Shown here piece after piece: positions 1 to 64,000 of a stretch of DNA of 64,000 bases. Source of the DNA: Azonexus sp. (GTDB lineage Bacteria > Pseudomonadota > Gammaproteobacteria > Burkholderiales > Rhodocyclaceae); the NCBI RefSeq assembly GCF_030824335.1, contig NZ_JAVBXX010000008.1, positions 1 through 64,000 of the forward strand. Reading direction: 5' to 3'. The notes beneath the pieces were generated by a model. It had not been told where the DNA came from and ran no database searches. It worked only from the letters and a program-made list of their open reading frames with translations. How positions within the stretch are numbered: the stretch's first letter is position 1; the number at the start of each line of letters is the position of its first letter. A program made the translations under genes and the position numbers.

Positions 1-2483
1 GTGTCGCCGATCTTGTACGCGCCGCCGGTACCGCTGGCGCCGGAAATCGAGATGCGGGCATCGCCGACGCCCGGGGCTTGGTTGTCCACCGTCAGGTTGC
101 TGCTGTCTGCGGTGCTGGTTGTCCCGTTGCCATCGGTTGCGCTGACCGAGACGTTGCGGTTGCCGGCATCAATGCTGCCTGCCGCCAACACATAGCTGGC
201 GCTCCAGATACCGCTGCCGTTGTTCGTCGCCGTCACCGCAGTGCCGCCGCCAAAGGCCGAAAAATCCATCGTCACACCGGTCACGCCGGTTTGATTCTGT
301 CCGCTGGCACTGTTGTCCCATTGCGCCGTGACGGTGTCGCCCACCTTGTAGGTGCTGGCGCTGCCGGTCGGTGTCGAGGTGATGCTGATGTGCGCGTCGG
401 TGACGCTTGGGCCGGCCTGCGCGGTAGTCACGTCGCGCTTGGTTGGTGTGGCCATGAGGTTCGGGGTGCCTTCGTCATCCTGTCCTACGACATAAATGTC
501 GTAGGCAGTTTCTGCCGTCAGGCCGTTGAGGTTGAAAGTGTGAGTGAAGGCTCCGCTACTGACGGCGGCGTTGCCGGCTTTCAGGGCGGCAGCGCCGCTG
601 GCGTCCTGACCCGCCTTGACCTGTGCTGCGCTGGATGCACTGGCCCCATCGGCAAGGACGACGTAGTAAATCGTGCCGGCTTCGTTCAGCGAAGCGTTCA
701 AGTCAAGTGCGGTCGCGGCAATATTTGCGGTCGACGGCGTACTTTCGTCAAAAACCGGGGCAACATTGTCGTTGACCGTGATCGCGAAGACTTCTTCGTA
801 AAAAAGACCGCCGCCATCGGTGCTGCGAACGCGAATGCTGTAGTTGCCCGGAGCCATCGTCGTGGCATCGTTGGCACGCAGGGAGGTGCCGCTGATGTTG
901 AACAGGCTGTTGTTGGTATCGCCGCTGCCTGCCACCAGCGTGTAGGTGAAACTGCTGCCAGGGTCGGGGTCGGGGTCGGTGGAAGACAGCGTGCCTACCG
1001 GAGCGTTTGTGGCAGCCGATTGATTCACGCTCGTATTGCCGAGCGCAATATCCGTCGGGGCGTCGTTGATGCTGGTGGAAACTACTGTCGTACTGGTATT
1101 TGGAGTGCTGTCGGTGCCATCGTTCACCGCAATGGTGAAGCTTGTCGTTTCCGTATTTCCCACAGCCACGCGATTATTGGCTGGGTCAAAGACCAATTGG
1201 CGAATGGCTGCCTGGGCTGCGCTGGTCGTGGTTGATGCCAGTGTGTAGCTGCCGCCGGTGGCGTCGGCAAAGCCGGAGGCAGTCAGCGATGCCGGGGTGA
1301 AGACGCCTTTGGCTGCGGTGTCCAGCGTGACCGTGACGCTCACATTGTTGTTATCGGCATCCTCGATGGTGAGCGTGCTGAAGGGCGAAATTGTCGCGAT
1401 GTCGTTGACGGCCTGGCTGGCAACTGCGCCGCCAATACTGGGTGGGGTATTCCCGCCACCGATGTTTTCCAGTTGGATGTTGTCGAAGTAGGCTTGGAAG
1501 TTGCCGTCACTCGACGAGATTGTCAATGTGGAGAGATTGTCAAAGTCGGCGTTGCTGCTCAAGTTGACGGTTTGGGTTTGGCCGTTGGAGAAACTGACAT
1601 CGACCTTCTTTGCCGCATTACCATTCGGGGTGAAGGTAAAGGTTTCATTTACATCGAAGGATTCCATCAACAGCATGGAGACAAAATCAAACGACTTGCC
1701 GCCCTGAACTGACAAAGTGATGCTGCTGGCGAATTCTCCTGTCGGCATGATCAGAATCATGCCGCTGCTTCCAGTGGGGGTGGCTATGCCAAGACTCTGG
1801 ATATTGGTGACAGTGTCGTGAAATAGTTGAGTGCCATTGATCGCGATATCCAGTGCATCACTGGTTGCGGTATTGGTAATGGTAATCAGCGATGCCGGTC
1901 CGTTACTTAGCGTGGCATCAGGCGAATTGCTGTTGCCGCTATCGCCAGTAAAAGAAACAAGCGCCAATGTGCTTGCATAGTCTGCAATTTTCAGACTTGG
2001 CGTTTCAATAAAGCCGGAGTGGGTTTCGAGATGCCAATCACCACCGAAACGCGTATGCCCCGTCATTGTTGTTGAGGCGGCCACATCCGCACGGGTGAGT
2101 GTGGCAATACCTTCCATCAGTGCCACACCTTCCGGACTTGCTGCGGCATTGCATCCATAAAGCAGAAAATCTCCCTTTTCGCTCATGGCTTGACCAATTT
2201 CCTCGAGTGATCCGGCATGCCGGGGTAGCGTATCCAGTGCCAGGGTGAGACTGCCCAAGTCAATCTGTCCCGCCGAGCCGTGTGAGAGCAGATGAATGGC
2301 ATCCACCGAGCCGGCCGGCTTGCCGGACAGGTATCCGGCAATCTGCCTCAAACCATCGCTGTTGCTATCGACAATGACAACTTCGTGGCCGCGTTGTCTT
2401 GCTGCATCGGCAAGCATTTGCCAGTCACTCAGGTTGTCCACGATGAAGACGATTTCCTGGCGGAACGGATTAGCGCTGCTCAT
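1..2483 (-). CDS. Giant DUF4347 / cadherin-like repeat adhesin, N-terminal part
   Basis: The reading frame starts at ATG 2483 and stays open to the left edge, so only about 827 N-terminal residues are visible. Residues 8-165 match the DUF4347 domain: an IVFIVDN start, a DSNSDGLRQIAGYL block, HLLSHGSAGQ, LLYGCNAA, and a closing ADVAAST...GGDWHLE. This is followed by Thr/Ser/Asp-rich immunoglobulin- or cadherin-like repeats, with phrases such as FTIAVNDGTDSTPNTST and ITSTPTGSASTYKVGDTVTAQW. Proteins of this design are usually several thousand residues long, exported by a type I system and used in adhesion or biofilm formation; export cannot be checked because the C terminus is outside the window. 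It has no Sec signal peptide, as expected for type I export. It lies 64 bp downstream of the luxR-type gene on the same strand and may be cotranscribed with it. Confidence 0.85.
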   Translation of the reverse strand, partial: MSSANPFRQEIVFIVDNLSDWQMLADAARQRGHEVVIVDSNSDGLRQIAGYLSGKPAGSVDAIHLLSHGSAGQIDLGSLTLALDTLPRHAGSLEEIGQAMSEKGDFLLYGCNAAASPEGVALMEGIATLTRADVAASTTMTGHTRFGGDWHLETHSGFIETPSLKIADYASTLALVSFTGDSGNSNSPDATLSNGPASLITITNTATSDALDIAINGTQLFHDTVTNIQSLGIATPTGSSGMILIMPTGEFASSITLSVQGGKSFDFVSMLLMESFDVNETFTFTPNGNAAKKVDVSFSNGQTQTVNLSSNADFDNLSTLTISSSDGNFQAYFDNIQLENIGGGNTPPSIGGAVASQAVNDIATISPFSTLTIEDADNNNVSVTVTLDTAAKGVFTPASLTASGFADATGGSYTLASTTTSAAQAAIRQLVFDPANNRVAVGNTETTSFTIAVNDGTDSTPNTSTTVVSTSINDAPTDIALGNTSVNQSAATNAPVGTLSSTDPDPDPGSSFTYTLVAGSGDTNNSLFNISGTSLRANDATTMAPGNYSIRVRSTDGGGLFYEEVFAITVNDNVAPVFDESTPSTANIAATALDLNASLNEAGTIYYVVLADGASASSAAQVKAGQDASGAAALKAGNAAVSSGAFTHTFNLNGLTAETAYDIYVVGQDDEGTPNLMATPTKRDVTTAQAGPSVTDAHISITSTPTGSASTYKVGDTVTAQWDNSASGQNQTGVTGVTMDFSAFGGGTAVTATNNGSGIWSASYVLAAGSIDAGNRNVSVSATDGNGTTSTADSSNLTVDNQAPGVGDARISISGASGTGGAYKIGD

Positions 2484-2547
2484 GGTTTTTCCCTTTTATC
2501 GGTGGCAGGGGGCCGGCTTGTTGCCGGCGGTCGGGCATCAGAAAGTG

Positions 2548-3267
2548 TCAAACAACCAGCGCGCCGCTTTGTATTGCCGCAGCGATGGCGGCCTGGCGGC
2601 TTTTTGCCCCCAGTTTTCCGCGGGCATTGCCGATATGGAAATTGACCGTCGAAACGGTGCAATACATCAGGTCGGCGATTTGTTTTGAACTCTTGCCTGT
2701 GGCGGCCCAGCGCAGGCATTCCTGCTCGCGCACAGTCAGCGGGTGGTGTGTGGTTTTACAGCCTGGGTAGGCGAATGAGCGGCTGGTGTGGGCGAGGACA
2801 TCGCGCAACAGGAGTATCGACTGGAGACGGGTGGCCAGAAATGCTTCGAATTCCGGGCCGGGGGCAATATCCCGTGACAGGCAGAGTTGACCGTAGATGC
2901 CGTCCGGGCCGTGGGCCGGGAAACTGATGCCGGCGCGCAGGCCGAAGCCGCAGCCTTCGTCGTAGATACGTCGTTGTTCGCTGCGGGCAAAGACTTCGGG
3001 AGTCCAGATCAGGGGCAGGTTGCCGCGCATGCAATGGATCAGTTTGTAATCCTGGGCGATGTAGCCGCGCCCGAAGTAACGGTCAAGCCAATCCTTGGGG
3101 AAGGAGCTACGTATCCATGCGCTGCTGAGCGGTGATTTGACGTGGGGGATGGTGCCGAACAGGCAGAAATCGAAACCGAGACGCTTGCTGTGTGCAAAGA
3201 AGGCATTCGTCCAGATGACGTCGTTGTCTGCATTAAGCAGATCGCTGAATTCTTCGAAAAAGTGCAA
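2548..3267 (-). CDS. LuxR-family regulator with autoinducer-binding domain (solo)
   Basis: This 239-residue protein has the two-domain layout of quorum-sensing LuxR proteins. An autoinducer-binding-like region covers about residues 15-160 (LGFDFCLFG, FPKDWLDRYFGRGY, LPLIW) and a GerE helix-turn-helix covers about 175-235 (LTVREQECLRWAATGKSSKQ, STVNFHIGNARGKLGA). The ligand domain keeps the W/Y/D pattern, but the residue after the conserved Asp is Tyr (QDYKL) where most receptors have Pro (DP). No luxI-type synthase is in the window, so it is a solo here. The chosen start is TTG because no in-frame ATG lies between the predicted promoter and the domain; this start is uncertain. It precedes the giant adhesin gene on the same strand, which is its likely target. 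Confidence 0.85.
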   Translation of the reverse strand: MHFFEEFSDLLNADNDVIWTNAFFAHSKRLGFDFCLFGTIPHVKSPLSSAWIRSSFPKDWLDRYFGRGYIAQDYKLIHCMRGNLPLIWTPEVFARSEQRRIYDEGCGFGLRAGISFPAHGPDGIYGQLCLSRDIAPGPEFEAFLATRLQSILLLRDVLAHTSRSFAYPGCKTTHHPLTVREQECLRWAATGKSSKQIADLMYCTVSTVNFHIGNARGKLGAKSRQAAIAAAIQSGALVV

Positions 3268-3305
3268 TTTGAATGGCCGGGTAGAAGTAGGCGAAATGCA
3301 TGGAG

Positions 3306-3360
3306 CGCCCTCATTCTAAGGATTCGGCATGTAAATTGAACCTATGATATTTGCTAGGTT
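3306..3360 (-). promoter_or_regulatory. luxR promoter with lux-box-like palindrome over the -35 region
   Basis: On the minus strand, TTCAAT (plus 3335-3340) and TAGAAT (plus 3313-3318) form a plausible sigma-70 promoter with a 16-bp spacer, giving a start near 3306. Overlapping the -35 is a 22-bp palindrome at 3339-3360 with perfect 6-bp arms AACCTA and TAGGTT and a 10-bp spacer. The Vibrio fischeri lux box has the same geometry (ACCTG-N10-CAGGT). Its centre lies about 43 bp upstream of the inferred start, the classic class-II activator position. The rest of the 319-bp gap (3361-3586) shows nothing else I can assign. Confidence 0.5.
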
Positions 3361-3586
3361 TTTCCCATTCGGATCGGTTCGGGGCGAGCACGAGCGCGTC
3401 TTGTTGGCTGGGGTTGAAGAGTTTTTGGGATGGCAGGCGGCTCAGGAGCGTGCCTTTCGGCCAGAGAGACCTGTGAACTTTGACAGTTACCCAGCCCGCC
3501 GCTGCTCGTTACAGTGTGTCTGCAGACTGCAAATGCCTTCGGGATTCGCCCTTGGGCATGGAAAAAGTTTAAAAAAAGAAGAGGCC

Positions 3587-3841
3587 ATGAGCGCACACTC
3601 GAATTCTTGTTCCGCAGAAAATCGTCCGTTGGCGGCTTTCGCCGAAGAGGCTGCCTCGGTAGCGACGAATGATCCCCCGGCTTCCGCCGAACCACTACCG
3701 GTGGTGTTGAGCATGCATCCACATGATTATCTGTTGATCGAAAAGGCGGCCCGGCACAAAGGGATTTCGGCGCTGGAGTTCATCGAATTGGCGGCGTATC
3801 AATGCGCCAAGGAAATTGTGATCAAAGGTGGGCGGGCTTAA
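3587..3841 (+). CDS. Small ribbon-helix-helix-like protein (DUF1778/TacA-like C terminus)
   Basis: This predicted 84-residue protein starts at ATG 3587, behind a purine-rich AAAAAAAGAAGAGG stretch. The first 40 residues are Ser/Ala/Glu-rich and look disordered. The last 45 (LSMHPHDYLLIEKAARHKGI, SALEFIELAAYQCAKEIVI) resemble DUF1778/TacA-type antitoxins: a strand ending in an Asp/Glu-containing turn, then LIEKAA, then S..EF...AA...A.E. No GNAT toxin gene follows; the next gene is a convergent aldolase that overlaps by 4 bp. It may be an orphan antitoxin-like DNA-binding protein. The assignment rests on sequence pattern only. Confidence 0.55.
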   Translation: MSAHSNSCSAENRPLAAFAEEAASVATNDPPASAEPLPVVLSMHPHDYLLIEKAARHKGISALEFIELAAYQCAKEIVIKGGRA

Positions 3842-4635
3842 TAGTTGCTGACGCTCTGAGCACCGGCTTCCGGCCGATACGTTCGCAGCAGTTCCGTTGC
3901 TGCTGCGGCCAGAAGAAGTGCATCGATGCCAACGGCGATAAACCGGGCGCCGGCATCGTGGTACTTCTGGACGATTTTTTGATCGCTGCAGAGAACGCCA
4001 CCGCATTTCCCGGCGGCCCGGACTTTTTGCAGGCCGGCTTCAATCATGCTGACAATATGCGGGTGATTGGATTGGCCGAGATGACCATAGGATGCGGCTA
4101 AATCCGCTGCGCCAAAGAAGATGCCGTCAACGCCTTCAACCGCCAGGATGGACTCGAGATTCTCGAAGCCTTCCCTGGTTTCCACCTGAAGCAGCAAGCA
4201 CATCTGGTCATTGGCCAGTGCGCTGTAGTCTTTGATCCTCCCCCAACGGGATGCTCTTGCCAATGCAGCGCCAACACCGCGGATGCCGGCGGGAGGGTAG
4301 CGCATTGCCCGAACCAGTTCGGTCGCCTGGGCGGCACTATCCACCATCGGAATGAGCAAGGTTTGAACACCGGTTTCGAGGAGTTGTTTGATCAGTACAT
4401 GGTCGCCTTGCGGTGGACGGACGATGGCGTGTGAAGGATACGGTTCAATGGCTTGCAACTGGGACAGGATGCTGCGCAGGTCATTGGGGCCGTGTTCACC
4501 ATCGATGAGCAGCCAGTCGAACCCCGTACCGGCACAAATTTCCGCACTGAAGGTATCGGCAAGGCCAAGCCAAAGTCCGATGCGTGTCTTGCCGGCGTGC
4601 AGATCGGCCTTGAACTGGTTGAACGGGATGTCCAT
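3838..4635 (-). CDS. HpcH/HpaI family class II aldolase
   Basis: This 265-residue protein has the length of the family (about 250-270 residues). Hallmarks include GLWLGLADTFSAEI, the DWLLIDGEHGPND loop with a catalytic-type His, RPPQ...IKQLLETGVQTLLIPM, the RYPPAGIRGVG glycine loop, LLLQVETREG with a metal-binding Glu, and DGIFFGAADLAASYG with a metal-binding Asp. HpaI itself splits 4-hydroxy-2-oxoheptane-1,7-dioate into pyruvate and succinic semialdehyde. The in vivo substrate here could be another 2-keto-3-hydroxy acid, since no homoprotocatechuate genes are nearby. It stands alone between convergent and same-strand neighbours. Confidence is high for the family and low for the exact substrate. 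Confidence 0.88.
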   Translation of the reverse strand: MDIPFNQFKADLHAGKTRIGLWLGLADTFSAEICAGTGFDWLLIDGEHGPNDLRSILSQLQAIEPYPSHAIVRPPQGDHVLIKQLLETGVQTLLIPMVDSAAQATELVRAMRYPPAGIRGVGAALARASRWGRIKDYSALANDQMCLLLQVETREGFENLESILAVEGVDGIFFGAADLAASYGHLGQSNHPHIVSMIEAGLQKVRAAGKCGGVLCSDQKIVQKYHDAGARFIAVGIDALLLAAAATELLRTYRPEAGAQSVSNY

Positions 4636-4827
4636 GTTGCTGTGCGCTCCATTTGTGTCGGCAGGGCCGGCAGCGAGCGCAAGGCCGCGCCAGCTTCCCG
4701 GTCGGATTATTGAAATCCGGAGAGAATTTAGCTCGGGCCAAATGGGGCGTCCAATGCGATTTTGGGTGAAGTGTCATGCCTTTCAGGTATGAGGCTGACC
4801 CCGGTTCGTATCCCGGTTCATTTTCGA

Positions 4828-5727
4828 TCAGATGGATTCGCGCATTCGTTTGATGTCGCGTTGGGGCGGCTCACCAAATAGACGGCTGTATTCCCGGCTG
4901 AATTGGGAGGCGCTTTCATACCCTACGCGCACTGCCGCACTGCTGGCATCCATATCCTCGTTCAGCATCAGTTGCCTGGCTTCCTGCAGTCGGAGGTTCT
5001 TCAGGTACTGCAAAGGGCTCATGCCGGCGACTGCACGGAAATGCTGGCGAAAGGTCGACGGACTCATGTGGACGGTCGCGGCCAAGTCATCCATCGGCAT
5101 ATTTTCCTTGTAATGCTGTTTCAACCAGGCAACAGCTTTGGCAATCTGCTGGCTTGGCGAACCGACAGCGACGAGATGGCGCAGCGTGGGGCCGTGTTCC
5201 CCGTTCAGCAGTCGGACGATGATCTCCTGCTGGATCAAGGGGGCGAGAAACGGGATCAACTGCGGTTCGGCCAGCAACTGGATCAGGCGGGTCAGCGCAT
5301 CCCGCAGTCCTTCATCCAGCGTTACGATGGACAGCGCTCGCGTTGTCGAAACCTTGAGTGGCGCGGCAAACTCCATCTCGGCGGCCGACTGGGCAATCGT
5401 CCGGGCATCCAGTTCCAGGCGTATGCCGAGATAAGGTTTGGCGGTGCTGGCTTGGGTGACATAGGACACCACAGGCAGGTCGACCGTCGTGATCAAGGAC
5501 TGACCTGGCCCATAGTCGTAGACCTCTTCACCCAGCGTGACGCGTTTATCGCCCTGTACGGTCAGGGCGAGCCCGAGACCGTAGATGCAGGGCATCGGGT
5601 CTGTGGCGGAGCTGCGCCGGAAGATCATCAGCGCAGGAATCCGCGTGCTGTGGTTTCCATCGGTTTGGGCAATGTCGCCTGCCAGACGGGTAAGCGCTTC
5701 TTCATTCTGATTAACCTTAGCCAGCAT
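4828..5727 (-). CDS. AraC-family transcriptional regulator (YqhC-like)
   Basis: From ATG 5727 the product is about 299 residues; a TTG nine codons upstream is the alternative start. The N-terminal half resembles the AraC_N domain of YqhC-type regulators (IPALMIFRRSS, YGLGLALTVQGDKRVTLGEE, YGPGQSLITTVDLPV). The C-terminal 100 residues carry the two AraC helix-turn-helix motifs (MDDLAATVHMSPSTFRQHFR, then SSAAVRVGYESASQFSREYS, closing FGEPP). In enteric bacteria YqhC activates aldehyde reductase genes in response to aldehydes. Here the gene is divergent from a molybdenum aldehyde-oxidase-type operon starting at 5929, which fits aldehyde-responsive control. That link is inferred from position. 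Confidence 0.88.
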   Translation of the reverse strand: MLAKVNQNEEALTRLAGDIAQTDGNHSTRIPALMIFRRSSATDPMPCIYGLGLALTVQGDKRVTLGEEVYDYGPGQSLITTVDLPVVSYVTQASTAKPYLGIRLELDARTIAQSAAEMEFAAPLKVSTTRALSIVTLDEGLRDALTRLIQLLAEPQLIPFLAPLIQQEIIVRLLNGEHGPTLRHLVAVGSPSQQIAKAVAWLKQHYKENMPMDDLAATVHMSPSTFRQHFRAVAGMSPLQYLKNLRLQEARQLMLNEDMDASSAAVRVGYESASQFSREYSRLFGEPPQRDIKRMRESI

Positions 5728-5928
5728 TCTCTGTGTCCATGAAATTAGTCGCAAGGCGAGGAAGTGTCAGGCTGAAGACTAGCATCGGCAAGCCAACACA
5801 ATTCGGCGGATAACGGATGTTCGTCGAATCAGGCAATAATTGAATCGGATTTGGCAAACCCTTGCACTACCTCATGGGCGAAACTGCAGGCTATCTTTCG
5901 TCATACCCCTCAGCCAATGGAGGCTCCC

Positions 5929-6402
5929 ATGATCACTCTCAATGTCAACGGCAAGGATGTCCAGGTGGATGTCGCGCCGGATACCCCGCTGTTATGGGTT
6001 CTGCGCGATACGCTGCAACTTGGCGGGACCAAATACGGTTGCGGTACAGCAGTGTGCGGTGCCTGTACCGTGCATCTGGATGGTGAGGCCATTCGTTCAT
6101 GCATCACGCCTGTTTCAACGGTACACGGCAAGAAAGTCAGCACAATTGAAGCCACTACTGATGGTAGTGATCCGGTCGGGGCAGCCGTGCATGCGGCCTG
6201 GGTGAAGCATGACGTGGTGCAGTGCGGTTATTGTCAGAGTGGCCAGATCATGAGCGCGACGGCTTTCCTCAAATCGTTGCCGCGCGGCAAGCAACCAAGC
6301 GCCACCGAAATCGACTCGGCCATGGCGGGCAATATCTGCCGTTGCGGTACCTATGTCCGCATTCGTGCAGCGGTGGCCGATGCCGCCCAGACACTCGCCT
6401 GA
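5929..6402 (+). CDS. Molybdenum hydroxylase small [2Fe-2S] subunit (IorA/PaoA-like)
   Basis: ATG 5929 follows a GGAGG ribosome site and gives 157 residues, the normal size for this subunit; the frame is open further upstream without a better start. The N-terminal plant-type ferredoxin cluster is present (KYGCGTAVCGACTVHLDG with a following C), and the C-terminal helical [2Fe-2S] domain has the CGYCQSG...CRCGTY pattern. The protein relays electrons from the molybdopterin site in the large subunit encoded next. There is no separate FAD subunit gene, as in isoquinoline 1-oxidoreductase (IorAB) systems, which instead pass electrons to cytochromes. First gene of a four-gene operon. Confidence 0.92.
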   Translation: MITLNVNGKDVQVDVAPDTPLLWVLRDTLQLGGTKYGCGTAVCGACTVHLDGEAIRSCITPVSTVHGKKVSTIEATTDGSDPVGAAVHAAWVKHDVVQCGYCQSGQIMSATAFLKSLPRGKQPSATEIDSAMAGNICRCGTYVRIRAAVADAAQTLA

Positions 6403-6412
6403 AGGAGCAGCC

Positions 6413-8674
6413 ATGTTGCCAAACATTGACTACAGCGAAATGCCGCGTGCCTTGCAACATCTGATGCTGAGGGAGCAATCCGATGCCGAGGTTGCGACGT
6501 TTTCGCGTCGCCAATTCCTCAAGCTGGCCGGCTCGGTTGGTCTGACGCTCGGTGCCTTTCCTCATCTGGCCAGCGCGCAGACCAACGCAGCCGACCCGGC
6601 AAGCAGCAGTCTCAAGCCGACTCAGCAGCCATTGGCGTTCGTGCACATCGCTGCCAGTGGTGAAGTCACCGTCACCATAAACCGGCTGGATTTCGGCCAG
6701 GGGGTGCTGACGGCACTACCGATGATCCTGGCCGAAGAACTGGATGCGGACTGGGGGCTGGTGCGCAGCCAGCATGGTTCGAACGATCCGGCCTATGTCG
6801 ATCCGATGTTCGGCATTCACCTTACCGGCGGGTCCAATTCGGTCAAGAACAGTTTTGTCCAGTACCGCGAGCTTGGTGCGCGTGCCCGAGCGATGTTGCT
6901 GGGCGCTGCCGCAGCACGCTGGAAGGTGGATGTGTCCGCACTGCACACCCAGGCCGGGATGGTGCTCGGTCCCGATGGCCGCAAAGCGAGTTACGGTGAA
7001 CTGGCCGAGGCGGCCATGGCCCAGCCTGTGCCCGATACGGTCGTGCTCAAGGATGCCAAGGATTTTCGCATCATCGGTCATCCCACCACTCGCCTCGATG
7101 CACGGGTCAAAAGCAGTGGGCAGCAGGTGTTCGGGATCGACGTTCAACTGCCCGGACAACTGACGGCGGTGGTGGCGCATCCCCCGGTTTTCGGTGCCCG
7201 CCTGGCTTCGGTAGACGATAGTGCGGCGCTTGCCATCAAGGGAGTGAAGGCCGTGCTGCGTATCCCGGTGGATCGCGGTGGCGAAGGGGTGGCCGTGGTC
7301 GCCGAGGGTTACTGGCCGGCCAAGCAGGGGCGCGATGTGCTGAAGCTGGCATGGAGTACGGCAGCCGTGGAAAAAGTGGACAGCGAACGCATGCTGACCC
7401 AGTACCGCGAGTTGGCCGCTCGACCCGGCCCGCGGCGCTTCGATGCCGATATGGCGCCACTGGCAAGCGCGCCACACCGGCTGGAAGCCGAGTTCGTATT
7501 TCCCTACCTGGCCCATGCCCCGATGGAGCCGCTGAACTGTACCGTCCGGCTGGCCGACGGATTGGCCGAGCTGTGGGTCGGCACCCAGTGCCCCGGTCTG
7601 GATGGCGCTGCGGCCGCCCGTGTTCTGGGTCTCAAGCCGGAACAGGTAAAGATGCATGTCCAGATGACGGGCGGCGGCTTCGGCCGGCGTTTTGTCAGCA
7701 CCAGCGACTATGTGCTCGAAGCTTGCGAGATTGCCAAGGCTGCGCGTGCCGTCGGCCTGAATGTGCCGGTTCGCCTGTTATGGAGCCGGGAGGACGACAT
7801 CAAGGGCGGTTACTACCGGCCCATGCACTTGCACCGGGCGCATATCGGCTTCGACGCGCAGGGCAATGTTCTGGCCTGGGACCACGTCATTGTCGGCCAG
7901 TCCATTACCGCGGGGTCCGTGTTCGAGCAGTTCCAGGTCAAGAATGGCATCGACGGGACGGCGACAGAGGGCATGCGCGATCCCTATCCGCTGCCGATGC
8001 GCCTGACCGTACACCACCCCAAACTCAATGTGCCGGTACTGTGGTGGCGCAGCGTGGGTTCCACCCACACGGCCTACGTCATGGAGACTTTGCTGGACGA
8101 CATTGCGCGCGCCACCCAGCAGGACCCGGTGGCTTACCGCATGCGCCTGTTTGGCGATCGGCACCCGCGCCATCGCGCTGCGCTGCAACTGGCGGTAGAC
8201 AAGAGCGGCTATGGCAAAAAAAACCTGCCATCCGGCCAGGCCTGGGGCGTGGCCGTACACGAATCCTTCGATTCCGTGGTTGCCTACGTGGTTGAAGCCT
8301 CGGTACAGCAGGGCAGCCCGGTGCTGCATCGCGTGACGGCAGGGGTGCATTGCAATCTTGTGGTCAACCCGCGCACCGTCGAAGCCCAGGTGCAGGGGGC
8401 GGCCCTGATGGGCTTGTCGATGTGTCTGCCGGGGGCGGCCATTACACTGAAGGACGGTGTGGTCGAACAGAGCAATTTCGGTGACTTCATGGTGCCGCGC
8501 ATCACCGACATGCCGCTCTTCGAGGTGCATGTCGTACCCAGTGCCGAGCCGCCAACCGGCATGGGCGAGCCGGGCCTGCCGCCCCTGGCGCCGGCCTTTG
8601 CCAACGCCATCGCGCGCCTGACGGGCAAATCGCTGCGCCAGCTACCGTTCGACACCCGTCTGTCGGGGAGCTAG
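6413..8674 (+). CDS. Molybdenum hydroxylase large subunit (IorB-like, Tat-exported)
   Basis: ATG 6413 follows GAAGGAG and gives 753 residues. A twin-arginine signal (SRRQFLKLAGSVGLTLG, ending near ASAQ) sits at about residues 28-60, so the enzyme is probably periplasmic or membrane-facing. The rest matches xanthine-oxidase-family large subunits of the isoquinoline 1-oxidoreductase type: HIAASGEVTVTINRLDFGQGV, LTGGSNSVKNS, GGGFGRRF near the molybdenum cofactor, and GMGEPGLPPLAPAFANA near the C terminus, where the catalytic Glu is expected. It probably hydroxylates an aldehyde or N-heterocycle; the substrate cannot be told from sequence. It lies 10 bp after the iron-sulfur subunit gene and 2 bp before xdhC. 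Confidence 0.9.
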   Translation: MLPNIDYSEMPRALQHLMLREQSDAEVATFSRRQFLKLAGSVGLTLGAFPHLASAQTNAADPASSSLKPTQQPLAFVHIAASGEVTVTINRLDFGQGVLTALPMILAEELDADWGLVRSQHGSNDPAYVDPMFGIHLTGGSNSVKNSFVQYRELGARARAMLLGAAAARWKVDVSALHTQAGMVLGPDGRKASYGELAEAAMAQPVPDTVVLKDAKDFRIIGHPTTRLDARVKSSGQQVFGIDVQLPGQLTAVVAHPPVFGARLASVDDSAALAIKGVKAVLRIPVDRGGEGVAVVAEGYWPAKQGRDVLKLAWSTAAVEKVDSERMLTQYRELAARPGPRRFDADMAPLASAPHRLEAEFVFPYLAHAPMEPLNCTVRLADGLAELWVGTQCPGLDGAAAARVLGLKPEQVKMHVQMTGGGFGRRFVSTSDYVLEACEIAKAARAVGLNVPVRLLWSREDDIKGGYYRPMHLHRAHIGFDAQGNVLAWDHVIVGQSITAGSVFEQFQVKNGIDGTATEGMRDPYPLPMRLTVHHPKLNVPVLWWRSVGSTHTAYVMETLLDDIARATQQDPVAYRMRLFGDRHPRHRAALQLAVDKSGYGKKNLPSGQAWGVAVHESFDSVVAYVVEASVQQGSPVLHRVTAGVHCNLVVNPRTVEAQVQGAALMGLSMCLPGAAITLKDGVVEQSNFGDFMVPRITDMPLFEVHVVPSAEPPTGMGEPGLPPLAPAFANAIARLTGKSLRQLPFDTRLSGS

Positions 8675-8676
8675 CC

Positions 8677-9681
8677 ATGCTCAGTACCGACCGACAAGTG
8701 CTTGATGCCGTGCGCCGCTGGGCGCTGGCGGGACACCGCTTTGCCCTGGTTACCGTCGCCCGTACCTGGGGTTCGGCGCCGCGCCCGGCGGGTTCCTGGA
8801 TGGCATTGCGTGACGACGGCCAGGTGCAGGGTTCCGTTTCCGGTGGCTGTATTGAAGCCGATCTGGTCGAGCGTGTGCTGAACGGCGGATTCGCGTCGAC
8901 GACGCCTTTCCTCCTGAAATATGGCGTTACCCAGGAGGAGGCTCGCCGCTTCGGTCTGCCCTGTGGTGGCACGATGGAACTGGTGATCGAACCGTCCCCC
9001 GATCTTGCCGTGCTGGAGGATTTAGCCGGGCGGGTCGCCCGCGGCGAGTTGGCCCGGCGCCATGTCACCGTTGATCAGGTGGGCAGCGGGGTTGCAGCGG
9101 GGGCGGCGGGCGATGCCGTGCGCTGGGATGGGCGCACCCTGAGCACCGTGCATGGCCCGGCCTGGCGTCTGCTGATCGTCGGTGCCGGGCAAATTTCCAG
9201 TTATCTGGCGCAGATGGCGCAAGCATTGGACTACCAGGTCTTCATCTGCGATCCACGTAGCGAATATGCCGGGGAATGGGATGTGCCGGGGACTGTCTTG
9301 CTGTCTTCGATGCCCGATGATGCAGTGATCGAGTTGCAGCTCGATCCGCACAGCGCCGTCGTTGCGCTGACCCATGATCCGAAGCTGGACGACATGGTGC
9401 TGCTCGAAGCATTGAAGTCGCCGGCTTTCTATGTCGGTGCCCTGGGTTCTGCGGTCAACAGCCAGCGGCGGTGCGAACGTCTGCTGCAATATTTCGACCT
9501 GACCCCGGCCGAGGTGGCGCGACTTCACGGACCGGTCGGCCTGCCCATCGGCAGCCGTACGCCACCGGAGATTGCCCTGTCCGTGCTGGCGGAAATGACG
9601 GCTGTCAGGAACGGTGTTTGGTCGAAGGAAGGTCTGCTGCGCCAGCGTTTGCCCGTCGAAGCCGGGTGCGGTGTTGCCTGA
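8677..9681 (+). CDS. XdhC/CoxI-family molybdenum cofactor insertion protein
   Basis: This 334-residue protein has an N-terminal XdhC/CoxI domain (residues ~1-75: LVTVARTWGSAPRPAGSWMA, GSVSGGCIEADL) and a C-terminal Rossmann-type XdhC_C domain (~165-320: RLLIVGAGQISSYLA, VFICDPR, VALTHDPKLDDM, FYVGALGS). Family members bind molybdopterin, help sulfurate it and load it into xanthine-oxidase-type enzymes. The gene starts 2 bp after the large-subunit stop codon, so it is almost certainly the dedicated chaperone for the preceding enzyme. Length and motifs are complete. Confidence 0.92.
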   Translation: MLSTDRQVLDAVRRWALAGHRFALVTVARTWGSAPRPAGSWMALRDDGQVQGSVSGGCIEADLVERVLNGGFASTTPFLLKYGVTQEEARRFGLPCGGTMELVIEPSPDLAVLEDLAGRVARGELARRHVTVDQVGSGVAAGAAGDAVRWDGRTLSTVHGPAWRLLIVGAGQISSYLAQMAQALDYQVFICDPRSEYAGEWDVPGTVLLSSMPDDAVIELQLDPHSAVVALTHDPKLDDMVLLEALKSPAFYVGALGSAVNSQRRCERLLQYFDLTPAEVARLHGPVGLPIGSRTPPEIALSVLAEMTAVRNGVWSKEGLLRQRLPVEAGCGVA

Positions 9682-9684
9682 GGC

Positions 9685-10281
9685 ATGGGCGCGGTGCACG
9701 GCATAGTCGGCATTCTGCTGGCTGCCGGTATCGGCCGCCGATTCGGTGGCGACAAGCTGATGCATCCGTTGCCCGACGGCACGCCCATCGCTGTTGCGGC
9801 TGCCGCCCGGCTACGTCCGGCCTGCGGTCGAGTTGTTGCCGTGTTGCGCCCGGACCATTTCCGGCTTGCCCGTGTCCTGGCGAATGCAGGTTGCGAGATC
9901 GTGATTTGTCCTGACGCGGCGCATGGCATGGGACATAGTCTGGCGGCAGGGGCAAGCGCGGCGGCGGACGCCAGCGGGTGGATTGTCGCGCTGGGCGACA
10001 TGCCCTGCATTGCAACGACCAGTCACCAAGTCGTGGCTGCCAGCCTGCAGGCCGGATCAAGCATTGCCGCAACCGAATTTCAGGGTCGACGAGGCCATCC
10101 GGTCGGATTCTCCGGCATCTGGCTGCCGCAATTGCGTGCGCTGACGGGGGATCTTGGCGGACGTGCGATTCTCGAGCAAAACCGGCAGCACATCACGCTT
10201 TGCCCGGTTGATGATCCGGGCGTCATCCTGGATATCGATTTCGTGGACGACTTGCTGGGCATGCCGTCCGTCGTCCGCTGA
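9685..10281 (+). CDS. MocA-like molybdenum cofactor nucleotidyltransferase
   Basis: This 198-residue protein of the MobA-like NTP transferase fold opens with the nucleotide-binding signature LAAGIGRRFGGDKL. It also has GMGHSLAAG, the metal-binding LGDMPCI motif, and RRGHPVGFSG. MocA adds CMP to molybdopterin to give the cytosine dinucleotide cofactor used by xanthine-oxidase-family enzymes such as the one encoded upstream. It starts 3 bp after xdhC and closes the operon. Cytidylyl specificity is inferred from the partner enzyme. Confidence 0.88.
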   Translation: MGAVHGIVGILLAAGIGRRFGGDKLMHPLPDGTPIAVAAAARLRPACGRVVAVLRPDHFRLARVLANAGCEIVICPDAAHGMGHSLAAGASAAADASGWIVALGDMPCIATTSHQVVAASLQAGSSIAATEFQGRRGHPVGFSGIWLPQLRALTGDLGGRAILEQNRQHITLCPVDDPGVILDIDFVDDLLGMPSVVR

Positions 10282-10378
10282 GCAAGTGCGAAATCTTGTT
10301 CGGGGGACCACTGATTCGCATCGGGCCTGATCGGTTTCAGTCGACCCAAAGCGGTAGTTGGTGCTTATCAAAGCTGAC

Positions 10379-10445
10379 GCTCAACGTTCAAAATCACCGG
10401 ACTGCGCGGCTTTTCCCGCAGGTCCGGTGCATTGCAGGGTTGGGC
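10379..10445 (-). repeat. attC-like integron recombination site
   Basis: This 67-bp imperfect palindrome has the architecture of an integron attC site read on the minus strand. The outer core boxes are GCCCAAC (complement of 10439-10445, fitting RYYYAAC) and GTTGAGC (complement of 10379-10385, fitting GTTRRRY), and they pair over 7 bp. The inner arms CACCGGAC (10395-10402) and GTCCGGTG (10422-10429) pair perfectly and continue as TGCG/CGCA with one unpaired G at 10421, resembling the extrahelical bases of attC hairpins. It lies 34 bp past the stop of the 10479-11441 gene, where a cassette's attC belongs. No intI gene is in the window. Confidence 0.55.
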
Positions 10446-11487
10446 GTCTTGATGTCATGGGGGTTCTACCTATATGTGTTATTTGCGTACCGCAGCCACA
10501 CCTTTCCCAAATTTCAGTGATAAAGCAGCAACGAGAACATACGGCCAAAGGAGTAAATGTAGTTTTGTCGCAAATGGATTGGTATGAGGAGCTTCCTTAA
10601 TTGCCTGGCGTGATTGCTCAATCCGCTTAAGTTCCAGTTGCTCGGATTCGCGAACTTGGGTCCATTGAACTAGAAGTTCTAGATCCTTCTTCGGGGCGAC
10701 CATGCACGGCAAGAGTGACTGAAGAATCACCTCTCCGTAACGTGCCTCTTCACGATTGGACTCCAAAACAAAATCTACCGCTTCTCCCTTCATGTTCATG
10801 GCGCCTTTGATCCAGTCCACTCTCTGAAGTGCTTGAGGCAAAAAGCTGCTTGTGAATTCACGAGCGCTTTCAAACGCTAGCGGAGAGAAATCCTTTGACA
10901 GGGCTTCTTGATAATGCGTCAGCAACACATCACCAATGAGAGAAGACACTGCATCAGATGTACGCAACTCAAGAAGTAAAGCTTGGGCCGCCCTACATGT
11001 CGAAGCAAGGCGAATTTCCTTTGATGTCGAGGTGTCAGCGCGCGACGCGTCTATAAGCCGCCGAATCGGGGGCGCCAACTTCTTTGCGACCGAACAGCGT
11101 GGGCTGACGGTCGGTATTTTTTCGCAAACATCCCCGTATTCCGGAATAGTAGCGAGCAAACCAATACTGGAACTGGTGAGTCCATCATGGGCTTCAAAGA
11201 GCGTGTTAGGGCGCTTATCGCTGACCTCTATGAGTTTGGCTTGATGTATCTCCGCCAGCTGTCCCAGCTCGAAAAGTTCTCGTTGAGCGGCGTTGTGTGC
11301 GAACAATAGGCCAACGGCAATTGCTGCCAATGGATAGTAAACAACATCAACGTACGACCAACGAGTTGATTTCGAAGTGGCATAACCCAAGACGCCAAGG
11401 GAGTAGAACGAAACGCACGCGACAAGAACTAGGATGGTCATGGGGCTTGGTCAAAGGGTCCGGGAACTGAACTGTTGAGACGCCCAA
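10385..11487 (-). mobile_element. Putative single integron gene cassette
   Basis: The segment runs from a G/TTGGGC core site (complement of 11482-11488) to the G/TTGAGC end of the attC-like site. It holds one promoterless gene in the attC orientation whose start codon is about 46 bp from the boundary, the usual cassette layout. Base composition is visibly less GC-rich than in the flanking operons. A caution: the upstream core also sits in an 8-bp inverted repeat (AACTGTTG-N7-CAACAGTT), and no second full attC was found beyond it. It may therefore be an insertion at a secondary site or a decayed array. Confidence 0.4.
10479..11441 (-). CDS. Hypothetical membrane-anchored protein
   Basis: I do not recognise the family of this 320-residue protein. 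Two hydrophobic helices near the N terminus (about residues 2-20, LVLVACVSFYSLGVLGYA, and 30-50, VDVVYYPLAAIAVGLLFAH) are followed by a roughly 235-residue, mostly helical soluble region containing a Cys pair (DVCEKIPTVSPRC). A final hydrophobic stretch lies near 298-312 (LLLWPYVLVAALSL). Codon use is lower in GC than in the neighbours. There is no clear Shine-Dalgarno sequence before ATG 11441. The gene lies between attC-like core sites, so it is probably cassette-borne. Function unknown. Confidence 0.7.
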   Translation of the reverse strand: MTILVLVACVSFYSLGVLGYATSKSTRWSYVDVVYYPLAAIAVGLLFAHNAAQRELFELGQLAEIHQAKLIEVSDKRPNTLFEAHDGLTSSSIGLLATIPEYGDVCEKIPTVSPRCSVAKKLAPPIRRLIDASRADTSTSKEIRLASTCRAAQALLLELRTSDAVSSLIGDVLLTHYQEALSKDFSPLAFESAREFTSSFLPQALQRVDWIKGAMNMKGEAVDFVLESNREEARYGEVILQSLLPCMVAPKKDLELLVQWTQVRESEQLELKRIEQSRQAIKEAPHTNPFATKLHLLLWPYVLVAALSLKFGKGVAAVRK

Positions 11488-11789
11488 CAGTTATTCACGA
11501 GCAAAAACGTCCGGGTCACTGCTAATAATACGGACACGATTGGGGGAGCGTAAGGTAAAGAATGACATGGAGATTATCCGATGCCGGTCTCCTTATCAAT
11601 CTGCAATCATACGGACAGAGCCAACGTCCGCTATGTGACGATTTCCTGAGAGGCTGCTCATGGCCGAATACCGCCAAAACGACCGCCGCTCAGGATGTCG
11701 ATAATCGGTAGTCAGGTGCAATGAATTCAGGTGCTCAACTCGGTCGAGATTTCGCAGCAAGCGGCCGGCATCAAAAACAGCGCTGCGCG
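11488..11789. other. Unassigned intergenic DNA beside the putative cassette
   Basis: About 300 bp between the cassette boundary and the end of the lysR gene. Short open frames exist on both strands but none has a ribosome site or a recognisable product. The sequence looks like decayed accessory DNA. I found no complete second attC, no transposase fragment and no tRNA. Confidence 0.5.
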
Positions 11790-12737
11790 TCAGGCTGTCG
11801 ATGGCGCGTTTGTCAGTGGACTGTCGATCAATTCGCCGTCCTGCTTTCGCTGCTCGTTGCGGAAGGCTTGCGTGGCCTGCAGGAAGGCATGCAGGACCGG
11901 CGACTCGTCGTCTTTGCGATAGAAACAACTGAGATCCACCGTGGCACTGGGGTTGTCGGAAAAAGGCAGATAAACGATGCCCGGGGGGGCCATCGGGGTG
12001 GCTGATTCCGGTACCACGGTGATGCCGAATCCGCCGGCCACCAGGGCGACGCCGGTGACCGCATCGCCGACGATTTGCGAGATTTCCGGCGTAAACCCCA
12101 TGTTTCGGCATAGTTCGATGATCCGGTCGACGAAATTCGGGCGGGCGCCGGTGGGGAAGAGCACCAGAGGATGCTTGCTCAGTTCGGTGAAGGAGACGCT
12201 GCTTTCCCGGCTGAGCGGATGGGTGTCGTTGACCGCCAGATAGAGCGGTTCGCGCATGATCAGTTCGCTGTGGATGTCGGGCAGCGGGTCGAGCATCCGG
12301 TTGAATCCGACGGAAATACGCCGTTGCCGCAAGGCTTCGATTTGTTCGATTTTCGACATGGTGTGCAGCACGACCCGGACATCCGGGTTGGTGTCCCTGA
12401 ATTGCTGCAGCAATTTTGGGATGGCACTGAAAATCCCGGTGCCAAAAATCCCGATATCCAGGCGGCCAAGCTTGCCCTGGCCGGTGCGCTTCGTGCGCTC
12501 GATCGCCAGTTCAACCAGAGAGCGGATGTTGCGCGCTTCGTGCAGAAAGGTTTCCCCTGCCTGGGTCAGCTCGACGCCACGCGGCGTGCGGATTAATAAC
12601 TGTACCCCGAGTTCTTCTTCCAGTTGCTGAATTTGCCGGGTCAGTGGCGGTTGCGAAATGTGCAGCCGCAGCGCCGCACGACCGATATTCAGTTCTTCGG
12701 CAACGGCGATGAAGTATTTCAGATGGCGGAGATCCAT
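11790..12737 (-). CDS. LysR-type regulator, BenM/CatM-like
   Basis: This 315-residue protein has an N-terminal winged helix (MDLRHLKYFIAVAEELNIGR, SQPPLTRQIQQLEEELGVQL) and a type-2 periplasmic-binding effector domain from about residue 90 (LGRLDIGIFGTGIFSAIPKL, GFNRM, FPTGARPNFVDRI, GDAVTGVALVAGGFGI). The subgroup containing BenM, CatM and CatR responds to muconate or related compounds and binds ATAC-N7-GTAT. A perfect ATAC-N7-GTAT lies 45 bp upstream of its start, in the divergent promoter of the DUF1302 cluster. Matching sites precede dmpC and a candidate sRNA, so it probably controls all three and itself. The effector is unknown; a meta-pathway intermediate is the natural guess. Confidence 0.88.
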   Translation of the reverse strand: MDLRHLKYFIAVAEELNIGRAALRLHISQPPLTRQIQQLEEELGVQLLIRTPRGVELTQAGETFLHEARNIRSLVELAIERTKRTGQGKLGRLDIGIFGTGIFSAIPKLLQQFRDTNPDVRVVLHTMSKIEQIEALRQRRISVGFNRMLDPLPDIHSELIMREPLYLAVNDTHPLSRESSVSFTELSKHPLVLFPTGARPNFVDRIIELCRNMGFTPEISQIVGDAVTGVALVAGGFGITVVPESATPMAPPGIVYLPFSDNPSATVDLSCFYRKDDESPVLHAFLQATQAFRNEQRKQDGELIDSPLTNAPSTA

Positions 12738-12781
12738 GAGGGGGCTGTCGAGCTTCTACCTGTCATTCGATCGACTTGATT

Positions 12782-12850
12782 ATACCTAGAAGGTATCAAG
12801 CGAGGCGATAGATGGTATTGGACGGTAATTCGCTGTCTCCGTAAATTTGT
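12782..12850 (+). promoter_or_regulatory. LysR-type bipartite operator and promoter, copy A
   Basis: ATACCTAGAAGGTAT (12782-12796) is a perfect ATAC-N7-GTAT palindrome of the BenM/CatM type and also fits T-N11-A. Exactly 32 bp from its start lies GGTATTGGACGGTA (12814-12827), whose TTGGAC (12818-12823) serves as a -35; TAAATT (12842-12847) is a possible -10. The implied start is near 12854, placing the palindrome centre at about -65, the standard LysR recognition position. It drives the DUF1302 cluster at 12931, and the divergent lysR start is 45 bp away. Confidence 0.72.
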
Positions 12851-12930
12851 TCCAAAGCAAGGGTTTCCAGTGTCTGCCGTTGGGTCGGCGCTGCGTTTTC
12901 CGCAAAGTTTACTTAAAACAGGAGGGACAA

Positions 12931-14631
12931 ATGAATTACATCAGGACTGCGCAGCACCCCGGGAGTTTCCGACTGAAATCGCTGACCCGTTGCGTGTTGA
13001 CCGCGCTATGTGCGGCAAGCACGATTGGCGGAGCACAGGCGTTCACCATCGACAGTGATAATGCCGACATCAAGATGTCCTGGGACAATACCGTCAAGTA
13101 CAGCGCCGGTTGGCGCATGGCAGATATTGACCGGCGCGTTGCCGACAATTCCATCGGGCCGCAGGTCAACACCAATGATGGCGACCAGAATTTCAAGAAG
13201 GGCGCGATGATTTCGAATCGCGTCGACTTGTTGTCGGAATTCGACTTGCGCTACAAGAAAGACTTCGGTTTCCGGCTCAGTGGTGCCGCCTGGTACGACG
13301 ATGTGTACCAGCACAGCAATGACAACCCAGGTGCGATGGGCGGCATGCTGAGCAACTCGCCTTCGGTCAAGTACAACCGCTTCACCAAGGATACGGAAAA
13401 GCTGCACGGGCGGAAGGCCGAGTTCCGTGACGTCTTCGTCTATGGCAATTTCGCACCCGCCGACATGAATGTGAACGTCAAGGCCGGTCAATACACCCAG
13501 TTGTACGGCGAAACCCTGTACTTCGGTTACAACGGGATCGCTGCAGCGCAAACCCCGCTCGATCTGGTGCGCGCCCTGTCGGTGCCGAATTCCCAGTTCA
13601 AGGAAATTGCGTTGCCGGTCAAGCAGTTGTCGACGCAGGTGCAGGTTAACCAGAACCTGTCCTTTGGCGCCTACTACCAGCTTGAATGGAAGAAAAACCG
13701 CATCCCGGCCGCCGGCAGCTATTTCAGCTTTGCCGACTTTGCCGACGATGGCGGCGAGATCATCAATCTCGGTCTGCATCCGGTGACCGGTACGCCGTGG
13801 GCACTGACCCGGGCCAAGGACCTGGAAGCCTCCGATTCCGGTCAGGGCGGCATGCAGATGAAATACAAGCTCGGTGACTACGAGTTTGGCGTCTACGCTG
13901 CGCAATACCACGACAAGATGCCGCAGTTCTATGCCCGGGGCGATGTGGTTGGCGGCAACAATACCTACTCGCTGGTCTATGCCGAGAAAATTCGCACCGT
14001 CGGGATCAGCGCCAGCACGCTGATTGGCGAAACCAATGTGGCAACTGAAGTCTCGGTGCGCAAGAACCAGCCCTTCGTGGCTACCGGTGTCACGATGATG
14101 ACCGGCCCGGCGTCGAACAACGACAACAACCCGGCCTATCCGAAGGGTGATTCGCTGCATATCAACGTGTCGGCGATCAGTGTGCTCGGTGCCACGCCGT
14201 TGTGGGATGGCGCCAGCTTCGTCGGTGAGTTTGCCTATAACCGCCGTCTGAAGATAACCGATAACGCAGCGGCCCTCGACCCCTTGGCAACGCGTAGCGC
14301 TTCGGCCATTCAGTTTGTTTTCCAGCCCGAGTATTTCCAGGTATTGCCGGGACTCGATGTCCAGGTGCCGATTGGTATCGGTTATGGCCTCAAGGGTAAC
14401 TCTTCGGTCGCCGGCGTTGCCGCGCTGATGCCGATCGAAGGTGGCGGCAATCTCAGTGTCGGCGTCAAGGGCGAGTACCAGAAGGTATGGCAACTGGGTC
14501 TGAACTACACCAAGTACTTCGGCGACAAGGGCTCGGTCATCAAATACAACACCGCCGCCCCGGAACTCTCCTACAAGAATTTCCATGGCGATCGGGACTT
14601 CATTTCCCTGTCGGTCCAGAGAACCTTTTAA
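12931..14631 (+). CDS. DUF1302 family outer-membrane protein
   Basis: ATG 12931 follows a strong CAGGAGGG ribosome site and gives 566 residues. A signal peptide is visible (about residues 1-32, basic start then LTRCVLTALCAASTIGGAQA). The mature part is rich in alternating aromatic and polar strands (NVNVKAGQYTQLYGETLYFG, ALTRAKDLEASDSGQGGMQM) and ends in Phe (SVQRTF), as outer-membrane beta-barrels do. DUF1302 proteins are predicted barrels often encoded beside DUF1329 and RND-exporter genes, as here. The probable role is outer-membrane passage of a hydrophobic compound. First gene of the LysR-controlled envelope cluster. No experimental function is known to me. Confidence 0.85.
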   Translation: MNYIRTAQHPGSFRLKSLTRCVLTALCAASTIGGAQAFTIDSDNADIKMSWDNTVKYSAGWRMADIDRRVADNSIGPQVNTNDGDQNFKKGAMISNRVDLLSEFDLRYKKDFGFRLSGAAWYDDVYQHSNDNPGAMGGMLSNSPSVKYNRFTKDTEKLHGRKAEFRDVFVYGNFAPADMNVNVKAGQYTQLYGETLYFGYNGIAAAQTPLDLVRALSVPNSQFKEIALPVKQLSTQVQVNQNLSFGAYYQLEWKKNRIPAAGSYFSFADFADDGGEIINLGLHPVTGTPWALTRAKDLEASDSGQGGMQMKYKLGDYEFGVYAAQYHDKMPQFYARGDVVGGNNTYSLVYAEKIRTVGISASTLIGETNVATEVSVRKNQPFVATGVTMMTGPASNNDNNPAYPKGDSLHINVSAISVLGATPLWDGASFVGEFAYNRRLKITDNAAALDPLATRSASAIQFVFQPEYFQVLPGLDVQVPIGIGYGLKGNSSVAGVAALMPIEGGGNLSVGVKGEYQKVWQLGLNYTKYFGDKGSVIKYNTAAPELSYKNFHGDRDFISLSVQRTF

Positions 14632-14658
14632 TTCAAAACATAATCAGGAGACTTGAAT

Positions 14659-16002
14659 ATGAACAAGACAACCCTGTGCGCCGCAATCGTCGCACTGCTC
14701 ACTGCTTCGACCGGCTGCCTGGCTGCCGTGTCGGCTGACGAGGCCGCCAAGCTGAAGACCACGCTGACCCCGCTCGGTGGCGAACGCGCCGGCAACAAGG
14801 AAGGCACGATCCCGGCTTGGGATGGCAAGAAGAGCGTTGCCGCCACGCCGAAGGCAGGCGACATTCCGACCAATCCTTTTCCGGGTGAAAAGCCGCTGTT
14901 GCAGATTACGGCCAAGAACATGGCACAGCATGCCGACAAGCTGACCGATGGCACCAAGGCCTTGTTGACCAAGTATCCGGAAAGCTTCCGTCTGGATGTC
15001 TACCCGACACACCGGACCTCGGTTGCGCCGCAATATGTTTACGACAATACCTTGAAGAATGCCACCAACTGCAAGACCAAGAACGAAGGCAATTCGGTCG
15101 AAGGCTGTTACGGCGGTATTCCCTTCCCGATTCCCAAGGCGGGCGCCGAAGCCGTCTGGAATTACCTGTTGCGGGTCGAGGCCGAAGCGACCGAAGTGTC
15201 GTTCAAGAACATTCTCGTGACCTCGGATGGCAACCGCACGCTGGCGACGCATAACGAGCAGGTCAATCAGTATCCGTTCTATTACAAGGATGGCTCGCTT
15301 GAAAAATGGAGCGGCGAGTACTTCCTGCAGCGTTTCTCGACCATTGCACCGCCATTCAAGGCAGGTGAATCGCTGGTCATCCGTGACGGCGTCGATGCGG
15401 CGACGCCGCGCCAGACCTGGCAGTACCTGGTCGGTCAGCGGCGCGTTCGCCGTGCGCCAACCGTCGCCTACGACACGCCGGACTTCGTGTCTTCCGGTGC
15501 CAACTACTTCGACGAAGTGATGGGCATCATGGGCCATCCGGATCGCTATCAGTGGAAACTGGTCGGCAAGAAGGAAATTTACGTTCCCTACAACAGCAAT
15601 GCGCTGGTGACGGCCAAGGAAGAAGAGTTCTTCACCAAGGCCCACGCCAATCCGGACAAAGCCCGCTGGGAATTGCACCGGGTCTGGGAAGTCGAAGCGA
15701 CCGTCGCGGCTGGCAAACGTCATGCGGTGCCGAAGCGTCGTTACTACTTTGACGAGGACACCTGGTTGCTCGTCCTGATGGACGGTTACGACAGCCAGGG
15801 CAAGTTGTGGCGGACCACGCAAGGCTACCCGTACGTGGTGCCGGCCATTCCGGCCGTCGTCATCAAGCCGGTGACGGTATTCGACTTGCAGAAGGGAACC
15901 TCCAGCACGGTGCAGTTCCTCGATTCCTTCAAGGTGCTGCCGAAGCGCAAGCCGGAAATCTATTTCACCGGCGATGCGGTGGCGGCTGACGCCAGCCGTT
16001 AA
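14659..16002 (+). CDS. DUF1329 family periplasmic/outer-membrane protein
   Basis: ATG 14659 lies 8 bp after CAGGAG and gives 447 residues. The signal peptide ends near residue 24 (LLTASTGCLAAVSA); a Cys occurs there but the lipobox is imperfect. Typical DUF1329 blocks are present: LTPLGGERAGNKEGTIPAWD, NPFPGEKPLLQITAKNM, GGIPFPIPK, QRRVRRAPTVAYDTPDF, GKKEIYVPYNS, and YYFDEDTWLLVLMDGYD near the C terminus. The family is thought to have a LolB-like lipid-binding fold. It sits 27 bp after the DUF1302 gene, and the two are recurrent partners. A plausible but unproven role is carrying a hydrophobic ligand between barrel and inner-membrane pump. Confidence 0.85.
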   Translation: MNKTTLCAAIVALLTASTGCLAAVSADEAAKLKTTLTPLGGERAGNKEGTIPAWDGKKSVAATPKAGDIPTNPFPGEKPLLQITAKNMAQHADKLTDGTKALLTKYPESFRLDVYPTHRTSVAPQYVYDNTLKNATNCKTKNEGNSVEGCYGGIPFPIPKAGAEAVWNYLLRVEAEATEVSFKNILVTSDGNRTLATHNEQVNQYPFYYKDGSLEKWSGEYFLQRFSTIAPPFKAGESLVIRDGVDAATPRQTWQYLVGQRRVRRAPTVAYDTPDFVSSGANYFDEVMGIMGHPDRYQWKLVGKKEIYVPYNSNALVTAKEEEFFTKAHANPDKARWELHRVWEVEATVAAGKRHAVPKRRYYFDEDTWLLVLMDGYDSQGKLWRTTQGYPYVVPAIPAVVIKPVTVFDLQKGTSSTVQFLDSFKVLPKRKPEIYFTGDAVAADASR

Positions 16003-16083
16003 TTGAAGCGGCCGGGGGAGCTTTCTCCCGGCGTCGTCTGGCGCACCGGGTTCCCCCGGTGTTGCCCACTTATCCGTTTGGGA

Positions 16084-17202
16084 ATGAACATGAACGCGCG
16101 TAGAAAAACGTCGCGAGGGCTCGCTGCCGTCCTGTTTTCGGCCAGCTTGAGTCTCGTCTGTGGCACCGCTGTCGGTGGTGAAAACCGCAAGCCCCTTGAT
16201 GCGCTGGAACAACCGGCCCGCTTGAGCGAAAAGGCCGGATCTTCCTTGTTGACCGCAATAACCGTCGCCGGGCAACGTCTGGTAGCGGTCGGCGAGCGCG
16301 GCGTGATCCTGTTGTCCGATGATCATGGCGCGCACTGGCGGCAAGCCCGTTCGGTGCCGAGCAGCGTGGCGCTGACGGCGGTGCGTTTCGTCAGCGCCGA
16401 GTCGGGCTGGGCAGTGGGGCATGGCGGTGTCGTGCTGCATAGCCGTGATGGCGGAGAAAGCTGGACGCGCCAGCTCGATGGCCGGCAGGCGGCAGCCATC
16501 GAACAGGCGGCAGCCGATGCCGAAGGCAGCACGGAAACGCCGACCCGGCGCCAGCGCGACGCGGCGCGGATGGTGGCCGAAGGGCCGGACAAGCCGTTTC
16601 TCGACGTCCATTTTCATGATGCACAGCGTGGTCTGGTGGTCGGTGCCTACGGCCTGGCCTTTGCCACGGCGGACGGTGGCCAGACCTGGACCTCGTTGCT
16701 TGGCCGGATAGACAACCCGCGCGCCCGGCATCTCTACCATATTGCGGTCGACGGCCCGAATCTGCTGATTTCCGGCGAACAGGGCACCTTGCTGCGCTCC
16801 ACCGACGGCGGGCAATCCTTTGCCGCATTGCGCATCGACTATCCCGGCACCTTGTTCGGTGCGCTGCTGGCCAACGACCGGTCGATGCTGGTCTTCGGCT
16901 TGCGCGGCAACGCCTTCCGCTCCAGCGATCAGGGCACTTCCTGGCAAAAGGTCGATTTTGGTCTGCCGGTGACGTTGACCGCAGGAACGCGCTTGCGCGA
17001 CGGCCGCCTGGTCGTGGTCGATGAAACCGGCCGGGTCATGCTCAGCCGCAATGCCGGTGCAGCCTTCACGGCACTGAGCACGGCGAAAATCAACGCAGCA
17101 ACCGGTGTGGTCGAAACGGCCGACGGTGGCTTGCTGGTATCTACCCAGCGCGGGCCGGTGCGTCTGCCGGCCGAAGTCCTGGGATCGGAGCAAAAGAAAT
17201 GA
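16084..17202 (+). CDS. YCF48/BNR-repeat periplasmic beta-propeller protein
   Basis: From ATG 16084 the protein is about 372 residues; a second ATG two codons on and a TTG at 16003 are alternatives. A signal peptide (RGLAAVLFSASLSLVCGTAVGG) precedes repeats with the Asp-box/YCF48 pattern: LTAITVAGQRLVAVGERGVI, LLSDDHGAHWRQ, GWAVGHGGVVLHSRDGGESW, FATADGGQTW, LLRSTDGGQSF, FRSSDQGTSW. The plant homologue HCF136 helps assemble photosystem II. In this bacterial context the propeller is more likely a scaffold or partner for the RND exporter, whose gene overlaps by 4 bp (ATGA). Function inferred from neighbours. Confidence 0.82.
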   Translation: MNMNARRKTSRGLAAVLFSASLSLVCGTAVGGENRKPLDALEQPARLSEKAGSSLLTAITVAGQRLVAVGERGVILLSDDHGAHWRQARSVPSSVALTAVRFVSAESGWAVGHGGVVLHSRDGGESWTRQLDGRQAAAIEQAAADAEGSTETPTRRQRDAARMVAEGPDKPFLDVHFHDAQRGLVVGAYGLAFATADGGQTWTSLLGRIDNPRARHLYHIAVDGPNLLISGEQGTLLRSTDGGQSFAALRIDYPGTLFGALLANDRSMLVFGLRGNAFRSSDQGTSWQKVDFGLPVTLTAGTRLRDGRLVVVDETGRVMLSRNAGAAFTALSTAKINAATGVVETADGGLLVSTQRGPVRLPAEVLGSEQKK

Positions 17203-19595
17203 GCTATGTCGCATCCTCGCCCGCCATGGGGGGCGTTTCCCTGCAGGATTTCGATCCGCAATCGGGTTCCGCCATCGAGCGAGCCTTGTTCAACAACCGT
17301 CTGGTCATCGTCCTGCTCTGCCTGATCGCCACCATTTTCCTCGGTTACAAGGCCACCGGCCTGTCGCTCAATGCGGCATTCGAGAAGATGATTCCGACCA
17401 AGCACGAGTACATCGCCAATTTCCTGGAAAACCGTGCCGAACTGGCCGGCGCCGGGAATACGCTGCGCATTGCCATCGAAACGAAAAACGGCACGATTTT
17501 CGCGCCGGCCTATCTCGATGTGGTGCGCCAGATCAATGACGAGCTATTCCTTTATCCGGAGGTCGACCGGCCGTTCATGAAGTCGCTGTGGGCACCGTCG
17601 GTGCGCTGGACCGGCGTGACCGAGGAAGGTCTGGATGGCGGCCCGGTGATTCCCGACGATTACGACGGCTCGCCCGAGAGCCTCGATCAGGTGCGGGTCA
17701 ATGTCGAGCGCTCGGGGGAAATCGGCCAGTTGATTGCCGCCAATTTCCAGTCGAGCATCATTCTGGTGCCGCTGCAGGACAAGCTGGCCGATACCGGCGA
17801 GCGCATCGACTACAACAAACTGTCGCAGCGCCTTGAGGATGTCCGGGCCAAGTACGAAACCGACGACATCAAAATTCATGTCACCGGTTTTGCCAAAGTC
17901 GTGGGCGATTTGCTGGCCGGCCTGCAGCAGGTGATGCTGTTCTTCGCCATGGCCATTGCCATCTGTACCGCCGTCCTTTACTGGTACACCCGCTGTCTGC
18001 GCAGCACGGCGCTGGTCGTCACCTGCTCGGTAGTGGCCGTGATCTGGCTGCTCGGCCTGCTGCCGATGCTGGGTTACGAACTTGACCCGTACTCGGTGCT
18101 GGTGCCTTTCCTGGTGTTCGCCATCGGCATGAGCCACGGTGCGCAGAAGATGAACGGCATCATGCAGGATATCGGGCGTGGCACCGACAAGCTGGTCGCC
18201 GCCCGCTTCACCTTCCGCCGGCTGATTCTGGCCGGGGTCACTGCGCTGCTGGCCGACGCGGTGGGCTTTGCCGTGCTGATGGTGATCCAGATCCAGGTGA
18301 TTCAGGATCTGGCCATTACGGCGAGTATCGGTGTGGCCGTGCTGATTTTCACCAATCTGCTGCTGTTGCCCATCCTGCTGTCCTACACCGGGGTCAGCGC
18401 CGATGCCGCCAAACGCAGTTTGAAAGCCGAACTGGCTGAAGCGGCCGATGCCGGCCATGCCAAGCATCCGTTTTGGGCCTTCCTCGATATGTTCACGCAG
18501 CGCAAGTGGGCCAGCATCGCCATTGCCGTTTCGCTGGTGTTGGGGATTTTCGGTCTGGTCACCAGCTTCCAGTTGAAGATCGGCGATACCGACCAGGGCG
18601 CCCCCGAGTTGCGTCCGGATTCGCGCTACAACCGCGATAACGCTTTCATGGTCGCCAATTACGCGGCCAGCTCCGACGTCTATATCGTGATGGTCAAGAC
18701 GCCGCAATATCACTGCGCGCATTACGACGTGCTGATGCAGGTCGACGCGCTGGAACGCGATCTGCAGCAGTTGCCCGGTGTCGAGGTGACCAGTTCGCTG
18801 GCCGGCCTGAGCAAGCTGGCCGCCGCCGGCATGAACGAAGGCAGCCTGAAGTGGTATGAAATTCCGCGCAGCCAGGACATGTTGAATTCCATCATCACCC
18901 GGGCACCGCGTGAATTATTCAACCAGAACTGCGATCTGCTGACCATTTACGTATATCTGAAGGATCACAAGGCCGACACGTTGAACAGCGTCGTGCAGAC
19001 AGTCGAGCGCTTTGCCCAAGCGAACAACACCGAGCAGGTCCGTTTCCTGTCGGCCGCCGGTAACGCCGGCATCGAGGCGGCGACCAACATCGTCGTGCGC
19101 AAGGCGAATACCGAAATGCTGTTGCTGGTTTATCTGGCCGTGATCGTTCTCGCCTTCATCACCTTCCGCTCCTGGCGTGCCGTGATCTGCGCCGTTGTGC
19201 CGCTGATGCTGACTTCCGTGCTGTGCGAAGCGCTGATGGTCTATCTGAATATCGGTGTCAAGGTTGCCACGCTGCCGGTCATCGCGCTGGGCGTCGGCAT
19301 TGGCGTCGATTACGCACTTTACGTGCTGACCGTGACGCAGGCGCAGTTGAAGGCCGGCCATACCTTGTCCGAGGCTTACTACAAGGCGCTGTTGTTCACC
19401 GGCAAGGTGGTCGTGTTGACCGGCATCACGCTGGGCATCGCCGTCGCCACCTGGGCGTTTTCGCCGATCAAGTTCCAGGCCGATATGGGCATCCTGCTCG
19501 CCTTCATGTTCGTCTGGAACATGCTCGGTGCGCTGATCCTGCTGCCGGCACTCGGCCATTTCCTGCTCAAGCACAAAAAACCGGCCAGCGTCTGA
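17199..19595 (+). CDS. RND-superfamily (MMPL/HAE3-like) exporter
   Basis: This 798-residue inner-membrane protein has two repeated halves. TM1 is near residues 35-56 (LVIVLLCLIATIFLGYKATG), followed by a large periplasmic domain to about 235, then five helices (about 240-405). The second half starts near residue 430 (WASIAIAVSLVLGIFGLVTS), with a periplasmic domain and a last helix bundle (about 640-795). Family signatures include YSVLVPFLVFAIGMSHGAQ and IALGVGIGVDYALYVL. Such HAE3-type pumps move hydrophobic molecules, for example HpnN and hopanoids. No membrane-fusion protein is encoded nearby; the DUF1302/DUF1329/YCF48 proteins may supply the periplasmic and outer-membrane parts. Its start overlaps the upstream stop. 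Confidence 0.88.
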   Translation: MSYVASSPAMGGVSLQDFDPQSGSAIERALFNNRLVIVLLCLIATIFLGYKATGLSLNAAFEKMIPTKHEYIANFLENRAELAGAGNTLRIAIETKNGTIFAPAYLDVVRQINDELFLYPEVDRPFMKSLWAPSVRWTGVTEEGLDGGPVIPDDYDGSPESLDQVRVNVERSGEIGQLIAANFQSSIILVPLQDKLADTGERIDYNKLSQRLEDVRAKYETDDIKIHVTGFAKVVGDLLAGLQQVMLFFAMAIAICTAVLYWYTRCLRSTALVVTCSVVAVIWLLGLLPMLGYELDPYSVLVPFLVFAIGMSHGAQKMNGIMQDIGRGTDKLVAARFTFRRLILAGVTALLADAVGFAVLMVIQIQVIQDLAITASIGVAVLIFTNLLLLPILLSYTGVSADAAKRSLKAELAEAADAGHAKHPFWAFLDMFTQRKWASIAIAVSLVLGIFGLVTSFQLKIGDTDQGAPELRPDSRYNRDNAFMVANYAASSDVYIVMVKTPQYHCAHYDVLMQVDALERDLQQLPGVEVTSSLAGLSKLAAAGMNEGSLKWYEIPRSQDMLNSIITRAPRELFNQNCDLLTIYVYLKDHKADTLNSVVQTVERFAQANNTEQVRFLSAAGNAGIEAATNIVVRKANTEMLLLVYLAVIVLAFITFRSWRAVICAVVPLMLTSVLCEALMVYLNIGVKVATLPVIALGVGIGVDYALYVLTVTQAQLKAGHTLSEAYYKALLFTGKVVVLTGITLGIAVATWAFSPIKFQADMGILLAFMFVWNMLGALILLPALGHFLLKHKKPASV

Positions 19596-19631
19596 GCCGC
19601 CGGTCCACGCTGATCATTGCACGAGGTTGAT

Positions 19632-20675
19632 ATGTACAAGCATCTTCTGGTTCCCCTCGATGGCTCGGGGCTGGCCACCGAAATCGTTTCCCAGGCGGTT
19701 GCCTTCGCCGCGGCGCTGGGCGCGCGGATAAGCTTCTTCACGGCGCAGGCCGATTTTTCTTCGACCGATCAGGGCGCCCTGCAGCGCACGGTCGCGCCCG
19801 ACGCATTTGCCGCCAATCTGGCCGGTGAAGCGCAGGGCATCCTGCAAAAAGCCGAAGCTGCGGCCAGTGCCAAGGGCGTGCCCTGTTCCCTGGTGAGCCG
19901 GGTCAGCGACCGGCCGGCCGCGGCCATCGTGGCCGAAGCCGAAAGATTGGGCTGCGATCTGATTTTCATGGCGTCGCACGGCCACAAAGGCTTGCGTGCG
20001 CTGGTCCTTGGCTCACAGACACAAAAGGTATTGGCCAATGCGCGTTTACCGGTACTGGTGGCAAGCGTGGAAAGCCAGCAGCCGGAACGCGACATGCTGG
20101 TGGCGATAGCCATCATCCAGGATGAACATCGTTCGCTGGCGGCAGTGGTACGCGCCCTGCAGGCTCTGGTCGAAGAGGCCGCCGGTGGGTCGGGACCGCT
20201 GGATGTGCCGCTGCTGCAGGCCATGTTGCGTTATATCGAAGCCTTCCCCGAGCGACTGCACCATCCGAAGGAAAACGATTACCTGTTCCGCCATCTGGCG
20301 GCGCGCACAAAGGCTTTCGATGGGGCCATTGCGCTATTGCGCGCCGAACATCTGGCCGGTGATGCGCTGCTGCAGGCGATGCAGTCGGCAGTCGACGAAT
20401 GGGCGGCGGCGCGGGATGAGGCTGCGCGTCAGGCCGCAAAGATCGCTCTTGCTGGGGCGGTCAAGCGCTTTGCCGAGGCGCAGTGGGCGCACATGAACCT
20501 GGAAGAAAACACCATCTTGCCAGGCGCACGCGAACACCTGACGACGGATGACTGGCGCGAGATCCGGGCGGCTTTCGCCGAGAACGGCGATCCGCGTTTT
20601 GACACCGATCTCGACGACGATTTCAAGCAGTTGTACGCCCGGATCATCCACCTCGCGATAGCCAAGCTTGAATAA
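19632..20675 (+). CDS. Universal stress protein fused to a hemerythrin-like domain
   Basis: From ATG 19632 the product is 347 residues. Residues 1-145 form a UspA domain (MYKHLLVPLDGSGLATEIV, CDLIFMASHGHKGLRALVLG, SQTQKVLANARLPVLV). Residues ~155-345 form a four-helix hemerythrin/HHE domain, whose candidate di-iron ligands lie in DEHRSL, LHHPKENDYLFRHL, LRAEHLAGD and HMNLEENTILPGAREHL. HHE domains bind O2, NO or iron. Linking one to a USP suggests a redox or oxygen sensor rather than an enzyme. It is the last gene of the envelope cluster, just before the phenol hydroxylase operon, whose enzymes need oxygen. Domain calls are firm; the role is inferred. Confidence 0.87.
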   Translation: MYKHLLVPLDGSGLATEIVSQAVAFAAALGARISFFTAQADFSSTDQGALQRTVAPDAFAANLAGEAQGILQKAEAAASAKGVPCSLVSRVSDRPAAAIVAEAERLGCDLIFMASHGHKGLRALVLGSQTQKVLANARLPVLVASVESQQPERDMLVAIAIIQDEHRSLAAVVRALQALVEEAAGGSGPLDVPLLQAMLRYIEAFPERLHHPKENDYLFRHLAARTKAFDGAIALLRAEHLAGDALLQAMQSAVDEWAAARDEAARQAAKIALAGAVKRFAEAQWAHMNLEENTILPGAREHLTTDDWREIRAAFAENGDPRFDTDLDDDFKQLYARIIHLAIAKLE

Positions 20676-20676
20676 A

Positions 20677-20722
20677 TTTATCAAAGCGATTTGTCGGGTT
20701 TGATAAAAAAATAAATCGCTTT
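20677..20722. promoter_or_regulatory. Interlocked inverted repeats, candidate DmpR upstream activating site
   Basis: Two palindromes interlock. TTTATCAAA (20677-20685) pairs with TTTGATAAA (20699-20707), and AAAGCGATTT (20683-20692) pairs with AAATCGCTTT (20713-20722). They lie about 85-130 bp upstream of the inferred sigma-54 transcription start, where XylR/DmpR-family proteins bind paired inverted repeats (TTGATCAA-like half-sites). The second palindrome could also act as a terminator for the upstream gene, but it lacks a clean adjacent T-tract. Confidence 0.5.
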
Positions 20723-20778
20723 ATGTGTTTTTGGTGAATGCGTTTCGGATAGGTGAATTAAAACAGTGGCTTGCTGTA

Positions 20779-20796
20779 TTGGCACACTACCTGCTG
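20779..20796 (+). promoter_or_regulatory. Sigma-54 (-24/-12) promoter of the phenol hydroxylase operon
   Basis: TTGGCAC-N5-CTGCT matches the consensus TGGCAC-N5-TTGCW, with GG (20781-20782) and GC (20793-20794) separated by the required 10 bp. The expected start is near 20806, 31 bp before the GTG of the ferredoxin gene. This rules out longer versions of that reading frame. The regulator is expected to be the DmpR-like protein encoded at 34896-36629. Confidence 0.8.
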
Positions 20797-20836
20797 TTAT
20801 CTGAAAAGAAATGCATATCTCAATGAGGAATTTGTC

Positions 20837-21154
20837 GTGGTGTTCAAGGTTTGTATTGCCGAAACGGGCGAATGCTTCTCTGGTGATCCGGCGCGTTCCG
20901 TCCTTGAGAGCATGTGTCAGCTTGGCCGGCGTGGTATTCCAAAAGGTTGTTGCGGCGGCGCTTGCGGCGTTTGCAAGGTTGAGGTTCTGGCGGGCAGTTA
21001 TGACGTCAAGCCGATGAGCCGCTGTCATGTCAGCGCAGCGGATCAGGCGGCTGGTTGTGTGCTGGCCTGCCGCATCTTTCCCCGCAGCGATCTTGAGTTG
21101 CGGGTGCTCGGCGTGATGCGCTCGGCGCTGCTTGGGCAGGCATCGACGCAGTAG
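20837..21154 (+). CDS. dmpQ: Plant-type [2Fe-2S] ferredoxin, C23O-reactivating (DmpQ/XylT-like)
   Basis: The start is GTG 20837, 6 bp after GAGGAA (a second GTG follows directly); it gives 105 residues. The cluster ligands follow C-x4-C-x2-C (KGCCGGACGVCKV) with the fourth Cys in CVLACRIFP, and the DVKPMSR...P.SDLEL context is typical of XylT/DmpQ. These ferredoxins re-reduce the active-site iron of catechol 2,3-dioxygenase after it is inactivated by substituted catechols such as 4-methylcatechol. The dioxygenase gene follows 53 bp downstream. Here it is the first gene of the operon, unlike in Pseudomonas, where it follows the hydroxylase genes. Confidence 0.88.
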   Translation: MVFKVCIAETGECFSGDPARSVLESMCQLGRRGIPKGCCGGACGVCKVEVLAGSYDVKPMSRCHVSAADQAAGCVLACRIFPRSDLELRVLGVMRSALLGQASTQ

Positions 21155-21207
21155 TTGCAGCAATTGGTTTTCAGTGGTCCGTAGTTAAAAAACAAGGAGA
21201 CAAAGTA

Positions 21208-22143
21208 ATGGCAATGACAGGAGTTTTGCGTCCAGGGCACGCCCAGATTCGCGTGCTGGATCTGGAAGAAGGCGTGCATCACTATCGTGACGTCATGGGT
21301 CTGGTGGAAACCGGGCGGGATGCGCAAGGTCGGGTTTATCTGAAGTGCTGGGATGAACGCGATCACAACAGCGTGATCCTGCGCCAGGCCGATACGGCAG
21401 GTCTCGATTTCTTCGCCTTCAAGGTGCTGGACGAAGCGACGCTTGATGAGCTGGAAAAGAAGCTCAACGACTACGGCGTCAAGACCGAGCGCATGCCGGC
21501 TGGCGAACTGCTGGAAACCGGTGAGCGTGTGCGTTTCCAGATCCCGACCGGCCACCTGATCGAGCTTTATGCCACCAAGACGGCTGTTGGCAACGGCCTG
21601 CAGGTCGAAAACCCGGCGCCGTGGACCAAGGCTTCGGAAAACGGCATCGCGCCGGTGCGCCTCGACCACTGCCTGCTCTACGGCCCGAACGTTGCTGCGG
21701 TGCAGAAGCTGTTTACCGAGGTGCTCGGCTTCTATCTCGTCGAGCGCGTGCTGACGCCGGATGGCCAGGGCAATGTCGCGATCTGGCTGTCGTGCTCACA
21801 CAAGGTTCATGACATCGCCTTCGTCGAACACGCCGAGCCGGGCAAGCTGCATCACGTCTCCTTCATGCTCGAAAGCTGGGAAGAAGTGCTGCGTGCGGGC
21901 GACATCATGTCGATGCACAAGGTTCCAATCGACATCGGCCCCACCCGCCACGGTGTCACGCGTGGTTGCACGATCTACGCCTGGGATCCATCCGGCAACC
22001 GTTTCGAGACTTTCATGGGCGGCTATCAACCTTATCCAGATTACGAGCCGACGACCTGGACTTTCGAAGGGCTTGGCGCTGGCGGTGGTCTCGACTACCC
22101 GCAGCGCAAGCTGCACGAAACCTTCCTGACCGTCGTCAGCTAA
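21208..22143 (+). CDS. dmpB: Catechol 2,3-dioxygenase (extradiol, type I)
   Basis: This 311-residue protein, behind AAGGAGAC, is the size of XylE/DmpB (about 307). It opens ring-cleavage chemistry: catechol plus O2 gives 2-hydroxymuconic semialdehyde. The two vicinal-oxygen-chelate modules are visible, and the Fe(II) ligands are about His154 (VRLDHCLLYG), His215 (GKLHHVSFML) and Glu267 (SGNRFETFMGGY). The extradiol signature runs through HHVSFMLESWEEVLRAGD...GNRFETFMGGY. It is encoded between its ferredoxin partner and the hydroxylase subunits, so one transcript supplies ring hydroxylation and cleavage together. Confidence 0.95.
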   Translation: MAMTGVLRPGHAQIRVLDLEEGVHHYRDVMGLVETGRDAQGRVYLKCWDERDHNSVILRQADTAGLDFFAFKVLDEATLDELEKKLNDYGVKTERMPAGELLETGERVRFQIPTGHLIELYATKTAVGNGLQVENPAPWTKASENGIAPVRLDHCLLYGPNVAAVQKLFTEVLGFYLVERVLTPDGQGNVAIWLSCSHKVHDIAFVEHAEPGKLHHVSFMLESWEEVLRAGDIMSMHKVPIDIGPTRHGVTRGCTIYAWDPSGNRFETFMGGYQPYPDYEPTTWTFEGLGAGGGLDYPQRKLHETFLTVVS

Positions 22144-22152
22144 GGCGCCGCC

Positions 22153-22428
22153 ATGTCCGCAGTCGCTTCCCAAAATGCCCAGTCGACACTGGATGCCTCA
22201 CGCCGTTTCGTGCGCGTTTGCGGCGAACGGGGCAAGGGCTTCGTCGAGTTCGAATTCGCCATCGGCGAACCGGAAGTCTTCGCCGAGATGATTCTCGAGC
22301 GCAGCGATTTCCTGGCCTTCTGCCAGGCCAACCGCGTCGAGATGTTGCCGCCGCACGAGGACTCCGGGCTGGCGGTTGGCGACTGGGACTGGCGCATGTC
22401 CGACGCTACCAAAACCCGTTTCAAGTAA
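22153..22428 (+). CDS. dmpK: Phenol hydroxylase subunit P0 (DmpK-like)
   Basis: This 91-residue protein matches the phenol hydroxylase assembly component: RRFVRVCGERGKGFVEFEFA, ERSDFLAFCQANRVEMLPP, and a Trp-rich end (VGDWDWRMSD). DmpK is not needed for catalysis in vitro but helps form active oxygenase from the apo-protein. It starts 9 bp after the dioxygenase stop and 18 bp before dmpL, so it is translationally close to both. Confidence 0.9.
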   Translation: MSAVASQNAQSTLDASRRFVRVCGERGKGFVEFEFAIGEPEVFAEMILERSDFLAFCQANRVEMLPPHEDSGLAVGDWDWRMSDATKTRFK

Positions 22429-22446
22429 AAAACAGGAGACACCAAG

Positions 22447-23439
22447 ATGCAAATCGACCTCCGTACGGTCAGCATTGAGCCGCTGCGCCAGACCTTTGAC
22501 CATCTCGCCCGGCGCTTTGGCAACAAGCCGGCCTCTCGCTACCAGGAAGGCAGCTACGATATCCAGGCGACGGAAAACCTGCATTACCGCCCGACCTGGG
22601 ACCCGGATCAACTGATTTACGATGCGTCGATCACCCGCATCGTGATGCAGGACTGGTATGCGCTGAAAGATCCCCGCCAGTTCTACTACAACAACTACAC
22701 CCTGGCCCGCGCCCGCCAGCAGGAAACGACCGAGGCCAATTTCACCTTTGTCGAAACGCGTGGCCTGGCCGATGCGATTCCCGATGATTTGCGCCAAACC
22801 GTGCTGGATTTGCTCGTGCCGTTGCGTCATGCGGCCTGGGGCGCCAACATGAACAACACCCTGGTTTGCGGCTACGGTTACGCGGCCATCTTCACGCAGG
22901 CTTGCATGTTCCATGCGATGGACAACCTGGGCATTGCCCAGTACCTGTCGCGCATCGGCCTGCTGCTCGGCGATGTTGAAGCGCTTGAAGCGGGCAAGAC
23001 CGACTGGCTGGAAAGCGAAGTCTGGCAGCCGCTGCGCCGCTACGTCGAAGACACGCTGGTCATCCGTGATCCGTTCGAACTGTATGTCGCGCAGAACGTG
23101 GCGCTCGACGGTTTGCTCTATCCGCTGGTCTATGAACAGCTGATCGACGGCGATCTGTCGCCGCGTGGCGCTTCGGCGGTCGCCATGCTGACTCAGTTCA
23201 TGCGTGACTGGTACGAAGAAACGCGCAAGTGGATCGATGCCGTGATCAAGACAGCCGCGGCCGAGTCGCCGGCCAATCGTGCCGTGCTTGAAGAGTGGAC
23301 TACGCACTGGACCCAGCGTGCGGCTGACGCCCTGTTGCCCATCGTGCGGCAGGCCAACGCTGAACAGGCTGAAACGATGCTGGCCGAAGAAGTGACGGCG
23401 CTCAAGGCACGTCTGAAGAAAACCGGTATCGAGATCTGA
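22447..23439 (+). CDS. dmpL: Phenol hydroxylase P1, oxygenase beta subunit
   Basis: This 330-residue protein sits behind a CAGGAGAC site. It resembles the beta subunit of bacterial multicomponent monooxygenases (ferritin-like fold without a functional di-iron site): RYQEGSYDIQATENLHYRPT, RIVMQDWYALKDPRQFYYNN, WGANMNNTLVCGYG, and DPFELYVAQNVALDG. It forms the alpha2-beta2-gamma2 oxygenase with P3 and P4. Size matches DmpL (about 331). Confidence 0.93.
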   Translation: MQIDLRTVSIEPLRQTFDHLARRFGNKPASRYQEGSYDIQATENLHYRPTWDPDQLIYDASITRIVMQDWYALKDPRQFYYNNYTLARARQQETTEANFTFVETRGLADAIPDDLRQTVLDLLVPLRHAAWGANMNNTLVCGYGYAAIFTQACMFHAMDNLGIAQYLSRIGLLLGDVEALEAGKTDWLESEVWQPLRRYVEDTLVIRDPFELYVAQNVALDGLLYPLVYEQLIDGDLSPRGASAVAMLTQFMRDWYEETRKWIDAVIKTAAAESPANRAVLEEWTTHWTQRAADALLPIVRQANAEQAETMLAEEVTALKARLKKTGIEI

Positions 23440-23448
23440 AAGGTCACC

Positions 23449-23718
23449 ATGTCTACCGTATTCATCGCATTGCAAGCCAATGAAGATACCCGTCCGATCA
23501 TCGATGCCATCGTGCTCGACAACCCGGAATGCACCGTCAATCGCCAGCCGGCCATGGTCAAAATCGATGCCCAGGGCAAGTTGACCGTAAGACGCGAGAC
23601 GATCGAAGAGCAGTTGGGTCGCCCGTTCGATCTGCAGGAACTGCAAGTCAATCTGATCACCCTCTCCGGCAACGTCGATGAGGATGAAGACAGCCTGACC
23701 CTGTGCTGGAACAGTTGA
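23449..23718 (+). CDS. dmpM: Phenol hydroxylase P2, regulatory effector subunit
   Basis: An 89-residue cofactorless effector protein of the MmoB/DmpM family: STVFIALQANEDTRPIIDAI, a central Asn/Ile-rich region, IEEQLGRPFDLQELQVNLIT, and an acidic tail (DEDEDS). DmpM binds the oxygenase and couples electron delivery to oxygen activation. It lies between the beta and alpha subunit genes, as in the canonical dmpLMN order. Length is typical (about 90). Confidence 0.93.
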   Translation: MSTVFIALQANEDTRPIIDAIVLDNPECTVNRQPAMVKIDAQGKLTVRRETIEEQLGRPFDLQELQVNLITLSGNVDEDEDSLTLCWNS

Positions 23719-23732
23719 GAAGGAGAACGAAC

Positions 23733-25253
23733 ATGGACATGAAAGTTGCCAAGAAGAAACTCGCGCTGAAGGAAAAATACAAGCTGCTGACCCGTGATCT
23801 GGGTTGGGAGCCGTCCTATCAGAAGAAAGACGATATCTATCCGTACATCAAGTACGAAGGCATCAAGATTCACGACTGGGACAAGTGGGAAGACCCCTTC
23901 CGTCTGACCATGGATTCCTACTGGAAATACCAGGCGGAAAAGGAGCGCAAGTTCTACGCGATCATCGACGCGCACGCCCAGAACAACGGTCACCTGAACA
24001 TCACCGACGCGCGTTACCTGTCGGCGCTGAAGATTTTCCTGCAGGCGATCAGTCCGGGCGAATACGCCGCCGGCAAGGGTTTTGCCCGTACCGGCCGCGA
24101 GTTTCCGGGTGTCGGTACGCAGGTTGCCTGCCAGATGCAGTCGATTGACGAAATCCGCCACGCGCAGACGCAGATTCACGCGCTGTCGAACTACAACAAG
24201 TTCTACAACGGTTTCCATGCCTTCGCCGATGCCCGCGACCGCATGTGGTACTGCACGCTGCCGCGCTCGTTCTTTGACGATGCGATGTCGTCCGGCCCGT
24301 TCGAATTCATGATCGCCATCGGCTTCAGCTTCGAATACGTGCTGACCAACCTGCTGTTCGTCCCCTTCATGTCCGGTGCCGCCTATAACGGCGACATGGC
24401 GACGGTGACCTTCGGCTTCTCGGCGCAGTCCGACGAAGCACGGCACATGACGCTGGGCCTGGAATGCATCAAGTTCATGCTGGAACAGGACCCGGACAAT
24501 CTGCCCATCGTGCAGAACTGGATCGACAAGTGGTTCTGGCGCGGCTTCCGCCTGCTCGGCGTGGTCGGCACGATGATGGATTACATGCTGCCGAAGCGCG
24601 TCATGTCCTGGCGCGAAGCCTTCGAGATTTACGGTATCGAAAACGGCGGCGCGCTGTTCAACGACCTGGCGCGTTACGGCATCCGTCCGCCACGCGGCTG
24701 GGATGATGCCGGCAAGGCGCTCGACCACATGTCGCACCAGTTCATGCTGGCACTTTATCAGTACAACTTCGGCACCGCCTTCCATACCGACATTCCGACC
24801 GAAGAGGACATGGCCTGGCTGGACAAGAAGTACCCGACCACCTTCAACAAGTACTACCGGCCGCGCTGGGAGCACATCAGGAAGCTGAAGGAAGCCGGTA
24901 CGCCGTACAAGAACATGGGCCTCGCCAAACTGTGTCAGACCTGCCAGATTCCGACCGTGTTTACCGAGCCGGACGATCCGACGCAACTGACCATCCGCGA
25001 AGTCGACTACAAGGGCGACAAATACCACTTCTGTTCCGAAGGCTGTCAGCACATTTTCGAGAACGAGCCGGAGAAATACATTCAGGCCGTCCTGCCGATG
25101 CCGCAGTTGTTCCAGGCACCGCTCAGCGGCGACCTGGTGGCCTGGATGAACTGGGTCGGCCTGCAAAATGGCAAAGACAACGGCGATTACTTCGGTTCCG
25201 AAGATCAGAAAAATTTCGACGCCTGGCGTGATCTGGCGACCCGTAACGTCTGA
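23733..25253 (+). CDS. dmpN: Phenol hydroxylase P3, di-iron oxygenase alpha subunit
   Basis: ATG 23733 follows GAAGGAGAACG and gives 506 residues, close to DmpN (517). It carries two E-x-x-H di-iron motifs: DEIRHAQTQ near residues 139-143 and SDEARHMTLG near 232-238. A C-terminal YHS-like metal-binding region (about 395-450) contains CQTCQIP and YHFCSEGCQHIFENEPEKY. The enzyme inserts one oxygen atom into phenol to give catechol. It is the catalytic core of the operon, followed by the gamma subunit gene at 25282. Confidence 0.95.
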   Translation: MDMKVAKKKLALKEKYKLLTRDLGWEPSYQKKDDIYPYIKYEGIKIHDWDKWEDPFRLTMDSYWKYQAEKERKFYAIIDAHAQNNGHLNITDARYLSALKIFLQAISPGEYAAGKGFARTGREFPGVGTQVACQMQSIDEIRHAQTQIHALSNYNKFYNGFHAFADARDRMWYCTLPRSFFDDAMSSGPFEFMIAIGFSFEYVLTNLLFVPFMSGAAYNGDMATVTFGFSAQSDEARHMTLGLECIKFMLEQDPDNLPIVQNWIDKWFWRGFRLLGVVGTMMDYMLPKRVMSWREAFEIYGIENGGALFNDLARYGIRPPRGWDDAGKALDHMSHQFMLALYQYNFGTAFHTDIPTEEDMAWLDKKYPTTFNKYYRPRWEHIRKLKEAGTPYKNMGLAKLCQTCQIPTVFTEPDDPTQLTIREVDYKGDKYHFCSEGCQHIFENEPEKYIQAVLPMPQLFQAPLSGDLVAWMNWVGLQNGKDNGDYFGSEDQKNFDAWRDLATRNV

Positions 25254-25281
25254 GCGGCAAGCTGAAAAAAGGAGACATCAA

Positions 25282-25638
25282 ATGGCTTTAACTTCAACCA
25301 AACCTTATGTCGGCGTGCCGCGCGACACGGTCGCCAATTTCAACGGCAAACAGATTGTGTACACCTATTGGGAGCAGCATCTGCTGTTCTCGACGCCCTA
25401 CCTGACGGTCGTCGAGCCAGGCATGCGTTTTGGCGACTACTGGGAAAATGTCGTCAAACCCTTGATGCAAGCGGACCCGGATGCGGCCGGGGTCAATCTG
25501 GCCGAGGTCAAGTGGACGATGGGCAAGCAGGACTTCACGCCCAACATCAGTGCCACGCTGGCCGAGAACGGCATTGTGCATAAGGCGCAACTGTGCTTCC
25601 GCACGCCGGGTGTCAACACCCTGCTGGCCGCAGCTTGA
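25282..25638 (+). CDS. dmpO: Phenol hydroxylase P4, oxygenase gamma subunit
   Basis: ATG 25282 follows AAAAAAGGAGAC and gives 118 residues, the size of DmpO (119). Family blocks are present: YVGVPRDTVANFNGKQIVYT, YWEQHLLFSTPYLTVV, GDYWENVVKPL and VKWTMGKQDFTP. It is the small structural subunit of the oxygenase heterohexamer. It lies 28 bp after dmpN and 13 bp before dmpP. Confidence 0.93.
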   Translation: MALTSTKPYVGVPRDTVANFNGKQIVYTYWEQHLLFSTPYLTVVEPGMRFGDYWENVVKPLMQADPDAAGVNLAEVKWTMGKQDFTPNISATLAENGIVHKAQLCFRTPGVNTLLAAA

Positions 25639-25651
25639 GGAGCGCCGGGCG

Positions 25652-26713
25652 ATGAGTTACGAACTGACCATTGAGCCGCTCGGTCAGACCATCGAAATCG
25701 AGGAGGGTCAAACCATCCTCGATGCCGCACTGCGCGCCGGCATTTATTTGCCACATGCCTGCTGTCACGGCTTGTGCGCCACCTGCAAGGTGCAGGTGGT
25801 CGATGGCGAGATCGAGCAGGGCCAGGCTTCCAGCTTTGCGTTGATGGACTTTGAACGTGAGGAAAGGAAATGCCTGGCGTGTTGCGCGACTGCCGAGAGC
25901 GATCTGGTGATCGAGGCCGAAATCGAGGAAGACCCGGATGCGGAGAATCTGCCGGTACGCGACTTCGCCGGGGTGGTCAGTCGTATCGAATCGCTGACGC
26001 CGAGCATCAAGGGCATCTGGATCAAGCTCGATGCGCTGGCCGGGATGCGTTTCCAGGCCGGCCAGTACATCAACCTGGAACTGCCGAATGGTCTGGGCAG
26101 TCGTGCTTTTTCGATTGCCAGCCCACCTTCGGCGGCTGGCGAGATCGAACTGAACGTCCGCATCGTGCCGGGCGGGCAGGGGACGACCTATATTCACGAG
26201 CAACTGCAGCTTGGCGACGCCATCCAGCTCACCGGGCCGTATGGTCGCTTCTTCGTCAAGAAATCGGCCGATCTGCCGGTGATTTTCATGGCCGGCGGCT
26301 CCGGTTTGTCGAGTCCTCGGTCGATGATCCTTGATCTGCTGGCCGAGGGTTTTGCCAAGCCAATTACGCTGATCTACGGTCAACGCCAGCGTGACGAACT
26401 TTATTACCACGACGAATTTCTTGCCCTGGCCGAGCGCCATCCCAACTTCACCTACGTGCCGGTTCTGTCGCAGGAGCAGGAAAGCAGTGACTGGTCTGGC
26501 TATCGCGGCTTTGTGCATGAGACGGCCAAGATCCACTTCGCCAACGATTTCCGCGGCCACAAAGCCTATCTCTGCGGCCCGCCGATGATGATCGAGGCCT
26601 GTATCAGTACCTTGATGCAGGGGCGGCTATTCGAGCGCGATATCTACACCGAAAAATTCATTTCGGCGGCCGACGCGCAGCAGGTACGCAGCCCGCTTTT
26701 CCGGGCAATTTGA
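25652..26713 (+). CDS. dmpP: Phenol hydroxylase P5, NADH:ferredoxin-type reductase
   Basis: ATG 25652 (after GAGGAGCG) gives 353 residues, matching DmpP (353). An N-terminal [2Fe-2S] domain (residues 1-90, CCHGLCATCKVQV with a later CLACC) is followed by an FAD-binding barrel (RAFSIASPPS, about 145-155) and an NAD-binding domain (VIFMAGGSGLSSPRSM; YLCGPPMMIEACI). It passes electrons from NADH through FAD and the iron-sulfur centre to the P3 di-iron site. It is the last gene of the sigma-54 unit, with an intrinsic terminator 11 bp after its stop. Confidence 0.95.
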   Translation: MSYELTIEPLGQTIEIEEGQTILDAALRAGIYLPHACCHGLCATCKVQVVDGEIEQGQASSFALMDFEREERKCLACCATAESDLVIEAEIEEDPDAENLPVRDFAGVVSRIESLTPSIKGIWIKLDALAGMRFQAGQYINLELPNGLGSRAFSIASPPSAAGEIELNVRIVPGGQGTTYIHEQLQLGDAIQLTGPYGRFFVKKSADLPVIFMAGGSGLSSPRSMILDLLAEGFAKPITLIYGQRQRDELYYHDEFLALAERHPNFTYVPVLSQEQESSDWSGYRGFVHETAKIHFANDFRGHKAYLCGPPMMIEACISTLMQGRLFERDIYTEKFISAADAQQVRSPLFRAI

Positions 26714-26724
26714 GGCCCAGCCAA

Positions 26725-26747
26725 GGCGGCCAGCAGGCCGCCTTTTT
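26725..26747 (+). terminator. Intrinsic terminator after dmpP
   Basis: GGCGGCC (26725-26731), loop AGCA and GGCCGCC (26736-26742) form a 7-bp GC stem followed directly by TTTTT. It separates the sigma-54 upper unit (dmpQ-P) from the lower-pathway unit starting with dmpC. Confidence 0.85.
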
Positions 26748-26761
26748 CATACCTGTTTTTA

Positions 26762-26828
26762 ATACCTTTTTGATATTGAGTTGAATGAAACAAGGTATTG
26801 GACGGTATTGATTTGCCGAACCTAGACT
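26762..26828 (+). promoter_or_regulatory. LysR-type bipartite operator and promoter, copy B
   Basis: ATACCTTTTTGATAT (26762-26776) differs from copy A's palindrome arms at one base. Exactly 32 bp on is GGTATTGGACGGTA (26794-26807), identical over 14 bp to copy A. TTGGAC (26798-26803) is the likely -35; TAGACT (26823-26828) is a weak -10, fitting a promoter that needs an activator. It drives dmpC and the lower meta pathway. With identical geometry to 12782, the same LysR-type regulator should bind both. Confidence 0.7.
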
Positions 26829-26871
26829 GCTTGCCAAGCCCGGAAATCGGGAACAACAAAAAGGAGTTGCC

Positions 26872-28332
26872 ATGCAACTAATCAGGAATTTCATTAACGG
26901 TGAATTTGTCGAGGCGACGGGGACAACGCCCTTCGACAAGCGTTCGCCGCTGAATAACCAGGTCATTGCCCAAGTCGTCGAGGCCAGCCGGTCCGATGTC
27001 GATGCCGCCGTGCAGGCGGCGCACGCCGCGCTGAAGGGCGAGTGGGGTGGCTTGAGTACCGACCAGCGCGTCGATCTGCTCTACGGCGTGGCCAACGAAA
27101 TCACCCGCCGCTTCGACGATTTCGTTGCTGCTGAAATGGCCGATACCGGTCAGCCGCATCATGTGATGACCAGCGCCTTCATTCCGCGCGGCGCGGCCAA
27201 TTTCAAGGTCTTCGCCGATGTGGTGAAGAACGTGCCGTCGGAATCCTTCCGCATGGCGACGCCGGACGGCAAGGGCGCGCTGAATTACGCCATTCGCCTG
27301 CCCAAGGGCGTGATCGGTGTCATCTCGCCGTGGAACGCCCCGTTCATGCTGATGACCTGGAAGGTCGGCCCGGCGCTGGCCTGCGGTAATACCGTGGTGG
27401 TCAAACCCTCCGAAGAGACGCCGCTGACCACGACGCTGCTTGGCGAAGTGATGAACAGCGTCGGCATTCCGAAGGGCGTGTTCAACGTCATTCACGGCTT
27501 TGGCCCGAATTCGGCCGGCGAATTCCTGACCCAGCATCCGAAGGTCGACGCCATCACCTTCACCGGCGAAACGCGCACCGGCACGGCGATCATGAAGGCC
27601 GCCTCGGAAGGCATGCGCGATGTGTCCTTCGAACTGGGCGGCAAGAACGCCGCCATTGTTTTTGCCGATGCCGAGTTCGATGCTGCGGTCGACGGCATTT
27701 TTCGCTCGGTTTTCCTCAACTCCGGGCAGGTTTGCCTGGGCACCGAGCGCGTCTATGTCGAGCGGCCGATTTTCGACAAGTTCGTGCAGGCGCTCAAGGT
27801 CAAGGCCGAAGCCGTCAAGTTCGGCCGGCCGGACGACCACAACGCCAACTACGGCCCGCTGATCAGCGCCGAGCACAAGCAGAAGGTCATGTCCTATTAC
27901 GCCAAGGCCAAGGCCGAAGGCGCCACCATCGTCACCGGTGGCGGAGTGCCCGACATGCCGGCCGATCTGCAGGATGGCCACTGGGTGCAACCGACCATCT
28001 GGACCGGCCTGCCGGAAACCGCTTCGGTAGTGCGCGAAGAAATCTTCGGGCCGTGCTGCCACATCAGCCCGTTCGACAGCGAAGACGAAGTCATCAACAA
28101 GGCCAACGACAACGAATACGGCCTGTCGACGACCATCTGGACGACCAACCTGAGCCGTGCCCATCGCGTCGCAGCACGCGTTGAAGTCGGCATCACCTGG
28201 ATCAACAGCTGGTTCCTGCGCGACCTGCGCACGGCGTTCGGTGGTTCAAAGCAATCCGGCATCGGTCGTGAAGGCGGCGTGCATTCGCTCGAGTTCTATA
28301 CCGAGACAAGAAATATTTGCGTGAAGCTCTGA
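26872..28332 (+). CDS. dmpC: 2-Hydroxymuconic semialdehyde dehydrogenase
   Basis: This 486-residue aldehyde dehydrogenase sits behind AAAAAGGAG. Catalytic residues are visible: Glu254 in VSFELGGKNA and Cys288 in FLNSGQVCLGTERV, with the PWNAPFMLMTWKVGPALACG cofactor region. It oxidises the semialdehyde from catechol cleavage to 4-oxalocrotonate with NAD+. It is the first gene after the LysR-type promoter. Specificity is inferred from the flanking dmpE-G genes and from the close fit to DmpC/XylG size (486). Confidence 0.94.
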   Translation: MQLIRNFINGEFVEATGTTPFDKRSPLNNQVIAQVVEASRSDVDAAVQAAHAALKGEWGGLSTDQRVDLLYGVANEITRRFDDFVAAEMADTGQPHHVMTSAFIPRGAANFKVFADVVKNVPSESFRMATPDGKGALNYAIRLPKGVIGVISPWNAPFMLMTWKVGPALACGNTVVVKPSEETPLTTTLLGEVMNSVGIPKGVFNVIHGFGPNSAGEFLTQHPKVDAITFTGETRTGTAIMKAASEGMRDVSFELGGKNAAIVFADAEFDAAVDGIFRSVFLNSGQVCLGTERVYVERPIFDKFVQALKVKAEAVKFGRPDDHNANYGPLISAEHKQKVMSYYAKAKAEGATIVTGGGVPDMPADLQDGHWVQPTIWTGLPETASVVREEIFGPCCHISPFDSEDEVINKANDNEYGLSTTIWTTNLSRAHRVAARVEVGITWINSWFLRDLRTAFGGSKQSGIGREGGVHSLEFYTETRNICVKL

Positions 28333-28339
28333 GGCAAAA

Positions 28340-29137
28340 ATGGACCAACAAAAAATCAAGCAATACGGGGACGAGCTTTACGCCGCCTGGCTGGCGTGCA
28401 AGCCGGTTCGTCCGCTGCTCGAGCGCGAGCCGGAGATCAGCATCGAAGACGCCTACAAGATTCAGGAACAGTTCGTTGCCCGCCGGGTGGCGGCCGGTGA
28501 ACAGATCATCGGCAAGAAAATCGGGGCGACCAGCAAGCCGGTGCAGGATTTTCTCGGCGTCTATCAGCCCGATTTCGGCATGTTGCTGTCCGGCATGGTC
28601 TACCAGGAAGGCGACACCATCGACCTTGGTACGCTGATCCAGCCGAAAGCCGAAGCCGAACTGGCCTTCGTGTTGAAGGAAGACCTGAAAGGGCCGGGCA
28701 TCACGGCGATGGACGTCATCCGCGCCACCGACTACGTGTTGCCCTGTTTCGAGATCGTCGATTCGCGCATCACCGACTGGCAGATCAAGATTCAGGACAC
28801 CGTGGCCGACAACGCCTCGTGCGGCGTCTACGTGCTGGGCAAGACCAAGGGTGATCCGCGCAAACTCGACATCACGCTGGCCGGCATGGTGCTGGAAAAG
28901 AACGGCGAACTGTTCTCGACCGGCGTTGGCGCGGCAGTGCAGGGCTCGCCGGCCAATGCCGTGGCCTGGCTGGCCAATACGCTGGGTGAACTGGGCATTC
29001 CGTTCAAGGCCGGCGAAGTCATTCTGTCCGGCTCGCAATCGGCGCTGGTGCCGGTGGTCGATGGCGACGAACTGGTATGTACGGTCGGTGGGCTGGGTAG
29101 CTGCCGCGTCAAGTTTTTCGGAAGGAGTGCGGCATGA
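28340..29137 (+). CDS. dmpE: 2-Hydroxypenta-2,4-dienoate (2-oxopent-4-enoate) hydratase
   Basis: This 265-residue protein belongs to the hydratase/decarboxylase family shared with DmpH. Motifs include GKKIGATSKPVQDFLGVYQP, the metal-binding EAELAFVL region, ATDYVLPCFEIVDSRITDW, VADNASCGVYVLG and GSPANAVAWLANTLGELG. It adds water to 2-oxopent-4-enoate to give 4-hydroxy-2-oxovalerate. The SCGVYVLG and GVYQPDFGML features favour hydratase over the decarboxylase next door. Its stop overlaps the dmpH start (ATGA). Confidence 0.92.
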   Translation: MDQQKIKQYGDELYAAWLACKPVRPLLEREPEISIEDAYKIQEQFVARRVAAGEQIIGKKIGATSKPVQDFLGVYQPDFGMLLSGMVYQEGDTIDLGTLIQPKAEAELAFVLKEDLKGPGITAMDVIRATDYVLPCFEIVDSRITDWQIKIQDTVADNASCGVYVLGKTKGDPRKLDITLAGMVLEKNGELFSTGVGAAVQGSPANAVAWLANTLGELGIPFKAGEVILSGSQSALVPVVDGDELVCTVGGLGSCRVKFFGRSAA

Positions 29138-29937
29138 GCATGAATGTCACCCTGTCGCGGGAGGACGTCGTTCGCCTGTGCGAACGCGTCGAAGGCGCAC
29201 AAACCCGCGCTTATGCGATCCCCAAACTGACCAACGAATACCCGAACATGACCATCGGCGACGGTTACGCGGTGCAACTGGAGTTACGCCAGCGTTTCCT
29301 CGCCGCCGGCCACAAGCAGACCGGCTGGAAGGCTGGCCTGACCTCGAAGGCCAAGATGTTGCAGATGGGGGTCAACGTGCCGTCCATCGGTTTTTTGACC
29401 GACCGCATGGCGCGTCCAGAAAACTCGGCGATTACGGTTTCCGATCTGGTCCATCCGCGGGTCGAGTGCGAAGTGGCCTTCGTCATGAAGAAGACGCTGA
29501 AAGGCCCGAACTGCACGCGTCAGGCGGTGCTGGATGCGACGGATTACGTGCTGCCGGCGGTCGAAATCATCGACTCGCGCTTCTCCGGCTTCAAGTTCGA
29601 CCTGGAAAGCGTGGTGGCCGATAACGGTTCTTCTGCCCGCTACGTCGGCGGCGGTCGCGCCCGTTATCCAGCCGATATCGACCTGCGCACGCTGGGTGTG
29701 GTCATGGAAAAGAATGGCGAGATCGTCACGATGGGCGCTTCTGCGGCCGTGCTCGGGCATCCGGCCGATGCGGTGGCGATGCTGGTCAATATTCTCGGCG
29801 AACTGGGCGAGGAATTGCCGGCCGGCAGTTTCGTCATGAGCGGCGGCATCACCGAAGCCGTGGCGGTCAAGCCCGGCGACAGCATCGTGGCGCGCTTCCA
29901 GGAACTGGGCAGCGTATCGATGCGCTTTGTCGAATAA
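29134..29937 (+). CDS. dmpH: 4-Oxalocrotonate decarboxylase
   Basis: This 267-residue paralogue of DmpE has an AAGGAGTG ribosome site inside dmpE's end. Distinguishing blocks are ARAYAIPKLTNEYPN-like (TRAYAIPKLTNEYPNMTIGD), GWKAGLTSKAKMLQMGVNVP, SIGFLTDRM, HPRVECEVAFVMKK with acidic metal ligands, and EIIDSRFSGFKFDLESVVADN. It decarboxylates the keto form of 4-oxalocrotonate and works as a complex with the hydratase DmpE, which explains the overlapping genes. Confidence 0.92.
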   Translation: MSMNVTLSREDVVRLCERVEGAQTRAYAIPKLTNEYPNMTIGDGYAVQLELRQRFLAAGHKQTGWKAGLTSKAKMLQMGVNVPSIGFLTDRMARPENSAITVSDLVHPRVECEVAFVMKKTLKGPNCTRQAVLDATDYVLPAVEIIDSRFSGFKFDLESVVADNGSSARYVGGGRARYPADIDLRTLGVVMEKNGEIVTMGASAAVLGHPADAVAMLVNILGELGEELPAGSFVMSGGITEAVAVKPGDSIVARFQELGSVSMRFVE

Positions 29938-29959
29938 CAAACATCACGGAAAGCCGACC

Positions 29960-30163
29960 ATGCCAATTATCGAAATGCATCTGCTGGAGGGCCGCAGTGT
30001 GGAAAAAAAACGCAAGGCCGTTGCCGCCATGACCGCTGCGCTGGTGGAAGCGCTGGAAGTCCAGCCGGAGCAGGTACGCATCCTGATTACCGAACATTCG
30101 GTTGAACATTTTTCTGTCGGTGGTCAGACCGTGGGCCAGCGTAATGCGGCCCACGTTGATTGA
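29960..30163 (+). CDS. dmpI: 4-Oxalocrotonate tautomerase
   Basis: ATG 29960 gives 67 residues beginning Met-Pro-Ile; the catalytic Pro is exposed after Met removal. The tautomerase pattern continues with EMHLLEGRSVEKKRKAVAAM, and Arg residues (R12-like in GRS, and KKRK) fit the active site. It converts the enol to the keto form of 4-oxalocrotonate for DmpH. Length is typical (62-67). A second, longer tautomerase is encoded at 32988. Confidence 0.93.
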   Translation: MPIIEMHLLEGRSVEKKRKAVAAMTAALVEALEVQPEQVRILITEHSVEHFSVGGQTVGQRNAAHVD

Positions 30164-30190
30164 AGCCGACACCAGGAAATCGAGGACAAG

Positions 30191-31105
30191 ATGAAAAAAA
30201 TCAAATGTGCGCTGATCGGCTCCGGCAACATCGGCACCGATCTGATCTACAAATTGCAACGCAGTCCGCTGCTTGAGCCGGTCTGGATGGTCGGTATCGA
30301 CCCGGAATCGGAAGGTCTGGCGCGCGCCCGTGACATGGGCCTGAAAACCACCGCCGACGGCGTCGACGGCCTGCTGCCGCATGTGCTGGCCGATGGCATC
30401 CAGATCGCCTTCGATGCGACTTCAGCCTATGTGCATGCCGAAAATTCGCGCAAGCTGAACGAACTCGGCGTCATGATGATCGACCTGACGCCGGCCGCAA
30501 TCGGCCCCTTGTGCGTTCCGCCGGTCAACCTCAAGGCGCATGCCGAAAAGGTCGAGATGAACGTGAACATGATCTCCTGCGCCGGTCAGGCGACGATTCC
30601 CATCGTCTATGCCGTGTCCAGCGTGCAGCCGGTCGGCTATGGCGAAATCGTCGCCAGTCTGGCGTCGAAATCGATTGGTCCGGGCACCCGGGCCAATCTG
30701 GATGAATTCACCTACACCACGTCGAGCGCCATCGAAAAGGTTGGCGGCGCACGCAAGGGCAAGGCGCTGGCCATCATCAATCCGGCCGATCCGCCGATGA
30801 TGATGCGCAACACCATTTCCTGCCTGACCGACGATGAGCCGGATCAGGAAAGGATCACCGCGTCGGTGCTGGCCATGATCAAGGAAGTGCAGAAATACGT
30901 GCCGGGTTACCGCCTGGTCAACGGCCCGCTGTTTGATGGCAAGCGCGTCACCGTTTTCATGGAAGTCGCCGGTCTGGGCGATTACTTGCCGAAATACGCC
31001 GGCAACCTGGACATCATGACGGCGGCGGCAACGCGCACGGCCGAAATGTTCGCCGAAGAAATCCTGGCTGGAAGCATCCAGCTCAAGTCGCTGGAGGTGG
31101 CATAA
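30191..31105 (+). CDS. dmpF: Acetaldehyde dehydrogenase (acylating)
   Basis: This 304-residue protein starts with a Rossmann NAD-binding motif ([18 protein letters not shown]) and contains the catalytic Cys in [19 protein letters not shown]. It turns acetaldehyde, NAD+ and CoA into acetyl-CoA. Acetaldehyde is channelled directly from the aldolase DmpG, encoded immediately downstream: the TAA stop abuts the next ATG. Length is close to DmpF (312). Confidence 0.95.
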
Positions 31106-32161
31106 ATGAGCACAGAAAATAATCTCAAGGGCCGCCAGGTCGTCATTCACGACATGAGTTTGCGCGACGGCATGCATGCCAAGCGCGAGCAGATTTCGGT
31201 CGAGCAGATGGTGCAGATCGCCAGTGCGCTCGACGCGGCCGGCGTGCCGTACATCCAGGTCACGCATGGCGCGGGCCTCGGTGGCAATTCGCTGCAGCAT
31301 GGTTTTGCGCCGCACAGTAACGAGGAATATATCGCTGCCGTAGCCGGCAAGATGAAGCAGGCCAAGGTCTCGGTGCTGCTGATTCCCGGTCTGGGCACGA
31401 TGAAGGAATTGCAGTCGGCCTACGATGCCGGGGCGCGCGCCGTGCATGTGGCAACGCACTGTACCGAAGCCGATACCTCGCCGCAGCACATCGCCTTCTG
31501 CCGCAAGCTGGGCATGGATACCAATGGTTTCCTGATGATGGCGCACCTGAATACCGCCGAAGGTCTGGCCAAGCAGGGCAAGCTGATGGAGTCGTATGGT
31601 GCGAACACGGTGTACATCACCGATTCTGCCGGTTACATGCTGCCGGGTGACGTCAAGGATCGGGTTGCTGCGCTGCGCGCCGTGCTCAATCCGGAAACTG
31701 AAATCGGTTTCCACGGCCATCACAACATGGGCATGGGCATCGCCAACTCCATTGCTGCCATCGAAGCCGGGGCAACGCGCATCGACACGTCGGTGGCCGG
31801 TCTGGGCGCCGGTGCCGGCAACACGCCGACCGAAGTGTTCGTCGCAGTCTGCGAACGCATGGGCATCGTCACCGGTTGCGACCTGTTCCAGTTGATGGAC
31901 ATGGCCGAAGACATGATCGTACCGATGATGGAGCACATGGTGCGCGTCGACCGCGCATCGCTGACGTTGGGCTTTGCCGGCGTCTATTCGACCTTCCTGC
32001 TGCACGCCAAGCGGGCCGGCGAGCGCTTCGGCATTCCGGCACGCGACATCCTGGTGGAGCTGGGGCGCAAGAAGATGATCGGCGGTCAGGAAGACATGAT
32101 TGTCGATACGGCGATGACCATGGCCAAGGAACGCGGCTTGTTGAAGGAAATCGAGATTTAA
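31106..32161 (+). CDS. dmpG: 4-Hydroxy-2-oxovalerate aldolase
   Basis: This 351-residue DRE-TIM class aldolase begins with [20 protein letters not shown], where the Arg-Asp pair and His are catalytic. The Mn-binding HGHHNMGM motif lies near residues 204-211. A C-terminal helical region follows for docking DmpF ([18 protein letters not shown]). It splits 4-hydroxy-2-oxovalerate into pyruvate and acetaldehyde. This is the last canonical step of the meta pathway. A strong hairpin at 32167-32201 follows before the next gene. Confidence 0.95.
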
Positions 32162-32166
32162 ACCGC

Positions 32167-32201
32167 GTTGACCGTGGAATTCATGGAATTTCACGGTCAA
32201 C
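32167..32201. repeat. Strong 35-nt intercistronic hairpin
   Basis: GTTGACCGTG (32167-32176) pairs with CACGGTCAAC (32192-32201). Pairing continues inward through a G-T wobble and GA-ATTC-like bases to a 3-nt ATG loop, making a near-perfect 16-bp stem. No T-tract follows, so it is not a standard terminator. It may protect or process the mRNA between dmpG and the accessory genes, or be a protein-binding palindrome. Confidence 0.6.
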
Positions 32202-32219
32202 CTGTCTGAAAGCACAAAA

Positions 32220-32975
32220 ATGGCGCAAGTCACGGAGTATGTTGTTGTCGTTGGTGCCACCGGCGCTTTTGGCACGGTGATGGTCGAGCGTTTTCTGGCG
32301 CGTGGCCTCGGTGTCATCGCTGTGGCGCGCAGTGCGGCGACGCTGGAAGCTCTGGCCGCCAAGCACCCTGGCCTGATTGCCTGCGCCGCCGATATTGCCC
32401 ACGATGCTTCGATTGCTGCGATCCGCGCTGCCTTGCCCGGACCGGTGCGCATGGTGGTGCATGGTCCCGGCGTCAGCGTCGGGGGCGGCGTGCTGAATAT
32501 TTCGACGGCAGCGTTGGTCGATGCGGTGAATATCAAGGTCGGCGGTTTGTTGCGTCTGGTGCGTGCGGTCGACGGCCATTTGCGCCCCAATTCGCGACTG
32601 GTTGCCATCGGCGGTCATTATGGTTTCGAGCCAACGGCTTATGCCGCAGCGGCCGGCGTGGCCAATGCCGCGCTGGTCAATGTGGTGCGCCAGTTGAGCC
32701 TGGCTTATGGTGAGCGGGGCATTACGGCGCATCTGGTGGCGCCCGGTCCGGCCGATACCGAACGCCTGCACCGGGTCGCCGCCGACCGCGCGCGGCTGCA
32801 AAACACGACGGTCGACGTGGTGTTGGCTGGAATGCTGGACGAATCGTCGATCCACGCTTTCACCGAACCCGGCCAGGTGGCCTGGGCGCTGGAGATATTG
32901 CTGGCACCGGAAGCCTCGGCGATGACCGGTTCGACACTGATGCTCGACGCCGGGCGTCGGCGCGGCCTGCCCTGA
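32220..32975 (+). CDS. SDR-fold protein lacking the canonical Ser and Lys catalytic residues
   Basis: This 251-residue protein has the nucleotide-binding VVVGATGAFGTVMVERFL start and the SDR core (VNIKVGGLLRLVRAVDGHLR, YGERGITAHLVAPGPADTER). The usual Tyr-x-x-x-Lys reads Tyr-Ala-Ala-Ala-Ala in EPTAYAAAAGVANAAL, and the expected upstream Ser is replaced in LVAIGGHYGF. It may be a non-catalytic or atypical reductase. SDRs occur in aromatic pathways as dihydrodiol or alcohol dehydrogenases, but this one should not be assigned that chemistry. Encoded between the canonical dmp genes and a long tautomerase. Confidence 0.78.
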   Translation: MAQVTEYVVVVGATGAFGTVMVERFLARGLGVIAVARSAATLEALAAKHPGLIACAADIAHDASIAAIRAALPGPVRMVVHGPGVSVGGGVLNISTAALVDAVNIKVGGLLRLVRAVDGHLRPNSRLVAIGGHYGFEPTAYAAAAGVANAALVNVVRQLSLAYGERGITAHLVAPGPADTERLHRVAADRARLQNTTVDVVLAGMLDESSIHAFTEPGQVAWALEILLAPEASAMTGSTLMLDAGRRRGLP

Positions 32976-32987
32976 AAGGAAAAATCC

Positions 32988-33413
32988 ATGCCGATTCTGA
33001 ATATTCACCTGGTACGCGGGCAACATGCTGCCGATCGGGTCGAGAACTTGCTGCTGCGTTGCAGCGAGGCGTTTGCCGCCGGGTTGCGTTGTCCGCAGGA
33101 TCGGGTCCGGGTGTTCGTGACCGAGCATGAGCCGCATCTGATGTGTGTCGGTGGCCAGCTGGTCCGCGACGCTGGGGTGAATGCGCCGTATTTTTCCTTC
33201 ATCGTCCTGGAAGGGCGTTCGCTGGAAGATCGCCAGAAGTTGCTGGCAGCATTTACCGACCTGATCGTCGAGTTGCTGGATGCGCCAAGGGAATTGGTGC
33301 GGGGTGGTATTGTCCCGGTTGCGCCGGCAGACTGGAGTATCGGTGGTCAGCCAGCCAGTTCGCTGCGGCAGGCTGAAATCGAAGCCCGACGCCTGGCTGC
33401 CGGCAATTTGTGA
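32988..33413 (+). CDS. Long tautomerase-superfamily protein
   Basis: This 141-residue protein starts Met-Pro-Ile-Leu-Asn-Ile, exposing an N-terminal Pro as in 4-oxalocrotonate tautomerase. It is twice the normal length, like the cis-CaaD and fused-4-OT groups. The first half has RVRVFVTEHEPHLMCVGGQL, resembling DmpI's RILITEHSVEHFSVGGQ; the second half repeats the fold (YFSFIVLEGRSLEDRQKLLA) without an internal Pro start. It may handle a different enol, or isomerise a substituted pathway intermediate. It starts 12 bp after the SDR gene. Confidence 0.8.
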   Translation: MPILNIHLVRGQHAADRVENLLLRCSEAFAAGLRCPQDRVRVFVTEHEPHLMCVGGQLVRDAGVNAPYFSFIVLEGRSLEDRQKLLAAFTDLIVELLDAPRELVRGGIVPVAPADWSIGGQPASSLRQAEIEARRLAAGNL

Positions 33414-33427
33414 ATCCTGGAGTAAAC

Positions 33428-34129
33428 ATGAAAGTCCTGATCGTCCATGCACATTACGAACCGCAGTCCTTCACGACGGCCCTGAAGGACCAGGCGGTCG
33501 CGACTTTGAGCGCCGCCGGGCATGAAGTCCGGGTGTCCGATCTGTACGCGATGCAGTTCAACCCGGTCGCTTCAGCCGCTGATTTTGCCGAGCGCAGCGA
33601 TCCTGATTACTGCGTTTATGCGCTGGAACAGCGCAAAGGGTTCGAGAGCGGGACAATCGCTGCCGATATCCGTGAGGAAGTGGCCAAGGTCGACTGGTGT
33701 GACTTGTTGATCCTGAACTTCCCGATTTTCTGGTTTTCCGTGCCGGCCATCATGAAAGGGTGGATCGACCGGGTTTTCGTTTCCGGACGTTTCTACGGCG
33801 GCAAACGCTTCTACGACCAGGGCGGCATGCGCGGCAAGCAGGCGATGCTGAGTTTTACCCTCGGTGGTCGTGAACACATGTTCGGCCCGCAGGCCATTCA
33901 TGGCGAACTGGAAACCATGTTGCGCCCCATCCTGCGCGGTTCGCTGGCTTATGCCGGGTTTACGGTGCTGCCACCTTTCGCGGCTTACCATGTTCCTTAC
34001 GTGACACAGGAATCTCGGCAGCAGATTCTGGTCGAATACGCGGGGCGCCTGAATCGTCTGGACGATCTCACCCCGCTCAGCTTCCCGTCACTCGACGATT
34101 TTGATGACCGCCTGTATCCCAAAACCTGA
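33428..34129 (+). CDS. NAD(P)H:quinone reductase / flavodoxin-fold protein
   Basis: ATG 33428 gives 233 residues of the NQO1/MdaB family: MKVLIVHAHYEPQSFTTALK flavin-phosphate region, GHEVRVSDLYAMQFNPV, LILNFPIFWFSVPAIMKGWI, DRVFVSGRFYG and LSFTLGGREHMFG. Such FMN or FAD enzymes reduce quinones by two electrons. Catechols oxidise readily to toxic o-quinones, so a protective role beside the ring-cleavage genes is sensible but inferred. It follows the tautomerase gene by 14 bp. Confidence 0.87.
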   Translation: MKVLIVHAHYEPQSFTTALKDQAVATLSAAGHEVRVSDLYAMQFNPVASAADFAERSDPDYCVYALEQRKGFESGTIAADIREEVAKVDWCDLLILNFPIFWFSVPAIMKGWIDRVFVSGRFYGGKRFYDQGGMRGKQAMLSFTLGGREHMFGPQAIHGELETMLRPILRGSLAYAGFTVLPPFAAYHVPYVTQESRQQILVEYAGRLNRLDDLTPLSFPSLDDFDDRLYPKT

Positions 34130-34146
34130 AAACCTACTGTTTTTAC

Positions 34147-34227
34147 GACCATAGAGCCAACTGCTGGCCCTGGGACCATAGAAGCAACGGCTAGCCCCGT
34201 GACCATGGAAAAACCGCTGGTTCCGGC
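34147..34227 (+). repeat. Three 27-bp tandem repeats before the GST gene
   Basis: Three consecutive units start at 34147, 34174 and 34201, each opening GACCATAGA or GACCATGGA; units 1 and 2 are closest and unit 3 is diverged. On the minus strand they would spell a repeating M-V-x-G-x-A-V-x-S peptide, but no gene is supported there. The third unit contains an ATG (34205) opening a 16-codon frame whose TGA overlaps the GST start (ATGA), a possible leader peptide. Confidence 0.6.
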
Positions 34228-34251
34228 GTTGACCGCAAAAAAGGAGACAAA

Positions 34252-34857
34252 ATGAAACTGTTCTACACCCCGGGCGCCTGCTCGCTCTCGCCGCACATCG
34301 TGTTGTGTGAACTCGCTTTGCCGCACGAACTGGTCAAGGTGAACCTGGCCACCCAGCAGACCGAAGACGGTCGTGATTTCACGACGATCAATCCGAAAGG
34401 CTACATCCCGGCGCTGTTGCTTGACGACGGCGAACTGATTACCGAAGGCCCGGCCATCGTCCAGTACCTGGCCGACCTGAAGCCCGAAGCCGGCCTCTTG
34501 CCACCCGCCGGTACGCTGGCCCGGGTCCGGGTGCAGGAGTGGCTGACCTTCATCGGCACCGAACTGCACAAGAACTTCACCCCCTTGTTTAAGCCGACCG
34601 CATCGGCTGACTGGAAGGCGGCCGCCAGCAGCAATATCGAACGACGCTTCGCCTACCTCGATGACATTCTGAACGGCCGTGATTACCTGACCGGCAGCGA
34701 ATTCAGCGTCGCCGACGCCTACTTGTTCACCGTGATCAACTGGACCTTCTTCCTGAAAATGAGTCTGGCCGAATGGCCGGCTCTGGTCGATTACCATCAT
34801 CGCATTGCAACCCGGCCGGCGGTGCAAGAAGCCCTGCGCAGCGAAGGCCTGCTCTGA
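34252..34857 (+). CDS. Glutathione S-transferase
   Basis: This 201-residue protein follows AAAAAAGGAGAC. The thioredoxin-like N-terminal domain starts MKLFYTPGACSLSPHIVLCE, resembling the beta-class active-site context (Cys10/Ser motif), with NPKGYIPALLLDDGELITEG binding glutathione. The all-helical C-terminal domain contains YLTGSEFSVADAYLFTVINW. GSTs such as BphK occur in aromatic catabolic clusters and may detoxify reactive or halogenated intermediates. It converges on the dmpR gene. Confidence 0.92.
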   Translation: MKLFYTPGACSLSPHIVLCELALPHELVKVNLATQQTEDGRDFTTINPKGYIPALLLDDGELITEGPAIVQYLADLKPEAGLLPPAGTLARVRVQEWLTFIGTELHKNFTPLFKPTASADWKAAASSNIERRFAYLDDILNGRDYLTGSEFSVADAYLFTVINWTFFLKMSLAEWPALVDYHHRIATRPAVQEALRSEGLL

Positions 34858-34895
34858 GCCGTTAGCCATAGCGGCTCGGCCGCGCCCGTTCGGTC

Positions 34896-36629
34896 TTACT
34901 CCGCCGGGTGCGGCACCTTCTTGCCCGACAAGCGGTAGGCAACCCGGGCGCGTGTCGTGCCGAGAATTTTGGCGGCGCCGGAGACATTGCCGGCGGCCAG
35001 TTGCAAGGCCTGGGTGACGGCAATTTCCTCCAGTTGATCGAGTGAAATCCGGCTGTCGGCGAGCGCCTCATGCAGGGCTTCCGCGAGTTGCGGCTTGCTG
35101 TCGGTGCTGTCCGACCAGTCTGGCGCCTTGCTTTCAGCGGTCGGGTTGAGTGCCAGTTTTTCGCCACTGGTAAACAGGTGGTCGATATCGATGGCCCCTT
35201 CGTCCGGCGCGAGGATGACACCGCGCTCGATCAGGTTTTCCAGTTCGCGGATGTTGCCAGGCCAGGCGTAACGCATCAGCGCCTCGATTGCCCCCTCGGT
35301 AAAGCCCGTGACCTGCCGTTTATGCAGGGCGCAGAAGCGGTTCATGAAGTGTTCAACGAGCAACAGGATGTCTTCCTTGCGTTCGCGCAAGGGCGGAATC
35401 TGCACCGGGAAAACGTTCAGCCGATAGAACAGGTCGTCGCGGAATTGGCCAGCCTCGACCAGTTTGCGCAGGTCTTCGTTGGTGGCCGCGACGATCCGCA
35501 CATCCACCGTTCTTACCCGGGTGTCGCCAATCCGTTCGATCTCGCCTTCCTGCAGCGCCCGCAACAGCTTGCCCTGAGCCACCAGGCTCAAGGTGCCGAT
35601 TTCGTCGAGGAACAGGGTGCCGCCATCGGCTCGTTCGAAACGTCCCGGACGGGATTGTGCTGCGCCGCTGTAGCCGCCTTTTTCGACGCCGAACAGTTCG
35701 GACTCGATCAGTTGTTCGGGAATCGCCGCGCAATTGATCGCTACAAAGGGCTGTGCCGAGCGGTCGCTGATGTTGTGCAGGGTGCGGGCAAACTGCTCCT
35801 TGCCCACGCCGCTTTCGCCGAGAAAAAGCACCGTGGCCCGCGTCGGCGCGACCCGCTGGATCATGTGGCAGACCGTATTGAAGCCGGAGGAAATGCCGAC
35901 GAGATTGCTTTTTGCCGGGATTTCGTTGGCGCTCGGTTCCTGGCGCTGAAAATAGAACTGACGGTTATTCGGGCTTTGCACGAATTCCTGCGCCTGCAGA
36001 TAACGCAGGTCATTTTCCGGTGCATCCCATTGCTCAACCGCTTTGCCGATAATGCGGCAGGTCGCGTGTCCCATGGCCTTGCATTCGATTTCCCGGACCA
36101 GCATCTGGCGGCCGAGAAAACTGCTCAGGTAACCGTTCGCATAGCCTTGCTGCATCCAGCAAACCGGCGCAGCACTGCGTCCGTGCGCGCGCAAGTGTTC
36201 CTCAGCCTCTGCCGAGTTGTGCCAGATGTATTCACCGTAAAAATGACCGGTTTTGGTATCAACATCCTGGACCACGGTTTCAATCGACATGAATCCTTCC
36301 AGCGCGTGCAGTTGCGGTCCGACGGCAAACGCATCGAAGTCGCTCCGGTTGCGGTGTTCGCGCCGCACCATGTCGGCATCGCGGGCGCCGGACTGGTAGC
36401 CCATGCGGGAGAGCAGGCCGCGCGCCTTGTCACTGCCCAGCGTTTCGATCAACTCCCGGCGCAACGACGCAATGGCAGCGCTGTGCAGCAACAGCATACG
36501 TTGCTGATCCAGCCAGATTTCCCCATCGCCCGGCGAAAAGAGCAGACGCTCGGTGATGTCGTCAATGTCGGGAAACCGGTGTTTCAGCCGGTCATTGGGT
36601 AATTGCAGACGAATGGTTTTGCTCGACAT
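34896..36629 (-). CDS. dmpR: Phenol-responsive sigma-54 activator (DmpR/MopR-like)
   Basis: This 577-residue protein has an XylR_N sensory domain (about 20-140), a V4R region (about 140-200), an AAA+ domain (about 245-475) and a Fis-type helix-turn-helix at the C terminus. Residues aligned with the MopR phenol pocket (His106, Trp134) are His108 and Trp136. The MopR zinc ligands (Cys155, Glu178, Cys181, Cys189) correspond in spacing to Cys157, Glu180, Cys183 and Cys191. Walker A is GESGVGKE (271-278) and Walker B LFLDEIG. The sigma-54-contacting loop reads GGYSGA (318-323) instead of GAFTGA. It should activate the promoter at 20779. It is transcribed toward the GST gene. Confidence 0.94.
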   Translation of the reverse strand: MSSKTIRLQLPNDRLKHRFPDIDDITERLLFSPGDGEIWLDQQRMLLLHSAAIASLRRELIETLGSDKARGLLSRMGYQSGARDADMVRREHRNRSDFDAFAVGPQLHALEGFMSIETVVQDVDTKTGHFYGEYIWHNSAEAEEHLRAHGRSAAPVCWMQQGYANGYLSSFLGRQMLVREIECKAMGHATCRIIGKAVEQWDAPENDLRYLQAQEFVQSPNNRQFYFQRQEPSANEIPAKSNLVGISSGFNTVCHMIQRVAPTRATVLFLGESGVGKEQFARTLHNISDRSAQPFVAINCAAIPEQLIESELFGVEKGGYSGAAQSRPGRFERADGGTLFLDEIGTLSLVAQGKLLRALQEGEIERIGDTRVRTVDVRIVAATNEDLRKLVEAGQFRDDLFYRLNVFPVQIPPLRERKEDILLLVEHFMNRFCALHKRQVTGFTEGAIEALMRYAWPGNIRELENLIERGVILAPDEGAIDIDHLFTSGEKLALNPTAESKAPDWSDSTDSKPQLAEALHEALADSRISLDQLEEIAVTQALQLAAGNVSGAAKILGTTRARVAYRLSGKKVPHPAE

Positions 36630-36743
36630 GGGGCAGTGAAATCCTTACCGACAGTGGCGCGAAGCCCGATTCGCATTGTTGCAATCCAGGCGCTTTCAGG
36701 GGATTATCGCGCGATCCCGGCCTACGTATCGGTGGCTGATTCG

Positions 36744-36809
36744 ATACCTTATGGGTATGGTTTGGCGCTCCGAATTATATTGGACCTTATTTTCCAGGCC
36801 ACGCATCAT
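36744..36809 (+). promoter_or_regulatory. LysR-type bipartite operator and promoter, copy C
   Basis: ATACCTTATGGGTAT (36744-36758) is a perfect ATAC-N7-GTAT palindrome. At the same 32-bp offset lies TATATTGGACCTTA (36776-36789), sharing 10 of 14 bases and the exact TATTGGAC core with copies A and B. TTGGAC (36780-36785) and CATCAT (36804-36809) could be -35 and -10, giving a start near 36816 with the palindrome centred at about -65. No protein gene lies downstream on this strand. The palindrome is 115 bp from the divergent dmpR start and could also affect dmpR. Confidence 0.6.
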
Positions 36810-36815
36810 TCACCT

Positions 36816-36934
36816 TGCCTGGCCGACCCCTTCTCCATCGCCAGGCTGTGGTGGTTCGTGATCTACCTCTGCGTTGGTGCGCTTTGTTCATCAACGATCT
36901 TCGGGGGAGAGGGCAATCCTCTCCCCGTTTTTTT
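36816..36934 (+). ncRNA. Candidate LysR-regulated small RNA
   Basis: This roughly 119-nt unit lies between the predicted start of operator copy C and a strong intrinsic terminator, with no convincing ORF or ribosome site. The predicted 5' end folds into GCCTGGC (36817-36823) paired with GCCAGGC (36840-36846), exposing a 16-nt loop containing CCCCTTCTCC. That loop could pair with GGAGA-type ribosome sites, common in the dmp cluster. A second pyrimidine stretch (CTACCTCTG) is unpaired. The remainder of the 406-bp gap (36630-36743 and 36935-37035) shows no gene. A decayed operon leader is the alternative. Confidence 0.42.
36904..36934 (+). terminator. Strong intrinsic terminator with no upstream protein gene
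   Basis: GGGGAGAGG (36904-36912), loop GCAAT and CCTCTCCCC (36918-36926) form a perfect 9-bp stem, then G and seven Ts (36928-36934). Orientation is plus only; the minus side has no T-tract. The only visible plus-strand transcript to end here is the candidate small RNA. Confidence 0.85.
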
Positions 36935-37035
36935 GTTTGTCACTTGGATAAGCATCGAAGCTGGGCTGCGCAATTCAGCAGTGCCAAATCCACGATTGCG
37001 CCCGGATGGCGTGCCGATGTGGATGTCTGAAGTAA

Positions 37036-38304
37036 TCATCGGTTTTCTGAGGCGTTGGGAATGGCATTCTTGTTGAGCGTGATTCCGACACGTCCGAGCG
37101 TCTTCTCTGCGATAGTGCCGCTGTCGTCCGGCCGAAGCTTGCCATGGATCAGTCCGTGCACTGCGAGTCCTGCGATCAGCCCCCAGAATGCACCGCCGAG
37201 CCCGAACAGCGTGATATTGGCCGCTGTGGCGAGGAATGTGATCAGTGCCGTTTCGCGTCCGCGCAGATCGACCAGTGCGGTGGCGAGACTGCCGCCAATC
37301 GCACCGAGTAGGGCGAGGCCGGCGAGCGTAGTGATGAAGGTCGGTGGAAGTACCACGAACAAGCTGGCCAGCGTCGTGCCGAAGACGCCGACGAGGATGT
37401 AGAACACGCCGCAGGCAAGACCGGCGATATAGCGCTTTCCTGCGTTTTCGTGCGATTCCTTGCCGGTGCAGATGGCCGCCGTGATTGCCGCGATGTTGAA
37501 TGCATGCGAACCGAATGGCGCCATCAACAGCGAGCCGAAGCCTGTCACGGTGAGGATTGGATTCGCGCTGGTCTTGAAACCATCGCCGCGTAGCACCAGC
37601 ATGCCTGGCATGTACTGACCGGTCAGCGTGATGACGAACAAGGGAAGCGCGACGCTGAGCAGTGCGTTTATCGAAAAGATGGGGTGCGTGAATACCGGCA
37701 TGGCCAATTTCAATGCTACGGTTTCGAAGTTGACCTGCCCCATCCCGAGCAGCAGCGCAATGCCGATGATCAGTACGCCGACAATTGCATAGCGTGCGGT
37801 GAACCGGCGCAGCAAGGCATAGGTGAGAATCAAGGTGCCGACAAGCAAGGGGTCCATGCTCGCACCACCAAAAGCGCCGATACCGAAGCGCAGCAGAATG
37901 CCGGCAAGCAGCCCGGCAGCGATGCCCGGTGGGATCATTTTCACGACTCGCTCGAAATAGCCAGATACCCCCAGTGCGATAAACCCGATGGCCGACAAGA
38001 TGTAGGCGCCGACCATTTCCGCATAGGGGGTATTTGGCAGTACGGCGATGAGGAAGGCCGCGCCCGGCGTGGACCAGGCGGTGATGATCGGTTCTCGGTA
38101 GCGCAAACTCAACCAGGCGCCCGTCAAGCCGACGCCGATCGAGATCGACCATATCCATGAGGCTGTCTGCTCGGGACTGAGTCCCGCTGCCTTTGCCCCT
38201 TGAAACACCAGGATGAAGGTGCCGCCATAATTGACGATAACCGAGACGAATGCCGCGATGATCGGATGTGTCAGGTCCGCAGGCCGGAGGGAGGCGGTAT
38301 TCAT
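37036..38304 (-). CDS. BenE-family benzoate/H+ symporter-like permease
   Basis: From ATG 38304 (behind AAGGACA) the protein is 422 residues with about 12 hydrophobic helices. BenE-like blocks are visible: ADLTHPIIAAFVSVIVNYGG, QTASWIWSISIGVGLTGAWL, REPIITAWSTPGAAFL, GIAAGLLAGILLRFG, and HAFNIAAITAAICTG. The family imports benzoate and related aromatic acids by proton symport. No benzoate dioxygenase is in the window, so the substrate is open. The gene is divergent from a MocR regulator, its probable controller. Confidence 0.88.
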   Translation of the reverse strand: MNTASLRPADLTHPIIAAFVSVIVNYGGTFILVFQGAKAAGLSPEQTASWIWSISIGVGLTGAWLSLRYREPIITAWSTPGAAFLIAVLPNTPYAEMVGAYILSAIGFIALGVSGYFERVVKMIPPGIAAGLLAGILLRFGIGAFGGASMDPLLVGTLILTYALLRRFTARYAIVGVLIIGIALLLGMGQVNFETVALKLAMPVFTHPIFSINALLSVALPLFVITLTGQYMPGMLVLRGDGFKTSANPILTVTGFGSLLMAPFGSHAFNIAAITAAICTGKESHENAGKRYIAGLACGVFYILVGVFGTTLASLFVVLPPTFITTLAGLALLGAIGGSLATALVDLRGRETALITFLATAANITLFGLGGAFWGLIAGLAVHGLIHGKLRPDDSGTIAEKTLGRVGITLNKNAIPNASENR

Positions 38305-38358
38305 GTGCCGTGTCCTTGAGTGGGATTGGATTGCATGGGGGGCAGAATGCCTGCAAAA

Positions 38359-38400
38359 TGGTCTTATAAAAATATCCACTTAAGTTAATTATTAAGACCA
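38359..38400. promoter_or_regulatory. Inverted-repeat operator between permease and MocR genes
   Basis: TGGTCTTA (38359-38366) and TAAGACCA (38393-38400) are perfect 8-bp inverted arms separated by 26 bp of AT-rich DNA, in the 134-bp divergent gap. The spacing puts both arms on nearly the same helical face over a likely promoter. Binding by the MocR protein encoded at 38439 is inferred. Confidence 0.5.
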
Positions 38401-38438
38401 CTTTTTGTGGCTGCAACGAAATCCCGCGAAGGGGCCAT

Positions 38439-39926
38439 ATGAAGACACGCGCCACTGCTTATCCCATCTGGAATCGCTTTCATCGCTCGCCCGATGACCC
38501 TTTATCGCTGCGTGAGCAACTCGTGCGTTTCTTTCGCAAAGGGGTTGCCGACGGCACCTTGCAGCAGGGGATCCGTTTGCCGGCCTCGCGCGTATTGGCC
38601 CAGGAGCTTGGGCTGTCCAGGATTACCGTCTCCAGCGCATACGAGCAACTTGTCGCCGAGGGTTTTCTGGCGGCGCGTCGGGGAGCGGGTACTTATGTGG
38701 CGTCACGGATGGGCGAGCAAAAGCAGCTTGCAACTGCGACTGTGCAGCGGGAGCGGCAACAAGCATCGGTATCGGTACGGGCTCGCCGCCTGGCGGGGGT
38801 GGATTCAATGTCGATGGCGCGTGCGGCATGGCCGCTTACGCCCGGGTTGCCGGCGCTGGATGCATTTCCTTATGCCTTATGGGGGCGTCTCGAAGGTCGT
38901 TTCTGGCGGCGTCGACCGACGCCCGATCTTTCTTACGGTGATCCGCAAGGCTTTCTGCCCTTGCGTGAGGCCTTGGCAGAGTATCTGGGGGCTGCCCGAG
39001 GCGTCGTCTGCCATGCGCGCCAGATTGTCATTGCGCCCGGTGCGCAAGCGGCAATATCGATTGCAACGCTGGCACTGACCGATATCGGGGATCGCGTCTG
39101 GGTCGAAAATCCCGGATACGATGCCGCTTATCGCAGCCTCGTGCTTGCCGGGGTGGATGCGATAGGGGTCGATGTCGATGCCGAAGGGCTGGATGTGGAC
39201 GATGGCCGGAGTCGCGCTCCCGACGCGAGGTTGGTCATGGTATCTCCATCGCATCAATACCCGCTGGGTGTCACCATGAGCTTGGCGCGGCGGCTTGCGT
39301 TGCTGCAATGGGCCAATGCTGCCAATGCATTCATCCTTGAAGACGATTACGATAGCGAGTTTCGCTATGAATGCGCGCCGACACCTGCGCTCAAGGCGCT
39401 TGATGGCGATAACCGGCGCGTGATTTACATCGGTACGCTCAGCAAGTTGCTGGCGCCCGGTCTGCGATTGGGCTTCCTGGTTGCCCCGGATGACTTGATC
39501 GATGCGCTATGCGCCGTGCGCAACGGAACCGATCACCGTGTTCCGATGCCGCTTCAGGCCACGGCCGCCGATTTCATCGGCAATGGTTATCTGGGGGCGC
39601 ATATCCGGCGTTCCAGGGGGCTTTACACCGAACGGCGTGCTGCCTTGCTGTCAGCAATTCATGCAGCGGGCGGTGGATGGTTGAGTGCGCCGACCGCTTC
39701 GACCGGGCTGCATCTGGTGTCCGAATTGCCTGCTTGTTGCAACGATCAGGTACTTGCAGCAGCAGCGAGGGCGCGGCAGATTGGCGTCATGCCCTTGTCC
39801 GGATATTTTGTCGATTCCTCCATGGCGAAACGACAGGGGCTGTTGATGGGATTCGGCAATACTCGCCCTGAATCCATGGCGGAAACGATTCGGACGCTGT
39901 GCCACATGATCGAAACAGGAAGCTAA
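38439..39926 (+). CDS. MocR/PdxR-type GntR regulator with aminotransferase domain
   Basis: This 495-residue protein has an N-terminal winged helix (residues ~20-85: LREQLVRFFRKGVADGTLQQ, LPASRVLAQELGLSRITVSS) and a fold-type-I aminotransferase-like domain. The PLP site is visible: DYDSEF(R)YEC, and the lysine in YIGTLSKLLAPGLRLGFLVA. Many MocR proteins sense PLP-linked amino compounds and control transport or metabolic genes. Divergence from a BenE-like permease suggests it regulates that gene; there is no pdx or gab gene nearby. Confidence 0.9.
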   Translation: MKTRATAYPIWNRFHRSPDDPLSLREQLVRFFRKGVADGTLQQGIRLPASRVLAQELGLSRITVSSAYEQLVAEGFLAARRGAGTYVASRMGEQKQLATATVQRERQQASVSVRARRLAGVDSMSMARAAWPLTPGLPALDAFPYALWGRLEGRFWRRRPTPDLSYGDPQGFLPLREALAEYLGAARGVVCHARQIVIAPGAQAAISIATLALTDIGDRVWVENPGYDAAYRSLVLAGVDAIGVDVDAEGLDVDDGRSRAPDARLVMVSPSHQYPLGVTMSLARRLALLQWANAANAFILEDDYDSEFRYECAPTPALKALDGDNRRVIYIGTLSKLLAPGLRLGFLVAPDDLIDALCAVRNGTDHRVPMPLQATAADFIGNGYLGAHIRRSRGLYTERRAALLSAIHAAGGGWLSAPTASTGLHLVSELPACCNDQVLAAAARARQIGVMPLSGYFVDSSMAKRQGLLMGFGNTRPESMAETIRTLCHMIETGS

Positions 39927-40014
39927 TGTCGTGACTCAGGCCTGTGGCCGAAGTTGGCAGAAGCACATGTTGATCAAGATGCCGGGAAGCGGTCGCACGG
40001 CGTAAGTGCTTGAC

Positions 40015-40917
40015 TCATTTTCTAAACGCTTCTTCCTTTACCCAGTTGGCTGCGACTTGAACAACTGAGCGAGGCGTCGCTTCACCTTGAATCAGCCAGC
40101 AGCCGTATCGACTTTGGCGGGTCGATGCCGGTGTTTCGACATATCTCAGCAGTTTTTTTTCGATCTGATCGCTGATCAGCGGGACTCTCCCCAATGCGAA
40201 GCCCTGACCGCTCATCGCCGCCAGAATAACCTGATCGTACTGATTGAAACGCACCACGCTGCGTGGGCGGGCGTCCAGCCAGCCTCGCTCATTCAGCCAT
40301 GATTTCCAGTGAAGCCAGGGGCGTTGAGGATCTTCATATTCCAGCAATACCTGGTTCTGGAAATCAGCTGCTGACTCGATTCGTTCAAGCTTGAGCGCAG
40401 GATTTGCCACGACGCGGATGGACTCTTCGAAGAGGAGGGTTGAGCCAGGTGGCGCATCTTCGGGCAAGCAGTAGCGAATGCCCAGATCGATGCCTTCCCG
40501 CTTCAGGTCAGTAACCCGATTGAGTGCCAGCACGTGCAGATCGATATCGGGGTGGCGCTCCTGGAACTTTCCGATGCGAGGCAGCAGCCAAAGTGTTGCC
40601 ACGCCAATACTCGCCGTGACTGTAACGGGGCGCTCTGCCGGCCTGAGCGTTTCAAATGCCTCCTGCAATCGCCGGAGCGATGGGGCGACTTTCCGGAACA
40701 AACGCTCACCTTCCGATGTGAAGGTGAGAGACCGATGGCTGCGCAGAAATAGCTTGCACTCGAGTGCGTCCTCGAGGGCAAGAATCTGGCGACTAACGGC
40801 CGATTGCGTGAGGTGTAGCTCATTGGCCGCCATCGTGATGCTTTGATGGCGCCCCACTGCCACGAAACCCTTTAACAGATCCAGAGACGGAATACGCGCC
40901 TGCTTGGTGGCAACCAT
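40015..40917 (-). CDS. LysR-family regulator (GcvA-like)
   Basis: A 300-residue LysR protein: winged helix at residues ~12-70 (LDLLKGFVAVGRHQSITMAA, LTQSAVSRQILALEDALECK), then an effector domain (VTASIGVATLWLLPRIGKF, IDLGIRYC, GQGFALGRVPLI) of the GcvA type. It is divergent from the hydrolase/MFS genes beginning at 41036, which it probably controls. A perfect palindrome lies only 5 bp upstream of its start codon, consistent with self-repression. Confidence 0.88.
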   Translation of the reverse strand: MVATKQARIPSLDLLKGFVAVGRHQSITMAANELHLTQSAVSRQILALEDALECKLFLRSHRSLTFTSEGERLFRKVAPSLRRLQEAFETLRPAERPVTVTASIGVATLWLLPRIGKFQERHPDIDLHVLALNRVTDLKREGIDLGIRYCLPEDAPPGSTLLFEESIRVVANPALKLERIESAADFQNQVLLEYEDPQRPWLHWKSWLNERGWLDARPRSVVRFNQYDQVILAAMSGQGFALGRVPLISDQIEKKLLRYVETPASTRQSRYGCWLIQGEATPRSVVQVAANWVKEEAFRK

Positions 40918-40921
40918 GATT

Positions 40922-40938
40922 CATTCCTTTTTGGAATG
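40922..40938. promoter_or_regulatory. LysR-box palindrome at the start of the LysR gene
   Basis: CATTCC-TTTTT-GGAATG is a perfect 6-bp-arm palindrome with T-N11-A spacing. On the minus strand it contains the AAGGAATG ribosome-site region of the 40917 LysR gene, so a bound protein would cover the gene's translation start region. The divergent hydrolase gene starts about 100 bp away. Confidence 0.55.
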
Positions 40939-41035
40939 TGATGAATTCTGGAATATCGCTTGAGAGCCAAGTGTCTAGAGATTTTAATCCAGTCCAGGCA
41001 TTTTCATTAAACATGCATTAGAGGATAAGAAAACC

Positions 41036-42010
41036 GTGGATCGCGCGAGCAATGATATTTCCGCAGGCGTACCGATCTCGCTCCGCACCAGCGATGCGAA
41101 AGACCTGGCTGGCCATCTCTGGCTGCCAACTTCGGCCCGGCAAATCGGCATGGTCGTCATCAATCCGGCGACCGCGGTCAAGGCAAGCTACTACCATCGA
41201 TTTGCCCGCTTCCTGGCCAGGCATGGCTACGCCGTGCTGACCTACGACTACCGTTCCATTGGCGCCTCAAGACTGATGCACCCGCGCGCAACCCGAGACG
41301 CCGACAAGTTCGCGTGGGGGGCCTATGACTGCGATGCCGCCCTGAAATGGGCGGTCGACACCTTCCCCGACATGCCACTCAACGTCGTGGCGCACAGCAT
41401 TGGCGGACTGATGATCGGCCTCGCCAGCCATGGGCATCATGTCAGGCGCTGCCTCACCGTCGGTGCCCAGTACGCCTATTGGCCGGACTATGCGGCCGAC
41501 CAGCGATTCTCGATGTGGCTGCGCTGGCATTTCCTGATGCCGTTGCTGACATCGGTACTTGGCTATTTTCCGGCCAGCCGGCTCGGCTGGCACGAAGACC
41601 TCCCGGCTGGCGCCGCCTACGAATGGGCGTTCCGCCGGGCCCGACTGGAGAAGTCCTATCGGCATCGCCAGCGCCATGGGCTCGATCCGCTCAGGCACTT
41701 TCCCGCCATGACCGGCGAAATATTGGCCATCGGCTTGAGCGATGACCCATTCGGTACGCCGGAGGCCATCGACCGGCTGCTGCGCTATTACGCCTCGGCG
41801 CACAGGACACGGCTGGAAATTCACCCCGAAGCAGTCGGCGTTGCCAGCATCGGTCATTTCGCCTACTTCCACGACCAATTCGAAGAAACGCTATGGATGG
41901 ATGCATTGCGCTGGCTTCGCGACGGCAAAGTGCCAGCCGGGAATAACGCCATCTACCCAGCTACCGCAACTCAATCGAACGAAGGGCATGACGATGCACA
42001 TCAACACTGA
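41036..42010 (+). CDS. Alpha/beta hydrolase (serine aminopeptidase-like)
   Basis: This 324-residue protein starts at GTG 41036 after a GAGGA site. The fold is shown by IGMVVINPATAVKASYYHRF, YAVLTYDYRSIGASRLM and the nucleophile elbow VVAHSIGGLMIG (Ser in A-H-S-I-G-G). A late GVASIGHFAYFHDQ carries the likely catalytic His. It is not the meta-pathway hydrolase DmpD, whose motifs differ. Its last 23 bp overlap the MFS gene, so the two are coupled. Substrate unknown, perhaps an ester imported or exported by the transporter. Confidence 0.8.
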   Translation: MDRASNDISAGVPISLRTSDAKDLAGHLWLPTSARQIGMVVINPATAVKASYYHRFARFLARHGYAVLTYDYRSIGASRLMHPRATRDADKFAWGAYDCDAALKWAVDTFPDMPLNVVAHSIGGLMIGLASHGHHVRRCLTVGAQYAYWPDYAADQRFSMWLRWHFLMPLLTSVLGYFPASRLGWHEDLPAGAAYEWAFRRARLEKSYRHRQRHGLDPLRHFPAMTGEILAIGLSDDPFGTPEAIDRLLRYYASAHRTRLEIHPEAVGVASIGHFAYFHDQFEETLWMDALRWLRDGKVPAGNNAIYPATATQSNEGHDDAHQH

Positions 42011-43223
42011 GTCAGGCAGGCTGTGGTGGCAGGAGCCGTTGGCCTTCGTTCTGGCCGGCGGCATCGTGATGGGCTTGTCCCTGGGGGTACGCCACGCCTT
42101 CGGGATTTTCATGGTGCCGATCATCATGGACCACGGCTGGACCCGCGAAACCTTCAGTTTCGCCATCGCGTTGCAGAACCTGGTCTGGGGCATCATGCAG
42201 CCGCTGGTGGGCATGGTCGCCGACCGCTTCGGCTCACGGCGGGTCGTCATGGCCGGGATGATCTGTTATGCTTGCGGGCTGGTCGGCATGGCCTACGGTT
42301 CGACGCCGCTGGCCTTCACCTTCAGCGCCGGCGTGCTCGTCGGTATTGGCCTGGCGTGTACTTCATTCGGCGTCATTTACGGCGCCTTGAGTCGTATGGT
42401 CTCGCCGGAGCGCCGAGGCTGGGCACTGGGACTTGCGGGCGCCGTTGGCGGATTGGGGCAGTTTTTTCTGGTGCCGGTCTCGCAGATATTCATCGACACC
42501 TTTACCTGGCATGGTTCGTTCATCGCTCTGGCGATCGCTTGTCTGGTGGTTCTGCCACTGGCGTTACCGCTTGCTGACGCGCCGGCACAAACCAGCGGAC
42601 CCCAGCAAAGCCTGCGTGGCGCACTGGTCGAGGCATTTTCCCATCAGGGGTTCTGGCTGCTGATCCTTGGCTTCTTTGCCTGCGGCTTCCATCTGGCCTT
42701 CATCGCCAATCACCTCCCTTCGTATTTGCGCGACAAGGGCATGAGCCAGTCCGCGGCAGTGATCGGCCTCGCAGTCATCGCGTTGGCCAATGTCGCCGGC
42801 ACCTACGTGTGCGGACTGATGGGCAACCGGTTCCGCCGGAAATATGTGCTTTTCTGGATCTACGTGCTGAGGTCTCTGGTCATTGCAGCGTTCTATTTCC
42901 TGCCGCTCAGTCAATTCACCCTGTACGCGTTTTGTGCCGTGATGGGCTTCATCTGGCTAGGCACGGTCCCGCTGACCAACGGCATCCTCGCGCAGATTTT
43001 CGGCATCCGATATCTCACGACACTGTTCGGCTTTGTCTTCTTCGGCCACCAGTTGGGATCGTTTCTCGGCGTCTGGCTGGGCGGGTATGTGTTCGACACC
43101 ACCCGGTCCTATGACCTGGTGTGGCAACTGAGCATCGCCATCGGCTTCCTGTCCGCGGCGCTGCATTACCCAATCAGGGACGCCGAGATTCAACGACCCG
43201 CGCTATCGGGAGTCGTGGCATGA
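41988..43223 (+). CDS. MFS transporter (first of a paralogous pair)
   Basis: ATG 41988 (GAAGGG upstream) gives 411 residues with 12 predicted helices. Typical segments are LSLGVRHAFGIFMVPIIMDH, GWTRETFSFAIALQNLVWGI, MQPLVGMVADRFGSRRVVM (the cytoplasmic loop 2-3 motif) and LGTVPLTNGILAQIFG. It is closely similar throughout to the transporter at 48024. Relatives are often annotated as oxalate/formate- or monocarboxylate-type carriers; the substrate is not determined here. Its TGA overlaps the ATG of a tiny membrane protein. Confidence 0.9.
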   Translation: MTMHINTESGRLWWQEPLAFVLAGGIVMGLSLGVRHAFGIFMVPIIMDHGWTRETFSFAIALQNLVWGIMQPLVGMVADRFGSRRVVMAGMICYACGLVGMAYGSTPLAFTFSAGVLVGIGLACTSFGVIYGALSRMVSPERRGWALGLAGAVGGLGQFFLVPVSQIFIDTFTWHGSFIALAIACLVVLPLALPLADAPAQTSGPQQSLRGALVEAFSHQGFWLLILGFFACGFHLAFIANHLPSYLRDKGMSQSAAVIGLAVIALANVAGTYVCGLMGNRFRRKYVLFWIYVLRSLVIAAFYFLPLSQFTLYAFCAVMGFIWLGTVPLTNGILAQIFGIRYLTTLFGFVFFGHQLGSFLGVWLGGYVFDTTRSYDLVWQLSIAIGFLSAALHYPIRDAEIQRPALSGVVA

Positions 43224-43339
43224 AACTTCAGGTCATCTCGATTCTGTTGCTGACACTTGGCGTCGGGTTGGCGTTCTGCGCTTACCTGAACCCGATGAAC
43301 GTATGGCGTTGGGCGATCTTGATGACGCTTTGTCAGTAA
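43220..43339 (+). CDS. Tiny single-helix membrane protein coupled to MFS gene
   Basis: 39 residues, with a start overlapping the MFS stop (ATGA). One hydrophobic helix spans residues ~5-22 (VISILLLTLGVGLAFCAY), followed by NPMNVWRWAILMTLC. The tail pattern AY-x2-P-x5-W...C also appears in the 49-residue product at 49229, which follows the paralogous MFS gene in the same overlapping way. That conserved arrangement argues for a real protein, possibly a small accessory subunit. Confidence 0.6.
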   Translation: MKLQVISILLLTLGVGLAFCAYLNPMNVWRWAILMTLCQ

Positions 43340-43391
43340 CGGTGATTTCGTGAATCCAGGATCGTATTTACAAGGTGGAAAGGGACTACTG

Positions 43392-43679
43392 ATGACCAAG
43401 GACAATAGCGGTGGTGCGCGCAGCAGTCATTCCGCTGGACAACGTGAGGGCGATGAAACCGCTTGTGCCTGCGCCCAGAAAAAGCGGTCAAGCCCTCTCT
43501 GGGAAACCTGCTTGAAATGGTTGAGCGTCAAAACCCGGCAACTGACTTCAAACGACAAATTGAGCAAGGATCTTGGTCGAATGACGGCGCGAGACCTTAT
43601 GGATATCGGATTGATTCGCTCCGATATCCCTCGAATTACGCGTGGGGCACTGCCACCAACGGATCGCCCTTTGCAGTAG
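43392..43679 (+). CDS. DUF1127-like small protein
   Basis: From ATG 43392 the protein is 95 residues. The C-terminal half (SKDLGRMTARDLMDIGLIRS, then DIPRIT) matches the DUF1127/YjiS signature, in which LxxLxxxxLxDIGLxRxDI is the core. The N-terminal half is Ser/Gly/Ala-rich and probably disordered. DUF1127 proteins are short Arg-rich products; some bind RNA or affect phosphate and stress responses. There is no operon partner; a tRNA gene lies about 100 bp beyond. Confidence 0.75.
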   Translation: MTKDNSGGARSSHSAGQREGDETACACAQKKRSSPLWETCLKWLSVKTRQLTSNDKLSKDLGRMTARDLMDIGLIRSDIPRITRGALPPTDRPLQ

Positions 43680-43783
43680 TTGGCGCTGATCGGCAAGGAA
43701 AACTTTGCTACCTGATCTCCGGGGGTGTTCTCGGATGTCGGCTATCGTGCCGCCGACGGGCCAGATACTGTCGAGCTGTTTCC

Positions 43784-43858
43784 TGGCGCCCCCAGGTGGA
43801 ATCGAACCACCAATTCGCCCTTAGGAGGGGCGTGTTATATCCATTTAACTATGGAGGC
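43784..43858 (-). tRNA. tRNA-Arg (anticodon CCT)
   Basis: A 75-nt cloverleaf read on the minus strand. The acceptor GCCTCCA pairs with TGGGGGC and the gene ends in encoded CCA. The anticodon stem-loop is CGCCC-CTCCTAA-GGGCG with anticodon CCT, and the T-arm is GGTGG-TTCGATT-CCACC. It decodes AGG, a rare codon in high-GC genomes. Rare-arginine tRNAs are frequent integration sites, but no duplicated 3' end was seen in the window. Confidence 0.95.
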
Positions 43859-43949
43859 AGCGAGCTGTTTTCAGCAGCAGGGGCGCATTGTACCGGGCGG
43901 GAGCGAGCTTGTGATAGATTGCGCGGTACTAATTAAAACAGGGGGATTC

Positions 43950-45992
43950 ATGCTTCAATCATTTCAAAGAAGGCCGATTGCCCAGCAGTTGATTTTGGCT
44001 ACCGTGCTGGCGTTGCTGCTGGTTTTTACATTGATGGCATTCATCGTGCAGAAGAAAGCGGATGGCGCAGCGTTGGCAGTTGCCGAGCATAATCTGGCGC
44101 ATGAAGCGAAGCTGATGGCGGGGATGCTGGATTCGTTGTACGAGGCGGTGCGCGAACGAGGCAACCGGCAGTCGGATTTCTTCCTGAAGTATCTTGGCGC
44201 TGAGCCATCGATCAGCAGTGAGTCGGTGCGTACCGGTGAGGTGGACTTGCCGCTGATCCGCCTGGGGAGCGAGATACTCAATGGTAACGAACGCATTTTG
44301 GCCGCTTTCAAGGCGTTGACCGGAGAAGAGACGGCATTTCTGGTGTTCAAGGACAACAAGGTCTATCGACTGAACACGCTGTTGCGTTCGAAGGAAGGCA
44401 AGCCCATGCACGGCGTGCCTTTGCCGGATGCCGATCCGGTGGCGCGTTCCTTGTTGGCGGGCAAGGATTACCAGGGGCTGGCGATTCGCGCCGGTAAATA
44501 CAATTTCAGCACGGTTCGCCTGCTGCGCGACGCTTCCGGCAAGGCATGGGGTGCCTACTCGGTACGTATTTCCCTGGAAGATGAACTGAAGCGGATGCGC
44601 GGCTTGTTCGGTGGCCTGGTTGCCGGCAAGACGGGTTACGTTTATATCATCCGGCCGACCGATGAAAAGGGCGTTGGCGAATTCGTGCTGCATCCAAAGT
44701 TCCAGGAAAAGCAACTGGCCGAGGTGGAGTTGCCGGCGACGGCGCGGACGGCGGTTACCGAACTGCTGGCGCGCAAGGAAGGGGTGTTCCGTTACCTGAT
44801 GCCGGATGCAAACGGCAAGGAACGGGAAAAGCTGATTGTTGCGGCGACCTCGGCTGGCTGGGGGTGGACGGTGGCGACCGGTAGCTGGCAGGACGAGTAT
44901 CTGGAGGAAAGTCATGCCTTGCGCAACCTGTTCATCGGGATCAGCGTTGTTGCTGCCCTGTTGTTGAGCATCATCGTCTTTGTTCTGGTGAGTGCCCGAC
45001 TGCGCGGTTTGGGTGTCATGGTGCAGGAAGTGTCGCGGCTCAGTGCCGGTGATTTGCGGGCAACCGTTCATGCGGCAGATCCGGGCAGTCGTAACGAAGT
45101 GCATGTGATTGCCCATGCGTTCAACGAGATGGCGCAGGGAATGCGTCAGCTGGTGGGCGGTGTGGCCAGCACTTCCGGTCAGGTTGGCGGTGCGGCCAAT
45201 GAATTGCAGGAAGCGGCCCGTCTGGCCATGCAGGGTTCGGAGCAGGCGGCACAGTCGGCCTCGGGCATTGCCGCATCGGTCGAGGAGTTGTCGGTCAGCG
45301 TGTCGCATGTGGCAGAAAATGCAGACCACGCGGCGCGAATTTCGGAAGACACCAAGGCCGTGACCGAAACGGGTCGCCTTGTGGTGGGCCGGGCAATGAG
45401 CGAACTGGAACGGGTGGCAAACGATATTGGCGAATCCGCTACGCTCATTGAGTCGCTGGGTGACCGCTCGAAGCAGATTTCCAGTGTGGTCGGCGTGATT
45501 CGCGAGATTGCCGAACAAACCAATCTGCTGGCGCTCAATGCCGCCATCGAAGCGGCGCGGGCGGGTGAGCAGGGGCGCGGATTTGCCGTGGTGGCCGATG
45601 AAGTGCGCAAGCTGGCGGAGCGAACTTCCATGTCGACGCAGGAAATCGCCTCGACCGTGAATGCCATTCTGGAAGAAACAGCCCGTGCCGTGGCGCGCAT
45701 GCAGAGCGTCAGCGCCAATATGAGCGGTAGTGTCGAACTGGCCCGCGAGGCCGGTCAGGCGCTGGAAACGATTGATCAGCGCGCCCAGCAGACGGTGACC
45801 GTGGTGCACGTCATTGCCGACAGTACCCGTGAGCAAAGTGCGGCCAGCCAGGAAATCGCCCGATTGGTCGAAAGCATTGTCCAGTCGGCCGAGGGCACCA
45901 GCAGCCGAGCACAACGCAACAGCGAACGGGCGGTCAATTTGCAGCGTCTTTCGGCCGAACTTCAGGCACAGCTTTCGCGCTTTACCACCTGA
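43950..45992 (+). CDS. Methyl-accepting chemotaxis protein with Cache sensor
   Basis: ATG 43950 follows GGGGGA and gives 680 residues. TM1 is near residues 12-34 ([20 protein letters not shown]), then a Cache-type periplasmic domain (to about 320; [20 protein letters not shown]), TM2 near 326-350, HAMP, and the coiled-coil signalling domain. The hairpin tip reads [39 protein letters not shown]. It senses a small molecule outside the cell and signals to CheA. No CheR-docking pentapeptide is at the C terminus. The ligand is unknown. Confidence 0.93.
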
Positions 45993-46019
45993 GCGGATAG
46001 AATCCTGTTCTTCCCAACG

Positions 46020-46045
46020 CGGCGCCTTGCGGGGCGCCGTTTTTA
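46020..46045 (+). terminator. Intrinsic terminator between MCP and ABC-F genes
   Basis: CGGCGCC (46020-46026) pairs with GGCGCCG (46033-46039) around a short loop, followed by a T-tract at 46040-46044. It ends the chemoreceptor transcript just before the ABC-F start codon. Confidence 0.75.
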
Positions 46046-46054
46046 TTGCCGACG

Positions 46055-48004
<1,950 letters not shown>

Positions 48005-48023
48005 TTTGTCGACTCGAAGCCCG

Positions 48024-49232
48024 ATGAACTCAAGCTCAAATCAATGGCGTACCCCGCTGATCATCATGATCGCCGGCTGCATCATCCTGACCCTGTCGAT
48101 GGGCGTACGCCATACGGCGGGCCTGTTCCTGCAGCCGATGACGATGGATCACGGCTGGAGTCGGGAAACTTTCTCCTTTGCCATCGCCTTGCAGAATCTG
48201 GTCTGGGGCCTGGCATCGCCATTTGCCGGCGCACTGGCCGACCGGCATGGTGCCGGGCGCACGGTGCTGGGCGCAGCGGTGTTGTACGTTATCGGGCTGG
48301 TCCTGATGTCGCAGGCCGCTTCCCCATTGGCGTTCGATCTGTCGGCCGGTGTGCTGATCGGGCTGGGGCTCTCGGGAACGACCTTCGCCGTCATCATGGG
48401 CGTTATCGGTCGCCATACGACGCCGGAAAAGCGCAGTCTGGCGCTGGGTATCGCCAGCGCCGGCGGTTCTTTCGGCCAGTTTGCCGTGCTGCCTATCGGC
48501 CAGGCGCTGATTTCCGCTTATGGCTGGCAGAGTGCGCTTGTCCTGCTGGCGGCGGGTGTCGGTCTGATTGCGCCGCTGGCGTATGCGTTGGCCGATGGTC
48601 ACAAGCCGGCTGCCAACAGCGGCCAGTCGATAGCTGAAGCCTTGCGTGAAGCCAGCGGTCAACGCAGTTTTCACTACCTTTTTTGGGGCTACTTCGTCTG
48701 CGGTTTCCAGACTGCCTTCATCATGCTGCATCTGCCTTCGTTCCTGGTCGATGGCGGCTTGAGCGCCAATGTCGGGATGACGGCCGTCGCCTTGATCGGA
48801 TTGTTCAATATTTTCGGCTCTTTCCTGTTTGGCTGGGCTGGCGGCAAGGGCAGCAAGAAAAATCTGCTGGTCCTGATTTACGCGGTGCGCGCTGTGGTCA
48901 TCCTGGTTTTCATGCTGATTCCGCTGTCGACCGCAAGTGCCTGGCTGTTTGCTGCGGCAATGGGCGTTCTGTGGCTGGGCACGGTGCCGCTGACCAACGG
49001 TCTGGTGGCGCAGATTTTCGGCTTGCGTTACATGTCGATGCTGACAGGCGTGGTGTTCCTGGGCCACCAGTTGGGCAGTTTTCTCGGTGCCTGGCTGGGC
49101 GGGCGCATCTTCGATGAAACGGGTTCCTATGGCCTGGCCTGGACGATTGCTATCGTGCTGTCGGTGCTGGCTGCGCTGTGTTCCTGGCCGATCAACGAAC
49201 GACCGCTGGTACGCCAGGAAGCAAGGGCGTGA
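48024..49232 (+). CDS. MFS transporter (second of a paralogous pair)
   Basis: ATG 48024 gives 402 residues; an in-frame start at 47958 inside uup is less likely. Twelve helices are predicted. LSMGVRHTAGLFLQPMTMDH and GWSRETFSFAIALQNLVWGL align almost residue for residue with the transporter at 41988, as do WLGTVPLTNGLVAQIFGLRY and the FLGHQLGSFLGAWLGG end. It overlaps the small membrane-protein gene at 49229. Substrate unknown. Confidence 0.9.
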   Translation: MNSSSNQWRTPLIIMIAGCIILTLSMGVRHTAGLFLQPMTMDHGWSRETFSFAIALQNLVWGLASPFAGALADRHGAGRTVLGAAVLYVIGLVLMSQAASPLAFDLSAGVLIGLGLSGTTFAVIMGVIGRHTTPEKRSLALGIASAGGSFGQFAVLPIGQALISAYGWQSALVLLAAGVGLIAPLAYALADGHKPAANSGQSIAEALREASGQRSFHYLFWGYFVCGFQTAFIMLHLPSFLVDGGLSANVGMTAVALIGLFNIFGSFLFGWAGGKGSKKNLLVLIYAVRAVVILVFMLIPLSTASAWLFAAAMGVLWLGTVPLTNGLVAQIFGLRYMSMLTGVVFLGHQLGSFLGAWLGGRIFDETGSYGLAWTIAIVLSVLAALCSWPINERPLVRQEARA

Positions 49233-49378
49233 AATCGGGCTTGAAAAATCCGGCGGTGAAATGGTTTCTCGCCGGCCTCGGTTCTGCGCTTTCCGTGGTC
49301 GTTCTGGTGCTGATCTTTCTGGCTTATCAGCACCCTGGATTGCTGCTTGACTGGACCAACATCAGTTACTGCGGCTGA
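49229..49378 (+). CDS. Tiny single-helix membrane protein coupled to second MFS gene
   Basis: 49 residues from GTG 49229, overlapping the MFS stop (GTGA). A hydrophobic helix covers about residues 11-32 (WFLAGLGSALSVVVLVLIFL), followed by AYQHPGLLLDWTNISYC. Shared tail residues (AY, P, W, C) and the identical genetic arrangement match the product at 43220. Its end overlaps the convergent HDOD gene by 13 bp. Confidence 0.6.
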   Translation: MKSGLKNPAVKWFLAGLGSALSVVVLVLIFLAYQHPGLLLDWTNISYCG

Positions 49379-50232
49379 GCCTCCTGTGCCGTCGTTGTCC
49401 CGGTCGTTACGGATTGCCCGAGGCGCTGGCGGATGATTTCCGGTTTCAGGTTGAGCAGCGCCGCGATATCGCGGTAATCGTCCGGTAGCGCCGGGTCGTC
49501 CCAGCCGTGGGCCGAGTGACGAGCCAGCCGGACCGCCAGCGCGACGTTGCGGACGCGGGCCAGGTCGGTCGGATGATCGTCAATCAGGCGGGCGAGCAGG
49601 GGCGGCAGGTGCCAGACCTTGCACAAGGCGAGTTGAATGTCCTGGAAACTGAGGCCGAGCGTCTGGATTTGGGCGTCGCTGCTGCGCATGGTCGGTTCTG
49701 CTTGTTGCCGGGCGAGAATTTCCAGCCCCAGTTTCGGGGCGAAGCACCAGACCAGAATTTCCGCCAGATCGTGTAGGAGCGCGGCAATCCGGATTTCTTC
49801 CAGGTTCATGTCGTGCCGCCAGAGCGACCACTCGTGGGCGTATTCGGCCGCCCGCTGGGCGCGGCGGATGACGTGCAGTACGCCGAGCAGGGCGTGCGGA
49901 TCATGGCCGGCCAGCGCATCCTCGATGGTTGGCAAGGATTCGAAGCGGCGGAAAAAAGGCAGGATGCCCGACATCATGACGGCCCCGGCAATCGTCGTGA
50001 TGTCGTGCGGCAAGGAGCGCCCGTGATAAGGCTGGATATAGGCCAGTACCCGCACGGTCATGATCGGGTCATGCAGGATGACGCGCGCCAGTTCGCGGGC
50101 ATCGACCCGGTCGATGTCTTCGCGCATTTCGGCCAGATGGCGCTTGGTGGCGCGAAGTACCGGCAAACTGCTGTTGCTGAACAGCAGCACCCAGGCATCG
50201 CGGTCCGGCAGCGGATGGTCGATCATTTGCAT
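49366..50232 (-). CDS. HDOD domain protein
   Basis: This 288-residue protein has an HDOD domain over about residues 30-230: VDARELARVILHDPIMTVRV, LAYIQPYHGRSLPHDITTIA, IRIAALLHDLAEILVWCFAP. HDOD is a non-catalytic relative of HD phosphohydrolases and usually serves signalling by protein-protein contact. An HDLAE motif resembling the HD motif is retained here, but HDOD proteins generally lack the full metal set. It is divergent from the MBL hydrolase gene. Partner unknown. Confidence 0.85.
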   Translation of the reverse strand: MQMIDHPLPDRDAWVLLFSNSSLPVLRATKRHLAEMREDIDRVDARELARVILHDPIMTVRVLAYIQPYHGRSLPHDITTIAGAVMMSGILPFFRRFESLPTIEDALAGHDPHALLGVLHVIRRAQRAAEYAHEWSLWRHDMNLEEIRIAALLHDLAEILVWCFAPKLGLEILARQQAEPTMRSSDAQIQTLGLSFQDIQLALCKVWHLPPLLARLIDDHPTDLARVRNVALAVRLARHSAHGWDDPALPDDYRDIAALLNLKPEIIRQRLGQSVTTGTTTAQEAQPQ

Positions 50233-50335
50233 GGCATTCCGAAAAAGCGTTGGGGCAGTTTAAGGGCGGCGGCTGTGCCGGGCAAGCTGTCGAACATGAC
50301 ATAATCGCGCCTTCGCGAATCATTCAAGTTCTGTC

Positions 50336-50977
50336 ATGCGCTATCTGATCGTTCCGGTTACTCCCTTTGAGCAAAATTGCACCATTTTCTGGTGCGAAAG
50401 CACGCGCCAGGCGGCGGTGATCGATCCGGGCGGCGATGTCGATCGCATTCTCAAGGCGCTGGCCGACGAGAATCTGACCCTGGCCAAAGTGCTGGTGACG
50501 CACGGCCATATCGATCACGCGGGCGGCGTGGCTGCCCTGGTGGCGAAAGTGGCGGTGCCGATCGAAGGGCCGCATGAAGAAGATCGTTTCTGGATCGACG
50601 GGATGCCGCAGCAGAGCAAGATGTTCGGTTTTCCCAACGTCGAGAGCTTTACGCCGGATCGCTGGTTGAAGGATGGCGATAAAGTCTGTTTTGGCGAAGT
50701 TGAACTCGATGTGCTGCATTGCCCGGGCCATACGCCGGGTCACGTGGTGTTCTATCACGCGCCTAGCCAACTGGCTCAGGTCGGTGACGTGCTATTCCAG
50801 GGGTCAATCGGACGTACGGATTTTCCGCGTGGCGATCACGAGACGCTGATTGCCTCGATCAAGAACAAGTTGTTTGCGCTGGGCGATGCGGTGGATTTCG
50901 TGCCGGGGCACGGGCCGATGTCGACGCTGGGCGAAGAGCGTCGCTACAACCCCTTCCTCAGTGCCCGATTCGGTTGA
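50336..50977 (+). CDS. MBL-fold metallohydrolase (glyoxalase II-like)
   Basis: A 213-residue protein with the metal-binding signature VTHGHIDHAGG (T-H-x-H-x-D-H) near residues 58-68. Further metal His/Asp residues are in HCPGHTPGHVVFY and GDVLFQGSIGRTDFPRGDHE, and the last His in FVPGHGPMST. It resembles the YcbL subgroup of small glyoxalase II-like hydrolases, which hydrolyse thioesters such as S-lactoylglutathione weakly. Starts just downstream of the divergent HDOD gene. Confidence 0.9.
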   Translation: MRYLIVPVTPFEQNCTIFWCESTRQAAVIDPGGDVDRILKALADENLTLAKVLVTHGHIDHAGGVAALVAKVAVPIEGPHEEDRFWIDGMPQQSKMFGFPNVESFTPDRWLKDGDKVCFGEVELDVLHCPGHTPGHVVFYHAPSQLAQVGDVLFQGSIGRTDFPRGDHETLIASIKNKLFALGDAVDFVPGHGPMSTLGEERRYNPFLSARFG

Positions 50978-50986
50978 TGCGCTGAC

Positions 50987-52147
50987 TCAGGCGGCTTGAC
51001 GGATACGACTGGCCCAGCTCAGCGCATCGATCTGGGCCTTGAGAAAGTCGTCTTTGTCGATCGCCAGCTCTTCCAGTAAACGGTCGGCAGTCGCGAGATT
51101 GCGGCTATCGGCGATTTCCAGGGCTTGCAGCAGTTTGCCGGCTGAGCCGGCATGGTGCGCCAGGGCTTCGATTGCCGTTTCGGAAATCGGCAGTTGCAGC
51201 AGGATTTCCGGCATCGAAATGCCCAGCAGTATATCCAGCAGCGAAAAGCAGCCGATCATGAAGGCGTTGTCCGGCAGATTGGGCAAATCCGGCAGCGGCT
51301 CAAGTTTTGGGGCCAGCAATTCCATCAGGCGGCCGCGAACGGCTGCTTTGTAAAGCAGCGGATTCGGGTGTTGCCCATCGTCGGGATCGGCATAAATCAA
51401 AAGTTGCAGCCAACGCTCCAGCGGACGCCGGCCGAGCAGGTTGATGGCCTGGGTGAAACTGGTAATCGGTGTGCGTGGTGCAATGGCGGCTGAATTGACC
51501 AATCGCAGCAGGCTGTACGACAGTTTGGGTTCCTGGCGAAAAATTTCGTTCAGGTCTTCGGTGTCGGCGTCCTGGGCGATCAGGGCCAGCAGTTCCAGCA
51601 TTTTCTGGCGCGAAGTGTCCGCTTTTTTACCCGGTGCCGAATGCGTCAGCAGGAATTCACCCGTGTAAAGTGTATAGGCGTTGCTTTGCGCCCAAGTGTG
51701 GTCGCTGTAATTTTGTACGCCGATGGCAATAATGGTCGTGCGCGAGGCCAGACCATGCAGGGCAAAGGGGGGCAGGGTGCGGGCCTGGGCCGGCGGAACA
51801 AAGGCATAGTCCCAAGCGCCGGGGGCGGGTAGCTTGCTGTTCGGTGGAACGTGCAAAGCCAGTTTGCGTTTTGCCTTGCGCAATTCGGTTTCCTGCGCCT
51901 TGATTGCCTCCATGCCGAGTTGTTCACCGGCAAAGCAGGGAATGATCTGTTCCGGGCCGGGATTTTCGAATCCGTCTGCCGGGACGAACCACGGGTGGCG
52001 TTTGTCGAATCGCGGAAATTGGGGATGTTGAACAATGCCCGTTGTCGTCCCGGCCAGCGTCGCGCCGGCCGCATGTTCAACCAGATAACCGGCACAGCTA
52101 TCGTCCTGGGTGAGCAGGGGGTGGATGAAGGAATATCCGAGGGGCAT
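50987..52147 (-). CDS. HDOD protein with degenerate EAL-like N-terminal half
   Basis: This 386-residue protein has the YuxH/CdgJ-type layout. An N-terminal half of about 180 residues sits where an EAL domain belongs but lacks any EAL or DDFG motif. A C-terminal HDOD domain (about 185-380) carries KMLELLALIAQDADTEDLNE, PKLSYSLLRLVNSAAIAPRT and FTQAINLLGRRPLERWLQLL. It cannot degrade cyclic di-GMP by the known mechanism, so a scaffold role is more likely. It converges on the MBL gene and diverges from the glycosylase gene. Confidence 0.8.
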   Translation of the reverse strand: MPLGYSFIHPLLTQDDSCAGYLVEHAAGATLAGTTTGIVQHPQFPRFDKRHPWFVPADGFENPGPEQIIPCFAGEQLGMEAIKAQETELRKAKRKLALHVPPNSKLPAPGAWDYAFVPPAQARTLPPFALHGLASRTTIIAIGVQNYSDHTWAQSNAYTLYTGEFLLTHSAPGKKADTSRQKMLELLALIAQDADTEDLNEIFRQEPKLSYSLLRLVNSAAIAPRTPITSFTQAINLLGRRPLERWLQLLIYADPDDGQHPNPLLYKAAVRGRLMELLAPKLEPLPDLPNLPDNAFMIGCFSLLDILLGISMPEILLQLPISETAIEALAHHAGSAGKLLQALEIADSRNLATADRLLEELAIDKDDFLKAQIDALSWASRIRQAA

Positions 52148-52272
52148 TGTTTTCGGTTTTTGGTGGATGGTAGTCGATTTATGGTAACAAATTCATCGTC
52201 TCGAAGGACGGCTTCAGTATCACAATTTCCGTCGTTATTTGCGGTCGACCGCAGAAAGGTGCGAATTTAAAG

Positions 52273-52890
52273 ATGCTTCCCGATTACTGGATGAAAGCTT
52301 CCCGGGCATTGTCCGATGCGGATCCGTTGATGGCCGAATTGATCGAGCGGCATGCCGGTGCAAGTTTGTCGTCGCGGGGCGATCCTTTTGCCACGTTGGC
52401 CCGTTCGATTGTCGGGCAGCAGATTTCGGTGAAAGCGGCCGATGCCGTGTGGGGACGTTTCGTTGCCCAGATTGTGGTCTTGACGCCCGATCATCTGTTG
52501 CGCCTTGGTCCAGCCGGTCTGGGCGGGTGTGGCCTGTCGCAGCGCAAGATCGAATACCTGGGGGATCTGGCGGCGCATTTTGTCGACGGTCGGCTCGATC
52601 CGGCGGCCTGGGCTGGGTTGGATGACGAAAGCCTGATCGTTGAGCTATGCAAAGTTCGCGGAATTGGCCGGTGGACCGCAGAAATGTTCCTGATTTTCAA
52701 CCTGATGCGTCCGGATGTTTTTCCGCTCGATGATGTGGGCTTGCAACGTGCCGTCTTTGACCGCTACTTTGCCGGCCAGAAGCAGTCGCGGCAGGCTCTG
52801 GCGGAATTCGGCGAGCGCTGGCGGCCATGGCGTTCGGTGGCGACCTGGCACTTGTGGCGCAGCCTTGATCCGGTGCCTGTCGCGTACTGA
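52273..52890 (+). CDS. DNA-3-methyladenine glycosylase II (AlkA-like)
   Basis: This 205-residue HhH-GPD protein contains [20 protein letters not shown], the helix-hairpin-helix [18 protein letters not shown], and the catalytic Asp in [12 protein letters not shown]. It removes alkylated purines by base excision. It is shorter than E. coli AlkA (282) because it lacks the N-terminal AlkA domain, as many betaproteobacterial versions do. It lies just upstream of accA. Confidence 0.92.
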
Positions 52891-52949
52891 CTGCTTACCC
52901 TTTTGGCCTTTGGGGTAAAATGCGCGCCAACTTCAGAACCGAGCAATCC

Positions 52950-53918
52950 ATGAAAATTAGTTTTCTCGATTTCGAGCAATCCATTGCCGACCTCGAAGCA
53001 AAGATTGAGCAGTTGCGCTTCGTTCAGGACGATTCCGCCGTCGATATCTCGGAAGAGATCGGGCGGCTGGAGAAAAAAAGCGCTCAATTGACCAAGGATA
53101 TCTACGCCAAACTCACGCCATGGCAGATTTCCCAGGTCGCCCGTCATCCGCAGCGGCCTTACACGCTGGACTACGTACAGCACATCTTTACCGATTTCGA
53201 AGAGTTGCACGGCGATCGTGCCTTTGCCGACGACCATGCCATCGTCGGCGGTCTGGCCCGCTTCAATGGCGATCCGGTGATGGTGATCGGCCACCAGAAG
53301 GGGCGCGATACCAAGGATAAAATCTACCGCAATTTTGGCATGCCGCGTCCGGAAGGCTATCGCAAGGCCTTGCGCCTGATGAAACTGGCCGAGAAATTCG
53401 GTCTGCCGGTGATGACTTTCGTCGATACGCCCGGCGCTTATCCGGGCATCGGGGCCGAGGAGCGCGGTCAGTCCGAAGCCATCGGGCGCAATCTCTACGT
53501 GATGGCCGAGTTGAAAGTGCCCATCATCGTCACCATCATCGGTGAAGGCGGTTCTGGTGGTGCGTTGGCCATTGCCGTCGGTGACAACGTGCAGATGCTG
53601 CAGTATTCGACTTACTCGGTGATCTCGCCGGAAGGCTGTGCCTCCATCTTGTGGAAGAGTGCGGAAAAAGCTTCGGAAGCCGCAGAAACCATGGGCATCA
53701 CGGCGCAGCGCCTGAAAACCCTGGGTTTGATCGACCGCGTGGTCAGCGAACCGCTGGGCGGGGCGCATCGCGATCACGTCGCCATGTCGACCAACCTGAA
53801 GAAAGCCTTGCAGGATTCGCTGAAGCAATTGTCTGCCTTGTCGGTTGAGGCATTGCTGGCGCAGCGTTACGAGCGTCTGATGAGTTATGGGCGTTTCAAG
53901 GAACAGCCTGCAGGCTGA
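52950..53918 (+). CDS. accA: Acetyl-CoA carboxylase carboxyltransferase alpha subunit
   Basis: ATG 52950 gives 322 residues, matching AccA (about 319-322). Family blocks are clear: [95 protein letters not shown], and [15 protein letters not shown]. With AccD it transfers the carboxyl group from biotin to acetyl-CoA to make malonyl-CoA. The tilS frame overlaps its end by 32 bp. Confidence 0.97.
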
Positions 53919-54876
53919 TCTCCTCGGGCGGCTTGAGGCTTTCGCCGCCGCCCGCCTTACTGCTGGCGATGCCGTATATGTTGGCCTGTCTGGCGGTTGC
54001 GACTCTGTCGTCCTCTTGCATTTGCTGTCGCGTGCCGGTTTGGCCGGGCGTCTTGCGGCAATTCATGTGCACCACGGCCTGTCGCCCAACGCCGATGCCT
54101 GGGCCGATTTTTGTTCGGCCTGTTGTCAGTCGTTGGGCGTGCCGCTGATTGTTCGTTCGGTAAACGTTGAGCGCAATAGCGGCCACGGACTGGAGGCGGC
54201 GGCGCGGCAGGCGCGCTACGCTGCGTTCAGCGAAAGTCTGCCGGCCGGTGCTTGTTTGCTGCTGGCCCAGCATCGTGGCGATCAGGCCGAAACCGTCTTG
54301 TTCAATCTCTTGCGGGGCGCCGGCGTGGCGGGGGCGGCGGCGATGCGTGACGAGCGTGCCCAAGGGGCGTTGCGCTTGTTGCGGCCCTTGCTCGATGTCA
54401 GTCGCGGCGAGATTGAGGCTTATGCGCGCCAGTACGGATTGCGCTGGATTGACGACGAGAGTAATGCCGATACGCGTTTCACGCGGAATTTTCTGCGTCA
54501 TGAGGCGTTGACCGCAATAAATCAGCGTTTTCCGAATGCCGAGGTGGCTTTGGCTCGCGCGGCAGCCAATTTTGCCGAGGCGAGCGATTTGCTCGATGAA
54601 CTGGCGGCCGAGGACTGGCAACGGGTGGTGGACGGTAAAACTGGTACTGAAACGGCACGCCTAGTGGAAATGCGCAGTTTGTCGCTGGCGCGCCTGAAGA
54701 ATCTGCTGCGCTGGCGTCTGCGCCAGCTCGGCTGGCAGGTTCCGGTGGCGGCGCGTCTCGACGAGTTTTCCCGGCAATTGATGACTGCCGCGCCGGATCG
54801 TCATCCGGAACTCGTTCTACCTGCCGGAACAATGCGTCTGGCGCGCGGTCGCTTGCACTGGAGTGCTTTGGAATAA
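53887..54876 (+). CDS. tilS: tRNA(Ile)-lysidine synthetase
   Basis: From ATG 53887 (inside accA) the protein is 329 residues; a later TTG is possible. The PP-loop ATPase motif is [15 protein letters not shown], followed by [53 protein letters not shown] and [20 protein letters not shown] with Arg-rich tRNA-contact residues. It converts C34 of the CAU-anticodon tRNA-Ile to lysidine. It is shorter than E. coli TilS (432), lacking most of the C-terminal TilS_C domain, as in several betaproteobacteria. Confidence 0.93.
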
Positions 54877-54953
54877 GAAACTCTTGTAGCGTGCCTTTCA
54901 ACTGGCGGAAGGCTTCAGTTACAATCGACCAATTACTTTCACGCAAACAGGCC

Positions 54954-55832
54954 ATGATTACCGGATCCCTTGTCGCTATTGTGACGCCCATGCACGAGGA
55001 TGGCAGCCTCGATTTGAATTCCCTGAAGCAGTTGGTCGACTTCCATGTGCAGGAAGGGACCGATGCAATCGTCGTCGTCGGCACCACGGGCGAGTCGCCC
55101 ACGGTCAACGTCGAAGAACACTGCGAATTGATCAAAGTGACGGTCGACCATGCAGCTGGCCGGATTCCGGTGATCGCCGGGACAGGCGCCAATTCGACAG
55201 CCGAAGCCATCGAACTGACCCGTTTCGCCAAGCAGGCCGGCGCTGACATGGCCTTGTCCGTGGTGCCCTATTACAACAAGCCGACGCAGGAAGGTCTCTA
55301 TCGCCATTTCAAGGCGATTGCCGAGGCCGTTGAGTTGCCGGTGCTGTTGTACAACGTACCGGGTCGCACGGTGGCCGATATGTCGAACGACACCATCCTG
55401 CGTCTGGCCGATGTGCCGGGGATCGTTGGTGTCAAGGATGCGACTGGCAACATGGATCGTGCTTACGATCTGATCGCTCGCGCGCCGAAGGGGTTTGCGC
55501 TGTATAGCGGCGATGATCTGACCTGTGTCCTGTCCATCCTGCTCGGCTTCCACGGCAACATTTCGGTGACGGCCAATGTGGCACCGCGCCTGATGCACGA
55601 AATGTGCGTTGCGGCAGCGGCAGGTGACTTGGCCAAGGCCAAGGAAATTCATTTCAAGCTTTTGGGTTTGCATCGCGATTTGTTCTGCGAAGCCAATCCG
55701 ATCCCGGTCAAGTGGGCTGTTCAGCAGATGGGTCTCATGCCAAACGGCATCCGTCTGCCACTGACCTCGCTGTCCGAAGCCAATCAGGCGCGCGTGCTGG
55801 CCGCGATGCGCCAAGCTGGCATTACTGCCTGA
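54954..55832 (+). CDS. dapA: 4-Hydroxy-tetrahydrodipicolinate synthase
   Basis: ATG 54954 gives 292 residues, identical in size to E. coli DapA. Signatures are [57 protein letters not shown] with the active Tyr, and the Schiff-base Lys in [12 protein letters not shown]. It condenses pyruvate with aspartate semialdehyde to start lysine and diaminopimelate synthesis. It lies 14 bp before bamC, the usual dapA-bamC pair. Confidence 0.97.
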
Positions 55833-55846
55833 CGGAGTTAAAAAAG

Positions 55847-56977
55847 ATGAATCGTCGGATTTCCGGCTTCACGCTGTGCCTAGTCGCAGTTTCACTCGCT
55901 GGTTGCGGCATTTTGCCCGATTCGCGCAAGATCGATTACAAATCAGCCGGCAAGGTTTCCACGCTGGAAGTTCCTCCCGATCTGTCGCAATTGACTCGGG
56001 ATGACCGCTATCTGGTGCCTGACGATACCGGCAAGGGCGCGGCCACGTTTTCCGCCTATTCAGCGGAGCGCAGCCCGGAAGCTCGGGCTGGTCAGTCAGT
56101 CGTTTTGCCGCAGGTCGACAAGGTGAGTGTAGAGCGCTCGGGCAACCAGCGCTGGCTGGTCGTCGCCATGCCACCTGAAGCCTTGTGGGACAATATCAAG
56201 GATTTCTGGCAGGAAACCGGCTTCATCGTCAATGTTGAGCGTCCTGAAGCAGGGGTGATGGAAACCGATTGGGCAGAAAACCGGGCCAAGATTCCGGACG
56301 ACTTCCTGCGTAATACGCTGGGTAAGCTGCTCGACAGCCTTTATTCGTCCGGCGAACGTGACAAATTCCGTACCCGTCTGGAGCCTGGAAGCGTCGCTGG
56401 TACGACGGAGATTTACATCAGCCATCGGGCGATGGAAGAGGTTTATACCTCGTCAGCCAAGGATGACACGCGTTGGCAGCCGCGGCCGGCCGACCCTGAG
56501 CTGGAAGCTGAAATGCTGCGCCGTTTGATGGTGCGTCTGGGGGCTGAAGAGCGGCGCGCTGAAGTTGCAATGGCCGTACCCAAGGCCGAACCGCGGGCTC
56601 GCTTGGGCAGCGCTGAAGATGGCAGTGGAAAGCTGGAAGTTTTTGATCGTTTTGACCGCGCTTGGCGTCGTGTCGGTCTGGCGCTGGATCGTGTCGGATT
56701 TACCGTTGAAGATCGTGATCGTTCGCGCGGTTTGTACTTTGTCCGCTACGTCGATCCGGAAGTCGATAACGCCAGCAAGAAAAGCGATGGCATCTTGTCC
56801 AAGCTGAGTTTCTGGAAGAGTGCTGATTCAGCGACGGTCAAGCGCGAACAATATCGCATTTATGTGGCCGATGTTGCTGGTCGTTCCAGTGTTCAGGTGC
56901 TGACCAGTGAAGGCGGGACAGACAAGTCGGAAACGGCTCGAAAAATACTCGGCTTGCTGCAGCAGCAGTTGCAGTAA
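55847..56977 (+). CDS. bamC: BamC outer-membrane assembly lipoprotein
   Basis: ATG 55847 gives 376 residues. A lipoprotein signal ends at LVAVSLAGCGIL (lipobox LAGC, Cys near residue 20). The conserved unstructured N-terminal segment (KIDYKSAGKVSTLEVPPDLS) that contacts BamD is present, followed by two helix-grip domains (LWDNIKDFWQETGFIVNVER; RVGLALDRVGFTVEDRDRSR). BamC is a nonessential part of the BAM complex that inserts beta-barrels into the outer membrane. Terminated by the hairpin at 57039. Confidence 0.93.
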   Translation: MNRRISGFTLCLVAVSLAGCGILPDSRKIDYKSAGKVSTLEVPPDLSQLTRDDRYLVPDDTGKGAATFSAYSAERSPEARAGQSVVLPQVDKVSVERSGNQRWLVVAMPPEALWDNIKDFWQETGFIVNVERPEAGVMETDWAENRAKIPDDFLRNTLGKLLDSLYSSGERDKFRTRLEPGSVAGTTEIYISHRAMEEVYTSSAKDDTRWQPRPADPELEAEMLRRLMVRLGAEERRAEVAMAVPKAEPRARLGSAEDGSGKLEVFDRFDRAWRRVGLALDRVGFTVEDRDRSRGLYFVRYVDPEVDNASKKSDGILSKLSFWKSADSATVKREQYRIYVADVAGRSSVQVLTSEGGTDKSETARKILGLLQQQLQ

Positions 56978-57038
56978 CTTCCCTGCTGGATTCCGTGGGC
57001 CTTGTGCCTGCGGAATTTGTATTCGGAGAAATAAAAAA

Positions 57039-57060
57039 CGGGGCAAATGCCCCGTTTTTT
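57039..57060. terminator. Bidirectional terminator between bamC and a small lipoprotein gene
   Basis: CGGGGCA-AA-TGCCCCG (57039-57054) is a perfect 7-bp stem flanked by six As upstream and six Ts downstream, so it can end transcripts from both convergent genes. Confidence 0.9.
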
Positions 57061-57076
57061 ACTGGCAAAAAGAAGA

Positions 57077-57328
57077 TTACTTCTTTTCTTCAGCGGCCGG
57101 AGCGGCAGCCGGTGCAGCAGCCGGAGCGGCGGCTTGGTCAGCAGCCGGTGCAGCGGCCGGAGCAGCCGGAGCGGCGGCTTGGTCAGCAGCCGGAGCAGCA
57201 GCCGGAGCAGCCGGGGCCGGAGCGGCAACAGGAGCCGGTGCCGGAGCAGCAACAACCGGCTCTTCTTTCTTACCGCAAGCGGTCAGGGCGATGGCAAACA
57301 GGGCAGCGGCGAGAATAGACTTGGTCAT
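57077..57328 (-). CDS. Small Ala/Pro-rich lipoprotein
   Basis: 83 residues with a lipoprotein signal (SILAAALFAIALTACGKKEE; lipobox LTAC, Cys at about 18). After a short KKEEPVV segment the rest is almost only Ala and Pro with two copies of a 15-residue unit containing ADQAAAPAAP, encoded by a 45-bp DNA repeat (starts near 57123 and 57168). It ends EEKK. Such proteins are probably flexible envelope spacers. No known function; repeat number is likely to vary between strains. Confidence 0.7.
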   Translation of the reverse strand: MTKSILAAALFAIALTACGKKEEPVVAAPAPAPVAAPAPAAPAAAPAADQAAAPAAPAAAPAADQAAAPAAAPAAAPAAEEKK

Positions 57329-57447
57329 GAAATTTCCTTATCGACAAGAAGCTAAAAATCCGAAAAATTTATCGGTTCGGCTAACGCCGATCCGTGCAAA
57401 ATTATAGCGCAAAACAAATTGCTGCAATGCAGCGTAAGACAGGAAGT

Positions 57448-57924
57448 TTATAAACCTAGCGGTTTTTCCAGCAGATTTTTGTTGGATTCCTGCCAGATTT
57501 CGTCAAATCGTTTTGCATAAGGTGCAATGTCATTTGGTTCATCAATGATCAGGACGCTGCGCGGCAGATTTTTTTCCAGGCGAACCAAGGCATGCATGCC
57601 ATCAACGAGGAGCATATTGTCTCTAAGGTGGGCCAGTGCGTTCGGTGTTTGTCTAACTTCCACCCGATGCTCCCAGGTGGTGAAAAACTGCTGGAGTCGT
57701 GGAGTATGCGCCTGGAAGTGCGAGGTTTCGCGCAACACAATGCGTAGCGGGTGATCGCCGGGCCGGGCAAGCAGGCTGCTCAAGGTGGCCAGGTGTTCGA
57801 GTGAGTCGAGCTTGAGTGCCTTCAGGTCTTCGTCGTAGATCTGCAAGCGGTGTTTGACCAGGCCCAGCAAGCGTTCAACTGCTGCGCCATAATCGGTCCA
57901 GGATTCGATGAGTTCGCGAGACAT
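57448..57924 (-). CDS. Conserved hypothetical protein
   Basis: From ATG 57924 the product is 158 residues; a longer frame to 58125 would overlap the divergent rlmD start and is rejected. It is predicted mixed alpha/beta with no membrane helix. Visible blocks are [60 protein letters not shown] and [20 protein letters not shown]. The pattern of a short strand, helix and His-rich strand recalls non-catalytic phospholipase-D-like folds, but I cannot name it. It is divergent from rlmD with about 50 bp between starts. Confidence 0.72.
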
Positions 57925-57975
57925 GGCGTCAAGTTTAACCGATTGATAAAATTCGTGCTTTTCTTGGAGTTGACC

Positions 57976-59274
57976 GTGCCGACCGGAACTATCGAATCGC
58001 TGGACCATGAGGCACGGGGCATTGCCCGTCAGGATGGCAAAACCATTTTTGTCGACGGCGCATTGCCGGGCGAAATCGTCGAATATGCCAGCTTCCGGCG
58101 GAAGGCGAAGTACGAACTGGCGCATCTGGTTCGCGTGTTGAAACCATCGGTGGCCCGGGTCGATCCGTTATGTCCGCATTTTGGCATTTGCGGTGGTTGT
58201 GCAATGCAGCACATGGAGCCTTCTGCGCAGATTGCTGCCAAACAGCGCGTGCTTGAGGATAGCTTGTGGCATATCGGACGGGTCCGCTCGGAAACCATCC
58301 TTCCCCCTATTCACGGCGCGCCTTGGGGGTATCGGCATCGGGCCCGCTTGGGAGTGCGCAAGCCGGACGCTCGCGGCGGGATGCTGATCGGCTTTCATGA
58401 ATGGCGCAGTAGTTATATCGCTGATATCCGTAGTTGCGCAGTTTTGCCACCACATGTTTCTGATTTGCTGATGCCGTTGCGTAGCCTGTTCAGCGCGTTA
58501 TCGATTGTTGATCATTTGCCTCAGCTTGAGGTTGCCGTGGGGGAGCATTGCACGGCGCTGGTTTTGCGTATTCTCCAGTCGTTGAGTGCAAAAGATGAAA
58601 TATTGCTGCGCGAATTTGCCGATCAGCATCAGGTGGTGATTTACCTGCAGCCCAAGGGGCCGGATACCGCTTATCGCTTTTACCCAAAGGCTGGGCCGCG
58701 CCTTTCTTACACCTTGCCGGAGTTCGGTCTTGAGCTTGATTTTCGACCGACCGATTTCACCCAGGTCAATCATGCCGTCAATCGAGTCATGGTGCGTCGG
58801 GCCTTGCGTTTGCTCGATCCACAGCCGGGCGAGCGAATTGCCGACATGTTCTGCGGACTGGGGAATTTCACCTTGCCGATCGCCCGCTCGGGCGCTTCTG
58901 TTCTCGGGATCGAAGGGAGTGCCGGCCTGGTCAGCCGTGGGCGCGAGGCAGCCAAAGTGAATGGGGTGGGGCATCTGGTTGATTTTGCGGTGGCCAATCT
59001 GTTCGAATGCACTGAGGCATCGATTGCCGGGCTGGGACATTTTGACAAGATGCTGATCGACCCACCGCGCGAGGGGGCACAGGAACTGGTCGGATCATTG
59101 GGAGAAGACGGGCCGCGGCGGATTGTCTATGTCTCATGCAATCCCGGCACGCTGGCGCGTGATGCAGGAGTGCTCGTCACTTTAAAAGGCTATCGCTTGA
59201 AGGCCGCGGGTATCGTCAATATGTTCCCGCACACGGCGCATGTCGAATCCATCGCGCTGTTCGAGCGCCCATGA
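57976..59274 (+). CDS. rlmD: 23S rRNA (uracil-1939-C5)-methyltransferase
   Basis: GTG 57976, 6 bp after TTGGAG, gives 432 residues, matching RlmD (433). An N-terminal TRAM-like domain is followed by the [4Fe-4S] cysteine set ([15 protein letters not shown] and the later Cys). The SAM domain contains [20 protein letters not shown] and [11 protein letters not shown], and the catalytic Cys sits in [13 protein letters not shown]. The enzyme makes m5U1939 in 23S rRNA. It is closed by a bidirectional terminator. Confidence 0.95.
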
Positions 59275-59278
59275 AAAA

Positions 59279-59303
59279 GGGCGGCCGTAGCCGCCCCAAG
59301 ATA
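59279..59303. terminator. Bidirectional terminator between rlmD and the BI-1 gene
   Basis: GGGCGGC-CGTA-GCCGCCC (59279-59296) is a 7-bp GC stem. The minus side runs into five Ts (complement of AAAAA before 59279), serving the BI-1 family gene; the plus side has an AT-rich tail with a T-run further on. Confidence 0.8.
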
Positions 59304-59319
59304 TTTTTTCCGATCAGAT

Positions 59320-60012
59320 TCAGTCGCGTTCGCCGGTAAAAGCCATGATCAGGTTCAACAGGCCAACGAAAACGTTGTAAATATCAAGGTAGACCGCAAG
59401 CGTTGCGCTGACATAGTTGGTTTCTCCACCCTGAACGATGCGGCTGATGTCATACAGGATGTAGGCCGAGAAAATGCCGACGACAGCGGCGGAGATCGCC
59501 AGCGACAGGGCTGGGATCTGGAAAAAGATATTGGCGATGCCTGCCAGCAGGACAAGGATGACGCCGGCAAACAGGAATTTTCCCATGCCGGTGAAGTCGC
59601 GGGATTTCACACTGGCGACGCTGGCGAGTGTGAAGAAAATCGCTGCCGTACCGCCAGCAGCCAGCGAAATCATCGAGCCGCCATTGGAGAAGCCCAAGGC
59701 AACCTGCAGGATGCGCGACAGCATCAAGCCCATGAAGAAAGTGAAGCCAAGCAACAGGGCTACGCCCAAGCCACGATCCTTGTTTTTCTCGATGCCCCAC
59801 ATGAAGCCAAAAGCGACACCAAGGAACAGCATGAAGGAAATGAAGGGGCTGCCGGCAAAGAAGCTGAACTGCATCTGAATGCCGATCAGTGCGCCAATGA
59901 TGGTCGGTACCATGGAAACGCCGAGCAGCATGTAGGTGTTGCGCAGGACGCGGTTTTGCTGCGTGGCCAGCGTGGGTGAGCCTGAGTGGGCAAGATCAAA
60001 ATTGGTGTTCAT
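59320..60012 (-). CDS. Bax inhibitor-1/YccA family inner-membrane protein
   Basis: A 230-residue polytopic protein with about seven hydrophobic helices, the first near residues 28-48 (TYMLLGVSMVPTIIGALIGI). Family blocks include GVALLLGFTFFMGLMLSRIL, GGTAAIFFTLASVASVKSRD, FAGVILVLLAGIANIFFQIP, and the C-terminal SAYILYDISRIVQGGETNYV with conserved Asp residues. YccA modulates the FtsH protease in E. coli. This is a widely conserved single gene; its upstream region leads to the divergent tRNA-Ser gene. Confidence 0.93.
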   Translation of the reverse strand: MNTNFDLAHSGSPTLATQQNRVLRNTYMLLGVSMVPTIIGALIGIQMQFSFFAGSPFISFMLFLGVAFGFMWGIEKNKDRGLGVALLLGFTFFMGLMLSRILQVALGFSNGGSMISLAAGGTAAIFFTLASVASVKSRDFTGMGKFLFAGVILVLLAGIANIFFQIPALSLAISAAVVGIFSAYILYDISRIVQGGETNYVSATLAVYLDIYNVFVGLLNLIMAFTGERD

Positions 60013-60181
60013 GTGCGAAATTCCTGTGTGCGGTTTCTACAGAATCTAAGACTAACGGACTGCGCTGAAAGTTTCAAACAAAAGTGCCAACAAACAACTG
60101 CTTATCCGGCGCAGCGCCTGTGTTATCATGCGCGCCGCACGTTGGTCGGTGATGAGGATGTTTCGCTGATCTGATGTTTGC

Positions 60182-60269
60182 GGGGGTTTGGCAGAGTGGT
60201 CGATTGCACCGGTCTTGAAAACCGGCATACCGAAAGGTATCCAGGGTTCGAATCCCTGAGCCCCCGCCA
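60182..60269 (+). tRNA. tRNA-Ser (anticodon TGA)
   Basis: An 88-nt class II tRNA with a long variable arm. The acceptor GGGGGTT pairs with the AGCCCCC before G-CCA. The D-loop has GGCAGAGTGG, typical of tRNA-Ser, the anticodon stem-loop is CCGGT-CTTGAAA-ACCGG with anticodon TGA, and the T-arm is CAGGG-TTCGAAT-CCCTG. CCA is encoded. It reads UCA-type serine codons. Confidence 0.96.
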
Positions 60270-60287
60270 GAAACGCTGGCCTATACG

Positions 60288-60321
60288 GCGCACTGGCTGT
60301 GCGCTGCCAATCCTTTTTTTT
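60288..60321 (+). terminator. Weak terminator after tRNA-Ser
   Basis: GCGCAC (60288-60293) pairs with GTGCGC (60299-60304) around TGGCT, and eight Ts follow at 60314-60321. The 9-nt gap between stem and T-run makes it a weak candidate, though nothing else nearby could end the tRNA transcript. Confidence 0.35.
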
Positions 60322-60369
60322 AGTAGCCGTAGCTTGACGGTTGATTTCGCCATCCATTCTGGATGGCTG

Positions 60370-60588
60370 TCAGGCCATGCTGGCCAGCGCATCCATCAAG
60401 TCGGAGTTGTCATTGGTCAGAGCGCCAGCGTCGATCATGCCATTCTGGGTTTCAACGTGAGCCACGTAGCCATGTTCACGCATGATATCTGCCCAGTTTT
60501 CCGCCATTTCTCTGGACGTGTGCCAAGGGCCGCGCTCCACAACGGGATGGGTGCTGCCATTGCGGTATTGGGTAACAACGCGAAACAC
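60370..60588 (-). CDS. Small conserved-looking hypothetical protein
   Basis: 72 residues from GTG 60588. The sequence FRVVTQYRNGSTHPVVERGP, HTSREMAENWADIMREHGYV and HVETQNG reads as a compact alpha/beta domain with sensible codon use, and it ends in an acidic/Ala tail (DLMDALASMA). It resembles small RNA-binding-like or stress-response ORFs common in betaproteobacteria, but I cannot name the family. A perfect 8-bp inverted repeat (GCCATCCA/TGGATGGC, 60349-60367) follows its stop without a T-tract. Confidence 0.6.
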   Translation of the reverse strand: MFRVVTQYRNGSTHPVVERGPWHTSREMAENWADIMREHGYVAHVETQNGMIDAGALTNDNSDLMDALASMA

Positions 60589-60648
60589 GGGTTCATGCCT
60601 GATGGTGGTGCTTGATTATATGCTGCGTTGGGTGCTGTCTTATCAAGC

Positions 60649-61242
60649 TTAGTCTGCATTCTTGCCTTTTTGCCAAAGTACGTCGCCGCGCCCCCCGGCA
60701 AGGTTGAGTGTACGCCCAAGGATAAACAACAGGTCGGACAGGCGATTGATGTAGCGGCGAGCCGGTTCCGAGATGGCTTCAGCCTGATGCAGGCGGACCA
60801 TGGATCGTTCGGCACGTCGGCAGATGGTGCGGCATAGGTGGGCCAGAGCCGCCGGACGAGTGCCGCCGGGCAGGATGAATTCCTTGAGCATCGTCAGGTG
60901 GGCATTGAATTCATCGGCTAATTCTTCGAGGCGAGCAACTTGCGCGTCTTTCATGATCGCCATGCCGGGCAGGCAGAGCTCGCCGCCAAGATCGAATAAG
61001 TCGTGCTGGATATCAAGTAGCGCACTGTGTACTTTTGGGGGGAGTTCTTCGCAGAGCAGCAGGCCGATGGCGGAGTTGAGTTCGTCCACTTCGCCAATGA
61101 CATCGATGCGCAAGCTGTCCTTGCTGGTCCGGCTGCCATCGCCCAAGCCGGTGGTGCCGGCATCGCCGGTGCGGGTGACAATTTTCGACAGGCGATTTCC
61201 CTTGCGCTCGCTGCCCTGTCCTGCTTCGATTTCCTGACTCAC
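60649..61242 (-). CDS. Cob(I)alamin adenosyltransferase (PduO type)
   Basis: GTG 61242 follows AGGAG and gives 197 residues. The ATP-binding P-loop-like motif VTRTGDAGTTGLGDGSRTSK is near residue 20, followed by IGEVDELNSAIG, FDLGGELCLPG, FILPGGTRPAALAHLCRTIC, RRAERSMV and INRLSDLLFILGR. It transfers adenosyl from ATP to cob(I)alamin to make coenzyme B12. A monocistronic housekeeping gene; it diverges from hyi. Confidence 0.95.
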   Translation of the reverse strand: MSQEIEAGQGSERKGNRLSKIVTRTGDAGTTGLGDGSRTSKDSLRIDVIGEVDELNSAIGLLLCEELPPKVHSALLDIQHDLFDLGGELCLPGMAIMKDAQVARLEELADEFNAHLTMLKEFILPGGTRPAALAHLCRTICRRAERSMVRLHQAEAISEPARRYINRLSDLLFILGRTLNLAGGRGDVLWQKGKNAD

Positions 61243-61305
61243 TGGCGTTCTCCTTGTTGTGCTGCGAATTATACTTTCGCTCTCTCCGTACAGACTGTCG
61301 CCGCC

Positions 61306-62079
61306 ATGCCAAAGTTCGCTGCCAACCTCAGTTTTTTGTTTGCCGATCGACCGTTTCCCGAGCGCTTTGCGCATGCTGCGGCGTGGGGTTTCGCTGGTGT
61401 CGAATATCTATTCCCCTATGATTGGCCCGCGCATCAAATTGCGGCTTGCTTACAGGCTGCTGGTGTGGAGCAGGTTCTGTTCAACCTGCCGCCCGGGAAT
61501 TGGGCGGCTGGGGATCGTGGTCTGGCTTGCCTGCCTGGCCGGCGTGGCGAGTTTATCGAAGGGGTCGAGCAGGCAATGGATTACGCTGTCCAGCTCGATT
61601 GTCCGCGCGTACATTGCATGGCCGGGTTGCGGCCTGCTGGTGTGGCTGAGACAGAGTTGGCTGCGACCTACATTGCCAATGTGCAATTTGCTGCCGATCG
61701 TTTTGCCGAGATCGGTGCGACGGTGATGCTTGAGCCGATCAACAGTCGTATCGACATGCCAGGCTACTGGCTGGATGATGTTGAAAAGGCTTTTTGCCTG
61801 CTGGCGGCCGTTGACCGCAGTAATGTGAAATTGCAACTTGATCTCTATCATGCGCAGATTATTCAAGGTGATCTGGCGCGGACACTGGAAGCGAACATCG
61901 ATCGCATCGGCCATATTCAAATCGCCGATAATCCAGGCCGGCACGAGCCGGGGACTGGTGAGATTCACTACCCTTTTCTGTTTAGCCTGCTTGATCGTCT
62001 TGGCTACGCCGGTTGGGTTGGCTGTGAATACAAACCCCTGACGACGACCGAGTCCGGATTGGACTGGTTGCCGCGTTAA
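61306..62079 (+). CDS. hyi: Hydroxypyruvate isomerase
   Basis: ATG 61306 gives 257 residues, the size of Hyi (258). The TIM-barrel motifs fit: MPKFAANLSFLFADRPFPER, FAGVEYLFPYDWPA, FNLPPGNWAAGDRGLACLPG, the catalytic/metal Glu in VMLEPINSRI, LQLDLYHAQI, HIQIADNPGRHEPGTGEIHY and the final GCEYKP Glu. It interconverts hydroxypyruvate and tartronate semialdehyde in glyoxylate metabolism. No gcl or glxR neighbour is present here. Confidence 0.93.
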   Translation: MPKFAANLSFLFADRPFPERFAHAAAWGFAGVEYLFPYDWPAHQIAACLQAAGVEQVLFNLPPGNWAAGDRGLACLPGRRGEFIEGVEQAMDYAVQLDCPRVHCMAGLRPAGVAETELAATYIANVQFAADRFAEIGATVMLEPINSRIDMPGYWLDDVEKAFCLLAAVDRSNVKLQLDLYHAQIIQGDLARTLEANIDRIGHIQIADNPGRHEPGTGEIHYPFLFSLLDRLGYAGWVGCEYKPLTTTESGLDWLPR

Positions 62080-62310
62080 ACCGCAGCGCCCCGCTTGCGT
62101 CGGGTAGCTGGGGAGATCAATCGGGGATCTATTGTTTTTTCGGTGCATCCCGCTTCACAGAGGGTTTATTGGGCTATTACTTTTGGCATATTTTCCCTTG
62201 CCGGTTTAAAATGTCAGGATGTGTTGTAACTAATTGGCTCTGGGTCGAGTGCAGCTAAAAATCAGCTTATTGCCTGTTTGCCACTGAAATATGATTTAAG
62301 AGGTCTTCGC

Positions 62311-63201
62311 ATGAGCAAGGGATTTTCCGTGCAGGAAATAACGCAATCCCTGGGAAAAGAGGATGCGGACCGCGTCCGTCGTGTGCTGGAAGGCGGGATC
62401 AAGATCCCGGCTCAGCCGCGTGTGCTCGAAGAGTTGCGCCGGCTGATTGCCCGTGAGGAAATGGATGTCCGGCTACTGGCTCGGGTCATCAATCAAGATG
62501 CCGCAGTGACAGCCATGCTATTTACCGTGGTTGGCAATCCGGCTTATCGCCAGCATCAACCATTTACTTCCATCGAACAAATCTTGCATGCAGTTGGCGT
62601 CAAGCAAACTTACCATCTGGTCCAAGCCATTGCCTTGATCGGGGCGGCCAGTGTGCGTAAGGAAAAGCGCGTTTACGAAGCATTTTGGGCGCGTTCGCAA
62701 TCGGTTGGGCAACTCGCCATGTTGATTGCCGATGAGCGTATTGCCGTCTGTAATCTTTTCCCCGATCAGGCTTACCTCGCCGGGATTTTTCATGCTTGTG
62801 GCGTGCCCTTGTTGCTGCAGCGTTTTCCGGCCTACTGTCATGAAATGCGCTTGGCCATCCCGGGGCATTGGGCGGACTGGCGCGAGGAAGATAGGAAATT
62901 TAATACCGATCATGCTGTAGTCGGCTATCTGGTAGCTCGTCACTGGTGTTTACCGGGCTTTATCTGCGATGCAATTCGTTACCAGCATTCCATGGCTGAA
63001 CTGGGTGACCATGAAGCACGCAGCATGGTCGCAATCCTGTTGTTGGCTATCGAAATACATACGCGCGATCAGCGTATTCCCAATACCGAATGGGAGGGCA
63101 TCAAGTCTGATGTTCTACCTGAACTGGGCTTGGATGATGACTCTTTGCCAGAGTTTGTCGATATCATCCTTGAGCGCTACCATGGCGGCGATCTGGCATG
63201 A
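62311..63201 (+). CDS. HDOD domain signalling protein
   Basis: ATG 62311 after AAGAGG gives 296 residues. The HDOD domain spans about 40-240: LEELRRLIAREEMDVRLLAR, VINQDAAVTAMLFTVVGNPA, IEQILHAVGVKQTYHLVQAI, DQAYLAGIFHACGVPLLLQR, and NTDHAVVGYLVARHW. The usual HD metal pair is absent (HACG where enzymes have HDIG). It is the third HDOD protein in the last 14 kb. The PP2C phosphatase gene starts 45 bp downstream, so the two may act in one signalling module. The 231-bp gap before it holds only a weak hairpin (AGATC/GATCT, 62114-62130). Confidence 0.88.
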   Translation: MSKGFSVQEITQSLGKEDADRVRRVLEGGIKIPAQPRVLEELRRLIAREEMDVRLLARVINQDAAVTAMLFTVVGNPAYRQHQPFTSIEQILHAVGVKQTYHLVQAIALIGAASVRKEKRVYEAFWARSQSVGQLAMLIADERIAVCNLFPDQAYLAGIFHACGVPLLLQRFPAYCHEMRLAIPGHWADWREEDRKFNTDHAVVGYLVARHWCLPGFICDAIRYQHSMAELGDHEARSMVAILLLAIEIHTRDQRIPNTEWEGIKSDVLPELGLDDDSLPEFVDIILERYHGGDLA

Positions 63202-63246
63202 TGTTCATGCTGCTGCCTACCTGATGTCGGAACGATGGGGGAGTGA

Positions 63247-64000
63247 ATGCCGTTAGTCGTTGATGCGTGTGTTGCGCAACATCAAGGGGATCGCAAGGAG
63301 CAGCAGGATCGGGTTCTCCTTGTCTCGCATCCTCGCAAAAAGGGGGTTCTGCTTGCTGCTGTCGCCGATGGAATGGGCGGTCATGCAGGTGGTACGCTGG
63401 CCGCCGAGCAGGTGATTCATACGGCCAAGTCCAACCTGGACAGATTTTCCCCCGCAGAGGAAAGTGCTTGTGGCATGCTGGAAGGCAGCATGCGTGAGGC
63501 GCACACCATGATCAAGATGTCGCGCTGCATCAACGAAAAGGAACCGCATAGTACTGCCGTGATGTTGTTGTTGCAGCCCAACCGGGTCAGTTGGGGATAT
63601 TGTGGTGACAGCCGTCTGTATCATTTTCGTGGCGCCAGTTTGCTGTCGCGTACGGTCGACCACTCGCTTGTCGAACATTTGGTTTCTGTCGGCCGAATTA
63701 CGCCAGAACAGGCTTTGACCCATCCGCAGCGAAATGTGTTGCTGACTTCGTTGGGCGGGCTGGACGAGCCTCGCTTCGACTTTTCGGAAACGCAGGATTT
63801 TCAGGCAGGCGACAGCTTCATGCTGTGCTCCGATGGCATATGGGCCTACTTCAGTGATGATGAAATCGGCGACTTGCTGGCGGCGAATACGGCGCGTGCT
63901 GCATGTGAAGAAATTATCAGCCTGGCGCGTCAACGGGCGGCTGGGCGGGGTGACAATTTGTCGCTGGCCGTTATCCGGTTGGTTGCGGTTGAAGCACCCA
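63247..64000 (+). CDS. PP2C-family serine/threonine phosphatase, truncated by window edge
   Basis: The frame from ATG 63247 is open to the right edge (about 251 residues seen). Motifs of Stp/PppA-type phosphatases are all present: the metal-binding AVADGMGGHAGG, STAVMLLLQPNRVSWGYCGD, DSRLYHF, LTSLGGLDEPRFDF, FMLCSDGIWAYFSDDEI and GRGDNLSLAVI with the late Asp-Asn. It dephosphorylates Ser/Thr on partner proteins and is often paired with a Hanks-type kinase or FHA protein, which may lie just beyond the window. Confidence 0.9.
   Translation, partial: MPLVVDACVAQHQGDRKEQQDRVLLVSHPRKKGVLLAAVADGMGGHAGGTLAAEQVIHTAKSNLDRFSPAEESACGMLEGSMREAHTMIKMSRCINEKEPHSTAVMLLLQPNRVSWGYCGDSRLYHFRGASLLSRTVDHSLVEHLVSVGRITPEQALTHPQRNVLLTSLGGLDEPRFDFSETQDFQAGDSFMLCSDGIWAYFSDDEIGDLLAANTARAACEEIISLARQRAAGRGDNLSLAVIRLVAVEAP

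Follow-up and report, generated by a model that had tools for sequence, protein, structure and literature searches.

Gene sets similar to the one analysed here have been described beside several catabolic pathways. The closest is AmeABCD of Castellaniella defragrans, for which the available part of the report (PMC6394551) gives the same four families in the same order as in our window, an HAE3-like RND protein, and neighbouring catabolic genes for a hydrophobic growth substrate. AmeABCD is put forward there as an RND exporter of four parts, and results on deletion and dyes are given. It differs in lying within a monoterpene island and in its pump, as the presumed AmeD is 38% identical to the window RND protein, and a USP-hemerythrin gene is not mentioned in that part of the report. 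In the AphT/AphS/AphR phenol regulons (PMC6449761), DUF1302, PF07044, COG1033 and COG4447 proteins were assigned by prediction to AphT control in Dechloromonas, Methylibium and Azoarcus BH72, and the BH72 set also includes a universal stress protein, an MCP and LapR. The phenol-hydroxylase cluster of Zoogloea oleivorans has DUF1302 and DUF1329 genes beside ferredoxin, catechol 2,3-dioxygenase and dmpKLMNOP, but YCF48 and RND genes are not named in the figure legend (PMC7012976). The "Nanopod" cluster of Ca. Anaerobenzenivorax ORM2a (PMC13101534) combines a porin-like protein, DUF1329, a universal stress protein, YCF48 and MMPL with an aromatic substrate; that organism is anaerobic, however, DUF1302 is not named in the text, and table and text disagree on which protein is the stress protein. 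In P. putida, PP_0765/PP_0766 and PP_2018/PP_2019 encode DUF1302, DUF1329, a periplasmic protein and a pump with one common phenotype and predicted contacts, but the set is divided between two loci and was linked to Tween 20 (PMC10866462). The first-pass annotation of our window had offered the unestablished mechanism of such clusters as its novelty. These five reports, some available only in part, precede it, and a further literature search found no additional account of the cluster.

The window is a stretch of 64,000 nucleotides from an Azonexus sp. contig (NZ_JAVBXX010000008.1, positions 1 to 64,000). The features discussed below are as follows.

11790..12737, minus strand: LysR-type regulator, CatR/BenM-like, probable AphT, divergent from the cassette (Pfam HTH_1, LysR_substrate)
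12782..12827, plus strand: operator ATAC-N7-RTAT-N17-GGTATTGGACGGTA, upstream of DUF1302 (motif search)
12931..14631, plus strand: DUF1302 outer-membrane barrel, porin-like model (PF06980, 442 bits; model pLDDT 87.0)
14659..16002, plus strand: DUF1329 periplasmic protein (PF07044, 437 bits; model pLDDT 87.5; predicted LolA fold, residues 158-447)
16084..17202, plus strand: YCF48-type beta-propeller with a signal-like N-terminal stretch (PF14870, PSII_BNR/YCF48, 83 bits)
17199..19595, plus strand: RND/MMPL pump, HAE3-like (PF03176, MMPL, 79 bits)
19632..20675, plus strand: universal stress protein (Usp) domain and hemerythrin HHE domain in one protein; the fifth gene, which is optional (Usp 89 bits, Hemerythrin 58.8 bits)
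20779..20795, plus strand: sigma-54-like -24/-12 site ahead of the genes for ferredoxin and phenol hydroxylase (TTGGCACACTACCTGCT, 3 mismatches)
26762..26807, plus strand: second copy of the operator, upstream of dmpC (motif search)
26872..28332, plus strand: dmpC-type aldehyde dehydrogenase, at the head of the lower meta-cleavage set (PF00171, 513 bits)
34896..36629, minus strand: DmpR/XylR-type sigma-54 activator (XylR_N, V4R, Sigma54_activat)

The five cassette genes lie on one strand, with intergenic gaps of 27, 81, -4 and 36 bp if DUF1329, YCF48 and the USP gene start at 14659, 16084 and 19632, and the Pfam scores of all five products exceed the family cut-offs. The positions and families of the tightly packed genes were as first annotated. 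So was the 4-bp overlap of the propeller and RND genes, and -4 is also the spacing met most often among relatives (27 of the 63 loci that make up the twelve most frequent classes). DUF1302, DUF1329, YCF48 and RND adjoin one another in that order, as in AmeABCD. No product matched a membrane-fusion or TolC family in Pfam at E 0.001, which agrees with the original description, and the RND protein matched MMPL alone, so that the locus does not have the make-up of a classical tripartite HAE1 system. The proposal of a non-classical, multi-part RND machine therefore holds as far as the lack of adaptor and TolC in the cassette goes, but not as a tripartite novelty, since AmeABCD had already been proposed as tetrapartite (PMC6394551, available part). 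Between 12600 and 21300, a sigma-70 scan gave 0 sites against 2.9 expected, none near the operator, and terminator-like sites numbered 10 against 8.5 expected.

The 14-mer GGTATTGGACGGTA occurs at 12814 and 26794, and ATAC-N7-RTAT precedes both at identical spacing (12782 and 26762), with exactly 17 bp between the blocks. The whole assembly has two exact copies of this operator, even with spacers of 14-20 allowed, against 0 for a backwards-read control. In 100 shuffled versions of the window, a pair of matches with up to 3 mismatches never arose. We also scanned 140 loci from related genomes, the best 80 of at least 587 confirmed relatives and 60 family loci, two sets that overlap. These yielded 33 matches at ≤2 mismatches, in 25 distinct sequences. 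None was on the reverse strand, and of spacers from 12 to 22 only 17 gave matches. Thirty letter-shuffled motifs run over the same loci at ≤4 mismatches gave 1 match in total. The site keeps its fixed spacing in alpha-, beta- and gammaproteobacterial copies, and is found at both the cassette and dmpC in all four loci with a visible dmpC relative at ≥60% (L035, L044, L045, L048). The operator common to cassette and dmpC, as first noticed, is therefore real in the assembly, more sharply defined than first described, and recurrent in relatives.

A T-N11-A type site before lower-pathway genes, with a CatR/ClcR-type LysR gene alongside, is the arrangement seen here and the site type of the AphT regulon (PMC6449761). 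The NCBIfam AlsR, BenM and CatM models match the window LysR protein with scores under their cut-offs. A LysR relative (≥50%) is divergent from DUF1302 in 10 of the best 80 of at least 587 relatives and in 14 of the 60 family loci; all 14 of the latter have the operator at ≤1 mismatch, and 10 have phenol hydroxylase genes. The divergent LysR-type gene, which the first-pass annotation leaves unmentioned, is likely the regulator of the cassette and is probably AphT, and we infer that its product binds the operator and that induction follows. The sigma-54-like site at 20779 is weak by itself, because the window holds 12 such sites with 3 mismatches against 9.6 expected from simple shuffles. The dmp names used here are presumptive. 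As judged from sequence, the operator and neighbourhood support placing the cassette in the phenol meta-cleavage regulon. The earlier suggestion of a phenol-linked system is upheld for this linkage and for the control shared with dmpC, while production during phenol degradation would follow from such induction.

The relatives came from a search that gave at least 596 stretches, at least 587 of them confirmed, and the family survey took in 60 of 62 non-own RND places. The two surveys overlap, with contigs of matching length in both (57082, 224517, 210524, 24156 and 12563), and their counts are not additive. Gene calling in relatives was simple and start positions may be off, and Fisher values calculated on the survey counts take no account of kinship. 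The four-gene order is contiguous in 71 of the best 80 of at least 587 relatives, and all four genes are present in 56 of 60 family loci, the remaining 4 lying near contig ends. Linkage to phenol genes is confined to a subset: at the thresholds used, 70 of the same best 80 have none nearby, these being the loci outside a ten-locus set that was defined after the tree had been inspected. The thresholds exclude L050 and L111, which have an FAA-hydrolase gene 57-63% identical to a window meta-pathway gene. Neighbours resembling those of the predicted AphT regulons (PMC6449761) also occur, in that L036 and L155 have a XylR/DmpR-type regulator.

The best NCBIfam model for the window RND protein is TIGR00921 (HAE3), at 167.6 bits under a cut-off of 351.9; the presumed AmeD, at 135.0, is also under it. 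Ser-His and Asp-Tyr pairs in the two RND halves (S312-H313 and D704-Y705) are kept in 84 of 84 RND sequences. A crude hydropathy scan left two long peak-free gaps (about 54-241 and 458-637) and did not separate 12 segments at its resolution. We took L119 as the ame locus of the type strain from matching lengths of 605 and 451 aa. Its presumed AmeD is 38% identical to the window protein and falls far outside in the tree, and on these measures the window protein is not its ortholog; the same genome has two paralogs at 64-65%. Operator-bearing RND proteins fall mostly, but not wholly, in one supported clade spanning three proteobacterial classes. An exclusive clade is contradicted by a second tree with 60 family copies, in which L042 and L048 lie outside the window's 23-row set (97) and five operator-less copies lie inside. 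The trees were built by a quick method, and the long branches of AmeD and of the genome's own second copy are unsure.

The DUF1302 product models as a porin-type barrel. Its VIA Z of 18.5 to OccK3 is equalled by maltoporin and further Occ porins. In Foldseek the OmpF-type porins come out on top, and Pfam gives DUF1302 alone. The DUF1329 model aligns with LolA3 over residues 158-447 only (VIA Z 21.2, rmsd 2.6, 234 aligned) and with the DUF1329 structure 4z48 at VIA Z 19.0. The product is thus predicted to have the LolA fold and to belong to the LolA/LolB superfamily, a fold more in keeping with a carrier than with an adaptor. The two models refine the roles first suggested for the DUF proteins. 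Phmmer searches of PDB sequences gave 0 matches for DUF1302, 1 chance-level match for DUF1329 (E 0.82), and matches to Ycf48 structures for the propeller (best 1.9e-15).

The fifth gene is patchy. A full-length adjacent USP-hemerythrin copy is found in 4 of the best 80 of at least 587 relatives, and at 11 of 37 non-own family places the fusion gene follows directly on the pump gene. Within the ten-locus set, the full fusion gene adjoins the pump in three, the gene in L040 and L041 is USP-only, and the remaining five have no USP-hemerythrin match; nine family loci have partial matches resembling USP-only genes. This occurrence rejects a strict quintet, and the gene is recurrent but optional. 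His and H-x3-E positions are conserved in 6 of 6 aligned fusion proteins, as in hemerythrin HHE domains, and we take these His and Glu residues to be metal ligands. A literature search on USP-hemerythrin fusions gave no relevant account among the papers listed, as judged by titles.

Our preferred reading, which we hold to be about evenly balanced between right and wrong, is an AmeABCD-type cassette with an optional USP-hemerythrin gene, in the phenol regulon through the LysR protein and two-block operator, that clears hydrophobic phenolics from the inner membrane. The activator, probably AphT, would bind the operators upstream of the cassette and dmpC and, during phenol or cresol degradation, turn on lower pathway and pump together. 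The RND protein, driven by the proton gradient, would pull hydrophobic phenolics, or other compounds dissolved in the membrane, out of the inner membrane. The LolA-fold DUF1329 protein would receive them as carrier, the YCF48 propeller would serve as a docking part, and the DUF1302 porin would be the exit. The USP-hemerythrin protein may be a cytoplasmic stress or oxygen/iron-linked accessory. Beside the composition, gene order, operator conservation, predicted folds and conserved membrane residues established here, we infer physical contact between the products, the substrate and the direction of transport. According to the available part of PMC6394551, ameABCD deletion gave poorer growth on limonene and slightly higher Nile Red accumulation in CCCP-treated, limonene-grown cells, but real-time dye efflux was almost equal with and without the genes, so the AmeABCD data do not prove direction. 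In strain EbN1, an "efflux" cluster, whose gene families the available part of PMC4630880 does not give, was expressed alongside p-ethylphenol degradation. An MMPL-LolA fusion beside a predicted porin was raised on C28 alkane, in favour of the scheme, but in the proposal of its authors the porin is what the MMPL-LolA protein transports (PMC6304351), which counts against it. Phenol is also small and fairly soluble, and it is not obvious that phenol itself would call for a pump spanning the envelope. A more elaborate version seems unlikely to us: a five-part machine in which RND, LolA-like carrier and porin form a carrier-based envelope route, in contrast to the unbroken tunnel that tripartite pumps make, and the cytoplasmic USP-hemerythrin protein gates it or reports on it according to oxygen or iron state, coupling export to the oxygen-dependent phenol hydroxylase.

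The same parts could also work inward, with porin and DUF1329 carrier importing poorly soluble aromatics or esters and the RND protein aiding inner-membrane delivery, a possible but rather doubtful reading. Phenol enters cells without any pump, which counts against it. The DUF1302 model is near Occ/OprD porins, including OpdK with vanillate and a BenF-like porin, but AlgE, an alginate exporter, scores almost as high (Z 16.9), and the fold therefore does not set direction. The four P. putida genes are required for Tween 20 use (PMC10866462), which would suit uptake or envelope work equally, and deletion of a Delftia DUF1329 gene impaired phenanthrene growth, as retold in the available part of PMC13101534. 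Against import are the slightly raised dye accumulation under CCCP and the description of HpnN pumps as exporters of hopanoids to the periplasm (PMC6394551, available part). The window RND protein matches HpnN and MmpL structures, and a LolA-like protein paired with an RND pump has been proposed for lipid-like aryl polyenes (PMC8253772); both would fit export of a lipid, or of something similar to a hopanoid, by which the outer membrane is hardened against phenol, the aromatic not being the substrate. We consider this improbable, as the cassette is without a lipid-synthesis gene and several of the non-phenol relatives inspected adjoin catabolic genes, though one is near a long-chain fatty-acid ligase gene.

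Vesicle or nanopod export is very improbable. DUF1302 and DUF1329 proteins were detected in Delftia nanopods, but that list also includes many outer-membrane proteins (PMC3110197); the name given to the DUF1329/universal stress protein/YCF48/MMPL cluster of the anaerobic benzene degrader (PMC13101534) points the same way as the detection. We give still slightly less credence to a passenger brought into the phenol regulon by transfer, with no role in phenol use. Five copies that nest among operator-bearing ones (L143, L146, L147, L148, L150; RND 81-82% identical) have no operator, LysR or phenol genes within the stretch covered, as a passenger might, but the fixed operator spacing across three proteobacterial classes and the operator-bearing copies outside the main clade (L042, L048, L062, L167) argue against it.

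Compared with known systems, the export reading has a further partial parallel in ApeL-ApeM-ApeN of aryl polyene clusters, a LolA-like carrier with an RND pump, which differs in its LolB-like partner and biosynthetic cargo and for which a porin or propeller is not named (PMC8253772). HAE3-like RND cassettes with DUF1302, DUF1329 and YCF48 are recurrent neighbours of genes for the breakdown of monoterpenes, phenols, benzene and esters. What our analysis adds to the AphT regulons (PMC6449761) is the two-block site with its fixed 17-bp spacer, surveyed over 140 loci, the spread past betaproteobacteria, the folds and the hemerythrin fusion. At this locus both the substrate pathway and the operator are defined, and there are close natural variants with and without the operator and USP-hemerythrin gene; these make the transport question testable in laboratory strains such as Azoarcus indigens DSM 12121 (L040), which has the cassette next to phenol genes. 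The cassette and its phenol link are already in print, and the window is a well-supported new example of them, not a new kind of machine.

The five genes have the composition that the first-pass annotation gave them. Their products match, all above the Pfam cut-off, DUF1302, DUF1329, PSII_BNR (YCF48), MMPL, and Usp plus Hemerythrin, with no adaptor or TolC family among the five, as had been noted. The intergenic gaps are, in order, 27, 81, -4 and 36 bp. The -4 bp gap is the 4-bp overlap of the YCF48 and RND genes that had been noted; among relatives it is also the most frequent class, with 27 of the 63 loci that fall in the twelve commonest spacing classes (best 80 of 596 matched stretches). 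By eye, the DUF1302, DUF1329 and YCF48 products have N-termini that look like signal peptides. The surrounding genes are:

11790-12737: LysR-type gene, divergent from the cassette; best NCBIfam matches AlsR, PRK09986, HcaR, BenM and CatM, all below cut-off
Downstream of the five genes: ferredoxin and a catechol 2,3-dioxygenase-like protein
Downstream: Phenol_Hydrox subunit, reductase, aldehyde dehydrogenase (dmpC) and two FAA-hydrolase-fold enzymes
34896-36629: XylR/DmpR-type activator

The dmp names are our presumptive assignments. A frame at 37036-38379 (minus strand) resembles a benzoate-type permease (BenE), judging by eye from its translation.

The claim that the cassette shares an operator with dmpC holds. 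Both upstream regions contain GGTATTGGACGGTA, each copy is preceded by ATAC-N7-RTAT across a 17-bp spacer, and these are the only two exact copies in the assembly. ATACCTAGAAGGTAT has the T-N11-A form given for AphT, a LysR-type phenol regulator whose motif is likened to those of CatR and ClcR (PMC6449761). The motif was controlled on 140 loci (2.8 Mb from both surveys, some loci counted twice). There were 33 forward matches at ≤2 mismatches (25 distinct sequences), none at ≤2 mismatches on the reverse strand and none with spacers of 12-16 or 18-22; 30 letter-shuffled motifs gave one match in total at ≤4 mismatches. TTGGAC lies within the second block, and 17-18 bp further on stands GTAAAT (cassette) or CTAGAC (dmpC); together these could form a candidate -35/-10 pair; a stricter scan found no sigma-70 site in 12600-21300. 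A third, weaker operator-like copy with 4 mismatches stands at 36744-36789, upstream of the DmpR-type gene and oriented away from that gene. The closest related locus, L035, has two copies between LysR and DUF1302 (5375-5420, 1 mismatch; 5583-5628, 0) and a further one before dmpC.

Genome contigs were scanned with three RND proteins, and the best 80 of 596 matched stretches were used. All four cassette genes occur in 76 of these 80 loci and are contiguous and in order in 71; in five loci the DUF1302-DUF1329 pair lies some kb upstream of the YCF48-RND pair. Two of the loci lacking the full set are short contigs (L050, L105). The other two (L080, L089) have YCF48 and RND alone despite long left flanks, resembling the split arrangement described for P. 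putida (PMC10866462). The operator was found at ≤4 mismatches in 11/80 loci (L035, L036, L037, L039, L040, L041, L042, L044, L045, L048, L062); the best match was ≥6 mismatches in the remaining 69, and on the reverse strand in all 80. It precedes both cassette and dmpC in L035, L044, L045 and L048. In a tree of 84 RND proteins, the window and the first ten operator-bearing loci form 11 rows (support 92), and an inner set of 9 rows, without L042 and L048, has support 99. Phenol genes (hydroxylase, C23O ≥45% or dmpC ≥60%, within available flanks) accompany 8/10 of these loci versus 0/70 others; L037, one of the two exceptions, has a flank of only 1,277 bp there. The inner set gives 6/8 versus 2/72, and 8/8 versus 2/72 for a divergent LysR. 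A hydrolase gene lies near the cassette in L088 (466-1623, Peptidase_S9/FrsA-like), L103 (4008-5168) and L081 (5401-6558), with starts alike by eye.

A second survey covered 199 genomes of the window's family (RND cut-off E ≤1e-250). RND relatives occur in 38, at 63 places counting the window's own, and 60 of the 62 others were examined. All four genes are present in 56/60; in the other four, the RND gene is close to the edge of its contig. Of the 60, 14 have a divergent LysR, all with the operator at ≤1 mismatch, while L167 has the operator at 2 mismatches without that gene. Phenol hydroxylase occurs in 12/60, ten of them among these 14, plus L160 and L174. Five close copies (L143, L146, L147, L148, L150; 81-82% RND identity) have no LysR, operator or phenol genes within the stretch examined, and thiolase, dehydrogenase or AMP-binding enzyme genes adjoin the four that were scanned (L143, L147, L148, L150). 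Thus, the cassette is of general use, with phenol as one of several contexts. One genome (G485) has five RND copies of the cassette type.

When the 60 family copies were added to the tree, the window fell in a 23-row set (97) with all 14 LysR-plus-operator copies, L037, L039 and L044. Since this set also takes in the five close copies without the operator, and L042, L048, L062 and L167 lie outside it (as do L160 and L174), most operator-bearing copies share one clade, with the operator gained, moved or kept outside it and lost inside. Its hosts are the window's family, an Alteromonadaceae genome (Gammaproteobacteria) and a Zavarzinia genome (Alphaproteobacteria); Hydrocarboniphaga (L042), outside the set, is a further gammaproteobacterium. 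The hosts of L039, L044 and L045 are less certain, since these loci come from metagenome bins, L039 from a contig of 9.4 kb.

The first-pass annotation had suggested surveying how often the whole quintet lies beside phenol genes; the fifth gene of that quintet recurs but is optional. A full-length USP-hemerythrin gene lies directly 3′ of the RND gene in 3/10 loci of the ten-locus set versus 1/70 others (best 80 of 596). The gene is found in 30/199 family genomes, and together with an RND relative in 20/198. Immediate downstream placement (≤182 bp, same strand) applies to 11/37 non-own places, and 11 more share a contig with an RND place, at distances of 4.4-724 kb. Metal-ligand positions are conserved in 6/6 aligned fusion proteins. 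One in-frame stop interrupts the match at 8/38 places, perhaps marking separate USP and HHE genes.

The DUF1302 model (pLDDT 87.0, pTM 0.84) is predicted to be a porin-type barrel of unsure subfamily, because different porins rank highest: VIA has OccK3, maltoporin and many OprD/Occ porins, including a BenF-like porin, tied at Z 17.8-18.5 (alginate exporter AlgE, Z 16.9), and Foldseek OmpF-type porins. The DUF1329 model (pLDDT 87.5, pTM 0.88) matches LolA3 (Z 21.2, rmsd 2.6, 234 residues), with its first 157 residues barely covered, and the DUF1329 structure 4z48 (Z 19.0). The RND sequence matches HpnN and MmpL chains. Ser312-His313 and Asp704-Tyr705, invariant in 84/84 RND sequences including the presumed AmeD and the second copy in the window's genome (26% identical), are presumably the proton relay, on the model of MmpL and HpnN.

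In the best supported reading, the RND protein would extract cargo from the inner membrane, the LolA-like DUF1329 protein would carry it, the propeller would serve for docking and the DUF1302 porin for exit, the cassette being switched on together with the lower phenol pathway. The gene composition, the control site and the predicted folds were examined here; direction, cargo and contact we infer. Uptake instead of export, and export of envelope lipids, are less likely alternatives. Two published cases favour a carrier route: an RND protein paired with a LolA-like protein in aryl polyene clusters (PMC8253772), and an MMPL-LolA fusion adjoining a predicted porin (PMC6304351), though in the latter the authors propose that the porin is what the fusion transports.

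The window's genome has a second, divergent quartet (L120, G000:C26:36681-54680, 9941-17800) ordered YCF48-RND-DUF1302-DUF1329, with an RND protein 26% identical and an adjoining FAA-hydrolase gene 55% identical to a window meta-pathway gene. The four genes also occur on plasmids (L200, L201, L202, L203). In Massilia putida they are close to hydroxyquinol dioxygenase genes, and in P. putida YC-AE1 to pobA and an MCP gene; a P. aeruginosa plasmid has them as YCF48-RND and DUF1302-DUF1329 pairs parted by a transposase gene, and in Azoarcus KH32C a fatty-acid ligase and a universal stress protein are encoded nearby.

The first-pass annotation knew of no established mechanism for such clusters, yet the system is already in print; its observation was sound and its interpretation partly right. 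In PMC6449761, the four families are predicted in the AphT, AphS and AphR regulons, joined by a universal stress protein in the phenol regulon of Azoarcus BH72, and are proposed to help cells withstand toxic aromatics. Other published accounts include a 'Nanopod' cluster, for which the paper's table and text disagree over which protein is the stress protein (PMC13101534), an efflux cluster known here without its gene families (PMC4630880) and other work touching these families (PMC10866462, PMC7012976, PMC3110197). AmeABCD of Castellaniella consists of the same families as the window's cassette; its deletion gave poorer growth on limonene and other hydrocarbons and slightly higher Nile Red accumulation under CCCP, with real-time efflux nearly unchanged (PMC6394551). 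The C. defragrans type strain has three RND relatives (L118, L103, L119; 65%, 64% and 38% identical); the paper on strain 65Phen names one HAE3 pump (PMC6394551). The 38% copy lies in a contiguous cassette with DUF1302 and DUF1329 frames of 605 and 451 aa; we take this to be ame because AmeA and AmeB were published with these same lengths (PMC6394551). With a presumed ame RND only 38% identical, the window's cassette is of the AmeABCD kind but apparently not an AmeABCD ortholog.
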